Assembly (NCBI GenBank): GCA_030765605.1
Contig: JAVCCG010000038.1
Coordinates: 13,151-77,150, forward strand
Origin: Candidatus Alcyoniella australis
GTDB taxonomy: Bacteria; Lernaellota; Lernaellaia; JAVCCG01; Alcyoniellaceae
Reading direction: 5' to 3'
Length of the DNA stretch: 64,000 nt
Shown: positions 1 to 64,000 of the stretch, piece by piece
How the letters are laid out: each line of letters opens with the position of its first letter
Position numbering within the stretch: the first letter of the stretch is position 1
Translations under genes and position numbers: made by a program
The notes under the pieces: model-generated
Told to the model about the DNA's origin: nothing
Database searches by the model: none
Seen by the model: the letters and a program-made list of their open reading frames with translations, nothing else

Positions 1-142
1 CGACCTTGCTGCCGAACATTTCTTTGGTGCTGCCCGCGTTGCGCGTGACGATCACCGGAATGTCGCCGCGCTCGATCAGCTTGAAAACGATCTCGCGCCC
101 GATAAATCCTGTGCCTCCGGTCAGCAGTACACGCATTGACAT
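1..142 (-). CDS. NAD-dependent epimerase/dehydratase family protein (5' end only)
   Basis: Only the first 47 codons lie in the window; the gene runs off the left edge. Read on the minus strand from ATG at 142 the protein begins MSMRVLLTGGTGFIGREI, the Rossmann TGGTGFIG (GxxGxxG) NAD(P)-binding loop of extended short-chain dehydrogenases. A purine-rich GGGGG seven bases upstream favours the ATG at 142 over the one at 136. Members of this family convert nucleotide sugars or similar substrates; the short N-terminus also fits the TIGR01777-type epimerases, so substrate is not assignable. It is divergent from the amino-sugar module that follows. Confidence 0.8.
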   Translation of the reverse strand, partial: MSMRVLLTGGTGFIGREIVFKLIERGDIPVIVTRNAGSTKEMFGSKV

Positions 143-295
143 CGGGTTACCCCCATGGCTGATCGATTGATTTATTGCGATTCCAAATAATATAACCCAG
201 GCGAGCCGTTGCCGGTCAAGTCCAAAGATGTGTGTTATCGCGGGTCCGTGCCAGGCTTGTCTAGCTGCGAGCAGTTCGGTTAAAGTCAATCCGCC

Positions 296-433
296 ATGGC
301 ACTGTGGATCATCGTACCGGTCTACAACGAGTTCGATGCGACCCCGCAGCTTCTCGAGCAGCTCAACGACGATCGTTTCTTTCGTCAACGGAGTCCGGCT
401 CGGCTGACTCGAACCAGGAGTTATTTTAGATGA
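296..433 (+). pseudogene. Remnant of a GT2 glycosyltransferase N-terminus (45 codons)
   Basis: An open frame from ATG 296 to TGA 431-433 encodes a 45-residue peptide beginning MALWIIVPVYNEFDATPQL. The hydrophobic strand followed by VPVYNE is the signature start of GT-A fold family 2 glycosyltransferases, but the DDGS and later motifs are missing and the tail from about residue 30 (FFRQRSPARLTRTRS) looks like unrelated sequence. The frame ends by overlapping the ATG of the next gene (ATGA). I read it as the 5' stump of a deleted glycosyltransferase; a translated leader peptide coupled to the oxidoreductase gene is the alternative. Confidence 0.5.
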
Positions 434-1461
434 GTGCGCAGCGTAAACCGTTCAATATCGGCGTGGTGGGCCTGGGCCACTGGGGACCGAACCACGTCAG
501 AGTTTTCTCCCAGCTGCCGGACTCGCAGGTGACCTGGGTCTGCGACAGCGACCGCAGCCGGGCAGCGGTTGTGAGCAACAGCGCGCCCCAGGCGCGTTTT
601 ACCGCCGACCTGGCCGATCTGTTGGCCGACCCGCAGCTTGACGCGCTGGTGGTCTCCACGCCCACCGCGACTCACGCGAAGATCGTGCGCCGGGCAATGA
701 AAGCGGGCAAGGACGTGTTGTGCGAAAAGCCGCTGTGCCAAACCCTGCGCCAGTCCACAGCCTTGGCCCAATTGGCTGAGCGAGAGAGCCGGGTGCTGAT
801 GACCGGCCACATCTTTTTGTTTCACGCCGCGGTGGCCGAGCTGAAGAAACTGCACGCGAGCGGCGCCCTGGGCAAGCTGCACTACATGCACGCCGAGCGC
901 ACCAACCTGGGGCCGTTCCGTTACGACGTGGGCGCGGTCCACGACCTGGCGTCCCACGACATCTCGATCTTCAACTGGCTGCTCAACGCAGAGCCCGAGG
1001 CGGTTAACGCCGTGGGACGCTCGTCGCTGCAACAGGGGATCGAGGACTACGCCTTTGTCACGTTGCACTATCCGCAGGGCATAATCGCCCACGTGCACGC
1101 CAGTTGGCTCAACCCGCGCAAGGTGCGCGAGATCACGATCGTCGGCGATAAGCAGATGGTGGTCTTCGACGACCTGAGCCCGATCGGGCCCATCGCGCTG
1201 TACCGCAAGACCGTGGTGCGCCAGAGCTACGCTGACTTCGGCGAGTTCAACCTGCTGGCGCGCGAGGGCGACTTGCACTTCCCCAAGGTGCAGATGCGCG
1301 AGCCGCTCAAGGCCCAGGCCGAGTCGTTCCTGCGCGCGTTGCGCACCAGGCGCGTGCGCAAATCCGACCCGCAGTTCTCGCTGGGCGTGATGCGCGTACT
1401 CGACGCGGTACAGCGTTCCATGCGGCGCAACGGCGCCCGCGTGGCGCTCAAGGAGGGCTGA
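430..1461 (+). CDS. Gfo/Idh/MocA-family sugar oxidoreductase
   Basis: 343-residue NAD(P)-dependent sugar dehydrogenase. The N-terminal Rossmann fold shows G14-x-G16-x-x-G19 (VVGLGHWG), and the family's catalytic EKP triad is at residues 99-101 (CEKPL); the C-terminal alpha/beta domain carries HDLASHD near residue 170. In WlbA/WbpB-type pathways such enzymes oxidise C3 of a UDP- or dTDP-sugar so that an aminotransferase can act. The neighbours are exactly an N-acyltransferase, a glycosyltransferase and a DegT-type aminotransferase, all co-directional and closely spaced, which supports a 3-amino-sugar pathway. The start ATG overlaps the stop of the upstream remnant. The precise nucleotide sugar cannot be read from the sequence. 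Confidence 0.88.
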   Translation: MSAQRKPFNIGVVGLGHWGPNHVRVFSQLPDSQVTWVCDSDRSRAAVVSNSAPQARFTADLADLLADPQLDALVVSTPTATHAKIVRRAMKAGKDVLCEKPLCQTLRQSTALAQLAERESRVLMTGHIFLFHAAVAELKKLHASGALGKLHYMHAERTNLGPFRYDVGAVHDLASHDISIFNWLLNAEPEAVNAVGRSSLQQGIEDYAFVTLHYPQGIIAHVHASWLNPRKVREITIVGDKQMVVFDDLSPIGPIALYRKTVVRQSYADFGEFNLLAREGDLHFPKVQMREPLKAQAESFLRALRTRRVRKSDPQFSLGVMRVLDAVQRSMRRNGARVALKEG

Positions 1462-1463
1462 AG

Positions 1464-2246
1464 ATGAAGGACGGTAAACCGCAGGCGATCGGCGAGAACG
1501 TATCGATCGGCACGGGCTGCGTCTTCGGCCGCAACGTGATCATCGGCGACAACGTAGAACTCGGGGAGCGCTGCATCATCGGCGATAACGTCGAACTGCG
1601 CGAGTGCCGATTGGGCGGCGGCGTGCGCGTGGAGCGCAACGCCTTGGTCGGCTACTCCACGCTTACCGGCTGGTTTTCCACCGGACGGCGCGAGGTCGAG
1701 GACGACCCGGGAATCGCCGAGTTGGGCGAGGACTGCCTGGTGCGTACCGACGCGGTGATCTATCGCGGCGCGCGCATAGGCGCGTCGTGCTGGATCAACC
1801 ACAAGGCCCTGGTGCGCGAGCGCTCGCGGATCGGCCACCACACCTCCGTCGGCTCGATGGTCGATGTGGAGGGCTACTGCAGCATCGGCAACTACTGCTC
1901 GATCAACAGCCAGGCCTACGTGGCGGCCAAGAGCTCCCTTGGCGACTACGTGTTCATGGGGCCGCAGTCGGTGACCACCAACGACAACCCGATCGGCTAC
2001 CGCCGCGACCTGCCCGACCCGATGCAGGGGCCCAAGATCGGCTTCGGCGTGAGCATCGGCGCGCGAGCCGTGATCCTGCCGCGCGTACTGCTGGGCATGG
2101 AGGTGGTGATCGGCGCCGGTGCGGTCGTGACCTCAGACGTGCCCGACGGCATGCTGGCCTATGGCGTGCCCGCGCGCGTGATGGGCCCGGTTCCCGAGGA
2201 CTGGCACTTGCCGCGCGAGGTCCGTCAAAGCTACGGACGCGGCTGA
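1464..2246 (+). CDS. Left-handed beta-helix (hexapeptide) sugar N-acyltransferase
   Basis: 260 residues made almost entirely of imperfect hexapeptide repeats of the [IV]-G-x4 kind (for example IGENVSIGTGCVFGRNVIIGDN at the start), the hallmark of LbH trimeric acyltransferases. C-terminal GAGAVVTSDVPDGMLAYGVPA is the usual closing coil. WlbB/WbpD and FdtC-type members acetylate the amino group placed on a nucleotide sugar by the partner aminotransferase. The gene starts two bases after the oxidoreductase stop and so is part of one operon. It is longer than the roughly 190-residue WlbB type, with a loop around residues 70-80 (STGRREVEDDPG) breaking the helix. Confidence 0.85.
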   Translation: MKDGKPQAIGENVSIGTGCVFGRNVIIGDNVELGERCIIGDNVELRECRLGGGVRVERNALVGYSTLTGWFSTGRREVEDDPGIAELGEDCLVRTDAVIYRGARIGASCWINHKALVRERSRIGHHTSVGSMVDVEGYCSIGNYCSINSQAYVAAKSSLGDYVFMGPQSVTTNDNPIGYRRDLPDPMQGPKIGFGVSIGARAVILPRVLLGMEVVIGAGAVVTSDVPDGMLAYGVPARVMGPVPEDWHLPREVRQSYGRG

Positions 2247-2287
2247 ACGCGCGAGCGGGAGGGATCATCGACTTTCACGGACTGAAG

Positions 2288-2992
2288 GTGCTGACCTGCC
2301 CCGTGGCCTTTAACGAGCGGGCCAAGATCGGGCGGGTGATAGATCGCTTGCAGGCAGCAAATCTGCCGCACGTGGCCCTGGGCGACGACGGCTCGGATGA
2401 CGGCACTACCGAATTGGCGCGCGAACGCGGCGTCGAGCTGGTGCGGCACGAACAACGCCGCGGCGTGGGCGCGATGATCCGCACGGTGATCGGCCACGCG
2501 CGCGAGGCGGGCTACGACGTGCTGGTGATCATGGCCGGCAACGATAAAGACGAGCCGGCCCAGGCCCAGCGACTGGTCGCGCCGATCGCCCGTGGCGAGG
2601 CCGACATCGTCCAGGGCTCGCGCTATCTGCCCGGCGGGGAGTTCGGCAACATGCCGCTCTACCGCCAGCTGAGCACGCGTCTGATCCATCCGCTGCTGTT
2701 TTCGCTTTTGGCCCGCAAGCGGATGACCGACACTACCAACGGCTTTCGCGCGATTCGGCTTTCGATCTTCGACGATCCGCGGCTGGCCATTGACCAGCCC
2801 TGGCTCGATCAATACGAGCTGGAGGTCTACCTGCTGTTCAAGGCGTTGCGCCTGGGCTACCGTGTGATCGAGGCGCCGGTGAGCAAAATTTATCCCGAGC
2901 ACGACCTGGGCTACACCAAGATGCGGCCGCTCAGCGGCTGGTGGAGCATCCTGCGGCCGCTGTTTTTGCTCGGACTGGGGATCCGCAAATGA
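2288..2992 (+). CDS. GT2-family glycosyltransferase (start uncertain)
   Basis: GT-A glycosyltransferase of about 234 residues: VLTCPVAFNE at the N-terminus, DDGSDDGT nucleotide-binding motif, and a DKDEP acidic motif where the metal-binding DxD normally sits, then GSRYLPGGEFGNMP. No transmembrane tail follows, so it is probably a cytoplasmic or peripheral enzyme adding a sugar to a glycan or polyprenyl carrier. The start is ambiguous: GTG 2288 is the first conventional codon but would begin directly on strand beta-1 and has no well placed ribosome site; CTG 2282 gives the more typical MKVLTCPVAFNE, and ATC 2267 lies four bases after GGAGG. The stop overlaps the aminotransferase start (ATGA). 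Confidence 0.8.
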   Translation: MLTCPVAFNERAKIGRVIDRLQAANLPHVALGDDGSDDGTTELARERGVELVRHEQRRGVGAMIRTVIGHAREAGYDVLVIMAGNDKDEPAQAQRLVAPIARGEADIVQGSRYLPGGEFGNMPLYRQLSTRLIHPLLFSLLARKRMTDTTNGFRAIRLSIFDDPRLAIDQPWLDQYELEVYLLFKALRLGYRVIEAPVSKIYPEHDLGYTKMRPLSGWWSILRPLFLLGLGIRK

Positions 2993-4086
2993 AAGTGAAC
3001 TTTGTCGATCTGCAGGCCCAGTTGAATACGATACGCGACGAGGTAAGCGCCGCGATGCTCGATGTGGTCGACCGCACGGCGTTTGTCCTGGGTCCGACGC
3101 TGCGCAATTTTGAGGAGCGGTTCGCCGACTATATCGGCATGCGGCACTGCCTGGGAGTCAGCTCGGGGCTCGACGCCCTGGCGCTGGCCCTGGCGGCGCT
3201 CGACGTCGGCCCGGGCGACGAGGTGATCACCGCGGCCAACACCTACATTGCCACTGCCCTGGCGATCTCCAAGGTCGGGGCGCGGCCGGTGCTGGTCGAG
3301 ATGGACGAGTTCTACAACATCGATCCGACCCGCGTGGAGGCGGCGATTACGCCGCGCACCAAGGCGATTTTGCCGGTGCATCTCTACGGCCAGTCCGCAA
3401 ATATCGGGCCGATCCTCGAACTGGCGCGCGAGCGCGGGCTCAAGGTTGTCGAGGACGCTGCCCAGGCCCATGGCGCGTACTATGGCGAGCAGCGCTGCGG
3501 TTCGCTGGGCGACGTGGGCTGCTTCAGCTTTTACCCGGGCAAGAATCTCGGGGCCTACGGCGACGGCGGTGCGGTTGTTACGGACAATGACGAGATCCGG
3601 CAGCGGATCAGCACGCTGCGCGATTACGGTCAGCAGGGCAAATACGTACATCTGGTCAAGGGCGGCAATCATCGCCTGGACGATCTGCAGGCCGCGGTGT
3701 TGGGGGTAAAGCTGCGTTACCTCGACCAGTGGAATCAGTCCCGGGTCCAGGCCGCACAGCGTTACGGCGAGCTGCTGGACGACTCCAAACTGACGCTGCC
3801 GAAGCGCGCCGATTGGGGCACGCACGTCTATCATCTCTACGTGGTGCGCGCGCCGCAACGCGACGAGCTGTTGCAGTTCATGGCAAGCCGCGAGGTCTAT
3901 TGCGGGATTCACTACCCCACGCCGTTACATTTGCAGCCGGCTTACGCCGACCTCGGTCTTGGACAAGGCGCGTTCCCGCGCACCGAACAGGCGGCCGGGG
4001 AGCTGCTCTCGCTGCCGATGTTCCCGGAGATCACGCCCGAGCAGCAGGCGTTCGTGGCCCAGGGAATCGCGGAGTTCTACGCATAG
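2989..4086 (+). CDS. DegT/DnrJ/EryC1/StrS-family PLP aminotransferase
   Basis: 365-residue sugar aminotransferase. The PLP Schiff-base lysine is K185 in SFYPGKNLGAYGDGG, preceded by VEDAAQAHGAYY whose Asp contacts the pyridine nitrogen. The family uses glutamate to aminate a keto nucleotide sugar; with the dehydrogenase and acyltransferase upstream it would complete a 3-acetamido-3-deoxy sugar (WbpE/WlbC or FdtB-like role). ATG 2989 overlaps the glycosyltransferase stop by four bases, implying translational coupling. A hairpin terminator directly follows the stop, closing the operon. Confidence 0.9.
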   Translation: MKVNFVDLQAQLNTIRDEVSAAMLDVVDRTAFVLGPTLRNFEERFADYIGMRHCLGVSSGLDALALALAALDVGPGDEVITAANTYIATALAISKVGARPVLVEMDEFYNIDPTRVEAAITPRTKAILPVHLYGQSANIGPILELARERGLKVVEDAAQAHGAYYGEQRCGSLGDVGCFSFYPGKNLGAYGDGGAVVTDNDEIRQRISTLRDYGQQGKYVHLVKGGNHRLDDLQAAVLGVKLRYLDQWNQSRVQAAQRYGELLDDSKLTLPKRADWGTHVYHLYVVRAPQRDELLQFMASREVYCGIHYPTPLHLQPAYADLGLGQGAFPRTEQAAGELLSLPMFPEITPEQQAFVAQGIAEFYA

Positions 4087-4106
4087 CCCGCATTTATAAT
4101 GCGGGC
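4086..4106. terminator. Bidirectional hairpin between convergent genes
   Basis: A perfect 9-bp stem (GCCCGCATT/AATGCGGGC) with a three-base TAT loop sits between the aminotransferase stop (4086) and the alkaline phosphatase stop (4113). No T-tract is present on either side, so it may act as a 3'-end stabiliser rather than a strong intrinsic terminator. The same AGCCCG/CGGGCT with TAT loop recurs at 17129-17143. Confidence 0.7.
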
Positions 4107-4112
4107 CAGCCG

Positions 4113-5699
4113 CTATTGCATCGCAGCTTTCATCGCCAGGAAAATTTCGGTGTTGTCCATCCAGCCCGCGAGATGTTGCGAGCCCGGGCCCACTGCGCCC
4201 ACGGTCACCGGCGCGTGGGAGTGCGCGCCCGTGGCCCAGACCAGGTTGGTCTGCAATCCAAGCTCGGTTGCCAGTTGCGCCGAGCGCCGGGTGTCGATGT
4301 AGGGGTAGTAGTACTGCCGGTAGCCGCAGTCGAGTTCAAAGCACTGATCGTTGTTCCGGTCGGCAAACGCCAGCACCCGCGTCGCGGCCTGAAAGTCCAG
4401 CTTATACGACGTATGCTGCTCGACCAGCGAGATCAGGGTCGCCGGGTCGTTGTCGCCAAGCATTGCGCGGTCGATCAGCCAGTTGTACGAGTGCTGCTGC
4501 CAGCCCAGGGCGCGCACGTCGTGAAAGGTCGGCCAGACGAACGTCTCCTCGACGTTGACCGTTTTTTGGCAGACCTCGTCGAATGTGGTGTAGCCCTCGC
4601 CCTCGGCCGCAGTCCCCGCACGATAGGTCAGGGCCGGACCGCCCGTGGCGTGGTCCGCGGTGACGATCAGCAGGGTCCGCGGGTGTTGCTCGAGATAGCC
4701 TTGCAGCAGTCCCAGAGTGCGGTTGGCCTCGAGCATCTCCGAGAGGTACCAGCCCGGATCGTTGGCGTGGGCCGCGTAGTCGACCTGGGCCGACTCGACC
4801 ATCAGGAAAAAGCCGTCCGGGTCGCGTCCGAGCACGTCCAGCGCCGCGCGGGTCAGCCCCTCGAGAGTCGGGAGGTCATACTCGGCGTCCTCGGCCAGTC
4901 GATCGACTGAGGGCGGAAATACGCTGCCGCTGAACAACCCGAGCAGCTTGCCCTCGGGCAATGCGCCAAGCGACTCGAGCTGCGACTTGGTGAAGACGAC
5001 CTGATAGCTAAGCTCCGCGGCGCGATCGAGCCGATTGTTCTCGTCCTTGCGCTTGCTCGGCGAGTCCAGGGCTGCGTTGATCGGCGCGAAATCCGAGGCC
5101 TTGCTCTGGGCCGGAATCCAGGCGTTGATCCCGCCGCCGAGCAGCACGTCAACTCCGCGCTCGAGCAGCTGGTCGGCCACGGCCGGCTCGTCAAGGTGCG
5201 TGGCCAGACACGAGGCAAAGGCCGCGGGCGTGGAGTGGGTTACGCGCGTGGTGCTGATCAGGCCGGTGGCCCAGCCGCGGCGTTTGGCCGCGTCGACGAT
5301 CGTGGTCGTGCAGCGTCCCTGGGGATCCATCCCCAGTTTGCCCGGGTCGGTTTTAATCCCCGAGGAAAGCGCGGTGGCGCTGGAGGCCGAATCGCTGGTC
5401 ACATTATTTGTGCCGTAGGTCGTAACCAGACCGAGCACCCCTTGGTCGTAGAGCTCGGCGAAGCGGTTGGGACCGCTGTCGGTGGCGAGCAAGTAAGCGT
5501 CGAGCAGGGTCAACGCCTCGGGACCCATGCCGTCGACGATCAGCAGCACGATCGAGTCCGCGCCGCGCGGCGGCTCGGGCGTGGGCACGGGCGTGGGCAC
5601 GGGCACGGGCACGGGCGCGGGCGCTGTGGGCTCCACCCGTTGGCAGGCCGCAAACAGCAGCAGTGCGGCCATGATCGTCGCAATCATCGCGCGTCTCAT
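4113..5699 (-). CDS. Lipoprotein alkaline phosphatase (PhoA type)
   Basis: 528-residue phosphomonoesterase. Starting at ATG 5699 (GAGGGA ribosome site) a signal sequence ends in the lipobox LFAAC with C19, so it is probably lipid-anchored. A proline-rich spacer (residues 27-44, PVP/PTP repeats) follows, then the catalytic domain: D56-GMG metal ligand, nucleophile S104 in TSDSASSATALSSG, the STPAAF segment, ESAQVDYAAHAND and VTADHATGG metal ligands. All canonical motifs are present. It ends the minus-strand operon with the heptose adenylyltransferase and the OmpA protein. A longer frame opening at TTG 5720 was rejected because the ATG has the better ribosome site and signal peptide. Confidence 0.93.
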   Translation of the reverse strand: MRRAMIATIMAALLLFAACQRVEPTAPAPVPVPVPTPVPTPEPPRGADSIVLLIVDGMGPEALTLLDAYLLATDSGPNRFAELYDQGVLGLVTTYGTNNVTSDSASSATALSSGIKTDPGKLGMDPQGRCTTTIVDAAKRRGWATGLISTTRVTHSTPAAFASCLATHLDEPAVADQLLERGVDVLLGGGINAWIPAQSKASDFAPINAALDSPSKRKDENNRLDRAAELSYQVVFTKSQLESLGALPEGKLLGLFSGSVFPPSVDRLAEDAEYDLPTLEGLTRAALDVLGRDPDGFFLMVESAQVDYAAHANDPGWYLSEMLEANRTLGLLQGYLEQHPRTLLIVTADHATGGPALTYRAGTAAEGEGYTTFDEVCQKTVNVEETFVWPTFHDVRALGWQQHSYNWLIDRAMLGDNDPATLISLVEQHTSYKLDFQAATRVLAFADRNNDQCFELDCGYRQYYYPYIDTRRSAQLATELGLQTNLVWATGAHSHAPVTVGAVGPGSQHLAGWMDNTEIFLAMKAAMQ

Positions 5700-5709
5700 C
5701 GTCGTCCCT

Positions 5710-6186
5710 CTATTTTTCAAGCCTCTGTATGCGCTTGAGCATGTTTGTCGAGCTATAGCCTTGCGTTAGTTCTGCAATGAATACGCGTCCGCCGCGGGCT
5801 TCGACGGCCTGGCGTCCGATGATTTTATCTGGCGGCCAGTCCGCGCCCTTGACCAGCACGTCGGGTTGCAGCAGCTCGATAATTTGCAGCGGGTCGGGCT
5901 CGTCGAAGAATGTGACGTAGTCCACATGCTCAAGCCCGGAAAGCAGCTCTGCACGGCGCTCCTGCGGGATCAACGGCCGGTCCGGGCCCTTGAGACGCGC
6001 CACGCTGGCGTCGGTGTTGATACCCACCACCAGCAGGTCGCCCTGTGCGCGGGCCTGGGTCAGGTAGCGCGCATGCCCCAGGTGCATCAGGTCGAAGCAG
6101 CCGTTGGTGAATACGACGCATTGCCCCTGCGCGCGTCGGCGCTCGAGGATGCGCGCCAGCCGATTAGCTTTAAGAATGCTGCCCAT
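5710..6186 (-). CDS. rfaE2: D-glycero-beta-D-manno-heptose 1-phosphate adenylyltransferase
   Basis: 158-residue nucleotidyltransferase matching the C-terminal half of E. coli HldE as a stand-alone protein. It has the N-terminal VFTNGCFDLMHLGH with the HxGH motif (H35-x-x-H38), GPDRPLIPQERRAEL, and the terminal YSSTNMLKRI (ISSTxxI) motif. It makes ADP-heptose for lipopolysaccharide core in the cytoplasm. The kinase half is not in the window. It lies three bases after the OmpA stop and ten before the phosphatase start codon region, in one operon. Confidence 0.9.
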   Translation of the reverse strand: MGSILKANRLARILERRRAQGQCVVFTNGCFDLMHLGHARYLTQARAQGDLLVVGINTDASVARLKGPDRPLIPQERRAELLSGLEHVDYVTFFDEPDPLQIIELLQPDVLVKGADWPPDKIIGRQAVEARGGRVFIAELTQGYSSTNMLKRIQRLEK

Positions 6187-6189
6187 CGG

Positions 6190-7236
6190 CTACTGCATGA
6201 AGATGAATTCGATGCGTCGGTTGCGCGACCTGCCGCTGGATGACGAATTGGAGGCGATCGGCTTGGTCCCGCCGAAACCGATGGCGATCAGCCGTTCGGG
6301 CGTCACCCCCTGCTCGATCAAGTAGCGCCGCACGGCGTCGGCCTGAAGTTGCGAGAACTCGCGGTTGCGCGCAGCGTCGCCGCGGTCGGCAGTATGCCCC
6401 TCGATGCGCACGCGGATCTCCGGGTTGTCCGCCAGTACTTGGGCGAACTGATCGAGGTTGCGCTTGGAGCTGCGCGTCAGCCGATCGTTGTGGCCGGTGA
6501 ACCCGACCTTGCCCACGACGATGATCTTGCTGATCGTGGGGATCACGTCCGGGCAGCCGTCGTCGTCGAGGTAGCCGTTGTAGATCTCCGGCTCGTTGGG
6601 GCAGTAGTCCTCGCTGTCGAGGAAGCCGTCGCCGTCGTTGTCCGGGTCAGGCACGCCGTCGGTGTCCTGAAAACCGTCCAGATCTTCAGGCAGCATCGGC
6701 GCCAGGTCGAGCTTGTCGGGCACGCCGTCGCCGTCGTTGTCCAGGTCGGGCACGCCGTCGGTATCCTGGTAGCCGTCGTAGTCCTCGGCGCGGTTGGGGT
6801 CGCCGTCGATCTCGTCGGGGATGCCGTCGCCGTCGTTGTCCGGGTCGGGCACGCCGTCGTCGTCGAGAAAGCCGTCGATGTCCTCGGCCTCGAACGGCGC
6901 GCCGTCGGCGCTGTCGCTTGTGCCGTCGCCGTCAATGTCCGAGTCGCATCCCAGCTCGGGCTCGAGTCGGTCCAGGGCGTCGCGGGCCTTGTTTAAATGG
7001 TCCTCGGCCGTGACGAAGTCGCGGTTGGTCAAGGTGATCTCAACGTAGCGCAGGTGCGTCTCGGCGCTGGCAAAGTCGCTGGGACCGCACCAGCGGCCGT
7101 TTTGACTGGAGGCGTAATCCAGCCGGATTTTCAGCGCATCAAGCTGGTCCACGTAGCGGCTGCCGCCGCAAGAGCACAGCAGCACGGCCAGCCCGGCCAG
7201 CAAGGATATCGCGCAGAGCGAGCGGCCGCGGCTCAT
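6190..7236 (-). CDS. OmpA-family lipoprotein with thrombospondin type-3 repeats
   Basis: 348 residues: lipoprotein signal (LLCSC, probable acylation at C23), a helical region (about 30-95) resembling the small lipoprotein encoded just upstream, four Ca-binding acidic TSP3 units (about 100-235, DxDxDG-rich), and a C-terminal OmpA/MotB peptidoglycan-binding domain (about 240-348). The domain keeps GHTADRGD and the final NRRIEF, but the NxxLSxxRA signature reads NREFSQLQA, replacing the arginine that normally contacts diaminopimelate with Gln. Likely an outer-membrane lipoprotein tethering to the cell wall. Starts by four-base overlap with the upstream gene. Confidence 0.87.
   Translation of the reverse strand: MSRGRSLCAISLLAGLAVLLCSCGGSRYVDQLDALKIRLDYASSQNGRWCGPSDFASAETHLRYVEITLTNRDFVTAEDHLNKARDALDRLEPELGCDSDIDGDGTSDSADGAPFEAEDIDGFLDDDGVPDPDNDGDGIPDEIDGDPNRAEDYDGYQDTDGVPDLDNDGDGVPDKLDLAPMLPEDLDGFQDTDGVPDPDNDGDGFLDSEDYCPNEPEIYNGYLDDDGCPDVIPTISKIIVVGKVGFTGHNDRLTRSSKRNLDQFAQVLADNPEIRVRIEGHTADRGDAARNREFSQLQADAVRRYLIEQGVTPERLIAIGFGGTKPIASNSSSSGRSRNRRIEFIFMQ
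6543..6930 (-). repeat. 99-bp tandem repeats encoding TSP3 units
   Basis: Within the OmpA gene the block GGCACGCCGTCG recurs at 6650, 6749 and 6848, exactly 99 bp apart, reflecting 33-residue calcium-binding repeats of the form PEDxDGxxDxDGxPDxDNDGDG. Such in-frame repeats can expand or contract by recombination or slippage. Confidence 0.8.
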
Positions 7237-7565
7237 TGTTCCGAGGGGTGGAAGGCCGAGGCGTTGCGCAACGCCCGCTCGCCGTGTTTGATCGACAGCC
7301 GGGCCAAGTCCAGTGCCCGGTCGCGTTGGCGCTTATCCACCTGTTCCTGGGCCATCATCAGATAAAGTTCAGCGCAGCGGTAATTGTAGGAGTCGATCTG
7401 CAGCGCGCCAGCCGCCTTCGCCTGGTCGACCACCTGACCGGCCTGGTTCAGCGTCACCTCGAGCACCAACTCCGACTCGGGCAGGACCGAACGATGGCAG
7501 GTCATGCCGCTGCAGATAAACAGCAGCGCGATCAGCGCGAGCAATGCTGGACCGATACGTCTCAC
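7233..7565 (-). CDS. Small lipoprotein with a DUF4398-like helical domain
   Basis: About 110 residues from GTG 7565, chosen because it opens a signal sequence (VRRIGPALLALIALLFICSGMTC) ending in a cysteine with a lipobox-like SGMTC, and because a GGGGA lies 11-12 bases upstream. The mature part is helical (AGQVVDQAKAAGALQIDSYNYRCAELYLMMAQEQVDKRQRDRALDLARLS), like periplasmic helical-repeat domains that precede OmpA domains. It overlaps the OmpA gene by four bases and resembles that protein's own N-terminal region, so the two may interact. Function unknown. Confidence 0.75.
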   Translation of the reverse strand: MRRIGPALLALIALLFICSGMTCHRSVLPESELVLEVTLNQAGQVVDQAKAAGALQIDSYNYRCAELYLMMAQEQVDKRQRDRALDLARLSIKHGERALRNASAFHPSEQ

Positions 7566-7598
7566 AACAGCTATTTTCCCCGAAAAATCTACTGGTTG

Positions 7599-7628
7599 AC
7601 GATAGATTATGCCCCCGGTCGCTGTCAA
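7599..7628 (-). promoter_or_regulatory. Candidate sigma-70 promoter for the OmpA operon
   Basis: On the minus strand TTGACA (7628-7623), an 18-bp spacer and TATCGT (7604-7599) lie just upstream of the GTG at 7565. The -35 box overlaps the stop of the upstream phosphatase-superfamily gene. Read by eye only. Confidence 0.45.
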
Positions 7629-9751
7629 GACGCAGGCAGGGCGAAGCTGTTGGAGAGCTCGATCCCCGGTTCCGAGCCGATCCAGCGCAGCAGGTCGTGT
7701 TGCAGCATATTCAGCGGCTGCAAGGACGCGGGGGCCAAGTCGCGCAGCTCCGCAGGGTCGGCGAGCACGTCGTAGAGCTCCCAGCGTACGCCCTCGCGGG
7801 TGGGGATGTAGATCAGCTTGTAGCGGCCGTCGAAGCGCATGCGGTGCTTGGCCAGGTTGATAAGCGCCTCATAGCCGCGGTCGATGGTCACCAGGTGGCC
7901 GTGTTTAAAGTCGATGCGGCCGATGCGGCTGATGTCCGGGTAGGGGATGCGCCGCTCTTGGAAGTATTCGGGAGAGACGTCGGTGAACCAGATCCCGCTT
8001 TCAAAATACAGCGCGCGTTCGGGCAACGCTGCGCCGGAGCGCAGTGCGGGCAGCAGGCTGATTCCCTCGGTGGGCCAGCCAAGCTCCAGGCCGCAGGCCC
8101 GGGCCACTGTCGGCGCGATGTCCAGCAGGCTGCTCAGCCCCTTGATCGAGCCCACGGTATTGCCGCCGGGCAGCTTGACGATCAGGGGTACGCGCAGGCT
8201 GTGCATCCCGCGGAAGTGGTCGCCGTGGCCGAAATCCTCACCGTGCTCGAATAGGTTCTCGCCGTGGTCCGCGGTGATGATCAGCAGCGTGTTGTTCCAG
8301 CGTCCCTCTTTTTTCAAGTAATCGATGATCAATCCCAATTGATGGTCAAAGGCCAGGATCGAGCTGTCGAACAAATCGGTGATGCGCTGGACCTCGCGCG
8401 GGTCGCTGATCTGCTCACCGGGAGCCACGGGCTTGTGAAAGCGTGCCGGGCCGCGATAGTCCGGATCTCCGAACGCCTTGTACCAGGGATGCGGCGAGGC
8501 ATAGGGGAAGTGCGTCACCGAGAAGAACGCGGCCAGGAACAACGGCCGATCGCGGTTGCGCTCGAGTTGATCGATTACCGCGCGGCCCAGCAGCCGCGGG
8601 TCGGACATCTGCGGGAACTCGCCGATCTCCGGGAACAGCACGCGCCCGGTGCGTCCCTGCAAATAGGGCAGCAGTAGGCGGTGTCCCTCGAGCACGTGTT
8701 GCCGGACCAGCTCGCGCATATTGAAGCTCGGTGCGCGGGTCAGGTCGAACCCGGCGTCAAAGCGCGGGAAGATGTCGCCCGCATAATCCGCGAGCACCAC
8801 GCTGTGCCAGCCGGACTCGGAGAGCACACGCGCCAGACTGTGCTCCAGCCGCGTCTGGTCGTGGCGCGGGAACATTCCGCGGATGCCGTGATCCTTGGGC
8901 GCTTGGCCGCTGAGGATGCTCGCCCAAGCCGGAAAGGTGCGCGCCAGGGGGGAGTAGGCCTGGATGAAGAACGCCGCCTGCTCGGCAACCAGCCGGTCGA
9001 TGTTGGGCGAGGTCTGCCGCGCGTACTCCAATCCCAAATGGTCGGGCCGTAGCGAGTCTGCGGCCAGGATCAGCACGTCGGGCTGGTCCGGACGCTCGCG
9101 CGGGGCCAGGTCGCAATGACGGTAAATCAACGCTCCGACCACGATCGAGAGCAGCACCAGCGCCCAGGGCCGCGTCAGCGCGCGCAGTCGCCCGAGCGTC
9201 TCGCGGGTTCGGCCGCTACGCACGATCTGTGCGGCCCACAGCAGCGGGCCCGCGGCGTACAGACCGGCCAGCGTTGCGCTGAAAATCGCCGGGTGCGCAT
9301 GCTCGGTGAACAGCAGTTGCAGCGCACGCAGGCCGCCGCCCTGATCGTAGAACCACGGGGCGTAGGTCGCCGGGGTGTCGGTCAGCGCACGGGACAACAT
9401 CAACGCCTCGGTCGCCAGAGCTAGGCCCACGGCCCAGGGCCAGGCGCGACGGATCGCGGTGCGCCCCCGGGTGCGGGCCAGGGCGCGTCCGCTGAGCGCG
9501 CCCCAGGCACCGATCAACAGGCCGATGCAGCTGTAGGCCGCAAGAATTTTAAATTCCTGGACCACGATCAAGCCGCTGTAGTGCTCGCGCACCAGGTCGC
9601 TGACGCGCTCGCTGGTCACGCCCATCACCGCGAAACCGGCGGACAGCGCTAGGCAAAAGACGAAAAACGTCAGGTAGACCAGTGCGCCCGCCGCTGCACC
9701 ACGTAACGCTGTGGCACGGGCAGTAAGCTCGGGGCGCGGCCCACGGCTCAT
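7625..9751 (-). CDS. Membrane-anchored alkaline-phosphatase-superfamily (sulfatase-like) transferase/hydrolase
   Basis: 708 residues from ATG 9751, which overlaps the stop of the gene upstream (ATGA). Several hydrophobic helices fill residues 15-210, followed by a soluble domain from about 225: DVLILAADSLRPDHLG (metal ligand D232), RTFPAWASILSG and ITADHGENLFEHGEDFGHGDH. Aligned on the terminal TG/SG, the position of the sulfatase formylglycine Cys/Ser is T272, and the sulfatase CxPxR reads TFPAW. A Thr nucleophile is typical of phosphoglycerol and phosphoethanolamine transferases (LtaS, EptA), so it is probably not a true sulfatase. It likely modifies a lipid or glycan on the outer face of the inner membrane. 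Confidence 0.82.
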   Translation of the reverse strand: MSRGPRPELTARATALRGAAAGALVYLTFFVFCLALSAGFAVMGVTSERVSDLVREHYSGLIVVQEFKILAAYSCIGLLIGAWGALSGRALARTRGRTAIRRAWPWAVGLALATEALMLSRALTDTPATYAPWFYDQGGGLRALQLLFTEHAHPAIFSATLAGLYAAGPLLWAAQIVRSGRTRETLGRLRALTRPWALVLLSIVVGALIYRHCDLAPRERPDQPDVLILAADSLRPDHLGLEYARQTSPNIDRLVAEQAAFFIQAYSPLARTFPAWASILSGQAPKDHGIRGMFPRHDQTRLEHSLARVLSESGWHSVVLADYAGDIFPRFDAGFDLTRAPSFNMRELVRQHVLEGHRLLLPYLQGRTGRVLFPEIGEFPQMSDPRLLGRAVIDQLERNRDRPLFLAAFFSVTHFPYASPHPWYKAFGDPDYRGPARFHKPVAPGEQISDPREVQRITDLFDSSILAFDHQLGLIIDYLKKEGRWNNTLLIITADHGENLFEHGEDFGHGDHFRGMHSLRVPLIVKLPGGNTVGSIKGLSSLLDIAPTVARACGLELGWPTEGISLLPALRSGAALPERALYFESGIWFTDVSPEYFQERRIPYPDISRIGRIDFKHGHLVTIDRGYEALINLAKHRMRFDGRYKLIYIPTREGVRWELYDVLADPAELRDLAPASLQPLNMLQHDLLRWIGSEPGIELSNSFALPAS

Positions 9752-12700
9752 TTGACGTAACCCCACTGCCGCAGCGCGCCCTCGACCTCTTGCCCCAGCG
9801 CGCCGGTGGCCTTGGCCGGATCGTGCTCAACCATCCACAGCAGGGCCCGCGGCCCGTCAAGCCCCGCGATATCCGGCGAACGGGAGCTGAGTAGCCAGCT
9901 GTAGTCGCGCTGTGTGCCCAGCTTGGCGGGCAGCGATTTGAACGGGATTTGCCACGGCCCGAGGTTCAGCCGGTTTGCGTCCAACGGCTCGCCGTCGAGC
10001 AGCAGTTCGAGTTCGATGGGCGTGACCTCGGGAAACGTGCGCCAGGACAGCGTGCGCTGCTCCGCTCCAAGCTCAACAATGAAATCGAGGCGCTTGCGAT
10101 CCTCGCTGATCGAGATCGAGGCCCCGAACGGATCGGGGAACGCCATGTCGATCCAGCCCAGACCCTCGGGGTTGCAGCGCAACGAGCCGCTGACCACGTG
10201 CGTCGCCTGATTATCCTGGTCCGGCAGCAGCAGTAGTCTGTAGCTGCCCTCGAAGCTTTCGGCGTAGATTCCGTCGCTGACCGATCGGTCGCCGATAACC
10301 CGCGGATCGAGATCGAGCAGTGTGCGGGCCAGGGCCCAGCGTTGGTTGTCCAGCTTCCGCTTGTGCGCGAACAGCTCGCCCGCCAGCTCGCCGGTGATGC
10401 GCGAGCCGTCGTTCGCCAGGTTGTCGAGCTGTTGCGGGTCCGACAGATCGTCGTAGAGTTCGAGGAACAGCCCATCGTCCGCCGGCTTTCCCTTGAACGG
10501 ACTGCCGCTGGGCATTGCTTTGGAGATCACGCTGTGGCGCTGTGTCTTGAGCCCCACGGCCGTGCCGCACTCGAAGTAGATTCGCTGGTGCAGCGGCACG
10601 CCGTCTCCGCGTAGCGCGGGCGCGAGGCTGACGCCCGGCCAGTCCGGGTCAGCCGGAACGTGGGCCAACTCCGCGATGGTCGGCGCCAGGTCCAGCAGGC
10701 TGACCATCGATCCGTAGCGCACGCCGGGCTCGACCCCCGGCCCGCTGATCACCAGCGGCACCCGCACCTCGCCGCTGTACAGGCTCTGGCCGTGGCCCTG
10801 GGGATGCCCCTGGTCCCAACCGCGTCCGTGGTCGGCCGTGATCACGATCAGGGTCTGCTCGCTCAGACCCAGCCGCTCAAGCTCGGCCAGGATCCGACCG
10901 ACCGCCTGGTCGGCGTAGGCCAGCTCCTCGTCGTAGCCCGCGGGCCAGGTGCGCGGATCGTTATCAATGGCAGCGTCGAATCGGCCCTGAAACCGGTGCG
11001 GCGCCTGGTAGGGACCGTGGCCGTTGTTGTAATGCAGATAGAGCAGCAGCGGCCGGTCGCGGTTTTGGCGCAGCATGCGGCGGCCGATCTTGGTGATCGC
11101 GGCGGTGTCGTTGCGGCGCAGGTTGAACGAGTAGACCCGGTCGAATCCCGCGTCCGCGCCGAACTTGACCGGCTCTTGTAAAAACGGATTGGCCCCGACC
11201 TGGATCGCGCTGTAGCCCGCGTCGCGCAACCGTTGGGTCAGGCCGCGTCGGGCCACGCGGCGAAAGGCGAATTTCTCCAGCGGGCTGAGCGACCAGCGGC
11301 CCAAAGGTACGCCGTGCAGGCCCGGATGGAACCCGGTGAACAGCGCGCTGGTGCTGCCGCGGGTGTAGTTCGACGGGGCGTAGGCCCGCTGGAACAGCGC
11401 GCCGCGTTGCGCCAGGGCGTCGATCTGCGGCGTGGTCTGGCGGCCGTAGCCGTAGCAGCTCAGGGCGTCGGGCCGGATGCCGTCGATCAGGATCACCAGC
11501 AGGTCCGGCGGTCTGCGGTCCAGCGTTTGATGGACCCACAGCGTGGGTTCGGACAGTGCCGCGGCGAACGGCGCGTCCGTGCCCGTGCGTTCGCGCTGCC
11601 TCTGAAGATCGCCTGGCTCGCCGATCCCGGCCGCGCTACAAGTAAATACCAATTTGCCCGAACGTCCGGCCCATGGGCTTAGATCGAGATCTGCGTCGCG
11701 CCAGAAGTTGATGTGCTGATACGCCAGCTGCCAGCTCTCGCGCAGTTTCCAGGTTTGTTCGAGCAGCGGGCGCCGTCGTAACTCGAGCTTACCCAACGCC
11801 TCGCGCCCGCCCTGGGGCTGTTCGAGCCAGACCTCAATCGTCAGCCGACCCTTAAACGCGTCGAGCAGCTCGGGCCGAGCCGTGGCCGAAAAGGTTAGCC
11901 GGGCCTGTTCGGGCACGGTCAATGGAAACGAGTACTCCACGCCCGGCGCGATCAACAGGCTTTCGCGCGATTCCAGGAAGTGGATCAATCGACCGCGAGC
12001 CACCTGTTTGGCCAGGGCAAAGCGCAACTGTTCGCCATCAAGAAGCTCTGCGGACCTTTCAACGTCGGGAAACGGCAGCAGGTTGGTCCACGGACCGCTG
12101 ACGTTGCGCGGCTGGAGTTCGCGGGCAAAGCGATGCAGCGGCAGCTCGGACGACGGCTGTTGGGGCAGGGCGTAGATCGCCAGAAAATGCGGTTCCCCGC
12201 GTTTGCCCAGCTCGCCGCGTTTGCTCCACAGCAGCTCGTAGTTGCGCTCAAGGTATTCCAGGGCCTGCGCGCGCTTGGGCTGCGTTGCCTGCTCGTCGCT
12301 GAGGCAGACCACAACCGCCTGAGCGCCGAGCTGCTGGAAGGTCTTGATGCGCTCGGGCGAGAGCGAACCCACGTGCCAGCCGCGGCGTTGCGCGTGATAG
12401 ATCAGCTGGGTCTTGCGCGTGGAGCCCGGGTCCCAGGCCACGATCAGCGCGCCGGGCGGCAGGTATCGGTCCGCGGCATGTCCGGCGATCACGCTGGAGC
12501 GGTCGGCCCGGAAGAAGTTGTAAGTGTACGACGCGCTCCAACCCGCGAACGCCAGCAACAGCAATCCGGCGAGCAGCATTCTGTGGCGGGCCGGGCGTTG
12601 CCAAAGCGTGGATTGCGGCCGCCAGTCCAGCAGCGCAGCCATTCCGGCTCCGGCCAGGGCGCTCAGCGGCGGCAGCCAGGGCATTGAGTAGTAGACGTGC

Positions 12701-13701
12701 TCCTGGTTGCCGTTGCGCACGATCATCACGTAGAGCAGGCAGCCCAGGGCCCACCACAGGAACAGCCGCAATCGTGGCCGCAGATTTTTTTGCAACAGCG
12801 CGAACAGTGCGAGCACCGTGGCCGGTGGAGTCAGCCCGCGGTCGAAGATCCAGGATTGGACGATGTTCCAAAAGCGTGGGCTGAGCAGCAGCCCGGGTTC
12901 GCCCCACAGGCGCGTGTTGCTGAACAGCCCCTTTTCCGGGCCGCCGCGCCCCAGGGAGCCGATGCTCGCCGCGTAGCCGATCCAGCTCAGCGGAATTGCC
13001 AATCCCACCAGGGCGTAGAGCCACAGCGTGGGCCGCAAAGCCGCGCGAGCGCCCCAGCGGCCGAGGCTGATCGCCATGATCGGCACGCCCACCAGCAGGC
13101 CGAATGGTTTGAACAGGCCGCTGAGCACCAGGCAGCACAGCGACGCCAGCCAGCATGCGGCCCCGCCGTCTTCGGAGTAACGTCTGAAGTAGTAGACCGC
13201 GCCGATGCCAAAGGCGACCATCGCACCGTCCGAGGCCACGGCGCGGTTGAAAAACAGGATCAGCGGCGAGAAGCAGTAGAACAGCAGGCCGAAGACCGCG
13301 GCGCGCGCTCCCAGCTCGCGCCGCATCAGGGCGAAAAGCCACAGCGCGCCGGGCAGCGAAAGCAGGATCGTCACCAGTCGCGCCCAGCCCAGGCTCTCGC
13401 GCCCGAGCAGGCCATAGCCCGCGGCCAACAGCAAATGGTAGATCGGCGCTTCCTCGGCCTCGACGTGCGGTCGGGCCGAGCCAGCGTTGAGCACGTCCCA
13501 CTCGGGATGCAGCCAGTCCAAGTCCGAGATCCACAGGTTGCGCGCCACTGTGGCCGCGCTGCACTGGTTCCAGGAATGGGCGTCCCAGATCGGGGCGTCG
13601 AGGTTGATCAGCCGCGGTAGGATCGACAGCGCGATGATCAGCAGCGCCGCGATCCGCGCCGTTCGAGGGTCCTCAAGGCGCTTCACGGTTTTGGAGAGCA
13701 T
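9748..13701 (-). CDS. GT-C glycosyltransferase fused to an alkaline-phosphatase-superfamily domain
   Basis: 1317 residues. Residues 1-400 form a polytopic GT39/ArnT-like GT-C module (WDAHSWNQ at 40-46, close to the HSWRQ motif of PMT_2-type proteins). Residues 400-520 are a small alpha/beta segment, 530-720 probably a beta-sandwich, and 733-1180 a phosphatase/sulfatase-like domain: LLVILIDGIRPDALS with metal ligand D740, nucleophile-position T780 in NYTRGSTSALFTG, and ITADHGRGWDQGHPQGHG. A beta-rich tail ends the protein. Again Thr replaces Cys/Ser. One chain could thus add a sugar from a polyprenyl-phosphate donor and modify the product. Donor enzyme genes (GT2, flippase) lie upstream in the same operon. 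Confidence 0.85.
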   Translation of the reverse strand: MLSKTVKRLEDPRTARIAALLIIALSILPRLINLDAPIWDAHSWNQCSAATVARNLWISDLDWLHPEWDVLNAGSARPHVEAEEAPIYHLLLAAGYGLLGRESLGWARLVTILLSLPGALWLFALMRRELGARAAVFGLLFYCFSPLILFFNRAVASDGAMVAFGIGAVYYFRRYSEDGGAACWLASLCCLVLSGLFKPFGLLVGVPIMAISLGRWGARAALRPTLWLYALVGLAIPLSWIGYAASIGSLGRGGPEKGLFSNTRLWGEPGLLLSPRFWNIVQSWIFDRGLTPPATVLALFALLQKNLRPRLRLFLWWALGCLLYVMIVRNGNQEHVYYSMPWLPPLSALAGAGMAALLDWRPQSTLWQRPARHRMLLAGLLLLAFAGWSASYTYNFFRADRSSVIAGHAADRYLPPGALIVAWDPGSTRKTQLIYHAQRRGWHVGSLSPERIKTFQQLGAQAVVVCLSDEQATQPKRAQALEYLERNYELLWSKRGELGKRGEPHFLAIYALPQQPSSELPLHRFARELQPRNVSGPWTNLLPFPDVERSAELLDGEQLRFALAKQVARGRLIHFLESRESLLIAPGVEYSFPLTVPEQARLTFSATARPELLDAFKGRLTIEVWLEQPQGGREALGKLELRRRPLLEQTWKLRESWQLAYQHINFWRDADLDLSPWAGRSGKLVFTCSAAGIGEPGDLQRQRERTGTDAPFAAALSEPTLWVHQTLDRRPPDLLVILIDGIRPDALSCYGYGRQTTPQIDALAQRGALFQRAYAPSNYTRGSTSALFTGFHPGLHGVPLGRWSLSPLEKFAFRRVARRGLTQRLRDAGYSAIQVGANPFLQEPVKFGADAGFDRVYSFNLRRNDTAAITKIGRRMLRQNRDRPLLLYLHYNNGHGPYQAPHRFQGRFDAAIDNDPRTWPAGYDEELAYADQAVGRILAELERLGLSEQTLIVITADHGRGWDQGHPQGHGQSLYSGEVRVPLVISGPGVEPGVRYGSMVSLLDLAPTIAELAHVPADPDWPGVSLAPALRGDGVPLHQRIYFECGTAVGLKTQRHSVISKAMPSGSPFKGKPADDGLFLELYDDLSDPQQLDNLANDGSRITGELAGELFAHKRKLDNQRWALARTLLDLDPRVIGDRSVSDGIYAESFEGSYRLLLLPDQDNQATHVVSGSLRCNPEGLGWIDMAFPDPFGASISISEDRKRLDFIVELGAEQRTLSWRTFPEVTPIELELLLDGEPLDANRLNLGPWQIPFKSLPAKLGTQRDYSWLLSSRSPDIAGLDGPRALLWMVEHDPAKATGALGQEVEGALRQWGYVK

Positions 13702-13717
13702 TCGTCCAATCCGCGCG

Positions 13718-14650
13718 TTATTCGATCCGCTCGGCTATCGAGTACGGGTGTTCATCGCGGGCCAGACTGCGGGTGATGATCTCGGCCAGCAATCCCAGGG
13801 AGATGAACTGAACCCCCACGATCAACAGCAGGATTCCCAGGAAGAACAACGGTCGGTTGCCGATCGGACGCTCGCCGACGACCCACAGCACTGTCATGTA
13901 GAAGTTGATCAGCAGTCCGGCTGCGGAGAGCAGCACGCCGCCGCCGCCGAAAAGGTGCGCCGGACGGCGCGAAAAACGGGTCAGGGTCAGCACGGTCAGC
14001 AGATCGAGGAATCCACGTGTGTAGCGCTCGATCCCATATTTGCTTTTGCCGTGCTGCCGCGCGTGATGTTCCACCGCGATCTCGCCCACGCGGAAGCCGC
14101 GGCCCGCTGCCAGCGCCGGGATGAAGCGGTGCAGATCGCCGTAAAGCGAGATCTCGGTGAGCACCTCGCGGCGGTAGGCCTTGAACCCGCAGTTGAAGTC
14201 GTGGAGCTTAACGCCGGTGAGTTTGCAGGTCATCGCGTTGAACAGCTTGCTGGGCAGCCGTTTCTCGAGTGGATCGTGGCGCACCTGCTTCCAGCCCGAG
14301 ACCAGGTCGAAGTCCTTGTCCAGCTCGTCGAGAAAGCGCGGGATCTCTTTGGGATCGTCCTGCAGGTCGGCGTCCATGGTGATCACGATCGCTCCCGTGC
14401 TTTCGGAAAACCCCGCGGCCAGGGCCGCGGCCTTGCCGAAATTGCTGCGCAGCCGGATTCCGCGGACCTCGGGTCGCAGCTCGCGGCGTTGGCGCACGAT
14501 CTGGAATCCGTTGTCGCTCGAGCCGTCGTCGATCAGCAGGATCTCGAACTTACGGTCCAGAGCGTCGAGCACGGCCAGCAGCCTGTCGATCAGCTCGGGC
14601 AGGCTGTCGGATTCGTTATAAAACGGAATGACTACCGAGATATCGATCAT
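13718..14650 (-). CDS. Polyprenyl-phosphate GT2 glycosyltransferase (DPM1/ArnC type)
   Basis: 310 residues from ATG 14650 (GGGG ribosome site seven bases upstream). N-terminal GT-A domain with ISVVIPFYNE, LIDDGSSDNG and MDADLQDDP (DxD), and NCGFKAYRR; two transmembrane helices at about 230-290 (GVLLSAAGLLINFYMTVLWVV, LFFLGILLLIVGVQFISLGL). This layout transfers a sugar from a nucleotide donor to undecaprenyl phosphate, making the lipid-linked donor used by GT-C enzymes. The adjoining GT-C fusion gene 16 bases downstream is the natural consumer. Confidence 0.9.
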   Translation of the reverse strand: MIDISVVIPFYNESDSLPELIDRLLAVLDALDRKFEILLIDDGSSDNGFQIVRQRRELRPEVRGIRLRSNFGKAAALAAGFSESTGAIVITMDADLQDDPKEIPRFLDELDKDFDLVSGWKQVRHDPLEKRLPSKLFNAMTCKLTGVKLHDFNCGFKAYRREVLTEISLYGDLHRFIPALAAGRGFRVGEIAVEHHARQHGKSKYGIERYTRGFLDLLTVLTLTRFSRRPAHLFGGGGVLLSAAGLLINFYMTVLWVVGERPIGNRPLFFLGILLLIVGVQFISLGLLAEIITRSLARDEHPYSIAERIE

Positions 14651-14707
14651 TTTCAGCCCCGCAATTTTGATCCCTGATAACACAAGCCCGGACCGTGGTC
14701 CAGCCCG

Positions 14708-16252
14708 TCAGCGCCTGCGTTGAGCCAGCAGCCGCAGCTGGGCCAGGATCTTCAGCGCCTCGGTGCGCCGGGTGCCCAATGTCAACGCGGCGTAGCTTCC
14801 GATTCCCACGACAATCGACGCGCCAAGGGCCACGACCTCGTAGGTGCGTGATCCGACCAGCCGGAACGTGGCCCAGCAGCAAGCGCCCATGGTCAGCGCC
14901 AACACCAGGGTCACGGCCGCTCCCAAGATGAACGGCCTGAAGCTCAGCCCGCTGATCCGGGCCCGCAGCACCAGCATCATTACACTGACGTTGACCAGGA
15001 TCGAGGCCGAGGTGCCGGCGGCCAGACCCAGGTAGCGGTAGGGCGCGGGCAGCACCTTGATCAGGATCAGGTTGAGCACGATGTTCAGCGCCAGGGTCGA
15101 GGCGCTGATCAACATCGGCGTGCGGGCGTCCTTGAGCGAGTAGAACGCCCGTGCCAGGAATTCGCTGGCTACGATGCCGATCAGCCCCGGAGCGAAGGCG
15201 TACAGCGCCCAGGCAGTTGCCCGCGCCGCGTCCGCGTCGAACTCGCCGTGGCGGAACAGCACGTTGACGATCGGCTGGCCCAGCACGATCAGCGCTACGG
15301 TCGAGGGCAGTGCCAGGAACACGATCAGCCGCAGTCCGCGGTTGACGTGGCGCTGGGTGGCGGCATCGTCCTGGGCTGCCACGGAGCGCGAGAGCTCGGG
15401 GAAGAGCACCGTCGAGATCGGCAGGAACAGCCCGATCACCAGGGTCAGCATCTTAAAGGCGTAGCCCATGACCGTGATGCTTCCCTCGTCGAGGGTCGAG
15501 GCCAGGGCGTTGTTGACCAGCAGGCTCAGTTGCCCCAGGGCCAGGCCGACGAAGATCGGTCCGAAGAGCTTGAACACCTGGCGCGAGGCCGGGTGAGGGC
15601 GCAGTACCCTGAAGTCGTGACGGTGGCCGATCAAGCGTAGGTAGAGTCCGTAGATCGCCAGTTGGGCCAGCCCGCCGATTAAGATTCCCAGGGCCACGCT
15701 GTTGATGCCCATCTTGCGCGAGAGCAGCAACACCGCGGCGATGATCGAGAGGTTGAGGATTCCCGGTCCGGCCGCGGGGAGAGCAAAGCGCCGCCGCGCG
15801 TTCATTACGCCGCCGAGCATCCCCGATAGCGAGATAAAGGCGAAAACCATTGCTATCAGGCGGAAAAAGCGGCCTGCAATCTGCGAGGTCGCGGCGTCGA
15901 AACCCGGCGCAAGCACCTTGATCGCAGCGCCGGGGAACAGCACGCCCAGAGTCGAGAGCAACAGCAGCACCAGCGCCGTTCGGTTGAACAGCGAATCGAC
16001 CAACGAGCGTCGATCGTCCTTGGGCAGCGAGAGGTAGACCGGGATCAGCGACAGCGCCAGGGCCGTTCCCAGGGCGCTGGCGAGCTGCACCGGGACCAGG
16101 TGCGCGGCCATGTAGGCGTCGGTGTTGGCCGAGGCGCCGAAGTATTTGGCGATCAGCACGTCGCGCAGCAGGCCAAAGACCTTACACAGGCCCATCATGA
16201 TGAAAACGGCAGCAATGCTGCGGAATGTGCGCTGGTCGCCAGCCTCGGTCAT
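14708..16252 (-). CDS. murJ: MurJ/MviN-family lipid flippase
   Basis: 514 residues with about 14 hydrophobic helices, the length and pattern of MOP-superfamily MurJ. Recognisable stretches are KVFGLLRDVLIAKYFGASANTDAYMAAH near the N-terminus, PIYL-like VYLSL, and YSLKDARTPM about residue 360. MurJ flips lipid II across the inner membrane. ATG 16252 was chosen over an upstream ATG because of GGAG eight bases before it and because homologues start near this point. Given the polysaccharide genes downstream, a role in flipping another polyprenyl-linked glycan is possible. Confidence 0.9.
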   Translation of the reverse strand: MTEAGDQRTFRSIAAVFIMMGLCKVFGLLRDVLIAKYFGASANTDAYMAAHLVPVQLASALGTALALSLIPVYLSLPKDDRRSLVDSLFNRTALVLLLLSTLGVLFPGAAIKVLAPGFDAATSQIAGRFFRLIAMVFAFISLSGMLGGVMNARRRFALPAAGPGILNLSIIAAVLLLSRKMGINSVALGILIGGLAQLAIYGLYLRLIGHRHDFRVLRPHPASRQVFKLFGPIFVGLALGQLSLLVNNALASTLDEGSITVMGYAFKMLTLVIGLFLPISTVLFPELSRSVAAQDDAATQRHVNRGLRLIVFLALPSTVALIVLGQPIVNVLFRHGEFDADAARATAWALYAFAPGLIGIVASEFLARAFYSLKDARTPMLISASTLALNIVLNLILIKVLPAPYRYLGLAAGTSASILVNVSVMMLVLRARISGLSFRPFILGAAVTLVLALTMGACCWATFRLVGSRTYEVVALGASIVVGIGSYAALTLGTRRTEALKILAQLRLLAQRRR

Positions 16253-16447
16253 CAATGCGCTCCGGAAGCGAAAACCGCCAGAGTATAGCAGCAATGTCCA
16301 GCCCGGGTTAGATCGGGCAAACAATTCTTGCGATGATTATTCATCAATCCCCTACTGCTGCGCCTTGCGATCCTCGCGTAAAAACCTTTGCTTGTGCTTG
16401 GGACCGGCAATCGGTTACGGTTTGTCAAAGCAGCTTGAGGCGGGGGG

Positions 16448-17125
16448 ATGGTGAACGACCGAAGCAAGCGTAGCCAGGAGCGTGTTTCGCGCAGGCTCAA
16501 GGTATTCTACGGGCTGGACAAACCACAACACCTGGGCTTCGTCAAAAACCTCTCGCGCTCGGGCGTGGCGATCACCGGCCGCAAGGTCTTCAATCCCAAC
16601 GTGCGCGTGGTGGTGCAGATCGAAAACGACGACGAGAAGATCGAGATCCACGGTGTAGTGCGCTGGCGTAGCGGTTCGATGGCCACCAGCATGGCCCAGG
16701 GCGAGATGGGCGTGATGTTTCTCGAGAAAAACGAGCGCTACAACGCCCTGCTGCACTCGCTGATCCAAGAGATCGGCGAGCATCGCGAAGAGCCGCGCAT
16801 CGACAAGGTGCTCAAGGTGATGTTCGACACTCCGGCCCCGCTGATCGAGCAGTACGCGCACAACATCAGCAAGGGCGGCCTATTCGTGGTCAGCGACGAG
16901 CCGCTGGATAAAGACTCCACGATCGTGCTCAAGATGTACGTGCTGGACATCATGGAAGTGGTCACCGTCGAGTGCCGCGTGGTGCGCACGGTCTATCGCG
17001 AGGAGGCCCGGCAGCGCGGGGTCAAGTCCGGCATGGGCTTGCAGTTCATCAAGTTCCACGGCGATTCCGAGCGCTATTTCTACGACTACATCGAACGACT
17101 CAAAGTCAGCCGCAAGTTGGTCTGA
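16448..17125 (+). CDS. Tandem PilZ-domain protein
   Basis: 225 residues with two PilZ-like beta-barrels. The first has both c-di-GMP motifs: R12-x3-R16 (RVSRR) and N34-x-S36-x-x-G39 (NLSRSG). The second has N139-x-S141-x-x-G144 (NISKGG) and GMGLQFI but no obvious RxxxR, so it may be a non-binding structural copy. Such proteins act as cytosolic c-di-GMP effectors on motility, secretion or polysaccharide synthesis. A GAGGCGGGG stretch precedes the ATG. It stands alone and converges on ptsI. Confidence 0.85.
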   Translation: MVNDRSKRSQERVSRRLKVFYGLDKPQHLGFVKNLSRSGVAITGRKVFNPNVRVVVQIENDDEKIEIHGVVRWRSGSMATSMAQGEMGVMFLEKNERYNALLHSLIQEIGEHREEPRIDKVLKVMFDTPAPLIEQYAHNISKGGLFVVSDEPLDKDSTIVLKMYVLDIMEVVTVECRVVRTVYREEARQRGVKSGMGLQFIKFHGDSERYFYDYIERLKVSRKLV

Positions 17126-17128
17126 TCA

Positions 17129-17143
17129 AGCCCGTATCGGGCT
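17129..17143. terminator. Hairpin between PilZ gene and ptsI
   Basis: AGCCCG-TAT-CGGGCT forms a 6-bp stem with a three-base loop between the convergent stops at 17125 and 17142, overlapping the ptsI stop. No clear T-tract. Same stem sequence type as 4086-4106. Confidence 0.5.
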
Positions 17144-18917
17144 AGAGCTGCTTTTCCTTGTACAGGTCCGGGTGATGTTCGCGCAGGTGCCCGTGCACCA
17201 GCGCGCGCACCTCGGCGGCCGTGTGGCACTGCAGGGCGCTTTGGGCCATCTGCTGGGACGCTGCGTAGTCGGTGCCCAGCAGGATGCTCTTGACCCGTAG
17301 GAAGCTGGAGGAGTTCATCGACAGCTCGTCCATCTCCAGGCCCAGCAGCAGCGGCAGGTAGATCGGCTCGCCGGCCATCTCGCCGCAGATCGCGATTTCG
17401 ATCCCGGCGTTGTGGGCCGAGCGCACTAACAGGTGCAGGGTGCGGATGATCGCCGGATGCAGCGGATCGAACAGATAGTTGACGTGTTCGTTGACGCGGT
17501 CCACGGCCAGCGAGTACTGGATCAGGTCGTTGGTGCCCACGCTGAAGAAGTCGACCTCGCGGGCCAGCACGTCGGACATGATCGCCGCCGACGGGACCTC
17601 GATCATCGCGCCCAGCGGGACCTGTTTGCGGTATTCCACGCCCTCGTCGTCCAGCTCCTGCTGTACCTGCTTGAGCAGCGCCTTGGCCGATCGTAGTTCG
17701 TCGACGCCGCTGATCATTGGGAACATGATTCGCAGCTCGCCGTGGACCGAGGCGCGCAAGAGAGCGCGAAGCTGGACGCGGAAGATATCTTGTCGGCTGA
17801 GGCAGAAGCGGATCGCGCGCAGTCCCATCGCCGGGTTGGCCTCGCGTGGATGGGCGATGTTGGTCAGCAATTTATCCGTGCCCACGTCCAGGGTGCGGAT
17901 CGTCACCGGGTCGGGCGCCGTGCGCTTGAGCACCTCGGAGTAGAACTCGTAGTGCGCCTGCTCGTCGGGCAGGTCGCGGTGCAGCATCAGCAGGTACTCC
18001 GAGCGGAACAGCCCCACCGAGCGCGCGCCGTGACGGTGCATCGCCGGGATTTCGTCCGGGAACTCGATGTTGGCCGAGAGCCTCAGCGGTCGGCCGTCGC
18101 GGGTCTGGTTCGGCCGATCAACGATCGCCAGCAGCTGCTCCTCCTCGAGCTGGTAGGCGCGCTTGCGGTTGACGTAACTCTCGACGGTCGAGAGCTCGGG
18201 GTTGAGGATCGCCAGCCCGGCCAGGCCGTCGAGGATGATCTCGCCGCCCTGGTTCGCCTCCTGGCTGATCTTCTCCAGGCCGACCACCAGCGGGATCTCC
18301 AGCGCGCGGGCGAGGATCGTGGTGTGGCTCGCCTGGCCGCCGATGTCCAGGGCAATCCCCTTGATCTTGCTACGGTCGATGTGCGCCATGTCGGCCGGGC
18401 TCAGGTCGTGAGCCACGACCACGACCTCCTCGTGGATCTCGTCGAGTCGCTCGCGCTTGACGCCCATCAGGTTGCTGATCACCCGACGTTGGACGTGGTC
18501 CAGGTCGCTCTTGCGCTCGCGCAGATACTCGTCCTCGATGGTGTCGAAGATCCGGCGCAGCCGACCGAAGACCTTATCCACGGCCCACTCGGCGTTGATC
18601 CGTTCGGTGCGGATCGTGTCGACGATGTCGGAGATCACCACTTTGTCGGCCAGGATCGCCATGTGCGATTCGATGATGTAGATGTGCTCCGAGCCCTCGA
18701 TGGTGTCCATCCGCTCTTTGACTTCGGTCAGCTGGGACTTGCCCTGCAGCACGGCCTCGCGCAGCCGTTCGACCTCGCGCGAGGCGGTGGAGGGCTCGAT
18801 CATCCGCCGCGGGATCTGCGGCTGGCTGCGGTCGACCAGCCTCACGTGGCCTACGACGATGCCCGGCGAGCCTTTGATCCCGCGCAACACGACCTGTCCT
18901 GGGGCCGAGGTCATCAT
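17142..18917 (-). CDS. ptsI: PTS enzyme I (phosphoenolpyruvate-protein phosphotransferase)
   Basis: 591 residues, standard length. The phosphorylated histidine is H198 in GGQASHTTILAR; the PEP-binding half has GARSVGLFRSEYLL, FPMISG, SVGTNDLIQYSLAVDR and the C-terminal ICGEMAGEP cysteine motif. It autophosphorylates from PEP and passes phosphate to HPr. Start and stop overlap HPr by four bases; the next ATG follows immediately and is an equally good start. No EIIB/EIIC permease lies nearby, which suggests signalling rather than sugar uptake. Confidence 0.95.
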   Translation of the reverse strand: MMTSAPGQVVLRGIKGSPGIVVGHVRLVDRSQPQIPRRMIEPSTASREVERLREAVLQGKSQLTEVKERMDTIEGSEHIYIIESHMAILADKVVISDIVDTIRTERINAEWAVDKVFGRLRRIFDTIEDEYLRERKSDLDHVQRRVISNLMGVKRERLDEIHEEVVVVAHDLSPADMAHIDRSKIKGIALDIGGQASHTTILARALEIPLVVGLEKISQEANQGGEIILDGLAGLAILNPELSTVESYVNRKRAYQLEEEQLLAIVDRPNQTRDGRPLRLSANIEFPDEIPAMHRHGARSVGLFRSEYLLMLHRDLPDEQAHYEFYSEVLKRTAPDPVTIRTLDVGTDKLLTNIAHPREANPAMGLRAIRFCLSRQDIFRVQLRALLRASVHGELRIMFPMISGVDELRSAKALLKQVQQELDDEGVEYRKQVPLGAMIEVPSAAIMSDVLAREVDFFSVGTNDLIQYSLAVDRVNEHVNYLFDPLHPAIIRTLHLLVRSAHNAGIEIAICGEMAGEPIYLPLLLGLEMDELSMNSSSFLRVKSILLGTDYAASQQMAQSALQCHTAAEVRALVHGHLREHHPDLYKEKQL

Positions 18918-19183
18918 TCCTCTCCGAACTTGTCGGCGAACAGCTTGCTGATTTGATCGACGGCCGTGGCCGCGTCGGGGCCCAGCGCCGTCAGCTCGAC
19001 CTGGGAGCCCTTGGGCGCGGCGAGGGTGGCGATGCTCATGATGCTCTTGGCGTTGACCTTGCGACCGTCGCGCTGCATGTGGATCTGCGACTCGAACCGG
19101 TTGGCCATGTTGACGATCTTGCTGCTGGCGCGCAGGTGCAGGCCCAGCTTGTTGCGAACCAATAAAGTCGTGCGGCGCTCCAT
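18914..19183 (-). CDS. ptsH: HPr-family phosphocarrier protein
   Basis: 89 residues. The EI-dependent site is H16 in LGLHLRASSKIV; the usual Pro two residues after the Arg region (HARP) is Ala here. The HprK-dependent serine is S47 in NAKSIMSI. It relays phosphate from enzyme I to the EIIA proteins encoded upstream and can be switched by HPr kinase, whose gene is in the same operon. One base separates it from the EIIA stop. Confidence 0.93.
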   Translation of the reverse strand: MERRTTLLVRNKLGLHLRASSKIVNMANRFESQIHMQRDGRKVNAKSIMSIATLAAPKGSQVELTALGPDAATAVDQISKLFADKFGEE

Positions 19184-19184
19184 G

Positions 19185-19586
19185 CTAAGGATTGAGCAGC
19201 GCGCTGGCGAGCATGATGTTCTCGCGGCCGGCGTGCTGTACTCGCGAGGCCAGCTCGCCCAGCGGATACTGGCCGCGTTCCTCGATCACCTTGAGCAGCA
19301 TCGGTAGGTTGATTCCGGTCACCACCTCGACCTTGCCCGGATCCAGGTAGCTCAGCGCCACGTTGGCCGGGGTGCCGCCGAACATGTCGGTCATGATCAG
19401 CACACCCTTGGGCGACGCGGCCCGGCGTAGGGTCTCCTCCAGGCGCGGCCCGATTACGTCTGCCGGATCGGTGCCGTCCACGTCGAGTGACACCGGCGGC
19501 GAATCGATCTGGCCCAATATCATGCGTGCGGTGTTGATCAACGTCTCGGCGAGCCCACCGTGCGCGATCACGATCACCCCGACCAT
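19185..19586 (-). CDS. Mannose-family PTS EIIA protein
   Basis: 133 residues matching the EIIA-Man fold: phosphorylated H9 in VIVIAHGGLAE and the TDMFGGTPANVAL motif. No fused IIB domain and no IIC/IID permease nearby, so it probably acts as a phosphorylation-dependent regulator. Its place between rapZ and ptsH is the arrangement seen in many deltaproteobacteria. Confidence 0.9.
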   Translation of the reverse strand: MVGVIVIAHGGLAETLINTARMILGQIDSPPVSLDVDGTDPADVIGPRLEETLRRAASPKGVLIMTDMFGGTPANVALSYLDPGKVEVVTGINLPMLLKVIEERGQYPLGELASRVQHAGRENIMLASALLNP

Positions 19587-19608
19587 TTGGTTCCTTTCTC
19601 CCGAGAAT

Positions 19609-20469
19609 CTAGCGCTGCAGGTCTCGGTGTTTGATTCTGATCTCGTGGCCCGCGGACTTCAGACGGCGGGCGATCTCTTCGGTCAACGCCACCGAGCGGT
19701 GTTGTCCGCCGGTGCAGCCGATGGCCAGCGTGAGGTAGCTCTTGCCCTCATACAGGTAGTGCGGCAGCAGAAACAGCATCAGTTGTTCGACGCGCTCGAT
19801 GAACTCGACGGTGGGTCCGGCCTCGAGCACCCAGCGGCTGACCGCCTCGTCCTTGCCGGTCAGCGGTCGCAAGGCATGCACGTAAAACGGATTGGGGATG
19901 AAGCGCACGTCGAACACCAGGTCGGCCTCGGAGGGCAGGCCCAGTTTGTAGCCGAAGCTCATCACCTTGACGTGCAGCCGCCGTTCGTAGCCCACCGAGG
20001 CGAAAGCCTGCCCCACGGCCTCGCGCAGCTCGGTCACGGACATCCCGCTGGTGTCCAGCTGCACATCGGCCAGCTCGGGCAGGTTGGCCAACGCTTCGCG
20101 CTCGCGCAAAATTCCCTCGGCCACGTCGCCGCCCTTGGACATCGGATGCATGCGGCGGGTCTCGGAGAAGCGTCGAATAAGAACCTCGTCCTCGCAGTCC
20201 AGGAACAGCACTTTGACCGCGACGCCGCCTTGCTTGAGCCCTTGCAGCACCTCGGGCAGCATCAGCGGTACGTCCGGGTCGCGCGTGTCCAGCACCAGGC
20301 CCACGCGGTTGATCTCGTGCCCGCCCGCGGCCCACTCGCACAGCGTGCTGAGCATCCGCACCGGGATGTTGTCCACGCAGTACAGGCCGGCGTCCTCCAG
20401 AGCGTGGATCGCCACGGTCTTGCCCGAGCCCGAGAGCCCGGTGACTATCGCCAGGCTGAGGTCGGTCAC
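19609..20469 (-). CDS. rapZ: RapZ/YvcJ-family nucleotide-binding protein
   Basis: 286 residues from GTG 20469, which overlaps the hprK stop (GTGA). Walker A is G11-LSGSGKT; a Walker B-like VLFLDC and the conserved RRMHP, GCTGGQHRS and C-terminal basic segment are present. In E. coli RapZ is an RNA adaptor for GlmZ decay controlling glucosamine-6-phosphate synthesis; in other lineages the role is less clear. The longer upstream reading frame is an artefact of overlap with hprK. Confidence 0.92.
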   Translation of the reverse strand: MTDLSLAIVTGLSGSGKTVAIHALEDAGLYCVDNIPVRMLSTLCEWAAGGHEINRVGLVLDTRDPDVPLMLPEVLQGLKQGGVAVKVLFLDCEDEVLIRRFSETRRMHPMSKGGDVAEGILREREALANLPELADVQLDTSGMSVTELREAVGQAFASVGYERRLHVKVMSFGYKLGLPSEADLVFDVRFIPNPFYVHALRPLTGKDEAVSRWVLEAGPTVEFIERVEQLMLFLLPHYLYEGKSYLTLAIGCTGGQHRSVALTEEIARRLKSAGHEIRIKHRDLQR

Positions 20470-21458
20470 TCCGGTTCCTCGTCGAGAGGGGCGTTGTTGT
20501 GCGGATCTGCGATCTGGTCCAGCAATCGACTCTGGAACTCGCGGGCCGCGTGATAGCCCTCGAGCTTGAGCAGAAAGTCGCGGGCCGCGACCTCGACGAT
20601 CGCCGTGAGGTTGCGGCCGGGACGCACCGGCAGCACGATGTGCGGCAGCTCGGTCTCCATGATGCGGATCTGGTCCTGCTCCAGGCCGATGCGGTCGTAC
20701 TCCACGCTCTCGTCCCACTCGACGAAGGTGATCACCAGCTGGATTTTCTTGCGGTCGCGCACCGCCGAGACGCCGAACAGCTCCTTGATGTTGAGCACGC
20801 CCAGGCCGCGCACCTCCATGTGGTAGCGTGTGATCTCCGGGCTCTGCCCGTAGATGCTCGCCGGCGGGAGCAGCGAGACCTCGACCAGATCGTCGGCCAC
20901 CAGCCGGTGCCCCTTGAGGATCAGGTCTAGTCCGCATTCGGATTTGCCGACCCCCGAATCGCCCATCAGTAGGATTCCCACGCCGAAGACGTCGAGCAGC
21001 ACGCCGTGCAGCGAGTCGCGCGTGGCGAAATGCGCGGTGAGCACCCGGGTGAGAATCGCAATCGCGTCCGGCGTCAGCAGCTCTGTGAGCAGCAGCGGCA
21101 CGCCGGCGTTCTCGCAGGCCTCGACCATCATCGGCGGGACTTCCATGCCGCGGGCGACGATGCAGCAGGCGATGTCCGCCGCGTCAAAGAAACGGCGCAT
21201 GCTCTCGCGCTGTTGCTCGAGGTCCAGGCTGCGCAAATAGCTGATCTCGGTCTTGCCGAAGACTTGGATGCGGTGGGGAATCAGGTAGTCGGTGTACCCG
21301 GCCAGCGCCAGCCCCGGTTTCTGCACGTAGCGAACGCGGATCTCGTTGGACAGTCCGCTGCGACCGGCCAGCAGACGCATTTTCAGCGGGAAATCCCGCT
21401 GGCTCATGATCTGCTCGACGGTCATCCCGCTGCCGCGCTGGACAAGGGTCTCGACCAT
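20466..21458 (-). CDS. hprK: HPr kinase/phosphorylase
   Basis: 330 residues. The C-terminal kinase domain has the catalytic H151 in HGVLLDVFGVGILLMG, Walker A G166-DSGVGKS, and the family signature EVRGLGVLNIKELFG. It phosphorylates HPr on S47 and removes the phosphate. ATG 21458 is preceded by GGAGGA about 11 bases away; ATG 21425 (MTVEQIMSQ) is an alternative start. RapZ is coupled downstream. Confidence 0.93.
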   Translation of the reverse strand: MVETLVQRGSGMTVEQIMSQRDFPLKMRLLAGRSGLSNEIRVRYVQKPGLALAGYTDYLIPHRIQVFGKTEISYLRSLDLEQQRESMRRFFDAADIACCIVARGMEVPPMMVEACENAGVPLLLTELLTPDAIAILTRVLTAHFATRDSLHGVLLDVFGVGILLMGDSGVGKSECGLDLILKGHRLVADDLVEVSLLPPASIYGQSPEITRYHMEVRGLGVLNIKELFGVSAVRDRKKIQLVITFVEWDESVEYDRIGLEQDQIRIMETELPHIVLPVRPGRNLTAIVEVAARDFLLKLEGYHAAREFQSRLLDQIADPHNNAPLDEEPE

Positions 21459-21465
21459 TGTCGAA

Positions 21466-21918
21466 TTAGTCCTCCGAAGTCAGGATGCGATAGATCTCGT
21501 CCGCGTCCGCCGTTTCCATCAACGCCTGCCTGGTTTCGGCCCGCTTGAGCATCCGGCTGACCTTGGCCAGCGCCTTGAGATGCAATCCGGCCGAGTTGTC
21601 CGGCGCCATCAGCAACAGGAACAGGTGCGATTTCTTGTCGTCGATGGCGTCGAAGTCCACGCCTGTTTTCGAGCGGCCGAACGCAGCGATCACCTGATTG
21701 CCGCCGCGCACCTTGCCGTGGGGGATGGCGACGCCGTCCCCCACGCCGGTGCTGCCCAGCCGTTCGCGTTCCATCAAGATCGTCAGGTACTCCTCGCGGT
21801 TGATCGACCGATGGGCTTGGGCCACCAGCTGGATCAGCTCTTTGAGCACCTCTACTTTGCCCCGGGCGTTCAAGTCGGCGCAGACCGACTCGGCCGCAAG
21901 AATTTCAGCGATTTTCAT
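21466..21918 (-). CDS. ptsN: PTS EIIA-Ntr (PtsN)
   Basis: 150 residues of the fructose/nitrogen EIIA fold with phosphorylated H67 in GVAIPHGK. PtsN is the output of the nitrogen PTS, usually affecting potassium transport, envelope stress or nitrogen control rather than sugar uptake. Conserved rpoN-hpf-ptsN order is intact here. Confidence 0.93.
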   Translation of the reverse strand: MKIAEILAAESVCADLNARGKVEVLKELIQLVAQAHRSINREEYLTILMERERLGSTGVGDGVAIPHGKVRGGNQVIAAFGRSKTGVDFDAIDDKKSHLFLLLMAPDNSAGLHLKALAKVSRMLKRAETRQALMETADADEIYRILTSED

Positions 21919-21938
21919 CTCTGTTTCTAGGTCTTCCG

Positions 21939-22271
21939 CTATTCTTTCCCAAGGGACTGTTGCGCGGCGTTCCGCGCATGGACAGCCTTGCTCTTGCCCT
22001 TGGTCTTGTGTTTCTTGATCTGGCGCTCGAGCTTGTCCGCTACCAGGTCAATGGATGAATACATGTTGTCACTGGATTCGGTCCCGTTGAACACTGTTCC
22101 ATCTGCCCGGAGGTTGATCTCGGCGATGTGCCGAAATTTTTCGACCGTGAGCACTACTTCGGCCTGCAGCGGCTCCTCAAGGTATTTCTTGGCCTTGCCG
22201 AACTTGGTCTCGGCGTACTCCTTGAGTGCATCTGTGGGCTCGGTATGACGGAAAGTTACGGAAATCCTCAT
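21939..22271 (-). CDS. hpf: Ribosome hibernation-promoting factor (short form)
   Basis: 110 residues, the S30AE/YfiA fold: MRISVTFRHTEPTDALKEYAETKF, basic KHKTKGKSK tail. It binds the 30S decoding centre in stationary phase. The long-form C-terminal dimerisation domain is absent. AGGAGGA precedes the ATG. Confidence 0.92.
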   Translation of the reverse strand: MRISVTFRHTEPTDALKEYAETKFGKAKKYLEEPLQAEVVLTVEKFRHIAEINLRADGTVFNGTESSDNMYSSIDLVADKLERQIKKHKTKGKSKAVHARNAAQQSLGKE

Positions 22272-22298
22272 CTAGAGTCCTCCTGGAAAAAGGGAGTA

Positions 22299-23723
22299 TT
22301 AAAGGATTTTACGACGCTTGGTCGACGAGAGAATGCCGAGCACCTCTCTATATTTGGTCACCGTGCGCCGCGCTATAATGATATCCTCCGACTTAAGGAT
22401 TCGTACTATCTCCTGGTCCGAAAACGGCTTTTTTTGCCGTTCGGAGCTGACGATCTGCTTGATTCTGTTCTTCACGCTCTCCGAGGCCACTGCCTCACCG
22501 TTGCCCGACGAAATTCCGGAGTTGAAGAAGTATTTCAGCTCGTAGATCCCCTGGGGCGTGTGCACGTATTTGTTGGTGGTTACGCGGCTGATCGTCGACT
22601 CGTGCATTGAGATGTCCTCGGCCACGTCGCGCAGGATCAACGGCCTGAGGTGCGCCACGCCGCGCTCGAAGAACTCGTGCTGGAACTTGACGATGCTCTG
22701 GGTGACCTTGTAGATCGTGCGTTGCCGCTGGTGGATGCTGCGGATCAGCCACATCGCCGAGCGCAGCTTGTCCTGGATGTACTCGCGCTCCTTGGGCGAG
22801 GCGCTGGCGCGGTCGGAGAGAATTTGCCGGTAGTAGTTCGAGACCCGCAGCTTGGGCAGACCGTCGTCGTTGAGCACGATCACGAACTCGCCGCTGATCT
22901 TGTAGACGTAGATGTCCGGAGTGATGTACTGGGTGTTGGAACTGCCGAACGGCCGGCCGGGCTTGGGTTCGAGCATCGAGATCTGCTTGAGCGCTCCGGC
23001 GATCTGATCGTTATTGACCTTCAATGCCTGGGTTATCGCCTTGTAATTGCGTTTTTCCAGGTCCGGCAGGTGTCGGTCGACCAGCTTGGCGGCCAATGAG
23101 TCGCCTTGGCCCGAGGCCTGGAGCTGGATCAGCAGGCATTCGCGCAGGTCGCGCGCGCCCACGCCGATGGGGTCCATGTTGTGGATCCGGGCCAGGGCGC
23201 TTTCGAGCAGGTCCAGGGCCACGTTGTTGGCCGCCGCGACCTCGGCCAGATCGGCCTTGAGGTAGCCGTCGTCGTCGATGTAGCCCACGAGCAGGCCGCA
23301 GGCCAGCTCCTGCTCGTGATCGATGCGGTTCATCTTGATTTGCCACAGCAGGTGGTCGGTCAGCGATTCGGGCCTGGTGAGTACCGACTCGACCTCGGAG
23401 CGCTCCTCGTCCTCGAATCCGCCGCGGTAGTTGTTGACCGACGTGCGTTCCAGATAGGTCGCCCAGTCGATGTTTTCCGGCACATTGGGCAGCTCGGCCG
23501 GCTCGACGCTCATCGGCTCGACGCTCTGCTCGGGGTTGGTTTCTGCCGGCGGTTCCTCGCCCGGTTCCGGGGTCTCGAGCACCGGGTTCTCGTTGATCTC
23601 CTGCTGCACCAGCTCGACCAGCTCCAGCCGCGAGAGCTGCAACAACTTGATCGCCTGCTGTAATTGCGGCGTCATTATAAGTTGTTGAGATAACTTGAGA
23701 CTTTGTCTTAGCTCGAGGGCCAT
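22299..23723 (-). CDS. rpoN: RNA polymerase sigma-54 factor
   Basis: 474 residues with the three sigma-54 parts: N-terminal Q-rich activator region (LRQSLKLSQQLIMTPQLQQAIKLLQLS), core-binding middle, HTH region (HESTISRVTTNKYVHTP) and the RpoN box ARRTVTKYRE at 451-460 that contacts the -24 element. Regulates promoters of the GG-N10-GC type; one candidate lies in this window at 27357-27370. Confidence 0.97.
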   Translation of the reverse strand: MALELRQSLKLSQQLIMTPQLQQAIKLLQLSRLELVELVQQEINENPVLETPEPGEEPPAETNPEQSVEPMSVEPAELPNVPENIDWATYLERTSVNNYRGGFEDEERSEVESVLTRPESLTDHLLWQIKMNRIDHEQELACGLLVGYIDDDGYLKADLAEVAAANNVALDLLESALARIHNMDPIGVGARDLRECLLIQLQASGQGDSLAAKLVDRHLPDLEKRNYKAITQALKVNNDQIAGALKQISMLEPKPGRPFGSSNTQYITPDIYVYKISGEFVIVLNDDGLPKLRVSNYYRQILSDRASASPKEREYIQDKLRSAMWLIRSIHQRQRTIYKVTQSIVKFQHEFFERGVAHLRPLILRDVAEDISMHESTISRVTTNKYVHTPQGIYELKYFFNSGISSGNGEAVASESVKNRIKQIVSSERQKKPFSDQEIVRILKSEDIIIARRTVTKYREVLGILSSTKRRKIL

Positions 23724-23741
23724 TAGGGTAGTTTATCCATA

Positions 23742-24482
23742 TCAGAGCGAAAAGCGGTCGCCCAGGTAGATTTCCCGCGCTTGCTTGCTGTTTGCTATCT
23801 TTTCCGGGTTCCCGCTTTCCAACAGCTTCCCTTGATGAATTATATAAGCGCGCTCGCAGATGTTCAAGGTCTCGCGCACGTTGTGGTCGGTGATTAAAAC
23901 GCCTATTCCACGCTTCTTTAGCTGTCCGACGATGTTTTGGATATCGATCACCGCAATGGGGTCGATGCCCGCGAACGGCTCGTCGAGCAGGATAAAATCG
24001 GGGTCTGTGGCCAGGGCCCGAGTGATCTCGACCCGCCGCCGCTCGCCGCCGGACAGGCTGTAGGCCTTGTTGCGCCGTAAATGGCCGATTCCCAGGTCGT
24101 CCATCAGCTGGTCCAGCCGCTGTTCGCGCTGGGGTTTTTTCAGCGGTAGGGTCTCGAGGATCCCACGGATGTTGTCCTCCACCGTGAGTTTGCGGAATAC
24201 GCTGGGCTCCTGGGGCAGGTAGCTGATGCCCATCCGCGCCCGCCGGTACATCGGCAGCTTGGTGATATCGGCCTCGCCCAGGGTCACCGAGCCGTCGTCC
24301 GGACGATAGAGCCCGACGATCATGTAGAACGTGGTGGTCTTGCCCGCGCCATTGGGGCCCAGCAGCCCGACTACCTCTCCGGCGGTGATCTCGACGCTCA
24401 CGCCGTCCACAACCCGTCGTTCCTTAAAGACCTTAACCAGGTCGTGGGTTGCCAGGGTCGGGCGGGGTCGGCTCTGGCTCAC
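23742..24482 (-). CDS. lptB: LPS export ABC transporter ATPase LptB
   Basis: 246 residues from GTG 24482, overlapping the lptA stop (GTGA). Walker A GPNGAGKT 42-49, ABC signature LSGGERRR, Walker [14 protein letters not shown], and the H-switch [11 protein letters not shown]. Powers extraction of lipopolysaccharide from the inner membrane. The LptF/LptG permeases are not in the window. Confidence 0.95.
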
Positions 24483-25093
24483 TGTTGATCCCCCTGGGCT
24501 TCCCCGGGCTGCGAGGGCTGGTCCGCGCCGTCGTTGAACAGCGGTCCGCTGGAGCCCGGCGTGATTACCGTGGTCACCCGTTCGGTGCTGCTGCCCTGGA
24601 CCTGCACCCGTTCGGAGCCGGACCAGAAGGTGATCGTGCGGCCCCTGATGAAGTCGGTTCCCTGCCAGACCTGGGGATTGCCCTCGAGCAGCAGTTTGCC
24701 GTCGGCTTGGGTGTAGGTCGCCTGCTCGCACAGCACTCGGCGGTCGGTCTGGACCATCACCACCCGGCCTACGGCCACGACTTTCTCCAGGTCGCCCCCC
24801 TGGGCTGCGTAGCGCACGATCAGCATGTCGCTGCGCATCACCGCGTCGCCTTTGACCGCGACCACGTTGCCGATGAATTTGACGATCCGGCTTTTATTGT
24901 CGGCCTCGAGCTTGTCCGAGACGATGTTGATCGGCGTCTGGGGGTCCAGGTAGTCGAAGTACGGTTCGTCGGTCTGGGCCACGCCGGTGGGCTGAGGCAG
25001 CTCCGGGGGCACCTCGGGCGTTTCCGGCGGTGTGGGCGTGGGCTGTTGGCCCCACGTCGCTACCGGACACAACAGGCCCAGCGCCAGCAGCAC
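24479..25093 (-). CDS. lptA: Periplasmic LPS transport protein LptA
   Basis: OstA-fold beta-jellyroll protein ([39 protein letters not shown]), bridging LptC and the outer membrane. Coordinates use the first conventional start, GTG 25093 (204 residues), but this leaves a signal peptide with no positive n-region and no ribosome site. An in-frame ATC at 25138 sits six bases after GAGGAG and would give a textbook signal peptide with two arginines before the hydrophobic core; an in-frame TAG lies six codons further upstream. A proline-rich stretch (about 18-35) follows the signal. Ends by overlap with lptB. Confidence 0.88.
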
Positions 25094-25101
25094 GGTAAGC
25101 G

Positions 25102-25707
25102 CTACCAGGGCACTGCGGGAATTGACTGTGCGTCCGATTGTTCGCTCCTCTCTAGGACCAAGGCCCTCACGGCCTGTTTGAGCGTTACCTGTTGATCCTC
25201 GATCCGGACCTGCATGCCCACGGCGTGGACCGTAATGCCGTCACCAAAGAATAGCACGGGATCGTCCGTAGAGACGATTCCTTGTTCGCGGTCGTAGTGC
25301 GCCGAGGTCGTAATAAGCTGAAATCCCTCGGAGGTCGAGGCTGTAATCCCACCCGAAACGTCGATGTCCTGGGTCGCGGTGTTCATCTCGCCGCGCGCGG
25401 CGCTGAGCGTAAACTCGCGCCCCTGATCGTCGTAGAACAGCGCGACCATGGTGTCGAGCACCGCACGGTCCTCGTCTTGGAAGTACTCTGCGCGCTCGGC
25501 GTCGATTCGCCACAGCACTTGTCCGCGGTCGGACTTGGTGTAGCTGAAGTTGTCGATTTTGCCAAAGGCGTTTCCCGGCATGGTCGCCAGCACCTGCTCC
25601 ATCGCCTGCTCAATGGGTTTCTCGGGCCACAGCAGGGCGATCAGCACCCCGCCGATGATCAGCAACAGACCTACGCCCAGCAGCAGGTTGAGGGTGCGTT
25701 TGCTCAT
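25102..25707 (-). CDS. lptC: LPS export protein LptC
   Basis: 201 residues: one N-terminal transmembrane helix (LLLGVGLLLIIGGVLIALLW, about 8-27) and a periplasmic LptC beta-jellyroll (LWRIDAERAEYFQDEDRAVLDTMVALFYDDQGREFTLSAARGEMN). It receives lipopolysaccharide from the LptBFG complex and hands it to LptA. It overlaps the radical SAM gene stop by four bases and the lptA start region. Confidence 0.9.
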   Translation of the reverse strand: MSKRTLNLLLGVGLLLIIGGVLIALLWPEKPIEQAMEQVLATMPGNAFGKIDNFSYTKSDRGQVLWRIDAERAEYFQDEDRAVLDTMVALFYDDQGREFTLSAARGEMNTATQDIDVSGGITASTSEGFQLITTSAHYDREQGIVSTDDPVLFFGDGITVHAVGMQVRIEDQQVTLKQAVRALVLERSEQSDAQSIPAVPW

Positions 25708-27317
25708 TGGGCGGCCCGTCGATCTTCGGCCATGCTGCTGCCGATGTTTACCGCGCTGCGTTGCGTAACGCTTTGCGTTTCACAGGGCCCCACGCTGGTC
25801 CGCGTTACCCTGCGCCGCAACGTGCGGCCCAGCCTGGCCAGCATTCGCTGGCAGCCCAGGCCGAGCTTGCCGATCCACATCTCGAGCGGTAGGCCCAGCC
25901 AGGCGTGTTCGAGCCGTCGCCGCGCTGGAATCCTGAACAGCCCGGCCACCAGCCGCACCAGGGGCGAGGGGCTCAGGTCCTCGACCTTGCGGTCGATCCA
26001 GATCACATAGAAGAACAGCCGCTTGGCCCGGCGCCGCATGCGCGGGCTGAGCCAGCCCTGCTCGGTGCGCACGCTGTCAAAGCGCGACCAGGCGCGCAAA
26101 TCGGACGGCGGCCGCAGACCGTGGCGCAACGCCAGGTCGTAGCCCGGAGTCCGCGGGTAGGGTGTGAACACGAAGCTGGCCACGATCTTGGTCAGCGGGT
26201 TGTCGCGGGTCAGCTCGATCATCAGCGCCATGCTCGCGTCGAGGTCCGCGTCGCTCTCGCCGGGCATGCCGGCCATGAAGTAGAACGAGGGCGCGATGCC
26301 CGCCGTGCCCAGCTTGAGGTTGACCTGCCGGATCTGCTCCACGCTGCTGTCCTTGCCCATCAGCTGCAACACGCGATCCGAGCCCGATTCGGCGCCGATG
26401 TGGATCACCTCGCATCCGGCGCGCGCCAACAGTTCCAGCTCTTGCTCCGACATTTGGAGCAGCGGGCCGACCTTGCCGCCGTTGATCAGGTGCGGCACTG
26501 CCGCGCCGCGTTCGATCATTCCCTGCGCCACTGCGGATACGCGCTGGAGGTCCTCGAAGTAGCTGTCGTCGATCAGGTCCAGCTGGCCCGCGCCCAGGTC
26601 TTTGACCAGATGGGTGATGCGTTCCAGGGTGCGCTGGGCGCTCTGCGCGCGCCACGACGAACGGTTGACGAACGGGTTGTAGCAGAATACGCAGCGTCCC
26701 AGGCAGCCGCGGCTGGTCTCGATCTGCAGCTTGAGCCGGTCATCGCGCACGTTGACGCCCGCAGACCAGTCGTAATTGCGCAAATCGAGCATCTCGTAGG
26801 GCAGCTCGGGCAGCAGCTCGAGCTCGACCAACGGCGGCTCCGACGTCAACTCTACGTCGGCGTTGTTACGATAAGCGATGCCCTGCACATCGCGCAGGTC
26901 CGAGCCGTTTTCCAGGGCCGCGACCAGCGCCGGGGCCACGGTCTCGCCCTCGCCGCGGGCCACAATGTCCACCGTCGGCTCGCCCAGCACGATCTCCGGC
27001 GCGAAGCTGCCGAAAGCTCCGCCCCAGACCAGCGGCGCGTCGCAGCGGCGCTTGATCCAGCGGCTCAATGCAATTCCCGGCCTGATCTGCGAGCCGCCCA
27101 TCACGTGCATTCCGACCATCAAAGGCCCGCGTTGAAGCAGCGCGCCGAGCTTGCGCTCCCAGTCCGGCGTCATCCGCTGGTCGACCAATACGCATTCGCA
27201 ACGCCCCTGAATCGCGGCGGCCACGCCGAGCAATCCCAGGGGGAGCGGGCGCTTGTCGCGGGTGAACTCATAGGGATCACCCACCAGCGGATTGACCAGT
27301 ACGACGAGCGGTTTCAT
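25704..27317 (-). CDS. B12-binding-domain radical SAM protein
   Basis: 537 residues from ATG 27317. N-terminal B12-binding-like Rossmann domain (residues 1-140, VLVNPLVGDPYEFTRDKRPLPLGLL; no DxHxxG), then a radical SAM TIM barrel with the cluster cysteines C205, C209 and C212 (CLGRCVFC). C-terminal about 100 residues are basic and lack further cysteines. Such proteins methylate or rearrange lipids, hopanoids and natural products; substrate unknown. It heads the lptC-lptA-lptB-rpoN operon with ATGA coupling, so an envelope lipid or lipid A substrate is a reasonable guess, not shown by the sequence. Confidence 0.85.
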   Translation of the reverse strand: MKPLVVLVNPLVGDPYEFTRDKRPLPLGLLGVAAAIQGRCECVLVDQRMTPDWERKLGALLQRGPLMVGMHVMGGSQIRPGIALSRWIKRRCDAPLVWGGAFGSFAPEIVLGEPTVDIVARGEGETVAPALVAALENGSDLRDVQGIAYRNNADVELTSEPPLVELELLPELPYEMLDLRNYDWSAGVNVRDDRLKLQIETSRGCLGRCVFCYNPFVNRSSWRAQSAQRTLERITHLVKDLGAGQLDLIDDSYFEDLQRVSAVAQGMIERGAAVPHLINGGKVGPLLQMSEQELELLARAGCEVIHIGAESGSDRVLQLMGKDSSVEQIRQVNLKLGTAGIAPSFYFMAGMPGESDADLDASMALMIELTRDNPLTKIVASFVFTPYPRTPGYDLALRHGLRPPSDLRAWSRFDSVRTEQGWLSPRMRRRAKRLFFYVIWIDRKVEDLSPSPLVRLVAGLFRIPARRRLEHAWLGLPLEMWIGKLGLGCQRMLARLGRTLRRRVTRTSVGPCETQSVTQRSAVNIGSSMAEDRRAAQ

Positions 27318-27355
27318 CGACACCACGTTAGCATATACGTGCACACCGAGGTAGT

Positions 27356-27372
27356 AGGCACGCGACTTGCAT
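27356..27372 (+). promoter_or_regulatory. Candidate sigma-54 (-24/-12) promoter
   Basis: AGGCACG-CGAC-TTGCAT: GG at 27357-27358 and GC at 27369-27370 are separated by exactly ten bases, and only the first T of the TGGCACG-N4-TTGCW consensus differs. Predicted transcription start near 27382, on the plus strand towards the receiver gene at 27474. No enhancer-binding site was identified. Confidence 0.6.
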
Positions 27373-27384
27373 TGAATTTATAGT

Positions 27385-27420
27385 GGGGTGAGGAAAGACC
27401 GATTTTTCGATCTTTACCCC
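27385..27420 (+). promoter_or_regulatory. Leader stem-loop ahead of the receiver gene
   Basis: GGGGT (27385-27389) pairs with ACCCC (27416-27420), AAAGA (27394-27398) with TCTTT (27411-27415) and CGA with TCG around a TTTT loop, with a GAGG bulge on the 5' side. It begins three bases after the predicted sigma-54 start site, so it would form the 5' end of the mRNA. Could protect the transcript or bind a regulator. Confidence 0.5.
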
Positions 27421-27473
27421 CGAAACCCGCCTGTGTGGCAATCTGAGCCCGCCGCGGATAGAATCAGTGGACC

Positions 27474-27836
27474 ATGACAAAGAAAATCCTATTGGTCGAC
27501 GACGACGAGATGGTATTGATCGCCGTGGCCGACCTGTTGCGCAGCCAAGGTTATACCGTGCAAACCGCAGCCAACGGCGAGAGGGCCCTGGAACTGGCCG
27601 AGGTCGAGCAGTTCGACCTGTGCGTACTCGATACGCTGATGCCCGGGATCACCGGCCGCGAGCTGGCCCGCAGCCTGCGGTCGATCGAACGCTACAGCAA
27701 ACTCCCGATTATCATGCTCAGCGCCCGCCCCTCGAACGATGAGGGACCCGAGGAGGACGGTAAACAGCCGCTGGTGTTGGCCAAGCCGATCAGGCCCGAA
27801 CGGCTGATCGCGATGGTCGAGAGCGTCCTACTGTAA
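27474..27836 (+). CDS. Single-domain response regulator (CheY-like)
   Basis: 120 residues, receiver domain only: acidic pocket D9-D10-D11, phospho-acceptor D53 (VLDTLMPG), S83 (MLSARP) and K104 (LAKPI). No output domain, so it acts by protein contact or as a phosphorelay intermediate. No kinase gene adjoins it. A sigma-54-type promoter and leader hairpin lie upstream. The 3' end overlaps the convergent phosphatase-superfamily gene by nine bases. Confidence 0.9.
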   Translation: MTKKILLVDDDEMVLIAVADLLRSQGYTVQTAANGERALELAEVEQFDLCVLDTLMPGITGRELARSLRSIERYSKLPIIMLSARPSNDEGPEEDGKQPLVLAKPIRPERLIAMVESVLL

Positions 27837-29762
27837 ATAGCCCAGGCTTCTGAGACGCTGCAGCGTCTCCGGGTCGATGTCCCGTTGCGATGCACCGCCG
27901 TGAATCGCGCTGATCGACTTCAGCGCCTCGATCTCTCTGGCCGCCGCTTGGGCCATTTGGGCCGCCTGCTCGTGCAGCTCCCCGGCGAGGTTGTTGCCTT
28001 CACGGGGATCCTGGTCAAGATCGAACAGCCGTTCGTCAGCCGTGCGTTCATATTGCCCGTAGTGAAATTCAGCCTGGCTGATCCATTTCCAGCCCGCGGC
28101 GCGCCGTGAGAAACGCGGCGGACCGAAGAGGTTGGTAAAGGCCAGAGCGGGGCCGGGCTCCGCAGCGTTCTCATCGCCGAGCAAATAGCTCAGATCTCGC
28201 CCCTCATGCGGATCGGGGAACTGCAATCCGGCCTGGGCCGCGATGAACGCCGGCAAATCGCTCAGCCTTACCTGCTGCTCGATTCTGGTCCCGGCCAGCC
28301 TGCCGTGGGGCAGCTTGACGATCAGCGGCACGTGCAACACCTCGTCGTAGAGCGTGACCGAGTGGCCGAGGAATCCGTGGTCGAGGAACTCCTCGCCGTG
28401 GTCCGAGGTGACCACGATCAGCGCCTGATCGTAGATCCCCAACCGTTGCAGCTCGCTGATCGTCTGGCCCACCACGTGGTCGGAGTAGGCGACCTCCGCG
28501 TCGTAGCGCGCCAGTACGTACTCGAGCTGTTCGGCGGTTAGCTCGAGGTTCTCGCGGGCGAACTCGGGGAACGAGTCGGGGAAGCCCAGCGGCTCGGGCC
28601 GGTTTTTCCAGAAGCGGTCGTTGTAGAACAGCGGCGCGTCGTACGGATAGTGCGGATCGTAGGTATGCAGGAAAAAGAAGAACGGTCGCTTCGCGTTGTG
28701 ATCGAAGAACTCGCGCGCCGCGGCAGCGGCCCATTCGCCGCGCTGCTCGGGCAGGTAGACGTAGCTTTGAAATCCCTGGGCGAAGCCGTAGTCCGGCGAG
28801 AGCAGGAAGTTGCTCACGGCCGCGCCCGTGGCATAGCCGGCGTTGCTCAGCAGCTCCTGGAGCAGGAACGTGCGCTGGGGAATCCGCAGCCGGATCGAGG
28901 TCACGCCGTGGGCCAGGGGGTTTTGCGCGCTGAGCATGGTCACGTGGCTGGCCAGGGTCCACGGCGAGAGGCTGGCGACCTGCTCGAAGAGCACCCCTTC
29001 CTCGGCCAGGCGGTCGAGCACCGGTGTGAACGCGCGCTCGTAGCCGTAGCAGCCTAAGTGGTCGGCGCGCAGGGTGTCGATGCTGATCAGCACCACCGGA
29101 AACGCCGTGGGCTCCGGCTTTTGCCCGAGCAGACCCGGCAGCGCGGCTGTCAGGGCCCATAGGCCCAGGCCGACCAGACCCGGCCACAGTGCGTTCTTGC
29201 CCTGCAGCGGCGCGGCCTCGGCCCGTTTGCGCCGCAATGCGCGGACCAGCAGACCGATCAACAACGGCAATCCCACAGCGATGGCCGTGCCCAACAGCGC
29301 CAGTCCGAGCAGCGGTCGGATAAAGGCCGACGACCAGCCGTTGACCGCCTCGCTGAGCATCGGCAGCAGCAGGGTGTTCAGCGTCACGTCGAATGTCACT
29401 TGCTCGCGGTAGTCCGCCGGGATGTGCGATTCGTAGGCCAGGGCCGCGTGCAGAAAAGCGATGACCGCGAAAAACAGCCAGTAGGCCGTGAACAGCACGG
29501 CCGCTGTTACGCGCCCGCCGCGCGTGCGCAGCAACGAAAAATTCGCCAGGTTGAACAGTCCGAGGATCAGCCCGATCAGCAGTCCCCAGGCCATGGCGTG
29601 GGCGGTGTGCCCGGCCACGCTGCGCAGGGCGAGGGTCAGCATGCCCTGGGAGAGGTACGCGCCCGCGGACGATTCGAGCACGCCGCGCACCACGCCGATC
29701 AGTGCGGCGATCAGCAGCACCCAACCGCTGCGGCTGGCTGTTTTGCGAACGATCGCGCCCAT
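27828..29762 (-). CDS. Membrane-anchored alkaline-phosphatase-superfamily (sulfatase-like) enzyme
   Basis: 644 residues: about five hydrophobic helices in 12-210, then a periplasmic domain with VVLISIDTLRADHLGCYGY (metal ligand D229), SPWTLASHVTMLSA and VTSDHGEEFLDHGFLGHS. The catalytic position is T269 (TLASH in place of the sulfatase CxPSR). It ends LRSLGYLQ, a tail common in this sulfatase-like subfamily. Thr rather than formylglycine Cys/Ser argues for phospho-group transfer or phosphodiester cleavage. Third such protein in the window. Divergent from the inositol-phosphatase-like gene. Confidence 0.82.
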   Translation of the reverse strand: MGAIVRKTASRSGWVLLIAALIGVVRGVLESSAGAYLSQGMLTLALRSVAGHTAHAMAWGLLIGLILGLFNLANFSLLRTRGGRVTAAVLFTAYWLFFAVIAFLHAALAYESHIPADYREQVTFDVTLNTLLLPMLSEAVNGWSSAFIRPLLGLALLGTAIAVGLPLLIGLLVRALRRKRAEAAPLQGKNALWPGLVGLGLWALTAALPGLLGQKPEPTAFPVVLISIDTLRADHLGCYGYERAFTPVLDRLAEEGVLFEQVASLSPWTLASHVTMLSAQNPLAHGVTSIRLRIPQRTFLLQELLSNAGYATGAAVSNFLLSPDYGFAQGFQSYVYLPEQRGEWAAAAAREFFDHNAKRPFFFFLHTYDPHYPYDAPLFYNDRFWKNRPEPLGFPDSFPEFARENLELTAEQLEYVLARYDAEVAYSDHVVGQTISELQRLGIYDQALIVVTSDHGEEFLDHGFLGHSVTLYDEVLHVPLIVKLPHGRLAGTRIEQQVRLSDLPAFIAAQAGLQFPDPHEGRDLSYLLGDENAAEPGPALAFTNLFGPPRFSRRAAGWKWISQAEFHYGQYERTADERLFDLDQDPREGNNLAGELHEQAAQMAQAAAREIEALKSISAIHGGASQRDIDPETLQRLRSLGYLQ

Positions 29763-29819
29763 GCTTCTCCGTCCGGGTTCTTGCGTTTCTTACAAGCCCG
29801 AAGTCTATCGCGCGGCGCG

Positions 29820-29843
29820 TTGCGGCGGCAAGTTGCGCCGCAA
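29820..29843. repeat. 8-bp inverted repeat in a divergent promoter region
   Basis: TTGCGGCG, eight bases, CGCCGCAA, located in the 106-bp gap between the divergent starts at 29762 and 29869 and 26 bp before the latter. Could be an operator or a leader hairpin sequestering the weak ribosome site of the inositol-phosphatase-like gene. Confidence 0.45.
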
Positions 29844-29868
29844 GCGGGGCTTCATCAATAATGCTGTT

Positions 29869-30690
29869 ATGGATTACCGCGAAGCGCTGGAGTTTACAAA
29901 GCAGATCGCGCAGCAGGCCGGTGACTATTTGCTGGGCAAGCTCGACACCGAGCTGATCGTGAACAGCAAGTCCTCGCCGGTCGATCTGGTGACCGATGCC
30001 GACCGCGGCAGCGAGGAGCTGATCTGCTCGGCCATTGCCCTGCATTATCCGCAGCACGAGATCATTTCCGAGGAGACCGCGCGCAACATCGAGGGCCGCG
30101 AATACCAGTGGGTGGTCGATCCGCTGGACGGCACGGTCAATTATGCCCACGGTCTGCGCGCGTTCTGCGTGTCCATCGCCCTGCTTGAAAACGGCGAGCC
30201 GCTGCTGGGCGTGGTGCATCATCCGGCTCAGAGCGAGACCTTCTGGGCGCTGCGCGGCCAGGGCGCGTACGTTAATTCGCAACGGATCAGCGTCTCACCC
30301 GAACCGCGGCTCGACCGCAGCCTGTTGGCCACGGGCTTTCCCTACGACATCCGCAACACGGCCCAGACCAACCTCGATCACTTTCTCAAGTTCTCGATCT
30401 GCTCCCAGGCCGTGCGTCGCATCGGCTCTGCCGCCCTGGACCTGGCGTGGGTTGCGGCCGGCAGGTTCGAGGGCTTTTGGGAGCTCAAACTTAAAATTTG
30501 GGACATGGCCGCGGGCGTGCTGCTGGTCAGCGAGGCCGGGGGCCAAGTCAGCGATTTCGGCGGGGACAAGCTCAATCTGTTCGAGCCGTTCATCGTGGCC
30601 TCCAACGGCCTGATCCACGAGCAGATGATCAAGCTGCTGGCCCAGGCTCCGCCCGACGATCTGCTGAGTTACATCAGCGGCAATCGATGA
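29869..30690 (+). CDS. Inositol monophosphatase-family phosphatase
   Basis: 273 residues with all family motifs: EEtar-type metal ligands (SEETARN, about 66-72), D84-PLDGTVNYAHG and W211-DMAAG. The family dephosphorylates inositol phosphates, bisphosphate nucleotides or sugar phosphates. ATG 29869 gives the conserved N-terminus MDYREALEFTKQIAQQAG; no strong ribosome site is visible. Its stop overlaps the next start (ATGA), linking it to the metallo-beta-lactamase-fold hydrolase. Confidence 0.9.
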   Translation: MDYREALEFTKQIAQQAGDYLLGKLDTELIVNSKSSPVDLVTDADRGSEELICSAIALHYPQHEIISEETARNIEGREYQWVVDPLDGTVNYAHGLRAFCVSIALLENGEPLLGVVHHPAQSETFWALRGQGAYVNSQRISVSPEPRLDRSLLATGFPYDIRNTAQTNLDHFLKFSICSQAVRRIGSAALDLAWVAAGRFEGFWELKLKIWDMAAGVLLVSEAGGQVSDFGGDKLNLFEPFIVASNGLIHEQMIKLLAQAPPDDLLSYISGNR

Positions 30691-31478
30691 ACGATCGCCT
30701 GCGCGTGACCTATCTGCGCTGCTCGATGACCCTGATCCAGTGGCAGGGACTGACCGTGCTCACCGACCCGTGGTATGGCAACAATTTGCGCGGCTTGCCG
30801 TGCTTCTACGCTCCGCCCATTGCCTTGGATCAATTGCCGCCCATCGACGCGGTGCTGGCCAGCCATTTGCACCCCGACCACTTCGACGTCAAGGCGGTGC
30901 GATTTCTGGCGGCGCGCAATCCGCGAATGGCGGTCTTCGCCCCGCCGGGTGTGGTTGAAAAGCTTGGGCCGGGCCATGCGGGCGAGGTTCACGAGCTGCA
31001 GTGGTGGCAAAGCCGCGCCCTGGGCCCGCTGGAACTGATCGCCGCGGAGGCGCACCACAGCGGCTACGAGATCAACGCCGTAATTCGCGGCCCGGGCGGC
31101 AGCCTGTTCTTCGGCGGCGACTCGCGCTACAGCCCGGCGTTCAATCTCACGGCCCAGCGACTCGGTCCCTGCGACGTGGCGCTGCTGCCCATTGGCGGCA
31201 CGCGGGTTTTCGGCCGCCGGATCGTGATGAATCCTCAGGATGCGGCCGCGGCTGCCCACGATCTGGGCGCGCGTTACGCGATCCCGATCCACGAGGGTGG
31301 AATCTGGGCCAGCCTGCCTCCGCTGTCGCTGCATCCTGGACGTCCGCGGCACTTGCGCGAGATTGCCGCACGGCCGGATTCCAAGTTCGAGGCGATAGTG
31401 CTCGAGCCCGGCGCAAGCGCCGAGTTCGCACCGGGCGAGAAAGGGCTAACGTTTGTCGCGCAGGCTGCGGCGCAATAG
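30687..31478 (+). CDS. Metallo-beta-lactamase-fold hydrolase (UlaG-like)
   Basis: 263 residues. The zinc motif H60-L-H62-P-D64-H65 (SHLHPDHFD) is intact, with LTDPWYGNNL, AEAHHSG, FFGGDSRYSP and PIHEGG following in the order seen in UlaG/NAPE-PLD-like enzymes. Those hydrolyse lactones, phosphodiesters or N-acyl lipids; substrate unknown. Coupled to the upstream phosphatase by ATGA. Its last 33 bases overlap the convergent radical SAM gene. Confidence 0.85.
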   Translation: MNDRLRVTYLRCSMTLIQWQGLTVLTDPWYGNNLRGLPCFYAPPIALDQLPPIDAVLASHLHPDHFDVKAVRFLAARNPRMAVFAPPGVVEKLGPGHAGEVHELQWWQSRALGPLELIAAEAHHSGYEINAVIRGPGGSLFFGGDSRYSPAFNLTAQRLGPCDVALLPIGGTRVFGRRIVMNPQDAAAAAHDLGARYAIPIHEGGIWASLPPLSLHPGRPRHLREIAARPDSKFEAIVLEPGASAEFAPGEKGLTFVAQAAAQ

Positions 31479-32525
31479 CGTCGCGGGCCAGCGCCAGTTC
31501 AGCAGGCTGGGGAACGCCTCGCACGGCGTCCAGCATCCCGGGCAGCGATCGTGTTCCACCATTTGCCGCGCCTGTCGCGCATCGTCGCTGTTAAGCAGCC
31601 GCTCGATCTCGAAGCCGTAATCCTCGAGCTTTCCCAACGGCCGATTCCACAGTGTGCAGGGGTAAACCGTGAGGTCCGGCGCAATGTAGAGGTTGCTGCG
31701 CAACGATACGCAGCGCGCGGGCGAACGGCCGGTGCGCAAATGCAGCGGCATCAGTCGCAGGAACCAGCGCTCCAATAAATCCAGCGGCGAACGCAGCGGC
31801 TCGCGGCGTCTGAGCTCGAGCAGTTTAGTCGCGGCCTGTTTGGTCTGCTCAGACGTGAGCCCGGGGCAGTTGATATTGCCGAAAAAGTGCGACGAGCGGT
31901 TGAAGAAGTTGACGTGTAAATCGCGCGGTTCCAGCCCGGGCACGCGGTCGCTGAGCGCGCCAAAGGTTGCCTGCACCTGGTCGATGTTTTGCGGCACGAG
32001 GGTCATGCCGAAGTAAACGTCCACACCCGGGATCTCGCTCAGCGTCAGATAGGTCAGCACGCTGCGCTCAAAAGAGTCCGGGCTGTTGCGTAGCTGCGAA
32101 TCGAGCGCGGCCGGGCCGTTGACGCTGACCGTAACCACCAGCCGTCCGCGTGAGCGTAGGCGGTGTTCGTGTACTGTCGAGCGCACCAGATCGAGGTCCG
32201 CGCCGCCCGATGTGGGGAAATGCAGCACCGCCAGGTGGGGCAGCTCGCTGCGGATCGCGTGCAGGATCGAGGGCAGGTCGTTGCGCGCGAAGATCTCGCC
32301 GCCGGTGAGGTCGATCCAATTTACAAAGCGGTTGCGCGCGAACAGTTCGGCGAACGCTTCGGCCGGGGCCTCGTCGCACTGCGGCGGATTATCGCCGTGG
32401 CAAAACGTGCAGGAATAAGGGCAGCGCATTGTCGGCGCCAGGGTCAGCTTGAACGGCCGCGCGTTTCGTCCGAACCCTGCGGCCAGGGCCCGCAGACCCA
32501 AAGCCGTCAGGCCCAAAGGATTCAT
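31446..32525 (-). CDS. Radical SAM protein with C-terminal auxiliary cysteines (SPASM-like)
   Basis: 359 residues from ATG 32525, overlapping the GT2 stop. The SAM cluster motif is C35-x3-C39-x2-C42 (CPYSCTFC), followed by DLTGGEIFARND. The C-terminal part carries further cysteines (RCVSLRSNLYIAPDLTVYPCTLW and RCPGCWTPCEAF), suggesting one or two auxiliary iron-sulfur clusters as in SPASM/twitch enzymes. These modify peptides, sugars or lipids. Context is glycosyltransferase and carbamoyltransferase genes; substrate unknown. Terminal gene of a four-gene minus-strand operon. Confidence 0.85.
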   Translation of the reverse strand: MNPLGLTALGLRALAAGFGRNARPFKLTLAPTMRCPYSCTFCHGDNPPQCDEAPAEAFAELFARNRFVNWIDLTGGEIFARNDLPSILHAIRSELPHLAVLHFPTSGGADLDLVRSTVHEHRLRSRGRLVVTVSVNGPAALDSQLRNSPDSFERSVLTYLTLSEIPGVDVYFGMTLVPQNIDQVQATFGALSDRVPGLEPRDLHVNFFNRSSHFFGNINCPGLTSEQTKQAATKLLELRRREPLRSPLDLLERWFLRLMPLHLRTGRSPARCVSLRSNLYIAPDLTVYPCTLWNRPLGKLEDYGFEIERLLNSDDARQARQMVEHDRCPGCWTPCEAFPSLLNWRWPATLLRRSLRDKR

Positions 32526-33199
32526 CTGTCGCGTCGCATACGCAGCCTGAGGATCGTCCAGAGGATGCGCAGGCCGTTGCGGATTCGTCGAAAGTCGGTG
32601 CGCCCCGCACTGCGCGGGCTGCGCAGCACCGGCACCTCGACCACGCGCAGACCCTGTTTGAGTGCGCTGATTAAAATCTCGGTCTCGATTTCGTACTGGG
32701 CCGAGCGCAGTTGTAGGGCCTTGAGAAACTTGGCGCGGATCAATCGAAAGCCGGATTGCGAATCGCTGATCCGGGCGCCGAACAGCAGATTGATCAGCCC
32801 GGACATCAGTCGATTGCCCCAATAGTTCGGCCCGCTGATCGCGCCGCGTTCGATGCTGCCGATGAACTTCGAGCCGTTAACCAGATCTGCGCCGTCTGTC
32901 GCGGCCTGGATCAGCTTTGGTACATCGCGCGGATGGTCCTGACCATCGCCGTCGATGAACAGCACCCAGTCGCCGCGCGCGGCCTTGATCCCCGCGGCGA
33001 TCGCCCGGCCCTTGCCCTGGTTGGGCCGCAGCGCCAGCACTTGAGCACCGGCCCCCTCGGCGATCTGAGCGGTGCTGTCGATCGAGCCGTCGTCGACCAC
33101 GATCAGCTCGTAAAGCGAGCCAAGCCGCGCCAGCTTGTGCAGCACATCTTCGATCGAGTCCTGCTCGTTGTGCGCGCAGACCACGGCCGAGATCTTCAC
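32522..33199 (-). CDS. GT2-family glycosyltransferase
   Basis: 225 residues from GTG 33199, directly abutting the toroid gene stop. GT-A motifs: ISAVVCAHNEQD, VVDDGSIDST, FIDGDGQDHP (DxD) and the SGFRLIRAKFL segment. No membrane helices, ends in a basic tail. Resembles polyprenyl-phosphate-using GT2 catalytic domains without the anchor. Part of the tightly coupled operon 35583-31446. Confidence 0.87.
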   Translation of the reverse strand: MKISAVVCAHNEQDSIEDVLHKLARLGSLYELIVVDDGSIDSTAQIAEGAGAQVLALRPNQGKGRAIAAGIKAARGDWVLFIDGDGQDHPRDVPKLIQAATDGADLVNGSKFIGSIERGAISGPNYWGNRLMSGLINLLFGARISDSQSGFRLIRAKFLKALQLRSAQYEIETEILISALKQGLRVVEVPVLRSPRSAGRTDFRRIRNGLRILWTILRLRMRRDR

Positions 33200-34180
33200 T
33201 TAGATCAGCTCCGCGGGGATTGCCCCGTGTTCGCGCCAGGCCAGGGCCTGGATCAGGAACACCGCGCTCCAGCTCGGCCGATCGCTGCTCTGCGGCGTGT
33301 AGCGCGGCGCCGCTCCGTTGTTCAGCGATTCGAGGAATTTCAGGCCGGACTCGATGTTGTCGCTGAAACGTTCGGGGTCGATCAGCAGCCATAGCCGTAG
33401 CGCCTGGGCCGTGGAGTCGCTTGCGGGCTGGGCCTGAGGATCGATGAAGCTTGGCACCCCGCCCTCGGGCCGTTGCAGCGTGGCCAACATTTGCGCCGCG
33501 CCGCGCAAGTCGGGCTGGTCGATCAGACCCGCGTGGCCGCAGCCGATCAATCCCTCCAACGCATAGCACAGGGCGTGAGTGTAGACCTCGCGGTCGGGCG
33601 CTACGCCGTTGAGCAGGCATTGCAAGTCGGCGTCTAGGGCCAGGTCGGTCAACATTGCGCGTAACGCGTTGCTAAATCCCGTGGGCCGCAGCTTCTCGGG
33701 GATCGCCTCGGCGCCGCGCACGATCTTGAGCAGATGCGGGCCGGGCCGCGTGGACCAGCGGTTCACAGCGTTATGACCGAGCACTGCCGCGCGCTGTTTG
33801 AGCATCCGGCCGATGGTCCGCCCCAAAATTTCCAGCGCGTCGCGGATCGCCGCTTGCAGTCGCGCGGTTGTACCGGAGCGCTCCAGACGGGCCAGGGCGT
33901 CGGCGGCCAGTGCGCTGTCGAACAAATAGATCGATCCGTTCTTGCCGATGCCGCCGCGCTTGTGCACGGACGAGATCAGCGCTTGCGCCATCTGTTCCAG
34001 GCGTACCCGGTCCAGCTCATCGAGCGCCGATGGGTAAGTAGTGGCTGCCATCAGCGCGTAGGCCGTGGCCTCGGGGTAGCCAAAGGCGTCGGGCCCTTCC
34101 CAGCTGAGCACCCAGCCTTGGGGGTCGGCCATGCGCTGCGAGAGCAGCCAGCGCGCCAGGTTTTGCTTATCGAAACTCAT
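33200..34180 (-). CDS. Alpha/alpha-toroid protein (terpene-cyclase/six-hairpin-like), function unknown
   Basis: 326 residues, almost all helical, with spaced motifs such as YPEATAYALMA, GGIGKNG and QRPEGGVPSFIDPQAQPASDSTAQAL that resemble the QW-type repeats of alpha/alpha-barrel enzymes (prenyltransferase, squalene cyclase, glycoside hydrolase folds). The catalytic DxDD or DxxDD of terpene cyclases is not evident. It lies between a B12-type radical SAM and a GT2 gene, overlapping the former's stop (ATGA). I do not recognise a specific function. Confidence 0.65.
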   Translation of the reverse strand: MSFDKQNLARWLLSQRMADPQGWVLSWEGPDAFGYPEATAYALMAATTYPSALDELDRVRLEQMAQALISSVHKRGGIGKNGSIYLFDSALAADALARLERSGTTARLQAAIRDALEILGRTIGRMLKQRAAVLGHNAVNRWSTRPGPHLLKIVRGAEAIPEKLRPTGFSNALRAMLTDLALDADLQCLLNGVAPDREVYTHALCYALEGLIGCGHAGLIDQPDLRGAAQMLATLQRPEGGVPSFIDPQAQPASDSTAQALRLWLLIDPERFSDNIESGLKFLESLNNGAAPRYTPQSSDRPSWSAVFLIQALAWREHGAIPAELI

Positions 34181-35583
34181 CTGCGCAGCATGTTCCCCAG
34201 CACTTTGAGCCCGGCCCTGATCGCGCTAAAACGACTGATGCGCGCGCGAAACAACAGCAGATAGACCAGCTGCAAAAGCTTGCGCGGTCGCAGATAGAAC
34301 GAGCGCACGATTTGGTCGCGCATGTTTTGCAGCTGCTCGGTCTCGAGGCTTTTGTTGCGGATGATCGAGCGGCGCAGGAAAACGTAGTCGTCCCAATTAT
34401 CGCTGAGCACTCGATCTTCGGCCAGGCACTGTTGGCGCAGGCGCGATCCGGGCAGTGGCGTGGCAAAGCTCAGCTGCAACACGTGGGGATCGAGCTTTTT
34501 TATTGCGCGCTCTGTAGCGCGGATGGACGCGGCGTCGTCGTCGGGAAAGCCGATGATCGCATAGCCCATGACCACGATGCCCTGACGTTTGATCCGCGTG
34601 ATCGCCTCGGCGATCTGTTGCTCGGTGATTCCTTTGTGCACTGCCGCGAGCTGTTCGTTGACCGCGCCCTCCATGCCGATGCCGATCTCCACGCAGCCCG
34701 CGCCGCGCATCAGCGCGACCATCTCGTCGCTGAGCATGTCCACGCGCGTGTTGCACGCCCAGCGGATTTTGCGCCCCAGGCCGCGCTCGATCAGCAGCTC
34801 GCAGAGTTCGATCACGAACTTACGGCTCGCGGTGAAGGTGTGATCGATGATTGCGATGTAGTGCAGTCCCAGGTCGCGCACGCATTGCTCGATTTCGTCG
34901 GCCACAAGCTTGGGGTCGCGCACCCGGGTTCGGGCGCCAAACAGCAGGTGGCTGTCGCAGAAACTACAGCGCCCGGGACAGCCGCGCGTGGCTCGCAACG
35001 CGGTAACGCGGTCGGAGTAGGGCGATGAGTAGCTCGCGTTGGGCAGCAAATCGCGGGCCGGGAACGGCAGCGAGTCGAGCTTCGCCAGTAGCGGCCGATC
35101 AGGCGTGGATTCGATCGCGCCCTCGCGCCTGTAATGCAGCCCCATAACGTCATCCAACCCGCGCTGCTCCGCAACGCGTTGCGCGATATCGAGCACGCCG
35201 TACTCGGGCTCGCCGCGTACCACAACGTCGAGCTGCGGGATTTGTTCGAGAGTCTGTTCGGGCAGGGCCGAGCCGTGGGTGCCGATCAATACTTTCAGCG
35301 CTGATGACCCATCCAGTCCGGCGAGCAGCCCGGCCACGGCGTTGATCGAATGCGTGGCCGCGGTCAGCACCAACAGCTGCGGGTCGAACCGGCGGATGCG
35401 TTCGAGCTGCGCGGTCTGGTCCAGTCCCAGGGCGTTGGCGTCGAGGATCTCGACCTGCGCCGCGCTGATCTCGCGTCGCACCAGCGCCGCGCAGTAGGCC
35501 AAATCCAACGGCGGCACCACGCTGATCAGCGAGGTGTGCTCCACTTGGCGCTGGTAGTTGGTATTGGTGAAAAGTACTCGCAT
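34177..35583 (-). CDS. B12-binding-domain radical SAM protein
   Basis: 468 residues from ATG 35583. N-terminal B12-binding-like domain (VLFTNTNYQRQVEHTSLISVVPPLDLAYCAALV, no DxHxxG), then a radical SAM barrel with C202, C206 and C209 (CPGRCSFC). The C-terminus is basic and short. The family includes methyltransferases and C-C bond forming enzymes of lipid and antibiotic pathways. First gene of the minus-strand operon with toroid, GT2 and SPASM-like genes; divergent from the carbamoyltransferase operon. The longer frame upstream was rejected since the conserved strand starts at MRVLFTN. Confidence 0.85.
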   Translation of the reverse strand: MRVLFTNTNYQRQVEHTSLISVVPPLDLAYCAALVRREISAAQVEILDANALGLDQTAQLERIRRFDPQLLVLTAATHSINAVAGLLAGLDGSSALKVLIGTHGSALPEQTLEQIPQLDVVVRGEPEYGVLDIAQRVAEQRGLDDVMGLHYRREGAIESTPDRPLLAKLDSLPFPARDLLPNASYSSPYSDRVTALRATRGCPGRCSFCDSHLLFGARTRVRDPKLVADEIEQCVRDLGLHYIAIIDHTFTASRKFVIELCELLIERGLGRKIRWACNTRVDMLSDEMVALMRGAGCVEIGIGMEGAVNEQLAAVHKGITEQQIAEAITRIKRQGIVVMGYAIIGFPDDDAASIRATERAIKKLDPHVLQLSFATPLPGSRLRQQCLAEDRVLSDNWDDYVFLRRSIIRNKSLETEQLQNMRDQIVRSFYLRPRKLLQLVYLLLFRARISRFSAIRAGLKVLGNMLRR

Positions 35584-35584
35584 C

Positions 35585-35707
35585 AGTCTAGCCTGGGGTG
35601 TATCCAGCGCCAACAATCTCGCATCTGGGCGAGGGTCGTTGACCAACGAGTTCGGTACGCTCGCGTGCTCGCGTTGACGAACCATCATGAATAATTCAGG
35701 CTAGGCT
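35585..35707. repeat. Intergenic arms AGTCTAGCCTG / CAGGCTAGGCT
   Basis: In the 180-bp divergent gap an 11-base arm at 35585-35595 is complementary, with one mismatch, to 35697-35707. The right side, GAATAATTCAGGCTAGG at 35689-35705, matches 61072-61088 at 16 of 17 positions. No gene is visible in the gap; a TTGACG at 35674 could be a -35 element. Significance uncertain. Confidence 0.3.
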
Positions 35708-35763
35708 ACCAAAAATGGGTTGGAGTTGACAGGCATCCGAACAACCATCTGCGGAGTGCGCTG

Positions 35764-36042
35764 ATGAGCGCGATCGAGATTATCCACGTTGCGACATTCG
35801 TCCTGGCGCTATGGCTGCCCGGCGCAATGACCGCGTGGAAACTCGGACGCTTCGACGCACTCGAGTCGGCGATCGTCGGCCTGGCGATCGGGCTGCTGGG
35901 TTTGCCGGTGCTCGCCTTCGGTCTGGCCTGGTTGCTTCACGCCAACTTCAGCCTCTGGCTGATCTGGATCGCGGGCGGCGGCTGGCTGCTGCTGCTGATA
36001 CTCGGGACGCGACTGCGGCGGCCGCGAGTGGAGCAACAATGA
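35764..36042 (+). CDS. Small three-helix membrane protein
   Basis: 92 residues with three predicted transmembrane helices (IIHVATFVLALWLPGAMTAW, SAIVGLAIGLLGLPVLAFGLAWLL, LWLIWIAGGGWLLLLIL) and a short basic tail. It resembles the N-terminal hydrophobic part of larger polytopic proteins. Its stop overlaps the carbamoyltransferase start (ATGA), so it belongs to that operon. Function unknown. Confidence 0.7.
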   Translation: MSAIEIIHVATFVLALWLPGAMTAWKLGRFDALESAIVGLAIGLLGLPVLAFGLAWLLHANFSLWLIWIAGGGWLLLLILGTRLRRPRVEQQ

Positions 36043-37688
36043 TCGTGCTCGGGATCTGCGATGGGCACGACGCCGGGGCCTGCCTGCTGCGCGATGGCGA
36101 GATCGTGCATGCGGTGAGCGAGGAGCGGCTGACCAGGCGCAAGCGCCAGCCGGGTTTTCCGCTACTGGCGATTGAGGAGTGCCTGCGCTGCAGCGGCCTG
36201 GGCTGGTCGCAGGTCGAGCTGGTGGCCGTGGCCGAGCGAGCGGGCCGCGCCGTGTTCCGCGTGCTCGACCCCTGGTATCGCCGTAGCGACCCCAACCAGC
36301 TGCTGTTGCGGCCGACCAACCGTTTGGCGCGCAAGCTGCACCGCATGATCCACTCCAGCCGCTGGACGCGCGAGCTCGACGAGTCGCTCTCCAGGCAGGC
36401 GCTGAGCGCGCGGCTGCGCTCCGTCGGCTATCAGGGTCCGCTGGCGGTGGTCGACCATCACCAGGCGCACCTGGCCAGCGCGCTGATGTACAGCGGGATG
36501 CGCGACCCGCTGATCCTTTCGATCGACGCTTATGGTGACGGCTCGTCCGGCGCGGCTGCGCTCTTGGACCGACACGACCCACAGCTGCGCGAGATCGAGC
36601 GGATGGGCATTGAGAACAGCCCGGCCCAATTTTTCGGAGCGGTGGCCAGCCTGCTTGGGTTCGTCGAGGGCGAGGAGGGCAAGGTCAGCGCATTGGCCCC
36701 GTTGGCTCGCGGCGATCGGGCGCTGTCGATGCTGCGTCAGGGGTTGGATCCTGACGGCGAGCCGCGCGTGGAGCAATTGATCGATCTGGCCGGACGCGTC
36801 CTGGAACAATTTGGCGATCACGAGTTGGCGGCCGCGGCCCAGACGCTGCTCGAGCAGTTGGTTTCGCAAAAGGTCAGCGCACTACTCGAGTCCACCGGAC
36901 GCGACGAGTTGGCGGCGGCCGGCGGGGTGTTCGCCAACGTCGGGCTCAACCGCGTGATTTCGCGCCTGCCGGGACTGAGGCGGATGTTCGTGTTTCCGCA
37001 TATGGGCGACGGCGGGCTGTGCGCGGGCGCGGCGGCCGCGGTTGCGCTCGAGCACGGTATCGAGCCCGCGCCGCAGATGGAGCACTGTTCGCTGGGCGCG
37101 CAGTTCGGTCCCGAGCGCATCGCTATCGCCCTGGAGGACGCGGGGCTGCAATCCGAGACATTGATTGACGCGCCGCAGCGCGTATCGGACATGCTCGACG
37201 CGGGCAAGGTCGTGGGCCTGTTTCAGGGACGGGCCGAGTTCGGGCCGCGGGCCTTGGGGCAGCGTTCGATCCTGTTCAGCGCCGCGGTTTCCGGGCTACC
37301 GGCGAAAGTTTCGCGAATGATCGAGCGCGATCCGATCATGCCCTTTGCCCCGGCGACCATTGACGAACGTTTTAACGAGCTGTACGACGAGGCTGCGGCC
37401 GGACCCTGCGCACCGCTGATGACCGCAGCCTTCAAACTGCGCAACCATGCGGCGCAGCTGTTGCCCAACGCGGTGCACGCCGACGGCACGGCCCGCGCCC
37501 AGCGCGTGGAGCGGCAGGCAACGCCGCTGCATGCCCTGCTCAAGTGCGTGCCCAACGGTACGCTTTGCAACACCAGTTTCAACATGCACCGCGAGCCGAT
37601 CGTGCACACGCCCGAGGATGCGGTGGCCACCTATCTTGCGTCAGGGCTCGACGCGCTGTGGATCGGAGAACGCCTTGTCGTGCGCTGA
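36039..37688 (+). CDS. Carbamoyltransferase, NodU/CmcH/TobZ family (first copy)
   Basis: 549 residues. N-terminal Kae1-like domain with metal-binding VVDHHQAHLASA and LSIDAYGDG, EGEEGKVSALA in mid-protein, and the C-terminal EFGPRALGQRSI and CNTSFNMHREPIV motifs. Enzymes of this family make carbamoyl-AMP from carbamoyl phosphate and ATP and transfer the carbamoyl to a hydroxyl of a sugar or natural product (Nod factor, tobramycin, cephamycin). Starts in overlap with the small membrane gene and ends inside the next gene. Acceptor unknown. Confidence 0.92.
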   Translation: MIVLGICDGHDAGACLLRDGEIVHAVSEERLTRRKRQPGFPLLAIEECLRCSGLGWSQVELVAVAERAGRAVFRVLDPWYRRSDPNQLLLRPTNRLARKLHRMIHSSRWTRELDESLSRQALSARLRSVGYQGPLAVVDHHQAHLASALMYSGMRDPLILSIDAYGDGSSGAAALLDRHDPQLREIERMGIENSPAQFFGAVASLLGFVEGEEGKVSALAPLARGDRALSMLRQGLDPDGEPRVEQLIDLAGRVLEQFGDHELAAAAQTLLEQLVSQKVSALLESTGRDELAAAGGVFANVGLNRVISRLPGLRRMFVFPHMGDGGLCAGAAAAVALEHGIEPAPQMEHCSLGAQFGPERIAIALEDAGLQSETLIDAPQRVSDMLDAGKVVGLFQGRAEFGPRALGQRSILFSAAVSGLPAKVSRMIERDPIMPFAPATIDERFNELYDEAAAGPCAPLMTAAFKLRNHAAQLLPNAVHADGTARAQRVERQATPLHALLKCVPNGTLCNTSFNMHREPIVHTPEDAVATYLASGLDALWIGERLVVR

Positions 37689-39228
37689 GCGCAAGCTGCC
37701 CACGCTATGGGCGATGGCCGTGCTGTTCACGGCGCTGGCGATCTGCGGATTGTTCTACAGCATGTTCGCGGGCTGGGCGCGAGGCTACTGGGATACCTAC
37801 ATCATTGCACCGGCGATGTTCTGCGCCGGGCAGCCGGTCGATTTTCTCGACGCGCACGGCGAGCAGCGTTGGCAGATCGAGCTGGATAACCGGCTGCCGC
37901 ACGACCTGGTGGACATGCAAAGCTACGGGCTGATCAGTAAAGACCAGCGCATCGGCTCGGGGATCACAACCGGTCCGCTGTTCAAGCTTTTCGGCCTCGA
38001 AGGCTTCCGGCTGTTCTATGCATCGCTGGCCGGGCTGGCTTTCGCCCTGGGTTTCTCGCTGCTGTGGCGCACTGGGCTCGATTTCGGCACGGCCTATTTC
38101 TTCGCACTGCTGTTTCCGCTCAACGGGATTTACGGCTCCCTGGATCTGCTCAACCCCAACGCCATCGGCATGGTCGGGCTGACCCTGGTGCTGCTGTTTT
38201 TAATAAAGGAAGATTCCTCGGCACTGGTCGCGGGCGCAATGTTCGGCGCGCTGGGCGGTGTGCGCAATGTGGCGATCATCTTCGCGCCGGTGATGCTGAT
38301 TTTGCTGCTGCGCAGAAAGCGGCGCTGGCGCGATCTGTTGCTGTTCGGCCTGGCTGCGGCCGCGCTGATCGCACCCTACCTGGCTTGGAATCGTTTTGCC
38401 TACGGCGGGATGCTCGTTCACCCCACCCAGCATCCGGGCCTCGAGGGTTTCCGCCCGACTTTCGAGCACAACCTTTTAGGTTGGCGTTTTCAGTTCAACG
38501 GTCTGTTCAACTGGCCGCTGGCCGAGACCTTGATCCGTACACCGCATTACCCGTTCCCCAACTGGCTGCATTTGCCGCTGACCCTGCTCAAGGGCTTCGG
38601 TCTGCTGCTGCTGACCTTGATCGTGCCCGGCGTGGCCGGGCTGTGGCAACGCTCGCGTTCGCTGTTCGCTGCAGTGGCCTTGGCCGTAGTGACGTTCATG
38701 TTGATTTTCGGCGTGCAGGAGAACTGGGAAGAGCTCAAGACCACGTTCCTGGCTCTGGTGCTGCCGTTCCTGATCGTGCTGATGGCCCACGGCGGTGCCT
38801 GGCTTTCCGCGGCGCCGCGTAAACGTCTGGTCGGGTGGTACATCGCCCCGGCGCTGTTGATCGCCGCGCTGAGCGCGGCCTGCGTGTTCGTGGATCTGCC
38901 CGCGGACCAGCGCTGGTACGAGCGTTTCCCGCGCGCCGCGCACAACGATTCGGGCCTGGAGTGTCTGCCCGAGGGCCTGCGCAATACCCACTGGTTCTTT
39001 GCCACGCGCGAATGCGAGCGCGAGATCGAGGATCAGCGGCTGTGGCTGGCCCGGCCCTACCTGCTGCCCAGGCCGGCGATTGCGTTCACGCCGCGCGCCG
39101 AGCTGTTGCGCGACACTTGGTTCGAGCGTGAGCTGCTGGTGGAGGACGTCTGGTCGTCTATTTACGGGAAGCGCGAGGACCGATCAGTATCCGTTCCCGC
39201 CGCAACACCTGACCCAGAGTCGCAATGA
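37675..39228 (+). CDS. Polytopic membrane protein, GT-C-like
   Basis: 517 residues from TTG 37675, six bases after GGAG and inside the carbamoyltransferase 3' end; ATG 37708 is a fallback. About ten hydrophobic helices between residues 12 and 405, a conserved-looking periplasmic first loop (RGYWDTYIIAPAMFCAGQPVDFL) with acidic residues as in GT-C enzymes, and a soluble C-terminal tail of about 100 residues. Most likely a lipid-linked-sugar glycosyltransferase or polysaccharide assembly protein. The 3' end overlaps the opposite-strand gene 39158-39397 by 71 bases. Confidence 0.75.
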   Translation: MSCAERKLPTLWAMAVLFTALAICGLFYSMFAGWARGYWDTYIIAPAMFCAGQPVDFLDAHGEQRWQIELDNRLPHDLVDMQSYGLISKDQRIGSGITTGPLFKLFGLEGFRLFYASLAGLAFALGFSLLWRTGLDFGTAYFFALLFPLNGIYGSLDLLNPNAIGMVGLTLVLLFLIKEDSSALVAGAMFGALGGVRNVAIIFAPVMLILLLRRKRRWRDLLLFGLAAAALIAPYLAWNRFAYGGMLVHPTQHPGLEGFRPTFEHNLLGWRFQFNGLFNWPLAETLIRTPHYPFPNWLHLPLTLLKGFGLLLLTLIVPGVAGLWQRSRSLFAAVALAVVTFMLIFGVQENWEELKTTFLALVLPFLIVLMAHGGAWLSAAPRKRLVGWYIAPALLIAALSAACVFVDLPADQRWYERFPRAAHNDSGLECLPEGLRNTHWFFATRECEREIEDQRLWLARPYLLPRPAIAFTPRAELLRDTWFERELLVEDVWSSIYGKREDRSVSVPAATPDPESQ

Positions 39229-39397
39229 ACTGCCGTCGATAGAAAGGCAGCACGCGGCGAAAGCGCGGCTGGAACAGCGCCCGCGCGTGCAGCGCCGCGC
39301 CGATCGCCAAATTAATCCCGACGAAGATCGCCAATCCGAAAAAGTAGCGCAGGCGGCTGATGGGCCGCGGCTGTAAAATGTGCTCAGCGCGTTGCAT
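39158..39397 (-). CDS. Small membrane protein, 79 residues
   Basis: One hydrophobic helix (YFFGLAIFVGINLAIGAALHA, about 18-38) between basic flanks, with a strongly basic C-terminus (RRQFIATLGQVLRRERILIGPRASRK). ATG 39397 lies within the end of the PP-loop ATPase gene (14-base overlap) after a GAGGA ribosome site, which supports a real coupled gene. It overlaps the convergent membrane-protein gene. No homologue recognised; could be spurious. Confidence 0.5.
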   Translation of the reverse strand: MQRAEHILQPRPISRLRYFFGLAIFVGINLAIGAALHARALFQPRFRRVLPFYRRQFIATLGQVLRRERILIGPRASRK

Positions 39398-40100
39398 CGG
39401 CCTGATCCTCGGTCAGCTCGGCGATCAGCTGCCTGACGATTTGCGACTTGTCCTCGATGAAACGGCGCACTGTCTGTTCCGCGTGTTGCGGCGGCTGGCC
39501 CAACAGTAGGAAGGGCAGGTAGTAAAGCTCGCCGGGACGGCACGCGGGTTGGCTGGAGAGCCGACGTCCCATCAGCGGCAGCCCGAGCTTGAATCCCATG
39601 CTGCTAAGAAGCGCGTCCGAGTCCGCGCGTCGCGCATCATAGGCCGGGTTGGAGAACTCGATGCCGTACTCGCGATACAGGCCGCGCACCAGTTCGAGGC
39701 TTAGAGGCATCTGCTCGACCATCTCCGGCGTGTCGCCGCTCGATCCGTCGCAGGCGTGCTCGATGCCGTGTTTGAGGCACAGGGCGATGGTGCGGCCGTG
39801 CATTGCCAGCTTGCAGCCCATGCACCAGATGAATCCGGACTCGTACTGCTCGTAGTCGCGGTCCAGGGTGTCGAGCAGCACGCGTTGGAACAGCGGACGG
39901 ATCGAGATCAACGCGTGTTCGTATTTGGGAGCCACCAGACTGTTCAGCTCTTGGGCGCGCGCAGCGCTGCGATTCATGCGGGTCGTGCCGTAGCCGTTGT
40001 CATAGGTCAGCAGGTGGATTCGTTCGTACTCCTCGGCCAGGCCGATGGCCAGGGCCGTGGAATCGACTCCGCCTGAGAACATCAATGCCACTTTTTTCAT
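39384..40100 (-). CDS. PP-loop ATP pyrophosphatase (QueC/ExsB-like)
   Basis: 238 residues from ATG 40100. The PP-loop is S9-GGVDS14. Cysteines C93 and C96 (WCMGCKLAMHGR), C108 and C117 are grouped mid-protein rather than at the C-terminus, unlike canonical QueC, and DGSSGDTPEM follows. PP-loop enzymes adenylate a carbonyl for amidation or thiolation; relatives act on tRNA, queuosine precursors or nucleotide sugars (WbpG). Beside two carbamoyltransferases a sugar or metabolite substrate is likelier than tRNA, but this is inference. Confidence 0.8.
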   Translation of the reverse strand: MKKVALMFSGGVDSTALAIGLAEEYERIHLLTYDNGYGTTRMNRSAARAQELNSLVAPKYEHALISIRPLFQRVLLDTLDRDYEQYESGFIWCMGCKLAMHGRTIALCLKHGIEHACDGSSGDTPEMVEQMPLSLELVRGLYREYGIEFSNPAYDARRADSDALLSSMGFKLGLPLMGRRLSSQPACRPGELYYLPFLLLGQPPQHAEQTVRRFIEDKSQIVRQLIAELTEDQADATR

Positions 40101-40206
40101 CGAACTAAGACAAGTACACGGAGTACGCGCTGTCAAGCCGCAGCAACACTGCGTTGCCCGCCGCCTTGTTCACTGGGCGCGCGATCTGATAACTTCATCT
40201 GGACTT

Positions 40207-41895
40207 ATGCAACCTGACGACAAGACCAAACTGCCGCAACTGTTCTGCCTGCACGAGGACAGCAACGCCAACGCCGCCCTGTTCGATGGCCGTGAACGGC
40301 TCTGGGCCGTGGCCGAGGAGCGGCTGAGCCGCGTACGTTTCGACGGCGGATTCCCGCAACGCTCGATCGACTGGCTCGAGCAGGTCAGCGGTGTGCGGCT
40401 ACGCGATACAAAGCTGGCGGTCTGCGGCAACCAGACGCACTTCATCTCGCGGCTGTTCGGCTCGCATTTCCCCAGCTTTGAGCACGACATGTTTGGCCTG
40501 CTCCAACGGCTGAACCTGCTCTACCACCACGCGGTCTATCGTTGCGGCTGGTTCAGGCGGCTGATGACCGGGTTCAACGGCCTGCTGGCGCGAATGCGCG
40601 CGGGCGTGCCCGTGCGGCTGATCGACCATCACACGGCCCACGGCTACAGCGCGGCCCTGGCCTCGGGATTCCAGGACGCCACGGTGATCAGCGTGGACAA
40701 CTACGGCGACGGCCACAGCTCGCGCGTGTTCGCCTTTGAGAACGGCGGGCTCAAATTTCTTTACGGCTCGTCGGCCCTGCGCTCGCCCGGCCAGTTCTAC
40801 GGCGAAATGGCGCAGATCGCCGGGATCAACCCGCTGCTGGCGGGCAAGCTCACCGGCCTGGCCGCGCACGGCGATCCCGCGCCGGGCCTGCCGTTGGTCT
40901 CGCAGCTGTTCGGCCTTCGCGACGACGGCGAGGACTTCGTCTACCCGTTCAAACTTTTTGCCTCGGGTCATGCCTCGCCCTATCGCGAGCTGGCGCAGCT
41001 TGACCGCCGCGATTTGGCCGCGGCCACACAGCAGCGCTTCGAAGAGGTGATGGTCGGCTATGCGGCTGCGGCCGTGCGCCGCACCGGCCTGCCCAACGTG
41101 GCGCTGGCCGGCGGCGTGTTCGGCAACGTGCGCGTCAATCAGCTGATCGCCGAGCTGCCGCAGGTCCAGCAGGTCTACGTCTTTCCGGCAATGTCCGACC
41201 AGGGGATCGCAGTAGGCGCGGGATTGGCCTATTTAGCGCAGGAGCACGGTCTGCGCAGCTACGATCTGCCCTCGGTCTACATTGGGCCGGATTACGACGA
41301 GCAGCAGATCGAGCAGGCGCTGATCCAGGGCGGACTTAGCTATTCGCGGCCCGCTGACATCGCGGACGAGGCTGCCGCGGCACTGATGCAGGGCAATGTA
41401 GTGGTGCGTTATGCCGGGGCGTTGGAGTACGGCCCGCGCGCATTGGGGCACCGCACGATCATGTACCGGCCCGACGACTATTCGGTCAACGACTGGCTCA
41501 ACCACAAGCTGCATCGTAACGAGTACATGCCCTTTGCGCCGGTGATCATGGCGCAGCACGCCGATCGCATGCTGCGCAATCCCGACCTCGCGCCGCGCGC
41601 CGCGCGCCTGATGACGGTCAGCTTTCACGCCACTGACGAGCTCAAACGATTGTGCCCCGGCGTAATCCACGTCGACGGCACGGTACGGCCGCAGATTCTC
41701 TATCGCGAAGACGAGCCGCAGTACTACGCGATCCTCGAACGCTGGCACCAACTCAGCGGCGTGCCGTGCTTGATCAACACCTCGTTTAACATGCACGAGG
41801 AGCCGATCGTCTGCTCGCCGCAAGACGCGGTGCGCGCGTTTATCGCCGCAGGCCTGCCGCGGATGATCTGCGGACCGTTCTGGGTCACGGCTTAG
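40207..41895 (+). CDS. Carbamoyltransferase, NodU/CmcH/TobZ family (second copy)
   Basis: 562 residues from ATG 40207. Same architecture as the copy at 36039 but clearly diverged: LIDHHTAHGYSAALASG and ISVDNYGDGHSS in the Kae1-like half, LALAGGVFGN-type mid motif (VALAGGVFGNVRVN), EYGPRALGHRTI and INTSFNMHEEPIV in the C-terminal half. Both copies look intact, so two carbamoylations or two acceptors are possible. Its stop codon TAG supplies the first bases of the 180-bp palindromic element that follows. Confidence 0.92.
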   Translation: MQPDDKTKLPQLFCLHEDSNANAALFDGRERLWAVAEERLSRVRFDGGFPQRSIDWLEQVSGVRLRDTKLAVCGNQTHFISRLFGSHFPSFEHDMFGLLQRLNLLYHHAVYRCGWFRRLMTGFNGLLARMRAGVPVRLIDHHTAHGYSAALASGFQDATVISVDNYGDGHSSRVFAFENGGLKFLYGSSALRSPGQFYGEMAQIAGINPLLAGKLTGLAAHGDPAPGLPLVSQLFGLRDDGEDFVYPFKLFASGHASPYRELAQLDRRDLAAATQQRFEEVMVGYAAAAVRRTGLPNVALAGGVFGNVRVNQLIAELPQVQQVYVFPAMSDQGIAVGAGLAYLAQEHGLRSYDLPSVYIGPDYDEQQIEQALIQGGLSYSRPADIADEAAAALMQGNVVVRYAGALEYGPRALGHRTIMYRPDDYSVNDWLNHKLHRNEYMPFAPVIMAQHADRMLRNPDLAPRAARLMTVSFHATDELKRLCPGVIHVDGTVRPQILYREDEPQYYAILERWHQLSGVPCLINTSFNMHEEPIVCSPQDAVRAFIAAGLPRMICGPFWVTA

Positions 41896-42073
41896 CCCGC
41901 ATGCTTCATGATGCTTCTACTGCGGCGCACAATCTGCTCGCAATAGCCGCGTTATCCTCGCCGATTCGTGCTCAACGTACTAAGCAAGTACGCTTCCGCA
42001 GTATCGGCTCGGCTTCCTTGTTCTTGCGGCATCTTGCACGCCTCGCTACGAAGCATCATGAAGCATGCGGGCT
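41894..42073. repeat. 180-bp imperfect palindrome with 24-bp perfect terminal inverted repeats
   Basis: Bases 41894-41917 are the exact reverse complement of 42050-42073 (AGCCCGCATGCTTCATGATG plus four more bases). Inner pairs share the same centre: GCCGAT 41960-41965 with ATCGGC 42003-42008, and CGTACT 41976-41981 with AGTACG 41987-41992. The intervening arms are also partly complementary. No ORF of note lies inside. It fills most of the 263-bp gap between the carbamoyltransferase and the subunit-3-like gene. A MITE-like or REP-like element is the best reading; a very large terminator hairpin is the alternative. No clear target-site duplication. Confidence 0.75.
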
Positions 42074-42158
42074 TGATCGGCCTTGACAGGGCCCCTGCCA
42101 GGTAATACTCCGGTGATGGTCGAAAGATTAGTAAAAAAATAAACCGTCGGAGGCATCG

Positions 42159-42578
42159 ATGGCTGAGTACTGGAGACTTAAACCCAGGGAGCGCCGCGTG
42201 CTGCACGCCCTGGCCGATACGGTGCTGCCGCGCGGTGGAGCTTTCGAACTCGGGGCGCTGGACATCGAGCTCGACGGCCCGTTCGAGCGCTATCTGCGCG
42301 GTATGAACCGGCTCTACGCCAAGGCCTACCGCGCGCACTTGCGGGTCTTCGACTACGGCCCGCTGCTCTTTTGGTTCAAGCCGCGACGCTTTACATCGCT
42401 TGGCCCCGAGGAGCGCGAACAGTTTTGTAAAAAGCTCGAGGGGCACAAGCGCTTCGGCGGCAGGATGTTTCTCTTCCTGCTCAAATTCCTGATCGCGTTC
42501 ATCTCGTTCTCCGACCCGCGCCTGGAGCGGGCCGCGGGTTACGAGCCGCACTGCCCTGACGAAGAAGACGGGGGTTGA
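42159..42578 (+). CDS. Gluconate 2-dehydrogenase subunit 3-like protein
   Basis: 139 residues. The pattern LKPRERRVLHALADTVLP, then FTSLGPEEREQFCKKL and a hydrophobic stretch ending SDPRLERAAGYEPHC matches the small subunit that accompanies membrane FAD dehydrogenases. It lacks a clear Tat signal, unlike many homologues. It precedes the GMC oxidoreductase by two bases and probably forms a complex with it. A TTGACA at 42083-42088 could be its -35 element. Confidence 0.8.
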   Translation: MAEYWRLKPRERRVLHALADTVLPRGGAFELGALDIELDGPFERYLRGMNRLYAKAYRAHLRVFDYGPLLFWFKPRRFTSLGPEEREQFCKKLEGHKRFGGRMFLFLLKFLIAFISFSDPRLERAAGYEPHCPDEEDGG

Positions 42579-42580
42579 GC

Positions 42581-44128
42581 ATGGCGCCGGAATACTACGA
42601 GCTCAACGCGAAGATCGTCGACGGCTCGACCGTAGACGCGCCGCTGAATCTATCGGCCGACGTGGTGATCGTCGGCTCGGGCGCGGGCGGAGCGACCATG
42701 GCCAAGGAGCTAGCCGAGGCCGGCATGGAGGTGGTGCTGCTTGAGGAGGGGCGCTACTACGACCATCGCAACTACCCGCGCTCGGCCCTCGAGGCGTTTA
42801 TGCAGCTCTACCGCGAGCAGGGAGCCACGGCCAGCCTGGGCAAACCGCCGATCTCGATGCCCGTGGGGCGCACCGTGGGTGGCACGACCACCATCAACTC
42901 CGGCACCTGCTTTCGCACGCCGGACCACGTGATGCTGCGCTGGTCCGTGCTGCAACAGCTTCCCGATCTCGACCCGACGAGCATGGGGCCGCTGTTCGAG
43001 CGCGTGGAAAAAATCATTCACGCCCACGAACTGCCGCGCGAGGTCTGGGGCAACAACGCGCTTGTCGTCGAGCGCGGTGCCAAGCAACTGGGGCTGACGG
43101 TCAAGCCGCTGGTGCACAACAACGAGAACTGCCGCGGCTGCGGCACCTGCGCCATCGGCTGCCCCGACGGGGCCAAACGCGCGGCCAACACCACCTACGT
43201 GCCGCTGTGCATCAAGGCCGGGGGCAAGGTTGTCAGCTCGGCCCGCGTGGAACAGATCGAAATCGCCAACGGCCGAGCAGTCGGGGTCAGCGGCAGTTTG
43301 CTCTCGGAGGACGGCCTGGAGGTCCGCGGCGAGTTGCGTGTGCGCGCGCCGCTGGTGATCATCGCCTGCGGCACCTTGCATACCCCGGTGCTGCTCAAGC
43401 GCAACAAGCTGGGCAAGCAAAGCGGCCAGCTTGGGCGCAACCTGACCGTGCATCCGGCGGTGCGCGTATTGGCGGTGATGGACGAGGAGGTTAAAAGTTG
43501 GATCGGCGTGCCCCAGGGGACCTACATCGACGACTTTAAAAGCGACGGGATCATGTTCGAGGGGATCGCAGTGCCGCCGGCCCTGGGTGCGCCGGTGCTG
43601 CCCTACATCGGACAGCAATACAAAGAGCTGATGGGCAACTACGCCAACGTCTCCACCTATGGGGTGATGATCTCGGACACTGCAACCGGCCGTGTGCTCA
43701 ACAGCCGCAACCGGCCGCTGTCACTGTACAAGATGAGCAGGCAGGACGTGCGGCGCGTGCTGCGCGGCGTGGGCGTGCTGGCGCGGATCTACTTTGCCGC
43801 CGGGGCCAAAAGCGTCTACACCGGGGTGGCCGGCCTGCCGCAGATCAAGCCCGACCAGGTGCGCCTGTTCGAGCGCACCGACCCCGACCCGATGCGTCTG
43901 GAGTCGATGGCTTTCCACCCGCTGGGCACGGCGCGCATCGGCGTGTCGCGCGAGGAGAGCGTGTCGGACCCTTACGGCGAGCTGTGGGACGTCAAGGGGC
44001 TGTTCGCCGTGGACGGCGGCATGGTCCCCTCGAGCCTGGGCGTCAATCCGATGGTGACGATCATGGCGCTGGCCACGCGTAGCGCGCAGTACATCGCGGC
44101 CCAGCGCGCGAAATGGATCAGCTCCTGA
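42581..44128 (+). CDS. GMC-family FAD oxidoreductase with a ferredoxin-like cysteine motif
   Basis: 515 residues from ATG 42581 (GGGGG ribosome site). FAD-binding V31-GSGAGG37 with acidic EEG after beta-2, GGTTTINSGTCFR, and C-terminal AFHPLGTARIG and GLFAVDGGMVPSSLGVNP motifs. A C184-x2-C187-x2-C190-x3-C194-P cluster motif lies mid-protein, like that in long-chain alcohol oxidases. The enzyme likely oxidises an alcohol, sugar or sterol and passes electrons to a quinone or cytochrome through its partner. No cytochrome gene adjoins. Confidence 0.87.
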   Translation: MAPEYYELNAKIVDGSTVDAPLNLSADVVIVGSGAGGATMAKELAEAGMEVVLLEEGRYYDHRNYPRSALEAFMQLYREQGATASLGKPPISMPVGRTVGGTTTINSGTCFRTPDHVMLRWSVLQQLPDLDPTSMGPLFERVEKIIHAHELPREVWGNNALVVERGAKQLGLTVKPLVHNNENCRGCGTCAIGCPDGAKRAANTTYVPLCIKAGGKVVSSARVEQIEIANGRAVGVSGSLLSEDGLEVRGELRVRAPLVIIACGTLHTPVLLKRNKLGKQSGQLGRNLTVHPAVRVLAVMDEEVKSWIGVPQGTYIDDFKSDGIMFEGIAVPPALGAPVLPYIGQQYKELMGNYANVSTYGVMISDTATGRVLNSRNRPLSLYKMSRQDVRRVLRGVGVLARIYFAAGAKSVYTGVAGLPQIKPDQVRLFERTDPDPMRLESMAFHPLGTARIGVSREESVSDPYGELWDVKGLFAVDGGMVPSSLGVNPMVTIMALATRSAQYIAAQRAKWISS

Positions 44129-44137
44129 TTTGAGCCG

Positions 44138-45370
44138 CTACTCGTAGCGCAGGGCCTCGATCGGATCTTGATGCGCGGCGCGGTATGCGGGCCAGACGCC
44201 GAAGAACAGGCCGACCCCCAGCGAGAAAAAGAACGAGAGCAAAATCGGACCGAGGCTGATGTGCACCGGCAGCGAGGGGTAGTAGTGCGCGGCAAGCTTC
44301 AGGCCGCCCACCGAGAGAATTACGCCGAGCACCCCGCCCAGCGCCGAGAGCGACATCGCCTCGATCAGAAATTGCATCAGCACCGTGGCCTGGGACGCGC
44401 CCAGCGCCTTGCGGATGCCGATCTCCTTGGTGCGCTCCTTCACCGAGACCATCATGATGTTCATGATGCCGATCCCGCCGACCAGCAGGCTGATCGCGGC
44501 AATGCCGATCGCCGCGGCGAAGACCGAGCCGGTCAGCGCGCGCCAGGTGGTCATGATCGAGTCGCGGGTGAGGATCTCGAAGTCGTCGGGCTCGCCCCAG
44601 GGGACTTTGCGCCGGGCGCGCATAATGCCGCGCACCTGGTCCATCGCCGAGTTCACACGCTCGCCGGACACGGCGCGCACCGAGATCGTGAAGTCCGAGT
44701 GGCGGCGACCGACCTTGCGCTGAAGCGTGGAGATCGGCACGGCCACGTACATGTCCTGACTTTGGCCGAAGATCTCTCCCTGCCGCTCGGCAATGCCCAC
44801 GATGGTGTAGCCGCCGCCGAAGATCGTCACCTGTTCGCCCAGGGCAGGGCGGTTTGGAAACAGCTTCTCGGCCACGTCCGGACCGACGATCGCCACGCGC
44901 CGCGCGGCGTCCACGTCGCCCGCAGTCAGGTTGCGGCCGATCTCGATGGAGATGTTGTTGATCTCGCCGTAGGTCTCGGTGATGCCGGCCAGCGAGACGT
45001 TGGGGTCGGTCTGCCCCACGCCGCCCCGGGCGCGCAGGCCCCACAGCGACAGGCTCGGGCCGACCAGGCTTACGTCGGGGCAGGCGCGCTTGATCGCCTC
45101 GGCGTCCTCGATCAACAGGTCTTTGCGCTTGGCGTAATCGCGCCACTGGGTGCCGCTGATCACGATCGCCGGCATTTTGGAGACGTAGAACGTCGAGGCG
45201 CCGATGCGTCCCAGTTCACGGTTGACCTGGGCGTTGACTCCGCCGACCACGCCCATCATCGCGATTACCGTGGCCACGCCGATGATCACGCCCAGGGTCG
45301 TCAGCGACGAGCGGAACTTATGTGCGCGGATCGCCTCGAGGGCGACCTTGATGCTCTCCCAAATACTCAT
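44138..45370 (-). CDS. MacB-type ABC transporter permease (second of two)
   Basis: 410 residues: N-terminal helix (SLTTLGVIIGVATVIAMMGVVGGV), a large periplasmic MacB_PCD domain (about 50-275) and the FtsX core with three C-terminal helices, ending in [40 protein letters not shown] is the FtsX signature. Paralogous to the gene just upstream. Together with the ATPase and fusion protein it forms a tripartite-type exporter using mechanotransmission. Confidence 0.9.
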   Translation of the reverse strand: MSIWESIKVALEAIRAHKFRSSLTTLGVIIGVATVIAMMGVVGGVNAQVNRELGRIGASTFYVSKMPAIVISGTQWRDYAKRKDLLIEDAEAIKRACPDVSLVGPSLSLWGLRARGGVGQTDPNVSLAGITETYGEINNISIEIGRNLTAGDVDAARRVAIVGPDVAEKLFPNRPALGEQVTIFGGGYTIVGIAERQGEIFGQSQDMYVAVPISTLQRKVGRRHSDFTISVRAVSGERVNSAMDQVRGIMRARRKVPWGEPDDFEILTRDSIMTTWRALTGSVFAAAIGIAAISLLVGGIGIMNIMMVSVKERTKEIGIRKALGASQATVLMQFLIEAMSLSALGGVLGVILSVGGLKLAAHYYPSLPVHISLGPILLSFFFSLGVGLFFGVWPAYRAAHQDPIEALRYE

Positions 45371-45388
45371 CGCAGCGGTCCCACAGCG

Positions 45389-46603
45389 CTACTCATAGCT
45401 CAGCGCCTCGATCGGTTTGAGTCGACTGGCCTTGTAGGCCGGGTAGATGCCGAAGAAGATTCCCACCAGCGAGGAGAACAGCAGCCCGAGAATCACCGAC
45501 CAGACCTGCACTGCCGCGGGCACCGGGCTGACCGCCGCCACCAGCATCGCCAGGCCGAACCCCAGGGCGATGCCGACCACCCCGCCCAGGGCGGAGAGCA
45601 CAATCGCCTCGATCAGGAACTGCTGCAAAATCGAGCGCCGCTTGGCGCCCAGCGCCTTGCGGATGCCGATCTCCCGCGTGCGCTCGGTGACCGAGACCAT
45701 CATGATGTTCATGATGCCGATGCCGCCGACCAGCAGGCTGATGAAGGCCACGGCGAACATCGCGGTGTACAGCCCGCCGGTGAGCTTCTCGTAGAGCTCG
45801 CGCAAAATGTCCATCTGGTTGATCGAGAAGTCGTTCTCCTCGCCGAAGCGCAGCCGTCGCGCGCGACGCATTACGCCGAGCACTTCTTCCTCAGTGGCGC
45901 TGACGTCGGCGGGATCGGGCGCCTGGACCAGGATCGTCAGCGAACGGTGGGCGCCGAAGCTCTTGAAGAACGTGCCCAGGGGGATGACCACGATCGTGTC
46001 CAGGTTGAAGCCCAGGGTCGATCCGGTCTTGCCCATTACGCCGATCACGCGGAAGCTGCGGCCTCCCAGATAGAGCCGTTTGTCGATCGGGTCCTCGCCC
46101 TGGAACAGCTGGTCCGCGATGTCCGCCCCGAGCACGACCACGTTGCGTGCGGCCTCGACCTCGGTCTCGCTGATGAAGCGGCCGCGCACCACCTCGATGT
46201 TGCGGATCGGCGCCCAGGAAGGCCCGGTGCCGTAGCATTGCACCATCTCGATCTTGTGGGTCTTGTAGCGGATGTCGCGTGAGGTGCGGGCGGTGATCGC
46301 CGTGTTCTGGGCCGTGCGAAGCTGGTCCTCGAGGATTCGCGCCTCGCGCATGGTGATGTCGCGTCGGCCGCGTATGGCCTCCCAATCGTTGGATCCCCAG
46401 TCCCATTTTTGCACGTAGAGCACGCCCTGGCCGATGGCGCTGATCGAGTTGCTGAACGACTCGTTGAGCCCCTCGATCACGCTGATGATCGCGATGATCG
46501 TGGTAATGCCGATCACGATTCCCAGCGTGGTGAGCAGGCTGCGCAGCAGGTTGGCCTTGAGCGAGAGCAGGGCCTGCTTGAAGTTTTCCCACAGTGCTCT
46601 CAA
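45389..46603 (-). CDS. MacB-type ABC transporter permease (first of two)
   Basis: 404 residues from TTG 46603, overlapping the ATPase stop. Same architecture as the gene at 44138: N-terminal helix, periplasmic domain, [32 protein letters not shown] and terminal PIEALSYE. The two permeases may form a heterodimer, which would match a single ATPase gene. Confidence 0.9.
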
Positions 46604-47286
46604 ATTCGCTCATCCTTGACGATTTGGCCGTCGTGCAGGCGCACGATCCGGCGGGTCAGGCGGCCGATTTCCTCCTCGTGGGTCACGAGGATTACGGTGT
46701 TCCCCTCTTGCTGCAGATTGCCCATGATCTGCATGATCTCGGAGCTGGTCTTGCTGTCCAGGTTGCCGGTGGGCTCGTCGGCGAGAATGATCGAGGGCTT
46801 GGTGACCAGCGCCCGGGCGATGGCCACGCGCTGGCGTTCGCCGCCGGAGAGTTCGTTGGGCTTGTGGCTGCCGCGATCGCCCAACCCGACCTTGGCCAGG
46901 GCCTCGCGCGCGCGGCGTTTGCGTTCGGAAGAGCCCACTCCGGCGTAGACCAGCGGCAGCTCGACGTTGTGTTGGGCGCTGGCCCGCGGCAGCAGGTTGA
47001 AGGTCTGAAACACGAAGCCGATCTGGCGGTTGCGCACCACGGCCAGCTCGTTGTCGCGCATGCGGCTGACGTCGTTCTCGGCCAGCACGTAGCTGCCGGC
47101 CGAGGGCGTATCCAGGCAGCCCAGAATATTCATCAGCGTTGACTTGCCCGAGCCCGAGGGGCCCATGATCGCCATGTACTCGCCGCTTTCGACGTTGAGC
47201 GAGACGTTGCTCAGCGCGTGGACCTCGACCTTGCCCATGCGGTAAATTTTCCAGATCTCGGTCAGCTTGAGCAGCGGCTCGCTCAC
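46600..47286 (-). CDS. ABC transporter ATPase, MacB/LolD type
   Basis: 228 residues from GTG 47286, overlapping the fusion-protein stop. Walker [11 protein letters not shown]-loop VFQTFNLLP, signature LSGGERQR, Walker [13 protein letters not shown] and H-loop VTHEEE. Energises the two adjacent FtsX-type permeases. Confidence 0.94.
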
Positions 47287-48554
47287 TCCTTGGCTCCCGG
47301 TCCGGCGACGTTTGACACTTCGACCGTCAGGCCGTCGTGCAGCATGGTGTTCAGCGTTTTGTAGCTGCCCGCGACGATCTCCTCGCCGGACTCGATCCCC
47401 TCCTTGATCTCGACGTGGGTCTCAGAGCTGATGCCGGTGGTCACCGGACGCATCAGCGCCTGGCCCTCCTGAATCACGAAAAGGCACTCGACCAGCCGAT
47501 CGGTCTCGGGCGTGGGCGGACGTTCGAGCTTCTGCTTGCTCTCGCGCGCCTCGCGCAGCTCTTTCTCGACCACCGGGTCGCGCTTGGTCAGGCACTGCAA
47601 CGGCACCGCCACCACCTGGTCCGCGCGGTCGACCTCGACGTCGACCGTGGCGCTCATTCCGGGCAGCAGCTTCTCGATCGGCCCCTCGATCGTCACCTTG
47701 ACCTCGAAGCTGGTGGTCTCCTCCAGACCGCCGAGCCCTTTGATCAGCGGGCTTTTGGCGATGCGCGTCACCGTGCCGGAGAACTCGTCGTCGGGCAGGG
47801 CGTCGACCTCGATCTTGGCGCTGTCGCCGATCTGGATCTTGACCACGTCGTTCTCGTCAACCTCGAGCACACACTCCATTGCCGAAAGGTCGGCCACCAC
47901 CATGATCACGTCCTGGGTGAACTGGTTGCCCATGGCGATCTCGCCAACTTCTTTATTGACCTTGACCGCGGTGCCCGACATCGGAGAGTGGATTACGGTC
48001 TTGCCCAATTGGTCGTCGGCGCTGTTGATCACCGCGCGGGCCTGGCTGCGTTGGGCCTTGGCCACCTCGACCTGGGCCTCGGCGCTCTCGTGGACTGTGC
48101 GCGCGTTCTCAAACGCCTGCTGCGAGGCCAGGCCGCGCTCGTGCAACTGCTCGATGCGCGCCAGCTCGCGCTGAGCTTGGGCCAGGTTGGCCTGCGCCAA
48201 TTCCAGGCCGGCGTCGGCGCTGCGCAAACTGGCCCGCGCCTGGTCGCGCTGACTGGCGTACAGATCCTGGTCGAGCCGAACCAGCACTTGTCCCTTCTCG
48301 ACCCAGTCGCCCTCATTGACGTCGAGTTGCACAATCTGGCCCGAGAGGTCGGCCGAGAGGTCGACCGAGACCACCGGCTGGATGCGCGCCGTGGCCTGCA
48401 CGGTCTCTACCAGGTCGCGGGTTTCGCTGATCTCGCTCTGGACGGTAACCGGTCGCTGGGAGCAGCCGGCGAGCAGCAGCAAAGCAATCAAGGTCGCCAG
48501 CGTCGCCGTGATTATCATCCCCGGCGCGTTGCGGCCTGTTCGGTGCGTGGCCAT
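47283..48554 (-). CDS. MacA-type periplasmic membrane-fusion lipoprotein
   Basis: 423 residues. Lipoprotein signal ending LLLLAGC (C31), then a lipoyl/barrel-sandwich half, a coiled-coil hairpin (about 100-165, [30 protein letters not shown]), the second lipoyl half and a beta-barrel. Connects the inner-membrane ABC permeases to an outer-membrane channel; no TolC gene is in the window. First exporter gene after the small lipoprotein. Confidence 0.9.
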
Positions 48555-48583
48555 CGTTTCTCCTCGACTATTGAATTAATTGC

Positions 48584-49033
48584 TCAGGGACTGGACGTAT
48601 CCCCGGTCGATTTCGTTCCCTGGATGAATTCGATGCGATGAATGTCGCGGACCTTGATCTGCATGATTCCGATATCGGTCCGCCCGCTGCAACGCACCAT
48701 GTTCTTGACTTTGATCTCGTGCGACGAGCCGTCCCAGAACAGCACCGCGGCGTTCTGAAAGCCCTGGTCGCCGGAGACGAAATCTACGGCCTGGATCTTT
48801 TCAAAGTCGATCGCCACCTGTGCCTTACCGCGCAGGCCGACCAGAAAGGTATCGCCGTCGCAGGTCACGTTCCAGGCCGGGGCGCTGACCAGCGACTTGT
48901 CGATCACCGTCACAGTGTAGTTCTCGTCGGGCTCGGGAATCACCGTGGCCGAGGGGCCGCCCAGGCCGGACATCCCGCAGGTGAGGGCCAAAATTCCCGC
49001 CAGGACCAGGATCAATACAATTAGACGTTTCAT
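48584..49033 (-). CDS. Small lipoprotein of unknown function
   Basis: 149 residues from ATG 49033 (GGAGG six bases upstream). Signal sequence MKRLIVLILVLAGILALTC with a lipobox-like ALTC. The rest is beta-rich with KAQVAIDFEKIQAVDFVSGDQ and IGIMQIKVRDIHRIEF, which resembles small periplasmic beta-barrel or SH3-like domains. Leads the exporter operon, 29 bases before the fusion protein, so it may be an accessory component. Confidence 0.75.
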   Translation of the reverse strand: MKRLIVLILVLAGILALTCGMSGLGGPSATVIPEPDENYTVTVIDKSLVSAPAWNVTCDGDTFLVGLRGKAQVAIDFEKIQAVDFVSGDQGFQNAAVLFWDGSSHEIKVKNMVRCSGRTDIGIMQIKVRDIHRIEFIQGTKSTGDTSSP

Positions 49034-49057
49034 TGCCGGCCTCCGAGCTTTGGGCCG

Positions 49058-49087
49058 GTTATACCCGGCTGTTGACAGGCGCGTCAA
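49058..49087 (-). promoter_or_regulatory. Candidate sigma-70 promoter of the exporter operon
   Basis: Minus strand TTGACG (49087-49082), 18-bp spacer, TATAAC (49063-49058), with the start site expected near 49051 and the first ATG at 49033. Good fit to the vegetative consensus. Confidence 0.55.
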
Positions 49088-49183
49088 GGATCGTCCGCCA
49101 TGGCTGCCGATTGCGCCGTTTGGTGCGGTGTGATAAAAAATACTCTAAGTTTAGGCTCTTCACATCTTCACCTTTGGTGGTTC

Positions 49184-49681
49184 ATGGGCAAGTTTAAAAT
49201 TGGTCAAAAAGCCGTCTATCCTGCCCAAGGCGTCGGCGAGATCGAGGGAATCGAGAAAAAAGAGATCAGCGGACACAAGCAGAGCTTCTATATTCTGCGC
49301 ATTTTGGACAACGACATTCGCATCATGATTCCCGTGGACAAGGCCGAGGTCGTGGGCCTGCGCAATATCATCGATGCCAAGGAAGCTAATAAAGTATTCA
49401 ACATTTTAAAGAAACGTCCGAAGAACGTCGACAGCAAGACCTGGAACCGCCGCTATCGCGATTACATGTGCCGCATTAAAACCGGATCGCTGTTCGAGGT
49501 TGCCGCGGTGGTGCGTGATCTTTACCATCGCAGTCAAGATAAAGAGCTGTCGTTCGGCGAGCGCAAAATGCTCGATACGGCCCGCACCCTGCTGGTCACC
49601 GAGATGTGTTTCGCCACCAGCAGGGAGACCAAGTCGATCGAGAAGCGCATTGAAAAGCTGCTCGAGCGCAAGCCCAAATAA
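49184..49681 (+). CDS. CarD/CdnL-family transcription regulator
   Basis: 165 residues. N-terminal Tudor-like RNA-polymerase-interaction domain (FKIGQKAVYPAQGVGEIEGIEKKEISG) and a helical C-terminal domain with LKKRPKNVDSKTWNRRYRDYMCRIKTG. CarD/CdnL stabilises open promoter complexes and is common in myxobacteria, actinobacteria and other groups, supporting the taxonomic guess. Monocistronic; ATG 49184 matches the conserved start. Confidence 0.93.
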   Translation: MGKFKIGQKAVYPAQGVGEIEGIEKKEISGHKQSFYILRILDNDIRIMIPVDKAEVVGLRNIIDAKEANKVFNILKKRPKNVDSKTWNRRYRDYMCRIKTGSLFEVAAVVRDLYHRSQDKELSFGERKMLDTARTLLVTEMCFATSRETKSIEKRIEKLLERKPK

Positions 49682-49770
49682 TCCAACTCGATAACGGCTC
49701 AGACCGCTGGTCGTAATACAATAATTTACCCCACCCCATCCCCATCCAAAGGTGGGCATTACGGCCATAG

Positions 49771-49793
49771 AAAAAGGGGGCCTTGCGGCCCCC
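49771..49793 (-). terminator. Intrinsic terminator of the short-chain dehydrogenase gene
   Basis: On the minus strand GGGGGCC-GCAA-GGCCCCC is followed by TTTTT, 28 bases beyond the stop at 49821. Classic rho-independent structure. Confidence 0.85.
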
Positions 49794-49820
49794 TGTCGGT
49801 GCATGTTGTTTGAGCGGTCT

Positions 49821-50669
49821 TTAAATCTTCATGATCTGATCGAGATTGTCCGCGATGTCCTGGGCGGACCAAACACCGTCTTTGACCACGCCCTCGGAAG
49901 TCACCATCTGGTAGAGGAAGACCTTGCCGCCCTGGATGCCGAAGATCTTGCCGGTGATGTTGGCCGAGAGGTCCGAGGCCAGGAACAGCGCCAGGGGCGC
50001 GATGTGGGCCGGGGAGAGCTCCTGGGCCACGCCCTCGGCCTGGAACATCGGCAGATCCTCGGTGAGCCTGGTCACCGCTACGGGAGCGATGCAGTTGACG
50101 GTTATGCCGGACTTCATCAGCTCCACGGCCGCGACCCTGGTGAATCCCGCGATTCCGGCCTTGGCCGAGCCGTAGTTGGTCTGACCGAAGTTGCCGATCA
50201 GTCCCGCCAGACTCGAGGTGGTGATGATCCGGCCGCCGCTGCCCTGTTCGCGGATCTGGTTGGCCGCCGCCTGCGAGCAGGAGAAGGTCCCCTTGAGGTG
50301 CACGGCAATCACCAGGTCCCACCAGTCCTCGGGCATTTTGGTCAGGGTCTTGTCGCGCAGGATGCCCGCGTTGTTGACCAGGATGTCCAGCTTGCCAAAG
50401 GCGTCTACCGCGGTCTTGACGATGTTCAGGCCGCCTTCCATCGTGGCCACCGAGTCGTAGTTGGCCGCGGCTTCGCCGCCAGCGGCCTGGATCTCTGCGA
50501 CCACCTCGTCGGCGACCCGGACACTGCCGTCTCCCGAGCCGTCGCGCGATCCGCCGAGGTCGTTAATTACGACCTTGGCGCCCTCTTTGGCGAACAGCAG
50601 GGCGTACTCGCGTCCGATGCCGCTTCCGGAGCCGGTAATGACAGCTACTTTACCGTCTAGTAATCCCAT
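49821..50669 (-). CDS. Short-chain dehydrogenase, (3R)-hydroxyacyl-CoA dehydrogenase-like
   Basis: 282 residues of the classical SDR fold: TGSGSGIG (12-19), VINDLGG, NNAGILRD (99-106), and the catalytic S153, Y166, K170. DGKVAVITG, VVINDLGGSRDGSGDG and NYDSVATMEGG match the dehydrogenase domain of peroxisomal multifunctional enzyme type 2, suggesting beta-oxidation or acyl-CoA metabolism. A 40-residue C-terminal extension follows the fold. Monocistronic, with a strong promoter, palindromic operator and terminator of its own. Confidence 0.88.
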   Translation of the reverse strand: MGLLDGKVAVITGSGSGIGREYALLFAKEGAKVVINDLGGSRDGSGDGSVRVADEVVAEIQAAGGEAAANYDSVATMEGGLNIVKTAVDAFGKLDILVNNAGILRDKTLTKMPEDWWDLVIAVHLKGTFSCSQAAANQIREQGSGGRIITTSSLAGLIGNFGQTNYGSAKAGIAGFTRVAAVELMKSGITVNCIAPVAVTRLTEDLPMFQAEGVAQELSPAHIAPLALFLASDLSANITGKIFGIQGGKVFLYQMVTSEGVVKDGVWSAQDIADNLDQIMKI

Positions 50670-50735
50670 GTCGATTACCTCCCTCTTGCCGGCGCTGGTG
50701 CGCCTTCGATGAATTTGTTAAACAGAATATTTTGG

Positions 50736-50768
50736 TTTATATCAGACGTTGATTGATCGTTCAATCAA
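50736..50768 (-). promoter_or_regulatory. Sigma-70 promoter with overlapping palindromic operator
   Basis: Minus strand TTGAAC (50764-50759), 17-bp spacer and TATAAA (50741-50736) drive the short-chain dehydrogenase. The perfect palindrome TTGATTGATCGTTCAATCAA (50749-50768; 8-bp arms, 4-bp centre) covers the -35 box, the geometry of a TetR-family repressor site. It may also affect bioA on the other strand. Confidence 0.6.
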
Positions 50769-50883
50769 TTGGCAAAGTATCGTATCCGTGACAGCGGAGC
50801 AAGGCACGGGCGAGCCTGATATTTGGCATCGCCGCGGGCCGTTGCACAAACTTGATCGTCCGACTCCAGCACTCCGGGGATTC

Positions 50884-52227
50884 GTGGAAAAGACAGCGAG
50901 ACTTAAAAAAATCGATCGCGAGCGGCTTTGGCATCCGTTCACGCCGATGCTCGACTGGCCTGAGGACGACGCGCCGATCATCGCACAAGCCCAGGGCTGC
51001 AAGCTGATCGATACCCAAGGCCGCAGCTACATCGACGGCGTGAGTTCGCTGTGGGCCAACGTCCACGGCCACCGCCATCCGCTGATCGACCGCGCGATCA
51101 AGGAACAGTTGGATCGCGTGGCGCATTCCACGCTGCTGGGGCTGAGCAACGTGCCCTCGATCGAGCTGGCGCAGAAGCTGATCGACGTTGCGCCGCCGGG
51201 CCTGACGCGGGTCTTCTACTCCGACTCGGGCAGTACCGCGATGGAGGTAGCGCTCAAAATCGCTTTCTCCTACTTCGTCAACATCGACCAGCCGCAGCGC
51301 AACGTGTTCGTGCGTTTCGACGGTGCGTATCACGGCGACACATTGGGCGCGGTGGGTCTGGGCGCCATTGACGCTTTTCACGAGCTGTACCGGCCGCTGC
51401 TGTTCGACGCGCCGGTAGCCCAGTATCCGTTCTGTTATCGCTGCCCGCGCGGCCTGAAGCGCGAGAGCTGCGACATGCAGTGCCTGGAGAGCCTGCAAAG
51501 CGTTCTTGACCAGCACAAAGGCACGGTGGCGGCTGTGGCCATCGAACCGCTGGTCCAGGGCGCGGCGGGCCTGCGTGTGGCGCCCGCGGGGTTTTTGACC
51601 CAGGTGGCGCGGCTGACGCGCGAGGCCGGTGCGCTGCTGATCTGCGATGAGGTGGCCACGGGCTTTGGCCGCACCGGCGCGATGTTCGCCTGCGAGCACG
51701 AGAACGTGTCGCCGGATATTATGGCCCTGGCCAAGGGAATCAGCGGCGGCTACCTGCCGCTGGCCGCCACGCTGACCAGCGAGCCGGTGTTTGAAGCGTT
51801 CCTCGGGGACGAGGGCGCGCCGCGCACGTTCTTTCACGGTCATACCTACACCGGCAATCCATTAGCCTGCGCCGCGGCCCTGGCCAGTCTCGAGGTCTTT
51901 GATAGCGAACAGGTGATCGCAAGGCTCAAGCCCAAGGTCGAGCTGTTCGCCGAGCTGTTGCAAGGATTTTACGAGCACCGTATTGTTGGCGATGTCAGAC
52001 ACATCGGCCTGATGGCGGGGATCGAGCTGGAGCCCGCACAGCGGCTGGGGACCCAGTCCCCGGCTCGGCGCGTGATTCTCGAGGCGCGCAAGCTCGGCGC
52101 GATCCTGCGGCCGCTGGGCGAGGTGCTGGTGCTGATGCCGCCGCTGGCGATCGACCAGACCGAGCTGCGAGCGCTGGTCCGGATCGCCCGTCGGGCGCTG
52201 AGCACGGTGGAGGAGCAAGGTGTATAG
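50884..52227 (+). CDS. bioA: Adenosylmethionine-8-amino-7-oxononanoate aminotransferase
   Basis: 447 residues from GTG 50884, preceded by CCGGGGA; the family's conserved start (RLWHPFTPM) is at residue 14. PLP lysine K284 in ALAKGISGGYLP, YHGDTLGA, ICDEVATGFGRTG and FFHGHTYTGNP are all present. Converts KAPA to DAPA in biotin synthesis using SAM as amino donor. A longer frame from ATG 50749 was rejected because it would translate the operator. bioD is two genes downstream; bioB and bioF are not in the window. Confidence 0.93.
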   Translation: MEKTARLKKIDRERLWHPFTPMLDWPEDDAPIIAQAQGCKLIDTQGRSYIDGVSSLWANVHGHRHPLIDRAIKEQLDRVAHSTLLGLSNVPSIELAQKLIDVAPPGLTRVFYSDSGSTAMEVALKIAFSYFVNIDQPQRNVFVRFDGAYHGDTLGAVGLGAIDAFHELYRPLLFDAPVAQYPFCYRCPRGLKRESCDMQCLESLQSVLDQHKGTVAAVAIEPLVQGAAGLRVAPAGFLTQVARLTREAGALLICDEVATGFGRTGAMFACEHENVSPDIMALAKGISGGYLPLAATLTSEPVFEAFLGDEGAPRTFFHGHTYTGNPLACAAALASLEVFDSEQVIARLKPKVELFAELLQGFYEHRIVGDVRHIGLMAGIELEPAQRLGTQSPARRVILEARKLGAILRPLGEVLVLMPPLAIDQTELRALVRIARRALSTVEEQGV

Positions 52228-52615
52228 GCAGTGGATCAAGCGTCTGGGGAACATACTGCTGTTGGGATCGGCGATCACTCTGGGAGCCGGGGTAGCGTTG
52301 TTCCTTTGGCCGCACGTACTGTGCGCCTACCTCGGGCTGCCCGAGCTGAGCTCGACGTTGTTCGCCAGGACCTGCGGCCTGATGATCTTCCTGTTCGGCG
52401 CGGTCTACACCAAGGCGCTGATCAACCGCGACGTCAACCGAACAATCTTTTGGCTCGGCGGTTTCGAAAAGATGCTGTTCGCGTCGCTGCTGGCGGTCTA
52501 CACCCTGATCGAGCCGCTGAGCTGGATGACCTGGATCGTGGTCGGCCTCGACCTGGCGCTGGGCGTGACGTTCTTCGTCTATCTCAAGATCTACCGTGAG
52601 GACAATTGGCTGTGA
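52220..52615 (+). CDS. Four-helix membrane protein in the biotin operon
   Basis: 131 residues with four hydrophobic helices (ILLLGSAITLGAGVALFLW, LFARTCGLMIFLFGAVYTKA, MLFASLLAVYTLIEPLSW, WIVVGLDLALGVTFFVYL). GTG 52220 follows GGAGGAG and overlaps the bioA stop; its own stop overlaps the bioD start (GTGA). Position between bioA and bioD suggests a link to biotin metabolism, but I recognise no family. Confidence 0.75.
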   Translation: MYRQWIKRLGNILLLGSAITLGAGVALFLWPHVLCAYLGLPELSSTLFARTCGLMIFLFGAVYTKALINRDVNRTIFWLGGFEKMLFASLLAVYTLIEPLSWMTWIVVGLDLALGVTFFVYLKIYREDNWL

Positions 52616-53334
52616 TCGAACACGGACTGTTTATCACCTCGACCGATACCGGCGCGGGCAAGACCGCCGTGGCCGCCTGCCTGACCGCCGCGCTGATCGC
52701 CCGCGGCCGCGAGGCATTGGCACTCAAGCCGCTGGAGTCCGGCTGCACGGCCACGCCCGAGGGGTTGATCGGCCCGGACTCGAGCCTGCTGTGCCGGGTC
52801 AGCGGATTGCTGCTCGACCAGGTGGTGGTGGAGCGCTTCACTTGGCCGGTGGCCCCGGCCGTGGCCACACGCCTGGCCGGAGTGGAGCAGCTTGACTTGG
52901 ACGAGTTGGCCGAGCGCATCAACTCGCTGGCGCCGCGCGGCGTGACCGCGTTGGTCGAATCGATCGGCGGGCTGCTCGTGCCGCTGAACGAGGAACAGAC
53001 CACGGCCGACCTGGCGCGCATCCTGGGCCTGCCGCTGCTGCTGGTGGTGGCCAACCGCTTGGGATGCCTCAGCCACGCTCTGCTCAGCGTCGAGGCGATC
53101 CGCAGCCGCGGCCTGGAGTTCGCCGGTTGGGTGCTCACCGAGCTTGCGCCCGACGACCCGGCGGACGCTGCCCGCAATGAGAATTACGTCGAGCTGGCCG
53201 CGCGCATCGACGCGCCGTGCCTGGGGCGACTGCCGTTCGTCGGCGGCCTGGCCGTGCTGCCCGCCGACGGGCTGGCCGCACTGGCCGAGGAACATCTCGG
53301 GGCGGCGCTGCAACTTCTTGATCCCGGCAACTAA
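52612..53334 (+). CDS. bioD: Dethiobiotin synthetase
   Basis: 240 residues from GTG 52612. P-loop TSTDTGAGKT with K17, KPLESGC (CO2/DAPA lysine and the GxC motif) and ESIGGLLVPL, the canonical BioD motifs. Forms the ureido ring of dethiobiotin from DAPA, CO2 and ATP. GAGGA lies nine bases before the start. A six-base-longer TTG start is possible. Confidence 0.92.
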   Translation: MIEHGLFITSTDTGAGKTAVAACLTAALIARGREALALKPLESGCTATPEGLIGPDSSLLCRVSGLLLDQVVVERFTWPVAPAVATRLAGVEQLDLDELAERINSLAPRGVTALVESIGGLLVPLNEEQTTADLARILGLPLLLVVANRLGCLSHALLSVEAIRSRGLEFAGWVLTELAPDDPADAARNENYVELAARIDAPCLGRLPFVGGLAVLPADGLAALAEEHLGAALQLLDPGN

Positions 53335-53344
53335 GAGGATTGCA

Positions 53345-54295
53345 ATGAGCGAGCTGCGTTACGACCCGACCCGGCGGCAGTGGATCGCCACGGCCACCGA
53401 GCGCATGGACCGGCCGCAGATGCCCCGCGACTGGTGCCCGTTCTGCCCGGGCAGCGGCAAGGTTCCCGAACACTACGACGTACACATCTACGCCAACGAC
53501 TTCCCCACGCTCAGTTCGCCGCCGCCCGAGCCGATGCTGCCCGACGATCCGCTGTACCGCGTTAAGCCCAGCTGGGGCGCGTGCGACGTGGTGCTCTACC
53601 ACCCGGATCACAACACCAGCTTTCTCGAACTGAGCGACGAGCACCTGCTCAAGCTGCTGCGGCTGTGGCAGCAACGCTATCTGGAACACTGCGACAACCG
53701 CCACGTGCGCTACGTCTACATCTTCGAGAACAACGGCGAGGCGATCGGCGTGACCATGCCGCACCCTCACGGCCAGATCTACGCCTATCCGTTTTTACCG
53801 CCGGTGATCGACGCCGAGGTGCGCGCGGCGCGCGACTATCTGCGCAAACACGATCGCTGCCTGCACTGCGAGATCATCCAGCGCGAGCTGCGCTTCAAAC
53901 AACGCATGGTCTATCGCGGTGAAGGGTTCGTCGGCTTCATTCCGTTCTGGGCGCGTTGGCCGTTCGAGGTACACCTCTACCCGCGCAAACACACGCCGGA
54001 CATCACCGCACTCAAGGGCCGCCGGGCATTGGGCCTGATGCGCTCGATTCGGGCCGTGCTGCGAGCCTACCAGGGCTACTACGGCCCGCGCTTCCCCTAC
54101 ATGATGGTGATGCATCAGGCCCCGGCGCGCAGTCACGACGATCCAGCCTGCCACCTGCACGTCGAGTTCTACCCGGTGATGCGCAGCCGCACCAAGCAGA
54201 AGTTCCGCGCCGGATCCGAGACCGGGGCCGGAATGTTCGTCAACGATTCAGCGCCCGAGTACAAGGCCGCGGAGCTACGAGCGTATGTTGAATGA
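53345..54295 (+). CDS. Galactose-1-phosphate uridylyltransferase-like HIT-superfamily enzyme
   Basis: 316 residues. Nucleophilic H142 in MPHPHGQIYAYPF, zinc-type CPFC (31-34) and a second CLHC, EVHLYPRKH, and the C-terminal HLHVEFYP, matching GalT. It moves UMP or another NMP between sugar phosphates. Shorter than E. coli GalT (about 350), like many bacterial GalT-related proteins of wider substrate range. AGAGGA precedes the ATG. Not obviously connected to biotin genes other than by co-orientation. Confidence 0.9.
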   Translation: MSELRYDPTRRQWIATATERMDRPQMPRDWCPFCPGSGKVPEHYDVHIYANDFPTLSSPPPEPMLPDDPLYRVKPSWGACDVVLYHPDHNTSFLELSDEHLLKLLRLWQQRYLEHCDNRHVRYVYIFENNGEAIGVTMPHPHGQIYAYPFLPPVIDAEVRAARDYLRKHDRCLHCEIIQRELRFKQRMVYRGEGFVGFIPFWARWPFEVHLYPRKHTPDITALKGRRALGLMRSIRAVLRAYQGYYGPRFPYMMVMHQAPARSHDDPACHLHVEFYPVMRSRTKQKFRAGSETGAGMFVNDSAPEYKAAELRAYVE

Positions 54296-54330
54296 TATCG
54301 GCGAAACGTTGTGATAAACTCGGCGCCGTT

Positions 54331-55410
54331 ATGAGCAACGGCAAACCGCTGATCACCGCCAACCAGATGACGATGCTGCGCATCGTGGTGCTGCCGGTGC
54401 CGGTCTACCTGCTCTACGGCGGACCGACCTCGATGTTGATCGCGATGGGCTTGCTGGCCGTGGCCGGCGTCACCGACTATCTCGACGGCATGCTGGCGCG
54501 CAAGTACGGGTCCACTGAATTCGGCCGTTTCCTCGATCCGCTGGCCGACAAGCTGATGGTCGGAGCGTTGTTCCTGCCGCTGGTGCATCGCGGTTTTCTG
54601 CCGGCCTGGATCGTGGCCTTGATGTTCGCGCGCGAATTCCTGGTAACCGATCTGCGCACGGTCTACACACACCTTAAATACGACATGGCCACCAGCGAGC
54701 TGGCCAAGATCAAAACCAACGTTCAGGTGATGGGCGGCTCGGTGATCCTGTTCTATTTGGCGCTGCCCGAGTCGAACATCCCGCGTCTGGTGCTGTCGAT
54801 AATCGCCGCCGGGCTGATTTTGTTCGGCGTGCTCTACAAGCTCAAGAAGGGCAAGATCCACCACCGGCTGTGGGTGGCGATCGTGCTTTGGGGTTACGCC
54901 TGCCTGATCCTCTGGCTGTTCAGCGCCCGCGCCGCCGCAATCTGGATCATGGTGCCGATCATGCTCTGGACGGTCTATACCGGCTGGCAGTACATCCACG
55001 GCGGCTGGAGCACCCTGCGCGGCTTCCTGCGCAGTAATCCGTTGGCCGGGATGTCGCTGCTGCTCAGCGGCGCGGTGCTGCCGCTGGCCCTGGTGTTCAG
55101 CCTCGACGTCGCGCCGCCGCTGGTGGTGCTGATCTACCTGATCGCCATGATCGAGCTCACCGTGGGCGGAGTCGAGAACTTCCTTTCCCTGAGCCACGCC
55201 GGGCTGCACTGGGCCGAGCGCTTTGTCAAACTGGCGATCCTCTGCACCGCACTGATCGTGCTGATTTATTTCAGCGGCGAGCGGGTTCTGCCCCCGGCCT
55301 GCCGTTACGGCCTGTGCGTCACAGCCTTTGTGGCCAGCGCCTTTTACGCGGCATGGTACGCCGCGGCCTACCGCAGGCGGATCAGCTCGGGCAGCCCAAC
55401 CGCGGAGTAA
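54331..55410 (+). CDS. CDP-alcohol phosphatidyltransferase with an extra C-terminal membrane domain
   Basis: 359 residues from ATG 54331. The family motif D-x2-DG-x2-AR-x8-G-x3-D-x3-D is complete (DYLDGMLARKYG followed by FGRFLDPLADK, about residues 46-71). The enzyme joins a CDP-activated lipid to an alcohol such as glycerol phosphate, as PgsA does. PgsA-type proteins are near 180-200 residues; here another 170 residues with about five further helices follow, of unknown role. An upstream ATG at 54292 overlaps galT but lacks better support. Confidence 0.82.
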   Translation: MSNGKPLITANQMTMLRIVVLPVPVYLLYGGPTSMLIAMGLLAVAGVTDYLDGMLARKYGSTEFGRFLDPLADKLMVGALFLPLVHRGFLPAWIVALMFAREFLVTDLRTVYTHLKYDMATSELAKIKTNVQVMGGSVILFYLALPESNIPRLVLSIIAAGLILFGVLYKLKKGKIHHRLWVAIVLWGYACLILWLFSARAAAIWIMVPIMLWTVYTGWQYIHGGWSTLRGFLRSNPLAGMSLLLSGAVLPLALVFSLDVAPPLVVLIYLIAMIELTVGGVENFLSLSHAGLHWAERFVKLAILCTALIVLIYFSGERVLPPACRYGLCVTAFVASAFYAAWYAAAYRRRISSGSPTAE

Positions 55411-55442
55411 CCCGGCCCGACAATCGATTTCGAGGCATGACC

Positions 55443-56363
55443 ATGGATGAGGCGAAGACGATCGAGCGCATCCGCGAACTGGCGCGCGAAAAAAACGTTC
55501 TGCTGCTGGCGCACAACTATCAGCGCCCCGAGGTCCAGGATCTGGCCGATCACGTGGGCGACAGCCTCGGACTGTCGATCATCGCCACGCAGACCGACGC
55601 CGAGTTGATCGTATTTTGCGGCGTACATTTCATGGCTCAGAGCGCGGCGATCCTCGCGCCGGATCGTACGGTGCTGCTGCCGCGCATGGAAGCCGGTTGC
55701 CCGATGGCCGACATGATCGACGCCGAACAGCTGATCGAGTTCAAAGCCGAGCACCCCGGGGCCGCGGTGGTGACCTACGTCAACAGCACGGCCGAGGTCA
55801 AGGCGCTGTCCGACATCTGCTGCACCAGCGCCAACGCCCAGCGCGTCGTGCAGTCCCTTGACGCGGACGAGGTGCTGTTCGTGCCGGACCGCAACCTGGC
55901 GGCCTGGGTGGCGCGCCACGTGGACAAACGCGTGATCCCCTGGCACGGTTTTTGTGTGACTCACGAGCTGCTCACGGCCGATGATGTGCGCCTGGCCCGC
56001 GAGCAGCACCCCGCCGCGCTGGTGATGGCCCACCCCGAGTGCCGCGCCGAGGTGCTCGACCTGGCCCACGAGGTGCGCAGCACATCGGGGATGCTCGAGG
56101 TGGCGCAGCACAGTGAGGCCCAGGAGTTCATCGTTTGCACTGAAATCGACATGCTGCACCGGCTGCGCCTGGATAATCCGCACAAGCGCTTTTTCCCGGC
56201 GAGCCTGAACATGGTCTGCTCCAATATGAAGCTGACCACGCTACGCGATGTCCAGGCCGCGCTTTGCGACCCGCCAAGCTTCACGGTCGAGGTTGCGGCT
56301 GATGTGCGCGAACCGGCCAAACGCGCTCTGGACCGCATGCTGGCAACCCCACGCGACGCATAA
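55443..56363 (+). CDS. nadA: Quinolinate synthase
   Basis: 306 residues from ATG 55443 (GAGG seven bases upstream). The three [4Fe-4S] ligands are C86 (AGCPMAD), C171 (GFCVTHE) and C259 (MVCSNMK), the pattern of the NadA family. LLAHNYQRPEVQDLADHVGDSL is the conserved N-terminus. Condenses iminoaspartate and dihydroxyacetone phosphate in NAD synthesis. nadB and nadC are not in the window. Confidence 0.95.
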   Translation: MDEAKTIERIRELAREKNVLLLAHNYQRPEVQDLADHVGDSLGLSIIATQTDAELIVFCGVHFMAQSAAILAPDRTVLLPRMEAGCPMADMIDAEQLIEFKAEHPGAAVVTYVNSTAEVKALSDICCTSANAQRVVQSLDADEVLFVPDRNLAAWVARHVDKRVIPWHGFCVTHELLTADDVRLAREQHPAALVMAHPECRAEVLDLAHEVRSTSGMLEVAQHSEAQEFIVCTEIDMLHRLRLDNPHKRFFPASLNMVCSNMKLTTLRDVQAALCDPPSFTVEVAADVREPAKRALDRMLATPRDA

Positions 56364-56375
56364 TTCGGATTAATC

Positions 56376-59300
56376 ATGTTTCCTGAGCGGCTGGACCAGC
56401 TCGCGCAATTGGCGCTGGATGCGCGGCCCGCGGCAGCTCCCGGACTGGCGGGCAGTGCGCCGCAGCTGTTGCTGTCGCGGATGCTCGAGCGCCTGGACCG
56501 CCCGATTTTACTGATCACGCCCGACAGGCCATCGGCGCGACTCTCGCTCGAGGCGCTACGACTGTTCCTGGGCGAGTCGGCGGACGAGCCCCAGCGGGTG
56601 ATCGAGTTCCCGGACTACGACGTGGCGCCCTACGAGGCGATCAGCCCGGCGGGTTACACCGTGGCCGAGCGCATCCGCGTCTGCCATCGGCTGGGTCGGG
56701 TCGGACCGCCGCCGATCGTGGTCGCCGCGGCGCGGGCGCTGACGATCCGCGCCATGCCGCCGCAGGATCTCGAGGCGCGCCTGACCCAGCTGCGATTGGG
56801 CCAGCACCTGGACCGCGAGGAGCTGATCGAATTTCTGGTCCAGGCCGGGTTCGTCAGGTCGCCGCTGGTCGAGGATCTGGGCGACTTCTCGGCCCGCGGC
56901 GAGCTGGTCGACGTGTTCCTGCCGCAGCTCGAGCGGCCGGTGCGCATCGAGTTCGACATCGATCGCATCAAGTCGATCCGCACCTTTGACCCGCAGTCGC
57001 AGCGCACGCGCTCGCAACTCGACAACGTGGCTGTGATCCCGTTTCGTGAGATCGCGCTCACCGCCGAGGCCCGCGAGCTGTTCGCACGCCAGATTAAACG
57101 TCTGGCCGACGAGCTGAACATCGGCAAACGCAGCCGGGACCGCCTGGAGCAAAGCGTGCGCTCGGGCGTGTTTTTCCCGGGCATCGAGTTCTTTTCCGCG
57201 CTGTTTTTCGAGCGGCCCTTGGTCTCGCTATTGGACTATCTGCCGCACGGATCGCTGGTGGCGCTGCTCGATCCGCTGGAAGTCGGCCGGGAGCTGGACA
57301 AGGCCTACCAGCGGCTGGTCGAGCGCCGCGACGAACGCGCGGACGCGGGGATGATCGTGCCGCACCCCGAGCAGCTCGGGGTGGAGCCCGCCGAGCTGAT
57401 GCAGCAGATCCAGGGTTTCAAGCCGCTGCTGTTCGGGCCGCTGGATCCGACCGACGCTTTCCAGGCACGGATCGAAACTCTGCCCTGGGAGGCGCAGTCC
57501 AACGCCGAACTGCGCGACCAGATCGTGGCCCAGCCGCCCGAGCGGATGCTCGAACCGCTGGTCCAGCGCCTGCGCCGGGCCGTTGATCAGGAGGCCAAGC
57601 CGCTGGCTGTGGCCCACACCGCGGAGCAGCGCGAGCGCCTGGCGCGGCTGCTCGCGCCCCACGGCGTGCGCGCGAAGATCGACGACGAGGCCTGGGTGAT
57701 CGAGGCTGCGCGCGCCGATGCGCACGATCTGCAGACCGTGACCATTGTCGGCGGCGAGCTGACGCAGGGACTGTTCTGGCCCGAGGCCGGGCTGTTTTTG
57801 CTCGCCGAGGAGGAGCTGTTCGGCCAGCGCCGCCGCCGCTCGCGCACGATCCGCCAGGAGTACGAGGCCGCACGCATCGAGGACTTCGACCAGATCGGCC
57901 AGGGCGATTACCTGGTCCACGCGCACAACGGCATCGGGCGCTACAGCGGCTTGGCGCGAATCAAGGCCGGCGATACCGAGGTCGAGTGCATGCTGCTCGA
58001 GTACGCGCGCGGCGATCGGCTCTACGTGCCGGTGGACCGGCTGGGACTGGTGCAGCGCTACGTGGGCGGGGAAGGGCACCCGACCCTCGATCGGCTGGGG
58101 GGCGTGCGCTGGAACAATGCGCGCAAGCGGGCGCGCAAGGCCACGCGCAAGATGGCCAAGCAGTTACTGGCGCTCTACGCGGCCCGGCGCGCCCAGCCCG
58201 GCTACGGATTCTCCGAGCCCGACGCGACCTACGAGGCGTTCGCCGCGACCTTCCCCTTTGAGGAGACGCCGGACCAGCAGCGGGCGATTCAGGAGGTGCT
58301 CGAGAATTTGCAGCAGCCGCGGCCGATGGACCGGCTGGTCTGCGGCGACGTGGGCTTCGGCAAGACCGAGGTCGCGCTGCGCGCGGCGTTCCTGGCGGCG
58401 ATGGACGGCAAACAGGTTGCGGTGCTGGTGCCGACCACGACCCTGGCCTACCAGCACTTCCGCACATTCTCGCAACGCCTCGAGAAATTCCCGCTCAAAG
58501 TCGGGATGCTCTCGCGCTTTGTGCCCACGGCTGTGCGGCGGCAGGTGGTGGAGCAGATCAAGGTCGGCCAAGTCGACCTGGTGGTCGGCACGCATCAGCT
58601 GTTGTCCAAGTCTATCCAGTTTAAGGACCTTGGACTGCTGATCGTCGACGAGGAGCAGCACTTCGGCGTGGCGCAGAAGGAGCGGATCAAGCAGCTGCGG
58701 CACAGCGTGGACGTGCTGACCATGACCGCCACGCCGATCCCGCGCACGTTCCACATGAGCCTTACCGGGCTGATGGACCTCTCGACGATCAACACCCCGC
58801 CCCAGGACCGGTTGGCGGTTAAAACCTTTATCGCGCACTTCGACGAGGACACCATCCGCCAGGCGCTGCTGCGCGAGCTGGGGCGCGGCGGCCAGGCGTT
58901 CGTGATCCACAACCGCGTGCGCACCATCGACTCGCTGGCCGGGCGCATCGCCCGGCTGCTGCCCGAGGCGCGGATCGAGATTGCCCACGGCCAGATGGCC
59001 AAAGGCGAGCTGGAGCAGGTGATGATCCGCTTTGCCCGCAACGAGATCGACGTGCTGGTCTGCACGGCGATCATCGAGGCCGGCATCGACTTTCCCAACG
59101 TCAACACGATCATCATCGACCGCGCCGACACCTTCGGCCTCTCTCAGCTCTACCAGCTGCGCGGCCGGGTCGGCCGCGGCAACCGCAGGGCGTTCTGCTA
59201 CGCCCTGGTTCCGCACGAGGCCGCGATCACGCCCGACGCCAAGCGTCGGCTCGACGTATTGCGGCGCTTTACCAAGCTGGGCAGCGGGTTCCGCATCGCC

Positions 59301-59885
59301 CAGCACGACCTGGAGATCCGCGGCGCGGGCAACCTGCTCGGTGGCGAGCAGTGGGGCCACCTGGCGGCGATCGGCTTCGAGATGTACGCCCAGATGCTCG
59401 AGCGGGCGGTCAAGGAGATGCGCGGCGAGGCCGTGACTGATCGCATTGATCCCGAGGTCAACCTGCCGCTGGAGTCCTGGATACCCGAATCATACGTGGC
59501 CGACCAGGCGTCGCGCCTGACGCTGTACAAACGGATCGCGGCCTGCGCCGAGGAGCCCGATCTCGAGCAGATGCATCTGGAGCTTGAGGATCGCTTCGGC
59601 GCGCTGCCGCCCCAGGCGCTTAACCTGCTGAAGGTGATGGGGCTACGGCTGAACCTGGCGCGGCTGGGCGTCGCCAACCTGGACTACGGCCAGGGGCTGC
59701 TGGCGCTGAGCTTCGACCCGAGCACGTTGATCGGGCCGCAACGCCTCGTCGAGTTCGTCACCCAGGACAAACAACGGCGCTCGATTACCCCCGAGGGGCG
59801 GCTGCTGTTGCGGGTGGGCAAGCTGCCTCCGGCGAAAATCATCAGCTTCGTCAACAGGCTCTTGCGCGATATCCAGGGTATATGA
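56376..59885 (+). CDS. mfd: Transcription-repair coupling factor
   Basis: 1169 residues, full length. N-terminal UvrB-homology region, CarD-like RNA-polymerase-interaction domain around residue 510 (GDYLVHAHNGIGRYSGLARI), superfamily 2 helicase motor with Walker A G657-DVGFGKT, DEEQHFG (758-764), TATPIPRT, and QLRGRVGRGNRRAFCYAL, then the C-terminal TRCF domain. Displaces stalled polymerase and recruits UvrA. Confidence 0.97.
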   Translation: MFPERLDQLAQLALDARPAAAPGLAGSAPQLLLSRMLERLDRPILLITPDRPSARLSLEALRLFLGESADEPQRVIEFPDYDVAPYEAISPAGYTVAERIRVCHRLGRVGPPPIVVAAARALTIRAMPPQDLEARLTQLRLGQHLDREELIEFLVQAGFVRSPLVEDLGDFSARGELVDVFLPQLERPVRIEFDIDRIKSIRTFDPQSQRTRSQLDNVAVIPFREIALTAEARELFARQIKRLADELNIGKRSRDRLEQSVRSGVFFPGIEFFSALFFERPLVSLLDYLPHGSLVALLDPLEVGRELDKAYQRLVERRDERADAGMIVPHPEQLGVEPAELMQQIQGFKPLLFGPLDPTDAFQARIETLPWEAQSNAELRDQIVAQPPERMLEPLVQRLRRAVDQEAKPLAVAHTAEQRERLARLLAPHGVRAKIDDEAWVIEAARADAHDLQTVTIVGGELTQGLFWPEAGLFLLAEEELFGQRRRRSRTIRQEYEAARIEDFDQIGQGDYLVHAHNGIGRYSGLARIKAGDTEVECMLLEYARGDRLYVPVDRLGLVQRYVGGEGHPTLDRLGGVRWNNARKRARKATRKMAKQLLALYAARRAQPGYGFSEPDATYEAFAATFPFEETPDQQRAIQEVLENLQQPRPMDRLVCGDVGFGKTEVALRAAFLAAMDGKQVAVLVPTTTLAYQHFRTFSQRLEKFPLKVGMLSRFVPTAVRRQVVEQIKVGQVDLVVGTHQLLSKSIQFKDLGLLIVDEEQHFGVAQKERIKQLRHSVDVLTMTATPIPRTFHMSLTGLMDLSTINTPPQDRLAVKTFIAHFDEDTIRQALLRELGRGGQAFVIHNRVRTIDSLAGRIARLLPEARIEIAHGQMAKGELEQVMIRFARNEIDVLVCTAIIEAGIDFPNVNTIIIDRADTFGLSQLYQLRGRVGRGNRRAFCYALVPHEAAITPDAKRRLDVLRRFTKLGSGFRIAQHDLEIRGAGNLLGGEQWGHLAAIGFEMYAQMLERAVKEMRGEAVTDRIDPEVNLPLESWIPESYVADQASRLTLYKRIAACAEEPDLEQMHLELEDRFGALPPQALNLLKVMGLRLNLARLGVANLDYGQGLLALSFDPSTLIGPQRLVEFVTQDKQRRSITPEGRLLLRVGKLPPAKIISFVNRLLRDIQGI

Positions 59886-59902
59886 TATAGACTTTCGTCC
59901 TG

Positions 59903-59922
59903 TCGACGGTCGTGGCCGTCGA
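59903..59922 (+). terminator. Hairpin after mfd
   Basis: TCGACGG-TCGTGG-CCGTCGA forms a 7-bp stem in the 84-bp gap between mfd and the first isomerase. It is followed by GATAAAA, not a T-tract, so it may be a leader structure of the downstream gene instead of a terminator. Confidence 0.4.
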
Positions 59923-59969
59923 GATAAAACCGATAAAGTACTTACGTAGAAATAGGGAGATAGCGCAAT

Positions 59970-60998
59970 ATGAGAGTCAAGCCGATTGCTCTGTTGTTAC
60001 CGATCGTTATGTGTCTGGGCCTGATTGCCATGATCGCGGCCTGCGAACAGCCGGCCACCACCAGCTCCAGCTCTTCGACTGCCCCGGACAGCGCCGGCGG
60101 CACCGAGTTGGCCAAGGTCGGCACCACGGTGATCACATTCGAGGAGTTCAACTCCAGCCTTGAGCGCGTACCTCCATATTTTCGTCAGCGCCTGGCCACC
60201 CGCGAGGGCAAGCTGCAGCACCTGGACACCCTGGTGGTCAAGGAGCTGTTCTACCAAGAAGCGCTGAACAAGGGCTACGACCAGGATCCGGACTTCCTCG
60301 AGGAGCTCGATATGGTCAAGAAGACCCTGCTCTACAATAAGGTGCGCAACGAGTTCGCCAAGACCGACTTCGCTCCCACCGAGGACGAGAAAAAGGCCTA
60401 CTACGAGGAGCACACCGAGGAGTTCTCCATTCCCGAGCGCGCCACGGTGCGCCATATAATGACCAAGCTGCGCCGCAACGCCACTCCCGAGGATGAGGCT
60501 GCGGCCGAGACCAAAATCGGGCAGGCTCAGGCCGAGCTCAAGGGCGGCGACTTCGCCGCTGTGGCCGAGAAATTTTCCGAGGAGCGCGGTTCGGCCAGCA
60601 AGGGCGGTCTGCTCAGCCCGATCAAGAAGGGTTCGCGGGGCAAAGAGTTCGACGAGGCCGTGTTCGCGCTGCAGAGCGTGGGCGAAATCAGCCCGGTGTT
60701 CCGCGATTCGCGCGGTTTTCACATCGTCCAGCTCGAGAAGAAAGAGCCGACCGAGGTCCGCGACTACGACAGCGTCGAGCGCACCATCGAACGCAAGATC
60801 ATCAACGAGCGTCGCCGCGAGCAGTATGAGACTTACATCACCGATCTCAAGGGACGCATCGGCGTGACCATCGACGAGAACCTGCTGGTCGACGAGTCCG
60901 CGGGCGAGCCCGAGGCCGACGCCGAGGCGATCCCCGTCCCGAAAAGCGACGGCGAGATCGAGCTTGCGCCGGTCAGCTCCGAGGAGAAGACCGAATAG
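59970..60998 (+). CDS. Lipoprotein PpiC-type peptidyl-prolyl isomerase
   Basis: 342 residues. Signal with lipobox IAAC (C25), low-complexity Ser linker, SurA/PpiD-like N-terminal helices, then a parvulin domain (about 150-270: RATVRHIMTKLRRNATPEDE, FSEERGSASKGGLLSPIKKGSRGKEFDEAVFAL, GFHIVQLEKKE) and an acidic tail. Acts on folding of exported proteins in the periplasm. GGGAG precedes the ATG. Followed by a strong terminator. Confidence 0.88.
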   Translation: MRVKPIALLLPIVMCLGLIAMIAACEQPATTSSSSSTAPDSAGGTELAKVGTTVITFEEFNSSLERVPPYFRQRLATREGKLQHLDTLVVKELFYQEALNKGYDQDPDFLEELDMVKKTLLYNKVRNEFAKTDFAPTEDEKKAYYEEHTEEFSIPERATVRHIMTKLRRNATPEDEAAAETKIGQAQAELKGGDFAAVAEKFSEERGSASKGGLLSPIKKGSRGKEFDEAVFALQSVGEISPVFRDSRGFHIVQLEKKEPTEVRDYDSVERTIERKIINERRREQYETYITDLKGRIGVTIDENLLVDESAGEPEADAEAIPVPKSDGEIELAPVSSEEKTE

Positions 60999-61030
60999 CT
61001 CAGACGCCTCTGGCAATTGTTGACGTCCGG

Positions 61031-61060
61031 GGGGCGGCGGCGTTGCCGTCGCCCCTTTTT
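61031..61060 (+). terminator. Rho-independent terminator
   Basis: GGGGCGGCGG-CGTTG-CCGTCGCCCC (10-bp stem with one G:U pair) followed by TTTTT, 33 bases after the first isomerase stop. Confidence 0.9.
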
Positions 61061-61062
61061 AT

Positions 61063-61096
61063 TAGCCTGACGAATAATCCAGGCTAGGGTTATAAT
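61063..61096 (+). promoter_or_regulatory. Candidate promoter with inverted repeat
   Basis: Consensus TATAAT at 61091-61096, with CTGACG (61067-61072) 18 bp upstream, ahead of the start at 61124. A perfect 7-bp inverted repeat TAGCCTG (61063-61069)/CAGGCTA (61080-61086) covers the -35 and spacer, so it could be an operator. Confidence 0.5.
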
Positions 61097-61123
61097 TCGG
61101 CGCCCCATGACGTAGCGTGAGAT

Positions 61124-62095
61124 ATGTTCGAGCTTAGGCACATAATAATCGTCGTTCTGCTTGCGGCGCTGGCCTGCGCTTGCGCCACGAGCTGCGCCGA
61201 CGAGCGGCTCGAACAGCAATCGAGCGAGCGGCTGGTGGCCAGCGTCAACGGCCAGCCGATCACCCAGGCCGAGTTCGAGGCGCGTTTCGCGGCCTCGCGC
61301 TCGTCGTTGATGGTGCAGTCCGACGATTCGCTGAGCGAGCTGCGGCTGCGGCTGGCGTTTCTCGACCACCTGACCAGCGCCGAGCTGGTGCGTCAGGAGG
61401 CTCAGCGCCTGGGGATTTCGATCCCGGACCAGGAGGTCGACGCGGCGCTGGATCAGCTGAGTTCGCAGTACCCCGAGGGCGAGTTCGAGGCCACACTATT
61501 GGGCCGCGGCGTGTCCCTGGACGAACTGCGGCGTTCGCTGCGTGATCGGCTGTTGACCGAGCGGATGGTACAGCAGGTGGTCGAGCCGACGATCAAGGTC
61601 GAGTCGGCCGACGTCGAGGCGCTGTACAACGCGCCCATCGAGCAGTACACGCGCCCACGTTCGGTGCACGTGCTGCAGATAGTGGTCAAGAAAGAGGAGC
61701 AGGCGCGCGAGGTATCGGCGCAACTGCAAACTCAGGTTGAGTTCGCGGACCTGGCGCGGGCCAAGTCGATCGCTCCCGAGGCGGGGCAGGGCGGCGACCT
61801 GGGATGGGTCGAGCCCGGACAGCTGCCCGAGCAGATGGATTTGGCGATTTGGGATATGCAGCCCGGCGAGGTGAGCGAGACGATCGCCACCAGCTACGGA
61901 TTTCACGTGTTCAAGGTTTTACAACTGCGGCCCGCGAGCGTGATCGAGCTCGAACGGGTTCGGCCGCAGATCGAGCGCGAGCTGGCCGAGGGCCTGGTGG
62001 ACGAGGCCTGGGAGGTCTACGTCGACCAACTGCGGGCCAAGGCGCACATCACGATCAACGAGTCCCTGCTCAGCGCGGGGACGGGAGCCAAGTAA
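61124..62095 (+). CDS. Lipoprotein peptidyl-prolyl isomerase, SurA/PrsA-like
   Basis: 323 residues. N-terminal signal MFELRHIIIVVLLAALACAC with candidate lipobox cysteines, chaperone helices (NGQPITQAEFEARFAASR), and a parvulin domain (SVHVLQIVVKKEEQAREVSAQL, EAGQGGDLGWVEPGQLPEQMDLAIWDMQPGEVS, YGFHVFKVLQ). Probably an outer-membrane-protein or lipoprotein folding factor. Stop and next start overlap by one base (TAATG). Confidence 0.85.
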   Translation: MFELRHIIIVVLLAALACACATSCADERLEQQSSERLVASVNGQPITQAEFEARFAASRSSLMVQSDDSLSELRLRLAFLDHLTSAELVRQEAQRLGISIPDQEVDAALDQLSSQYPEGEFEATLLGRGVSLDELRRSLRDRLLTERMVQQVVEPTIKVESADVEALYNAPIEQYTRPRSVHVLQIVVKKEEQAREVSAQLQTQVEFADLARAKSIAPEAGQGGDLGWVEPGQLPEQMDLAIWDMQPGEVSETIATSYGFHVFKVLQLRPASVIELERVRPQIERELAEGLVDEAWEVYVDQLRAKAHITINESLLSAGTGAK

Positions 62096-63102
62096 TGAGA
62101 CGTTTAAGCACAGCCGCGGCGATGCTGCTCGCATGCCTGCTGATCGCCGCGCCCGCCGTGGCGCGGGTCGTCGATCGGGTGGCTGCGGTGGCCGGATCCG
62201 AGATCATCACCACCTTCGAGGTCGAGCGGTTGTTCTCCTACGAGAAGCAGAACCTCGATCCCACGTTGCCCCCGGCGCAACGGCTGGAGGCCGAGGCCCA
62301 GGTACGCAATATGATCCTGCAGGTATTGGTGCAGGATCGGCTGCTTGACCAAGAGATCGAACGCCTGGGGCTGACCGTCAGCGAGCGCGAGGTCGACGAG
62401 GCTCTACAGGATCTGGTCGAGCAAAGCGGCATGCGGCGCTCCGACCTGGAGTCGGCGCTGGCCGCCGAGGGGCGCACGATAGTGGATCTGCGCGAGCAGC
62501 TCAGCCGTCGAATCAAGAAGGAGCGCTACGTGCAGTACCGCCTCAAGGGCGGAGTGATGGTCGAGGACGAAGAGGTGCTGAACTATTACAACCAGCACAT
62601 CGACGAGTTCATGCGCAGGCCGATCGTCGAGCTGGGCGAGATCCGCATCAACGTGCCGCCCGAGGCTGACGAAGCCGCCGTTTCCGAGCGCTACGCCCGA
62701 GCGATCACCGTGATGCAGCTGGTCGTAGCGGGCGAGGATTTTTCGCAGGTGGCGCGCAGCTTCTCCGATGCGCCCAGCGCACCCGACGGCGGTTCCCTGG
62801 GTACGATCTCCGATCCGAGCATGCTCAAGCAGGAGTACCGCGACGCTCTCAAGGGTCTCGAACCGGGCAGACTGAGCAGCATCTACCGCGACGAGCGCGG
62901 CTTCTTCTTCATCACCGTGCTCAACGAGAGCTCGGCGGGCAAGGTCCCCTTTGACGAGGTGGAGGCTCGAGTTCGCCGCACGCTGTTCAACAAGGCCGTG
63001 GACCGCGAGATGCAGCGGATCGACCGCGAGCTGCGCGAGAAACACCACGTCGAGATTAAAGTCGACTACCTCAAGCTGCTGCACCAGGATGCCGACGACT
63101 GA
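62095..63102 (+). CDS. Periplasmic chaperone/peptidyl-prolyl isomerase SurA-like
   Basis: 335 residues. Cleavable signal ending AAPAVARV, SurA_N helices (VVDRVAAVAGSEIITTFEVERLFSYEK) and one parvulin domain (PIVELGEIRINVPPEADEA, FSDAPSAPDGGSLGTISDPSMLKQEYRDAL, GFFFITVLNES). E. coli SurA has two parvulin domains; this has one. The surA-pdxA order is conserved with E. coli and the genes overlap by one base. Confidence 0.87.
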   Translation: MRRLSTAAAMLLACLLIAAPAVARVVDRVAAVAGSEIITTFEVERLFSYEKQNLDPTLPPAQRLEAEAQVRNMILQVLVQDRLLDQEIERLGLTVSEREVDEALQDLVEQSGMRRSDLESALAAEGRTIVDLREQLSRRIKKERYVQYRLKGGVMVEDEEVLNYYNQHIDEFMRRPIVELGEIRINVPPEADEAAVSERYARAITVMQLVVAGEDFSQVARSFSDAPSAPDGGSLGTISDPSMLKQEYRDALKGLEPGRLSSIYRDERGFFFITVLNESSAGKVPFDEVEARVRRTLFNKAVDREMQRIDRELREKHHVEIKVDYLKLLHQDADD

Positions 63103-64000
63103 TGCGGCCGGTGCGCTTGGCGGTCAGCCTCGGCGACCCCGCTGGGGTCGGACCGGAGCTGCTGGCCGCGCTGGCAGGGCGCGACGCAGGGCTTCCTGAC
63201 AATATCTATCTGACTGTCTTTGGCGACCGTGGGGCGCTCGAGCGCGGCTGCGTTGCGGCCGGAGTCGATCCGACTCTAATCCGCGAGCTACCCGCCGACG
63301 GTCTGTCGGAGCCGACGCCGGGCAAGCTGGACCTGGTGCAGGTCGGCGATGCCTTGGGCCCGGTTAAGTTAGGCGCGGTGGATGCCGACTGCGGCGCGGC
63401 GAGCTTCGAGTGGTTCAGCGCGGCGGTGGAAGCGGTCGTTGCAAGATCAGCCGACGCCGTGGTCACCGGACCGATTTGCAAACAAAGCTGGGCCGAGGCC
63501 GGGGTGCAATACGCAGGTCACACCGGCTGGCTGGCGCAGCGCTTCGGCTTGCCCACAGTAATGATGCTCGCCGGACCGCGGCTGCGGGTGGTGCCGCTGA
63601 CTGTGCACGTGCCGCTGGCCCGTGTGCCGCAACTGCTGACGCGCGAGCTGGTGCTCGAGCAGCTGCGGATTTTGCAGCGGGCGCTGATCGAGGATTTCGG
63701 CGTCAAGCGGCCGCGGATCGCCCTGGCCGGGCTCAACCCCCACGCGGGGGAGGGCGGCGGCATCGGCCGCGAGGAACTCGAGGTGCTGATCCCGGCGGCC
63801 CAGACCCTGCGTGCGGAGGGGATCGATATCAGCGACCCGCTGCCTGCGGACGGCTTGTTCCCTGCTGCGATCGACGGCGGATACGACGCCGTGGCCTGCC
63901 CGACCCACGACCAGGCGCTGATTCCGTTCAAACTGTTGCAGATGCACAGCGGGGTCAATTTGACCCTCGGCCTACCGATCGTGCGCACCAGCCCGGCCCA
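63102..64000 (+). CDS. pdxA: 4-hydroxythreonine-4-phosphate dehydrogenase (3' end missing)
   Basis: About 299 codons to the window edge. MRPVRLAVSLGDPAGVGPE N-terminus, VVTGPICK, GHTGWLA metal/substrate His, LNPHAGEGG, DPLPADGLF, PTHDQALIPFK and GVNLTLGLPIVRTS, the order of PdxA. Oxidises 4-phosphohydroxythreonine in PLP synthesis. ATG overlaps the surA-like stop (TGATG). The usual YHDQ reads THDQ, a minor variation. Confidence 0.95.
   Translation, partial: MRPVRLAVSLGDPAGVGPELLAALAGRDAGLPDNIYLTVFGDRGALERGCVAAGVDPTLIRELPADGLSEPTPGKLDLVQVGDALGPVKLGAVDADCGAASFEWFSAAVEAVVARSADAVVTGPICKQSWAEAGVQYAGHTGWLAQRFGLPTVMMLAGPRLRVVPLTVHVPLARVPQLLTRELVLEQLRILQRALIEDFGVKRPRIALAGLNPHAGEGGGIGREELEVLIPAAQTLRAEGIDISDPLPADGLFPAAIDGGYDAVACPTHDQALIPFKLLQMHSGVNLTLGLPIVRTSPA

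Follow-up and report, generated by a model that had tools for sequence, protein, structure and literature searches.

The window, the 64,000-nucleotide stretch of Candidatus Alcyoniella australis DNA analysed here, contains a compact cluster of eleven genes on both strands (Table 1). On the minus strand, the toroid and B12 radical SAM genes overlap by 4 bases, as do those for the SPASM-like radical SAM enzyme and GT2, and GT2 directly abuts the toroid gene. On the plus strand, smTM and CT1 share 4 bases. The PP-loop gene converges on the GT-C gene and diverges from CT2, with smCC directly downstream in a 14-base overlap. A sequence-only reading of this DNA had described a four-gene minus-strand operon and a plus-strand operon of a small membrane protein, a carbamoyltransferase and a GT-C-like protein; all of these genes were recovered, together with the minus-strand overlaps and abutment. 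The reading also named a PP-loop ATPase following the plus-strand operon, which is present but lies on the minus strand. The enzymes it listed are real, although it did not mention the MBL gene, which is part of the set, and overlooked smCC. Window-excluding profiles, run against the 845 six-frame open reading frames of the window, retrieved each gene at E 5e-5 to 2e-238. No Rfam or tRNA features were found in the window.

Table 1. Genes of the cluster, with positions in the window and the basis of each assignment
Feature	Position	Strand	Basis
MBL, metallo-beta-lactamase-fold hydrolase (Lactamase_B_2)	30687..31478	+	Pfam E 9.7e-29
Radical SAM enzyme, SPASM-like Cys region at C-terminus	31446..32525	-	weak Pfam matches
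GT2	32522..33199	-	Pfam Glycos_transf_2 E 7.8e-31
Alpha/alpha-toroid-like protein	33200..34180	-	profile match to squalene-cyclase C-terminal domains
B12-binding radical SAM enzyme	34177..35583 (longest frame to 35688)	-	Pfam B12-binding E 8.2e-10, Radical_SAM 3.9e-20
smTM, small membrane protein	35764..36042	+	leave-window-out profile E 5.3e-5
CT1, NodU/TobZ-type O-carbamoyltransferase	36039..37688	+	Pfam Carbam_trans_C E 2.8e-42, N 1.2e-22
GT-C-like polytopic membrane protein	37714..39228	+	orthologues, topology
smCC, small membrane protein, 79 codons	39158..39397	-	alignment; leave-window-out E 1.7e-17
PP-loop ATP pyrophosphatase	39384..40100	-	SGGVDST motif; AF2 model; YcfA structural match
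CT2, second O-carbamoyltransferase	40207..41895	+	Pfam C E 5.7e-49, N 1.1e-20

The presence of two carbamoyltransferases, as previously claimed, was borne out by matches of both CT1 and CT2 to Carbam_trans_N and Carbam_trans_C above the Pfam cut-offs. CT1 carries the HHxxH metal site and the GRxExGPRALG motif, and matches PDB carbamoyltransferases down to E 5.8e-56; structures matched by these enzymes include TobZ, GdmN and the novobiocin enzymes. CT2, found in 15 of the 33 genomes that we compared, keeps HHxxH; the Arg of its GR motif is replaced by Ala, and orthologues carry Ala or Pro at this position. The smTM gene (12 of 33 genomes) lies directly upstream of a carbamoyltransferase gene, which in relatives is either CT1 or CT2.

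Among the minus-strand enzymes, the B12 radical SAM protein (14 of 33 genomes) is nearest to BchE (197 bits, cut-off 481) and HpnJ (176 bits, cut-off 578), in both cases below the NCBIfam equivalog cut-offs. The second radical SAM enzyme contains CxxxCxxC and scores just under the curated Pfam cut-offs for Radical_SAM and SPASM; orthologues with 36-43% identity were found in six Myxococcota-type clusters, and the family occurs in 7 of 33 genomes. The toroid belongs to no Pfam family, and its profile matches squalene-cyclase C-terminal domains with a best E of 3.5e-4. Its alignment contains no DxDD, the motif expected of a class II terpene or squalene-hopene cyclase. Toroid relatives are present in 5 of 7 genomes of the class and in 8 of the 33 compared; a scan of the genome contigs with the window protein alone found no relative. 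An AF2 model built from 3 sequences was poor, with a pLDDT of 58, and we set aside its structural matches (best E 0.03). Since an LPG_synthase_TM-type protein occupies the position of the toroid gene in one class genome, G004, the toroid is not obligatory. MBL has the HLHPDH motif; in relatives, its gene neighbours either CT2 or the GT-C gene, and its family lies beside the PP-loop gene in 10 of 33 genomes (leave-window-out E 7.2e-85).

Two proteins bear on glycan chemistry. GT2, present in 8 of 33 genomes, is nearest to dolichyl- and polyprenyl-phosphate hexose synthases (AglJ, 140.6 bits; DPhHxTase, 83.8 bits; both below NCBIfam cut-offs). In the GT-C-like protein, YWDTYI closes the first membrane segment, and the C-terminal domain is conserved; its orthologues are 33-41% identical and adjoin the PP-loop gene in 14 of 33 genomes. 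Weak PMT_2 matches were obtained for 4 of 12 family members (best E 1.4e-5) and none for the window protein, and the family profile had no match among PDB sequences. These matches and the topology weakly suggest that it may be a glycosyltransferase.

This locus represents one instance of a conserved biosynthetic unit with a patchy distribution among unrelated, uncultured organisms, which belong to several bacterial phyla and, in some cases, to the archaea. The gene set is present in 4 of 7 genomes of the window's class, in a single locus in G004 and G005 and in split loci in G003, where the modules are far from one another or on different contigs. The PP-loop gene could be traced with the same partners to Myxococcota, Bradymonadales, Omnitrophota and archaeon-labelled MAGs. 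Among the 33 genomes, G150, from the Myxococcales, carries the full set of twelve families adjoining one another, eleven of which are found in the window. In several Myxococcota loci, just smCC or SufS lies near the PP-loop gene. A survey of 377 genomes from a single phylum found the PP-loop and GT-C-like proteins together in 21 and discordant in 2 (Fisher 1.8e-32), and among 279 genomes of an archaeal phylum, both are found in the same 3. The distances of the two proteins are correlated across 15 genomes (r 0.81, Mantel p 0.0005). Searches of viral contigs found no PP-loop relative; thus, the cluster was not seen in phages. The main prediction of the earlier reading, a single pathway with conserved neighbours, therefore passed a strong test in class genomes and in other phyla, and neither of the outcomes named as refuting it, unconserved neighbours or well characterised housekeeping roles for each gene, was what we found. 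It had also known of no described cluster with this composition, and we found none in a literature search that had most subscription journals outside its reach.

The PP-loop protein, with SGGVDST and the PP-loop at residues 9-14, has further Cys residues at C93xxC96 and C187. Its AF2 model (pLDDT 92.3) is best matched by YcfA of the 6-thioguanine pathway (Z 28.9, rmsd 1.6, 211 aligned), far above the next match, the tRNA thiolase ThiI (Z 15.7). Within the same limited literature coverage, the YcfA structure entries were not named in any paper found. Scores against QueC were below both cut-offs (19.9 bits for a Pfam cut-off of 22, and 22 for an NCBIfam cut-off of 150), and given these scores and the YcfA match, we dropped the idea that the protein is simply QueC. 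C96 and C187 are invariant in 32 orthologues, while C93 is Phe in 8 of the 32, all from one Myxococcota clade, which means that a three-Cys Fe-S cluster is not a feature of the whole family. The three Cys are correspondingly weakened as proof of a [4Fe-4S] enzyme.

The partner genes also bear on its chemistry. smCC is found in 30 of 33 genomes, and many relatives start with MGCCN, a Cys pair that the window copy lacks. A SufS-like cysteine desulfurase that has both the PLP Lys and the catalytic Cys is encoded immediately after the PP-loop and smCC genes in 7 of the 33 genomes; no desulfurase gene is present in the window's own cluster. Because YcfA is the best structural match and this desulfurase follows PP-loop/smCC in seven genomes, the PP-loop enzyme likely inserts sulfur. 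In other loci, a sister PP-loop paralogue adjoins a carbamoyltransferase, GT2 and a B12 radical SAM enzyme.

From sequence, structural models and analogy, we propose that the cluster builds a sulfur-containing, carbamoylated, radical-modified glycoconjugate, a reading whose chances of being right or wrong we judge to be about even. The sequence-only reading had proposed a carbamoylated, radical-modified glycan or glycolipid, which is compatible with the gene content because it includes a polyprenyl-phosphate-type GT2, a GT-C-like protein, two carbamoyltransferases and two radical SAM enzymes; it missed the sulfur module. In the proposed pathway, GT2 would make a polyprenyl-phosphate sugar, and the B12 and SPASM-like radical SAM enzymes would alter unactivated carbons, either in the sugar or in the lipid. 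CT1 and CT2 would then use carbamoyl phosphate, with ATP, to place carbamoyl groups on two hydroxyls. A desulfurase, encoded within the cluster in some genomes and presumably elsewhere in the window's genome, would hand sulfur to the PP-loop enzyme, which would adenylate a substrate carbonyl oxygen and exchange it for sulfur, the reaction expected of YcfA and demonstrated for CtaC; smCC may anchor this enzyme to the membrane. Finally, the GT-C-like protein would transfer the modified sugar to its acceptor on the membrane's outer face. The toroid could contribute an epimerase- or cyclase-like step and MBL a hydrolase step. A more specific version, which we think improbable, is that the carbamoyl groups added by CT1 and CT2 are themselves the target of the PP-loop enzyme, yielding O-thiocarbamates on a membrane-bound glycan, and that the unit has moved between bacteria and archaea. 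The sister paralogue's neighbours fit such a link between PP-loop enzymes and carbamoyl groups. We know of no surface glycan with an O-thiocarbamate, and no carbamoyltransferase-linked thiocarbamate pathway was found in the literature search, most subscription journals being outside it.

The same sulfur chemistry could instead serve a small secreted thio-compound, a modified nucleoside or an amino-sugar antibiotic that, by analogy with 6-thioguanine, would be used in competition or predation, with the glycosyltransferases assembling that molecule. YcfA and its desulfurase partner of the same kind belong to such a pathway, and carbamoyltransferases like those matched in the PDB (TobZ, GdmN, novobiocin enzymes) also modify antibiotics. 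However, the window cluster lacks a NUDIX hydrolase, an NRPS/PKS and a dedicated exporter, and a polyprenyl-type GT2 with a GT-C-like protein indicates membrane-bound assembly; we consider this explanation unlikely. Doubtful to a similar degree is a PP-loop enzyme that forms an amide or amidine, so that the glycan gains nitrogen rather than sulfur. PP-loop enzymes with this fold, which is common to QueC, NAD synthetase and the nitrile synthetase ArtA, also make amides and nitriles (QueC, ArtA). The LPS N-acetyl sugar amidotransferases (NASAT) act on envelope sugars (PMC10607449), but their tetracysteine zinc motif precedes the PP-loop (Cys44-82, PP-loop 122; PMC10607449), whereas the window protein has no Cys upstream of its PP-loop. 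No glutaminase partner gene was seen, and where the PP-loop enzyme has a partner it is the SufS-like desulfurase. Loose island clustering of two or three independent modules (PP-loop/smCC, CT/GT-C and radical SAM/GT2), to which the separated modules of G003 and the reduced Myxococcota loci would conform, is very improbable given gene overlaps, pairings conserved across phyla and nearly perfect genome-level co-occurrence of PP-loop and GT-C even when not adjacent.

Retention of the cluster over very distant lineages in both prokaryotic domains implies that the predicted glycoconjugate, or whatever product is made, has a real, undescribed function. The cluster would unite three rare chemistries, ATP-driven sulfur insertion, carbamoylation and cobalamin radical SAM catalysis, with a polyprenyl-sugar type pathway. 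It also brings to light two protein families that lack a name (smCC and the GT-C-like protein), and the combination of PP-loop, smCC, GT-C and carbamoyltransferase provides a search signature for a culturable host.

Each module resembles a known system in part. The carbamoyltransferases share their two-domain architecture and metal site with NodU/CmcH/TobZ and with carbamoyltransferase-SxtJ loci, which likewise place a small membrane protein beside the carbamoyltransferase; smTM is not SxtJ and matches no Pfam family, and unlike NodU/CmcH/TobZ loci, the window cluster has two divergent copies, with the altered motif in CT2. BchE and HpnJ match the B12 radical SAM enzyme in both domains over most of its length, but no bacteriochlorophyll or hopanoid genes were seen beside it. 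TtuA/TtcA/NcsA, LarE and CtaC, the last an Fe-S PP-loop thioamide synthetase (PMC6772006), share the PP-loop fold, and the CxxC...C of NcsA at 142/145/233 is spaced similarly to 93/96/187 here (PMC10067955). Compared to these proteins, the window enzyme is shorter, has no terminal zinc-finger domains, belongs to a family in which one clade lacks the first Cys, and lies in a glycan-type gene context. The 6-thioguanine operons (ycf of Erwinia amylovora and tgs of Staphylococcus chromogenes) have a PP-loop protein of the YcfA fold in common with the cluster, and TgsA/TgsB are a predicted PP-loop and desulfurase pair of this kind (PMC7994395). Their SufS-like partner is matched in the seven cluster relatives and not in the window cluster, no protein of which has the NUDIX hydrolase domain of YcfB/TgsC. 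The window PP-loop protein is ~21% identical to YcfA, with its CxxC outside the aligned YcfA stretch, and its cluster adds carbamoyltransferases, radical SAM enzymes, GT2 and the GT-C-like protein to what these operons encode.

Genes in the window were called and then scanned against Pfam and NCBIfam. The scans bore out the enzymes listed by a sequence-only reading, but that inventory had left two genes unmentioned, encoding a metallo-beta-lactamase-fold hydrolase (MBL) and a small membrane protein, smCC. Four minus-strand genes (31446-35583) are joined by 4-base overlaps or direct abutment and are divergent from the plus-strand genes for a small membrane protein (smTM), the carbamoyltransferase CT1 and a GT-C-like protein.

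Genes in and beside the cluster (window positions)
Feature	Position	Strand	Remarks
Second B12 radical SAM enzyme; membrane-anchored sulfatase-like protein	25704-27344; 27828-29762		Upstream of cluster, outside conserved set
MBL	30687-31478
Radical SAM enzyme, SPASM-like tail (SPASM)	31446-32525	minus	Gene calling, Pfam/NCBIfam
GT2	32522-33199	minus	Gene calling, Pfam/NCBIfam
Alpha/alpha-toroid-like protein (toroid)	33200-34180	minus	Gene calling, Pfam; no Pfam family
B12-binding radical SAM enzyme	34177-35583	minus	Gene calling, Pfam/NCBIfam
smTM	35764-36042	plus
CT1	36039-37688	plus
GT-C-like membrane protein	37714-39228	plus
smCC	39158-39397	minus	79 codons; no Pfam match
PP-loop enzyme	39384-40100	minus
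Carbamoyltransferase CT2	40207-41895	plus	Divergent from PP-loop gene

The window's genome is 4.3 Mb, and its class has only six further genomes in our collection. Among these, G004 carries the B12 radical SAM, GT2, CT2, MBL, PP-loop, smCC, GT-C, CT1 and smTM genes in a single stretch, and G005 has nearly the whole set within one 13 kb stretch, where several genes are fragmented. In G003, GT-C/CT1/smTM and, divergent from them, B12 radical SAM/toroid/GT2 form a block on one contig, with MBL-CT2 and the PP-loop pair located apart from it. With four PP-loop orthologues as query, 19 loci were matched in the named genome collection, from Deltaproteobacteria, Myxococcales/Myxococcota, Bradymonadales, Omnitrophota and MAGs titled archaeon (a label taken from record titles), and the same gene families were present in their neighbourhoods across these taxa. 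A uniform six-frame count near the PP-loop gene in 33 genomes gave smCC in 30, a carbamoyltransferase of either type in 18, CT2 in 15, GT-C and B12 radical SAM in 14 each, smTM in 12, MBL in 10, GT2 and toroid in 8 each, and SPASM and SufS in 7 each; these are lower bounds, since contig ends truncate many of the loci. All 12 of 12 families were found in the Myxococcales genome G150. The safest conclusion is that the locus is a conserved, undescribed biosynthetic cluster.

In the phylum of G150, the PP-loop gene occurred in 21 of 377 genomes, all 21 of which had the GT-C-like protein; 2 had GT-C without PP-loop and 354 had neither (Fisher p 1.8e-32, without correction for relatedness of genomes). 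Both genes were found in the same 3 of 279 genomes from the phylum of one archaeon-labelled MAG, and PP-loop in 3 of 285 genomes of an Omnitrophota sample. Because the cluster is rare in these distant groups and PP-loop and GT-C distances correlate (r 0.81, Mantel p 0.0005), these data suggest that it may have been transferred as a unit. Most cluster-bearing genomes of G150's phylum also have longer GT-C-like paralogues (open frames of ~680-1500 aa) matching the central part of the GT-C-like protein.

CT1 and CT2 both keep the HHxxH metal-site motif and, in their C-terminal parts, GPRALG and NTSFN, and the Arg of the GR motif is missing from CT2 and its orthologues. Some 10 kb ahead of the window (G000:C38:837-3086, L056), a NodU-type carbamoyltransferase adjoins a gene of the SxtJ family (PF19588), as is usual for carbamoyltransferases. 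By NCBIfam, GT2 is closest to AglJ and dolichyl-phosphate hexose transferases. The GT-C-like protein has a nearly invariant YWDTYI after its first membrane segment and a conserved C-terminal domain, with a weak PMT_2 match in 4 of 12 members. The toroid profile matched squalene-cyclase C-terminal domains (E 3.5e-4), and the family lacks the DxDD motif. In alignment, smCC relatives have in common a PRYR-type motif after a hydrophobic segment. Many of them start with MGCCN, whose Cys pair the window's smCC does not have; a profile built without the window sequence recovered the window's smCC at E 1.7e-17. We infer that smCC is a membrane tether or partner of the PP-loop enzyme.

In NCBIfam, the closest families to the B12 radical SAM enzyme are BchE and HpnJ, with scores far below their cut-offs. 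Genomes of this class (G000-G006) have an unusually large number of B12-binding radical SAM homologues, 49-75 each, so orthology was based on gene context together with a clear best score. Elsewhere in the window's genome (contig C110), one open frame of 2358 aa directly after a carbamoyltransferase (L168:1211-8287) contains stretches matching Radical_SAM (five), B12-binding (four) and SPASM (one); similar proteins occur in G004 (L058, 2278 aa) and G002 (L061, 2260 aa). The same giant cluster encodes two fusions (L062:1444-4107 and 4736-7426), one of 887 aa joining a GT4 glycosyltransferase to radical SAM/SPASM and one of 896 aa joining a carbamoyltransferase N-domain to radical SAM/SPASM.

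The PP-loop structure model, built with 19 sequences, was confident (pLDDT 92.3), and its top solved relative was Erwinia amylovora YcfA (21% identity; Z 28.9, with rmsd 1.6 across 211 residues), far ahead of ThiI (Z 15.7), the nitrile synthetase ArtA (13.7), QueC (13.6), LarE with a [4Fe-4S] cluster (13.2) and NcsA (12.0). YcfA belongs to the ycf operon, which makes 6-thioguanine; TgsA is a predicted SufS-like cysteine desulfurase and TgsB a predicted TtuA-like sulfur transferase (PMC7994395). In seven relatives of our cluster, a SufS-like enzyme directly follows PP-loop and smCC, often with overlapping genes, and the PLP lysine and catalytic cysteine are kept in the aligned copies.

The mechanism that best fits is one yielding a membrane-linked sugar that is carbamoylated, radical-altered and sulfur-bearing, with step order, substrates and product all putative. 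A sugar would be assembled on a membrane carrier and carbamoylated twice, radical chemistry would alter it, a YcfA-like step would add sulfur, and a GT-C-type enzyme would finally transfer the modified sugar. The carbamoylated, radical-modified glycan proposed earlier from sequence is correct in its broad lines but lacked the sulfur step, and it is still only a hypothesis.

Diverged PP-loop paralogues adjoin B12 radical SAM and/or GT2 genes at four loci of the class (L076, L077, L078 and L080), three of which have a carbamoyltransferase gene nearby; the three Cys are retained in all three paralogues tested (L076, L077 and L080). The window's PP-loop enzyme has cysteines C93, C96 and C187. All of 32 orthologues and 5 paralogues keep C96 and C187, but C93 is replaced by Phe in one clade (8 of the orthologues), so the enzyme may alternatively use a two-cysteine thiolase mechanism. 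CtaC, a thioamide maker, is an Fe-S PP-loop protein (PMC6772006). In NcsA, whose cluster ligands are Cys142, Cys145 and Cys233 (PMC10067955), the spacing of the cluster-binding cysteines is similar to that of C93, C96 and C187.
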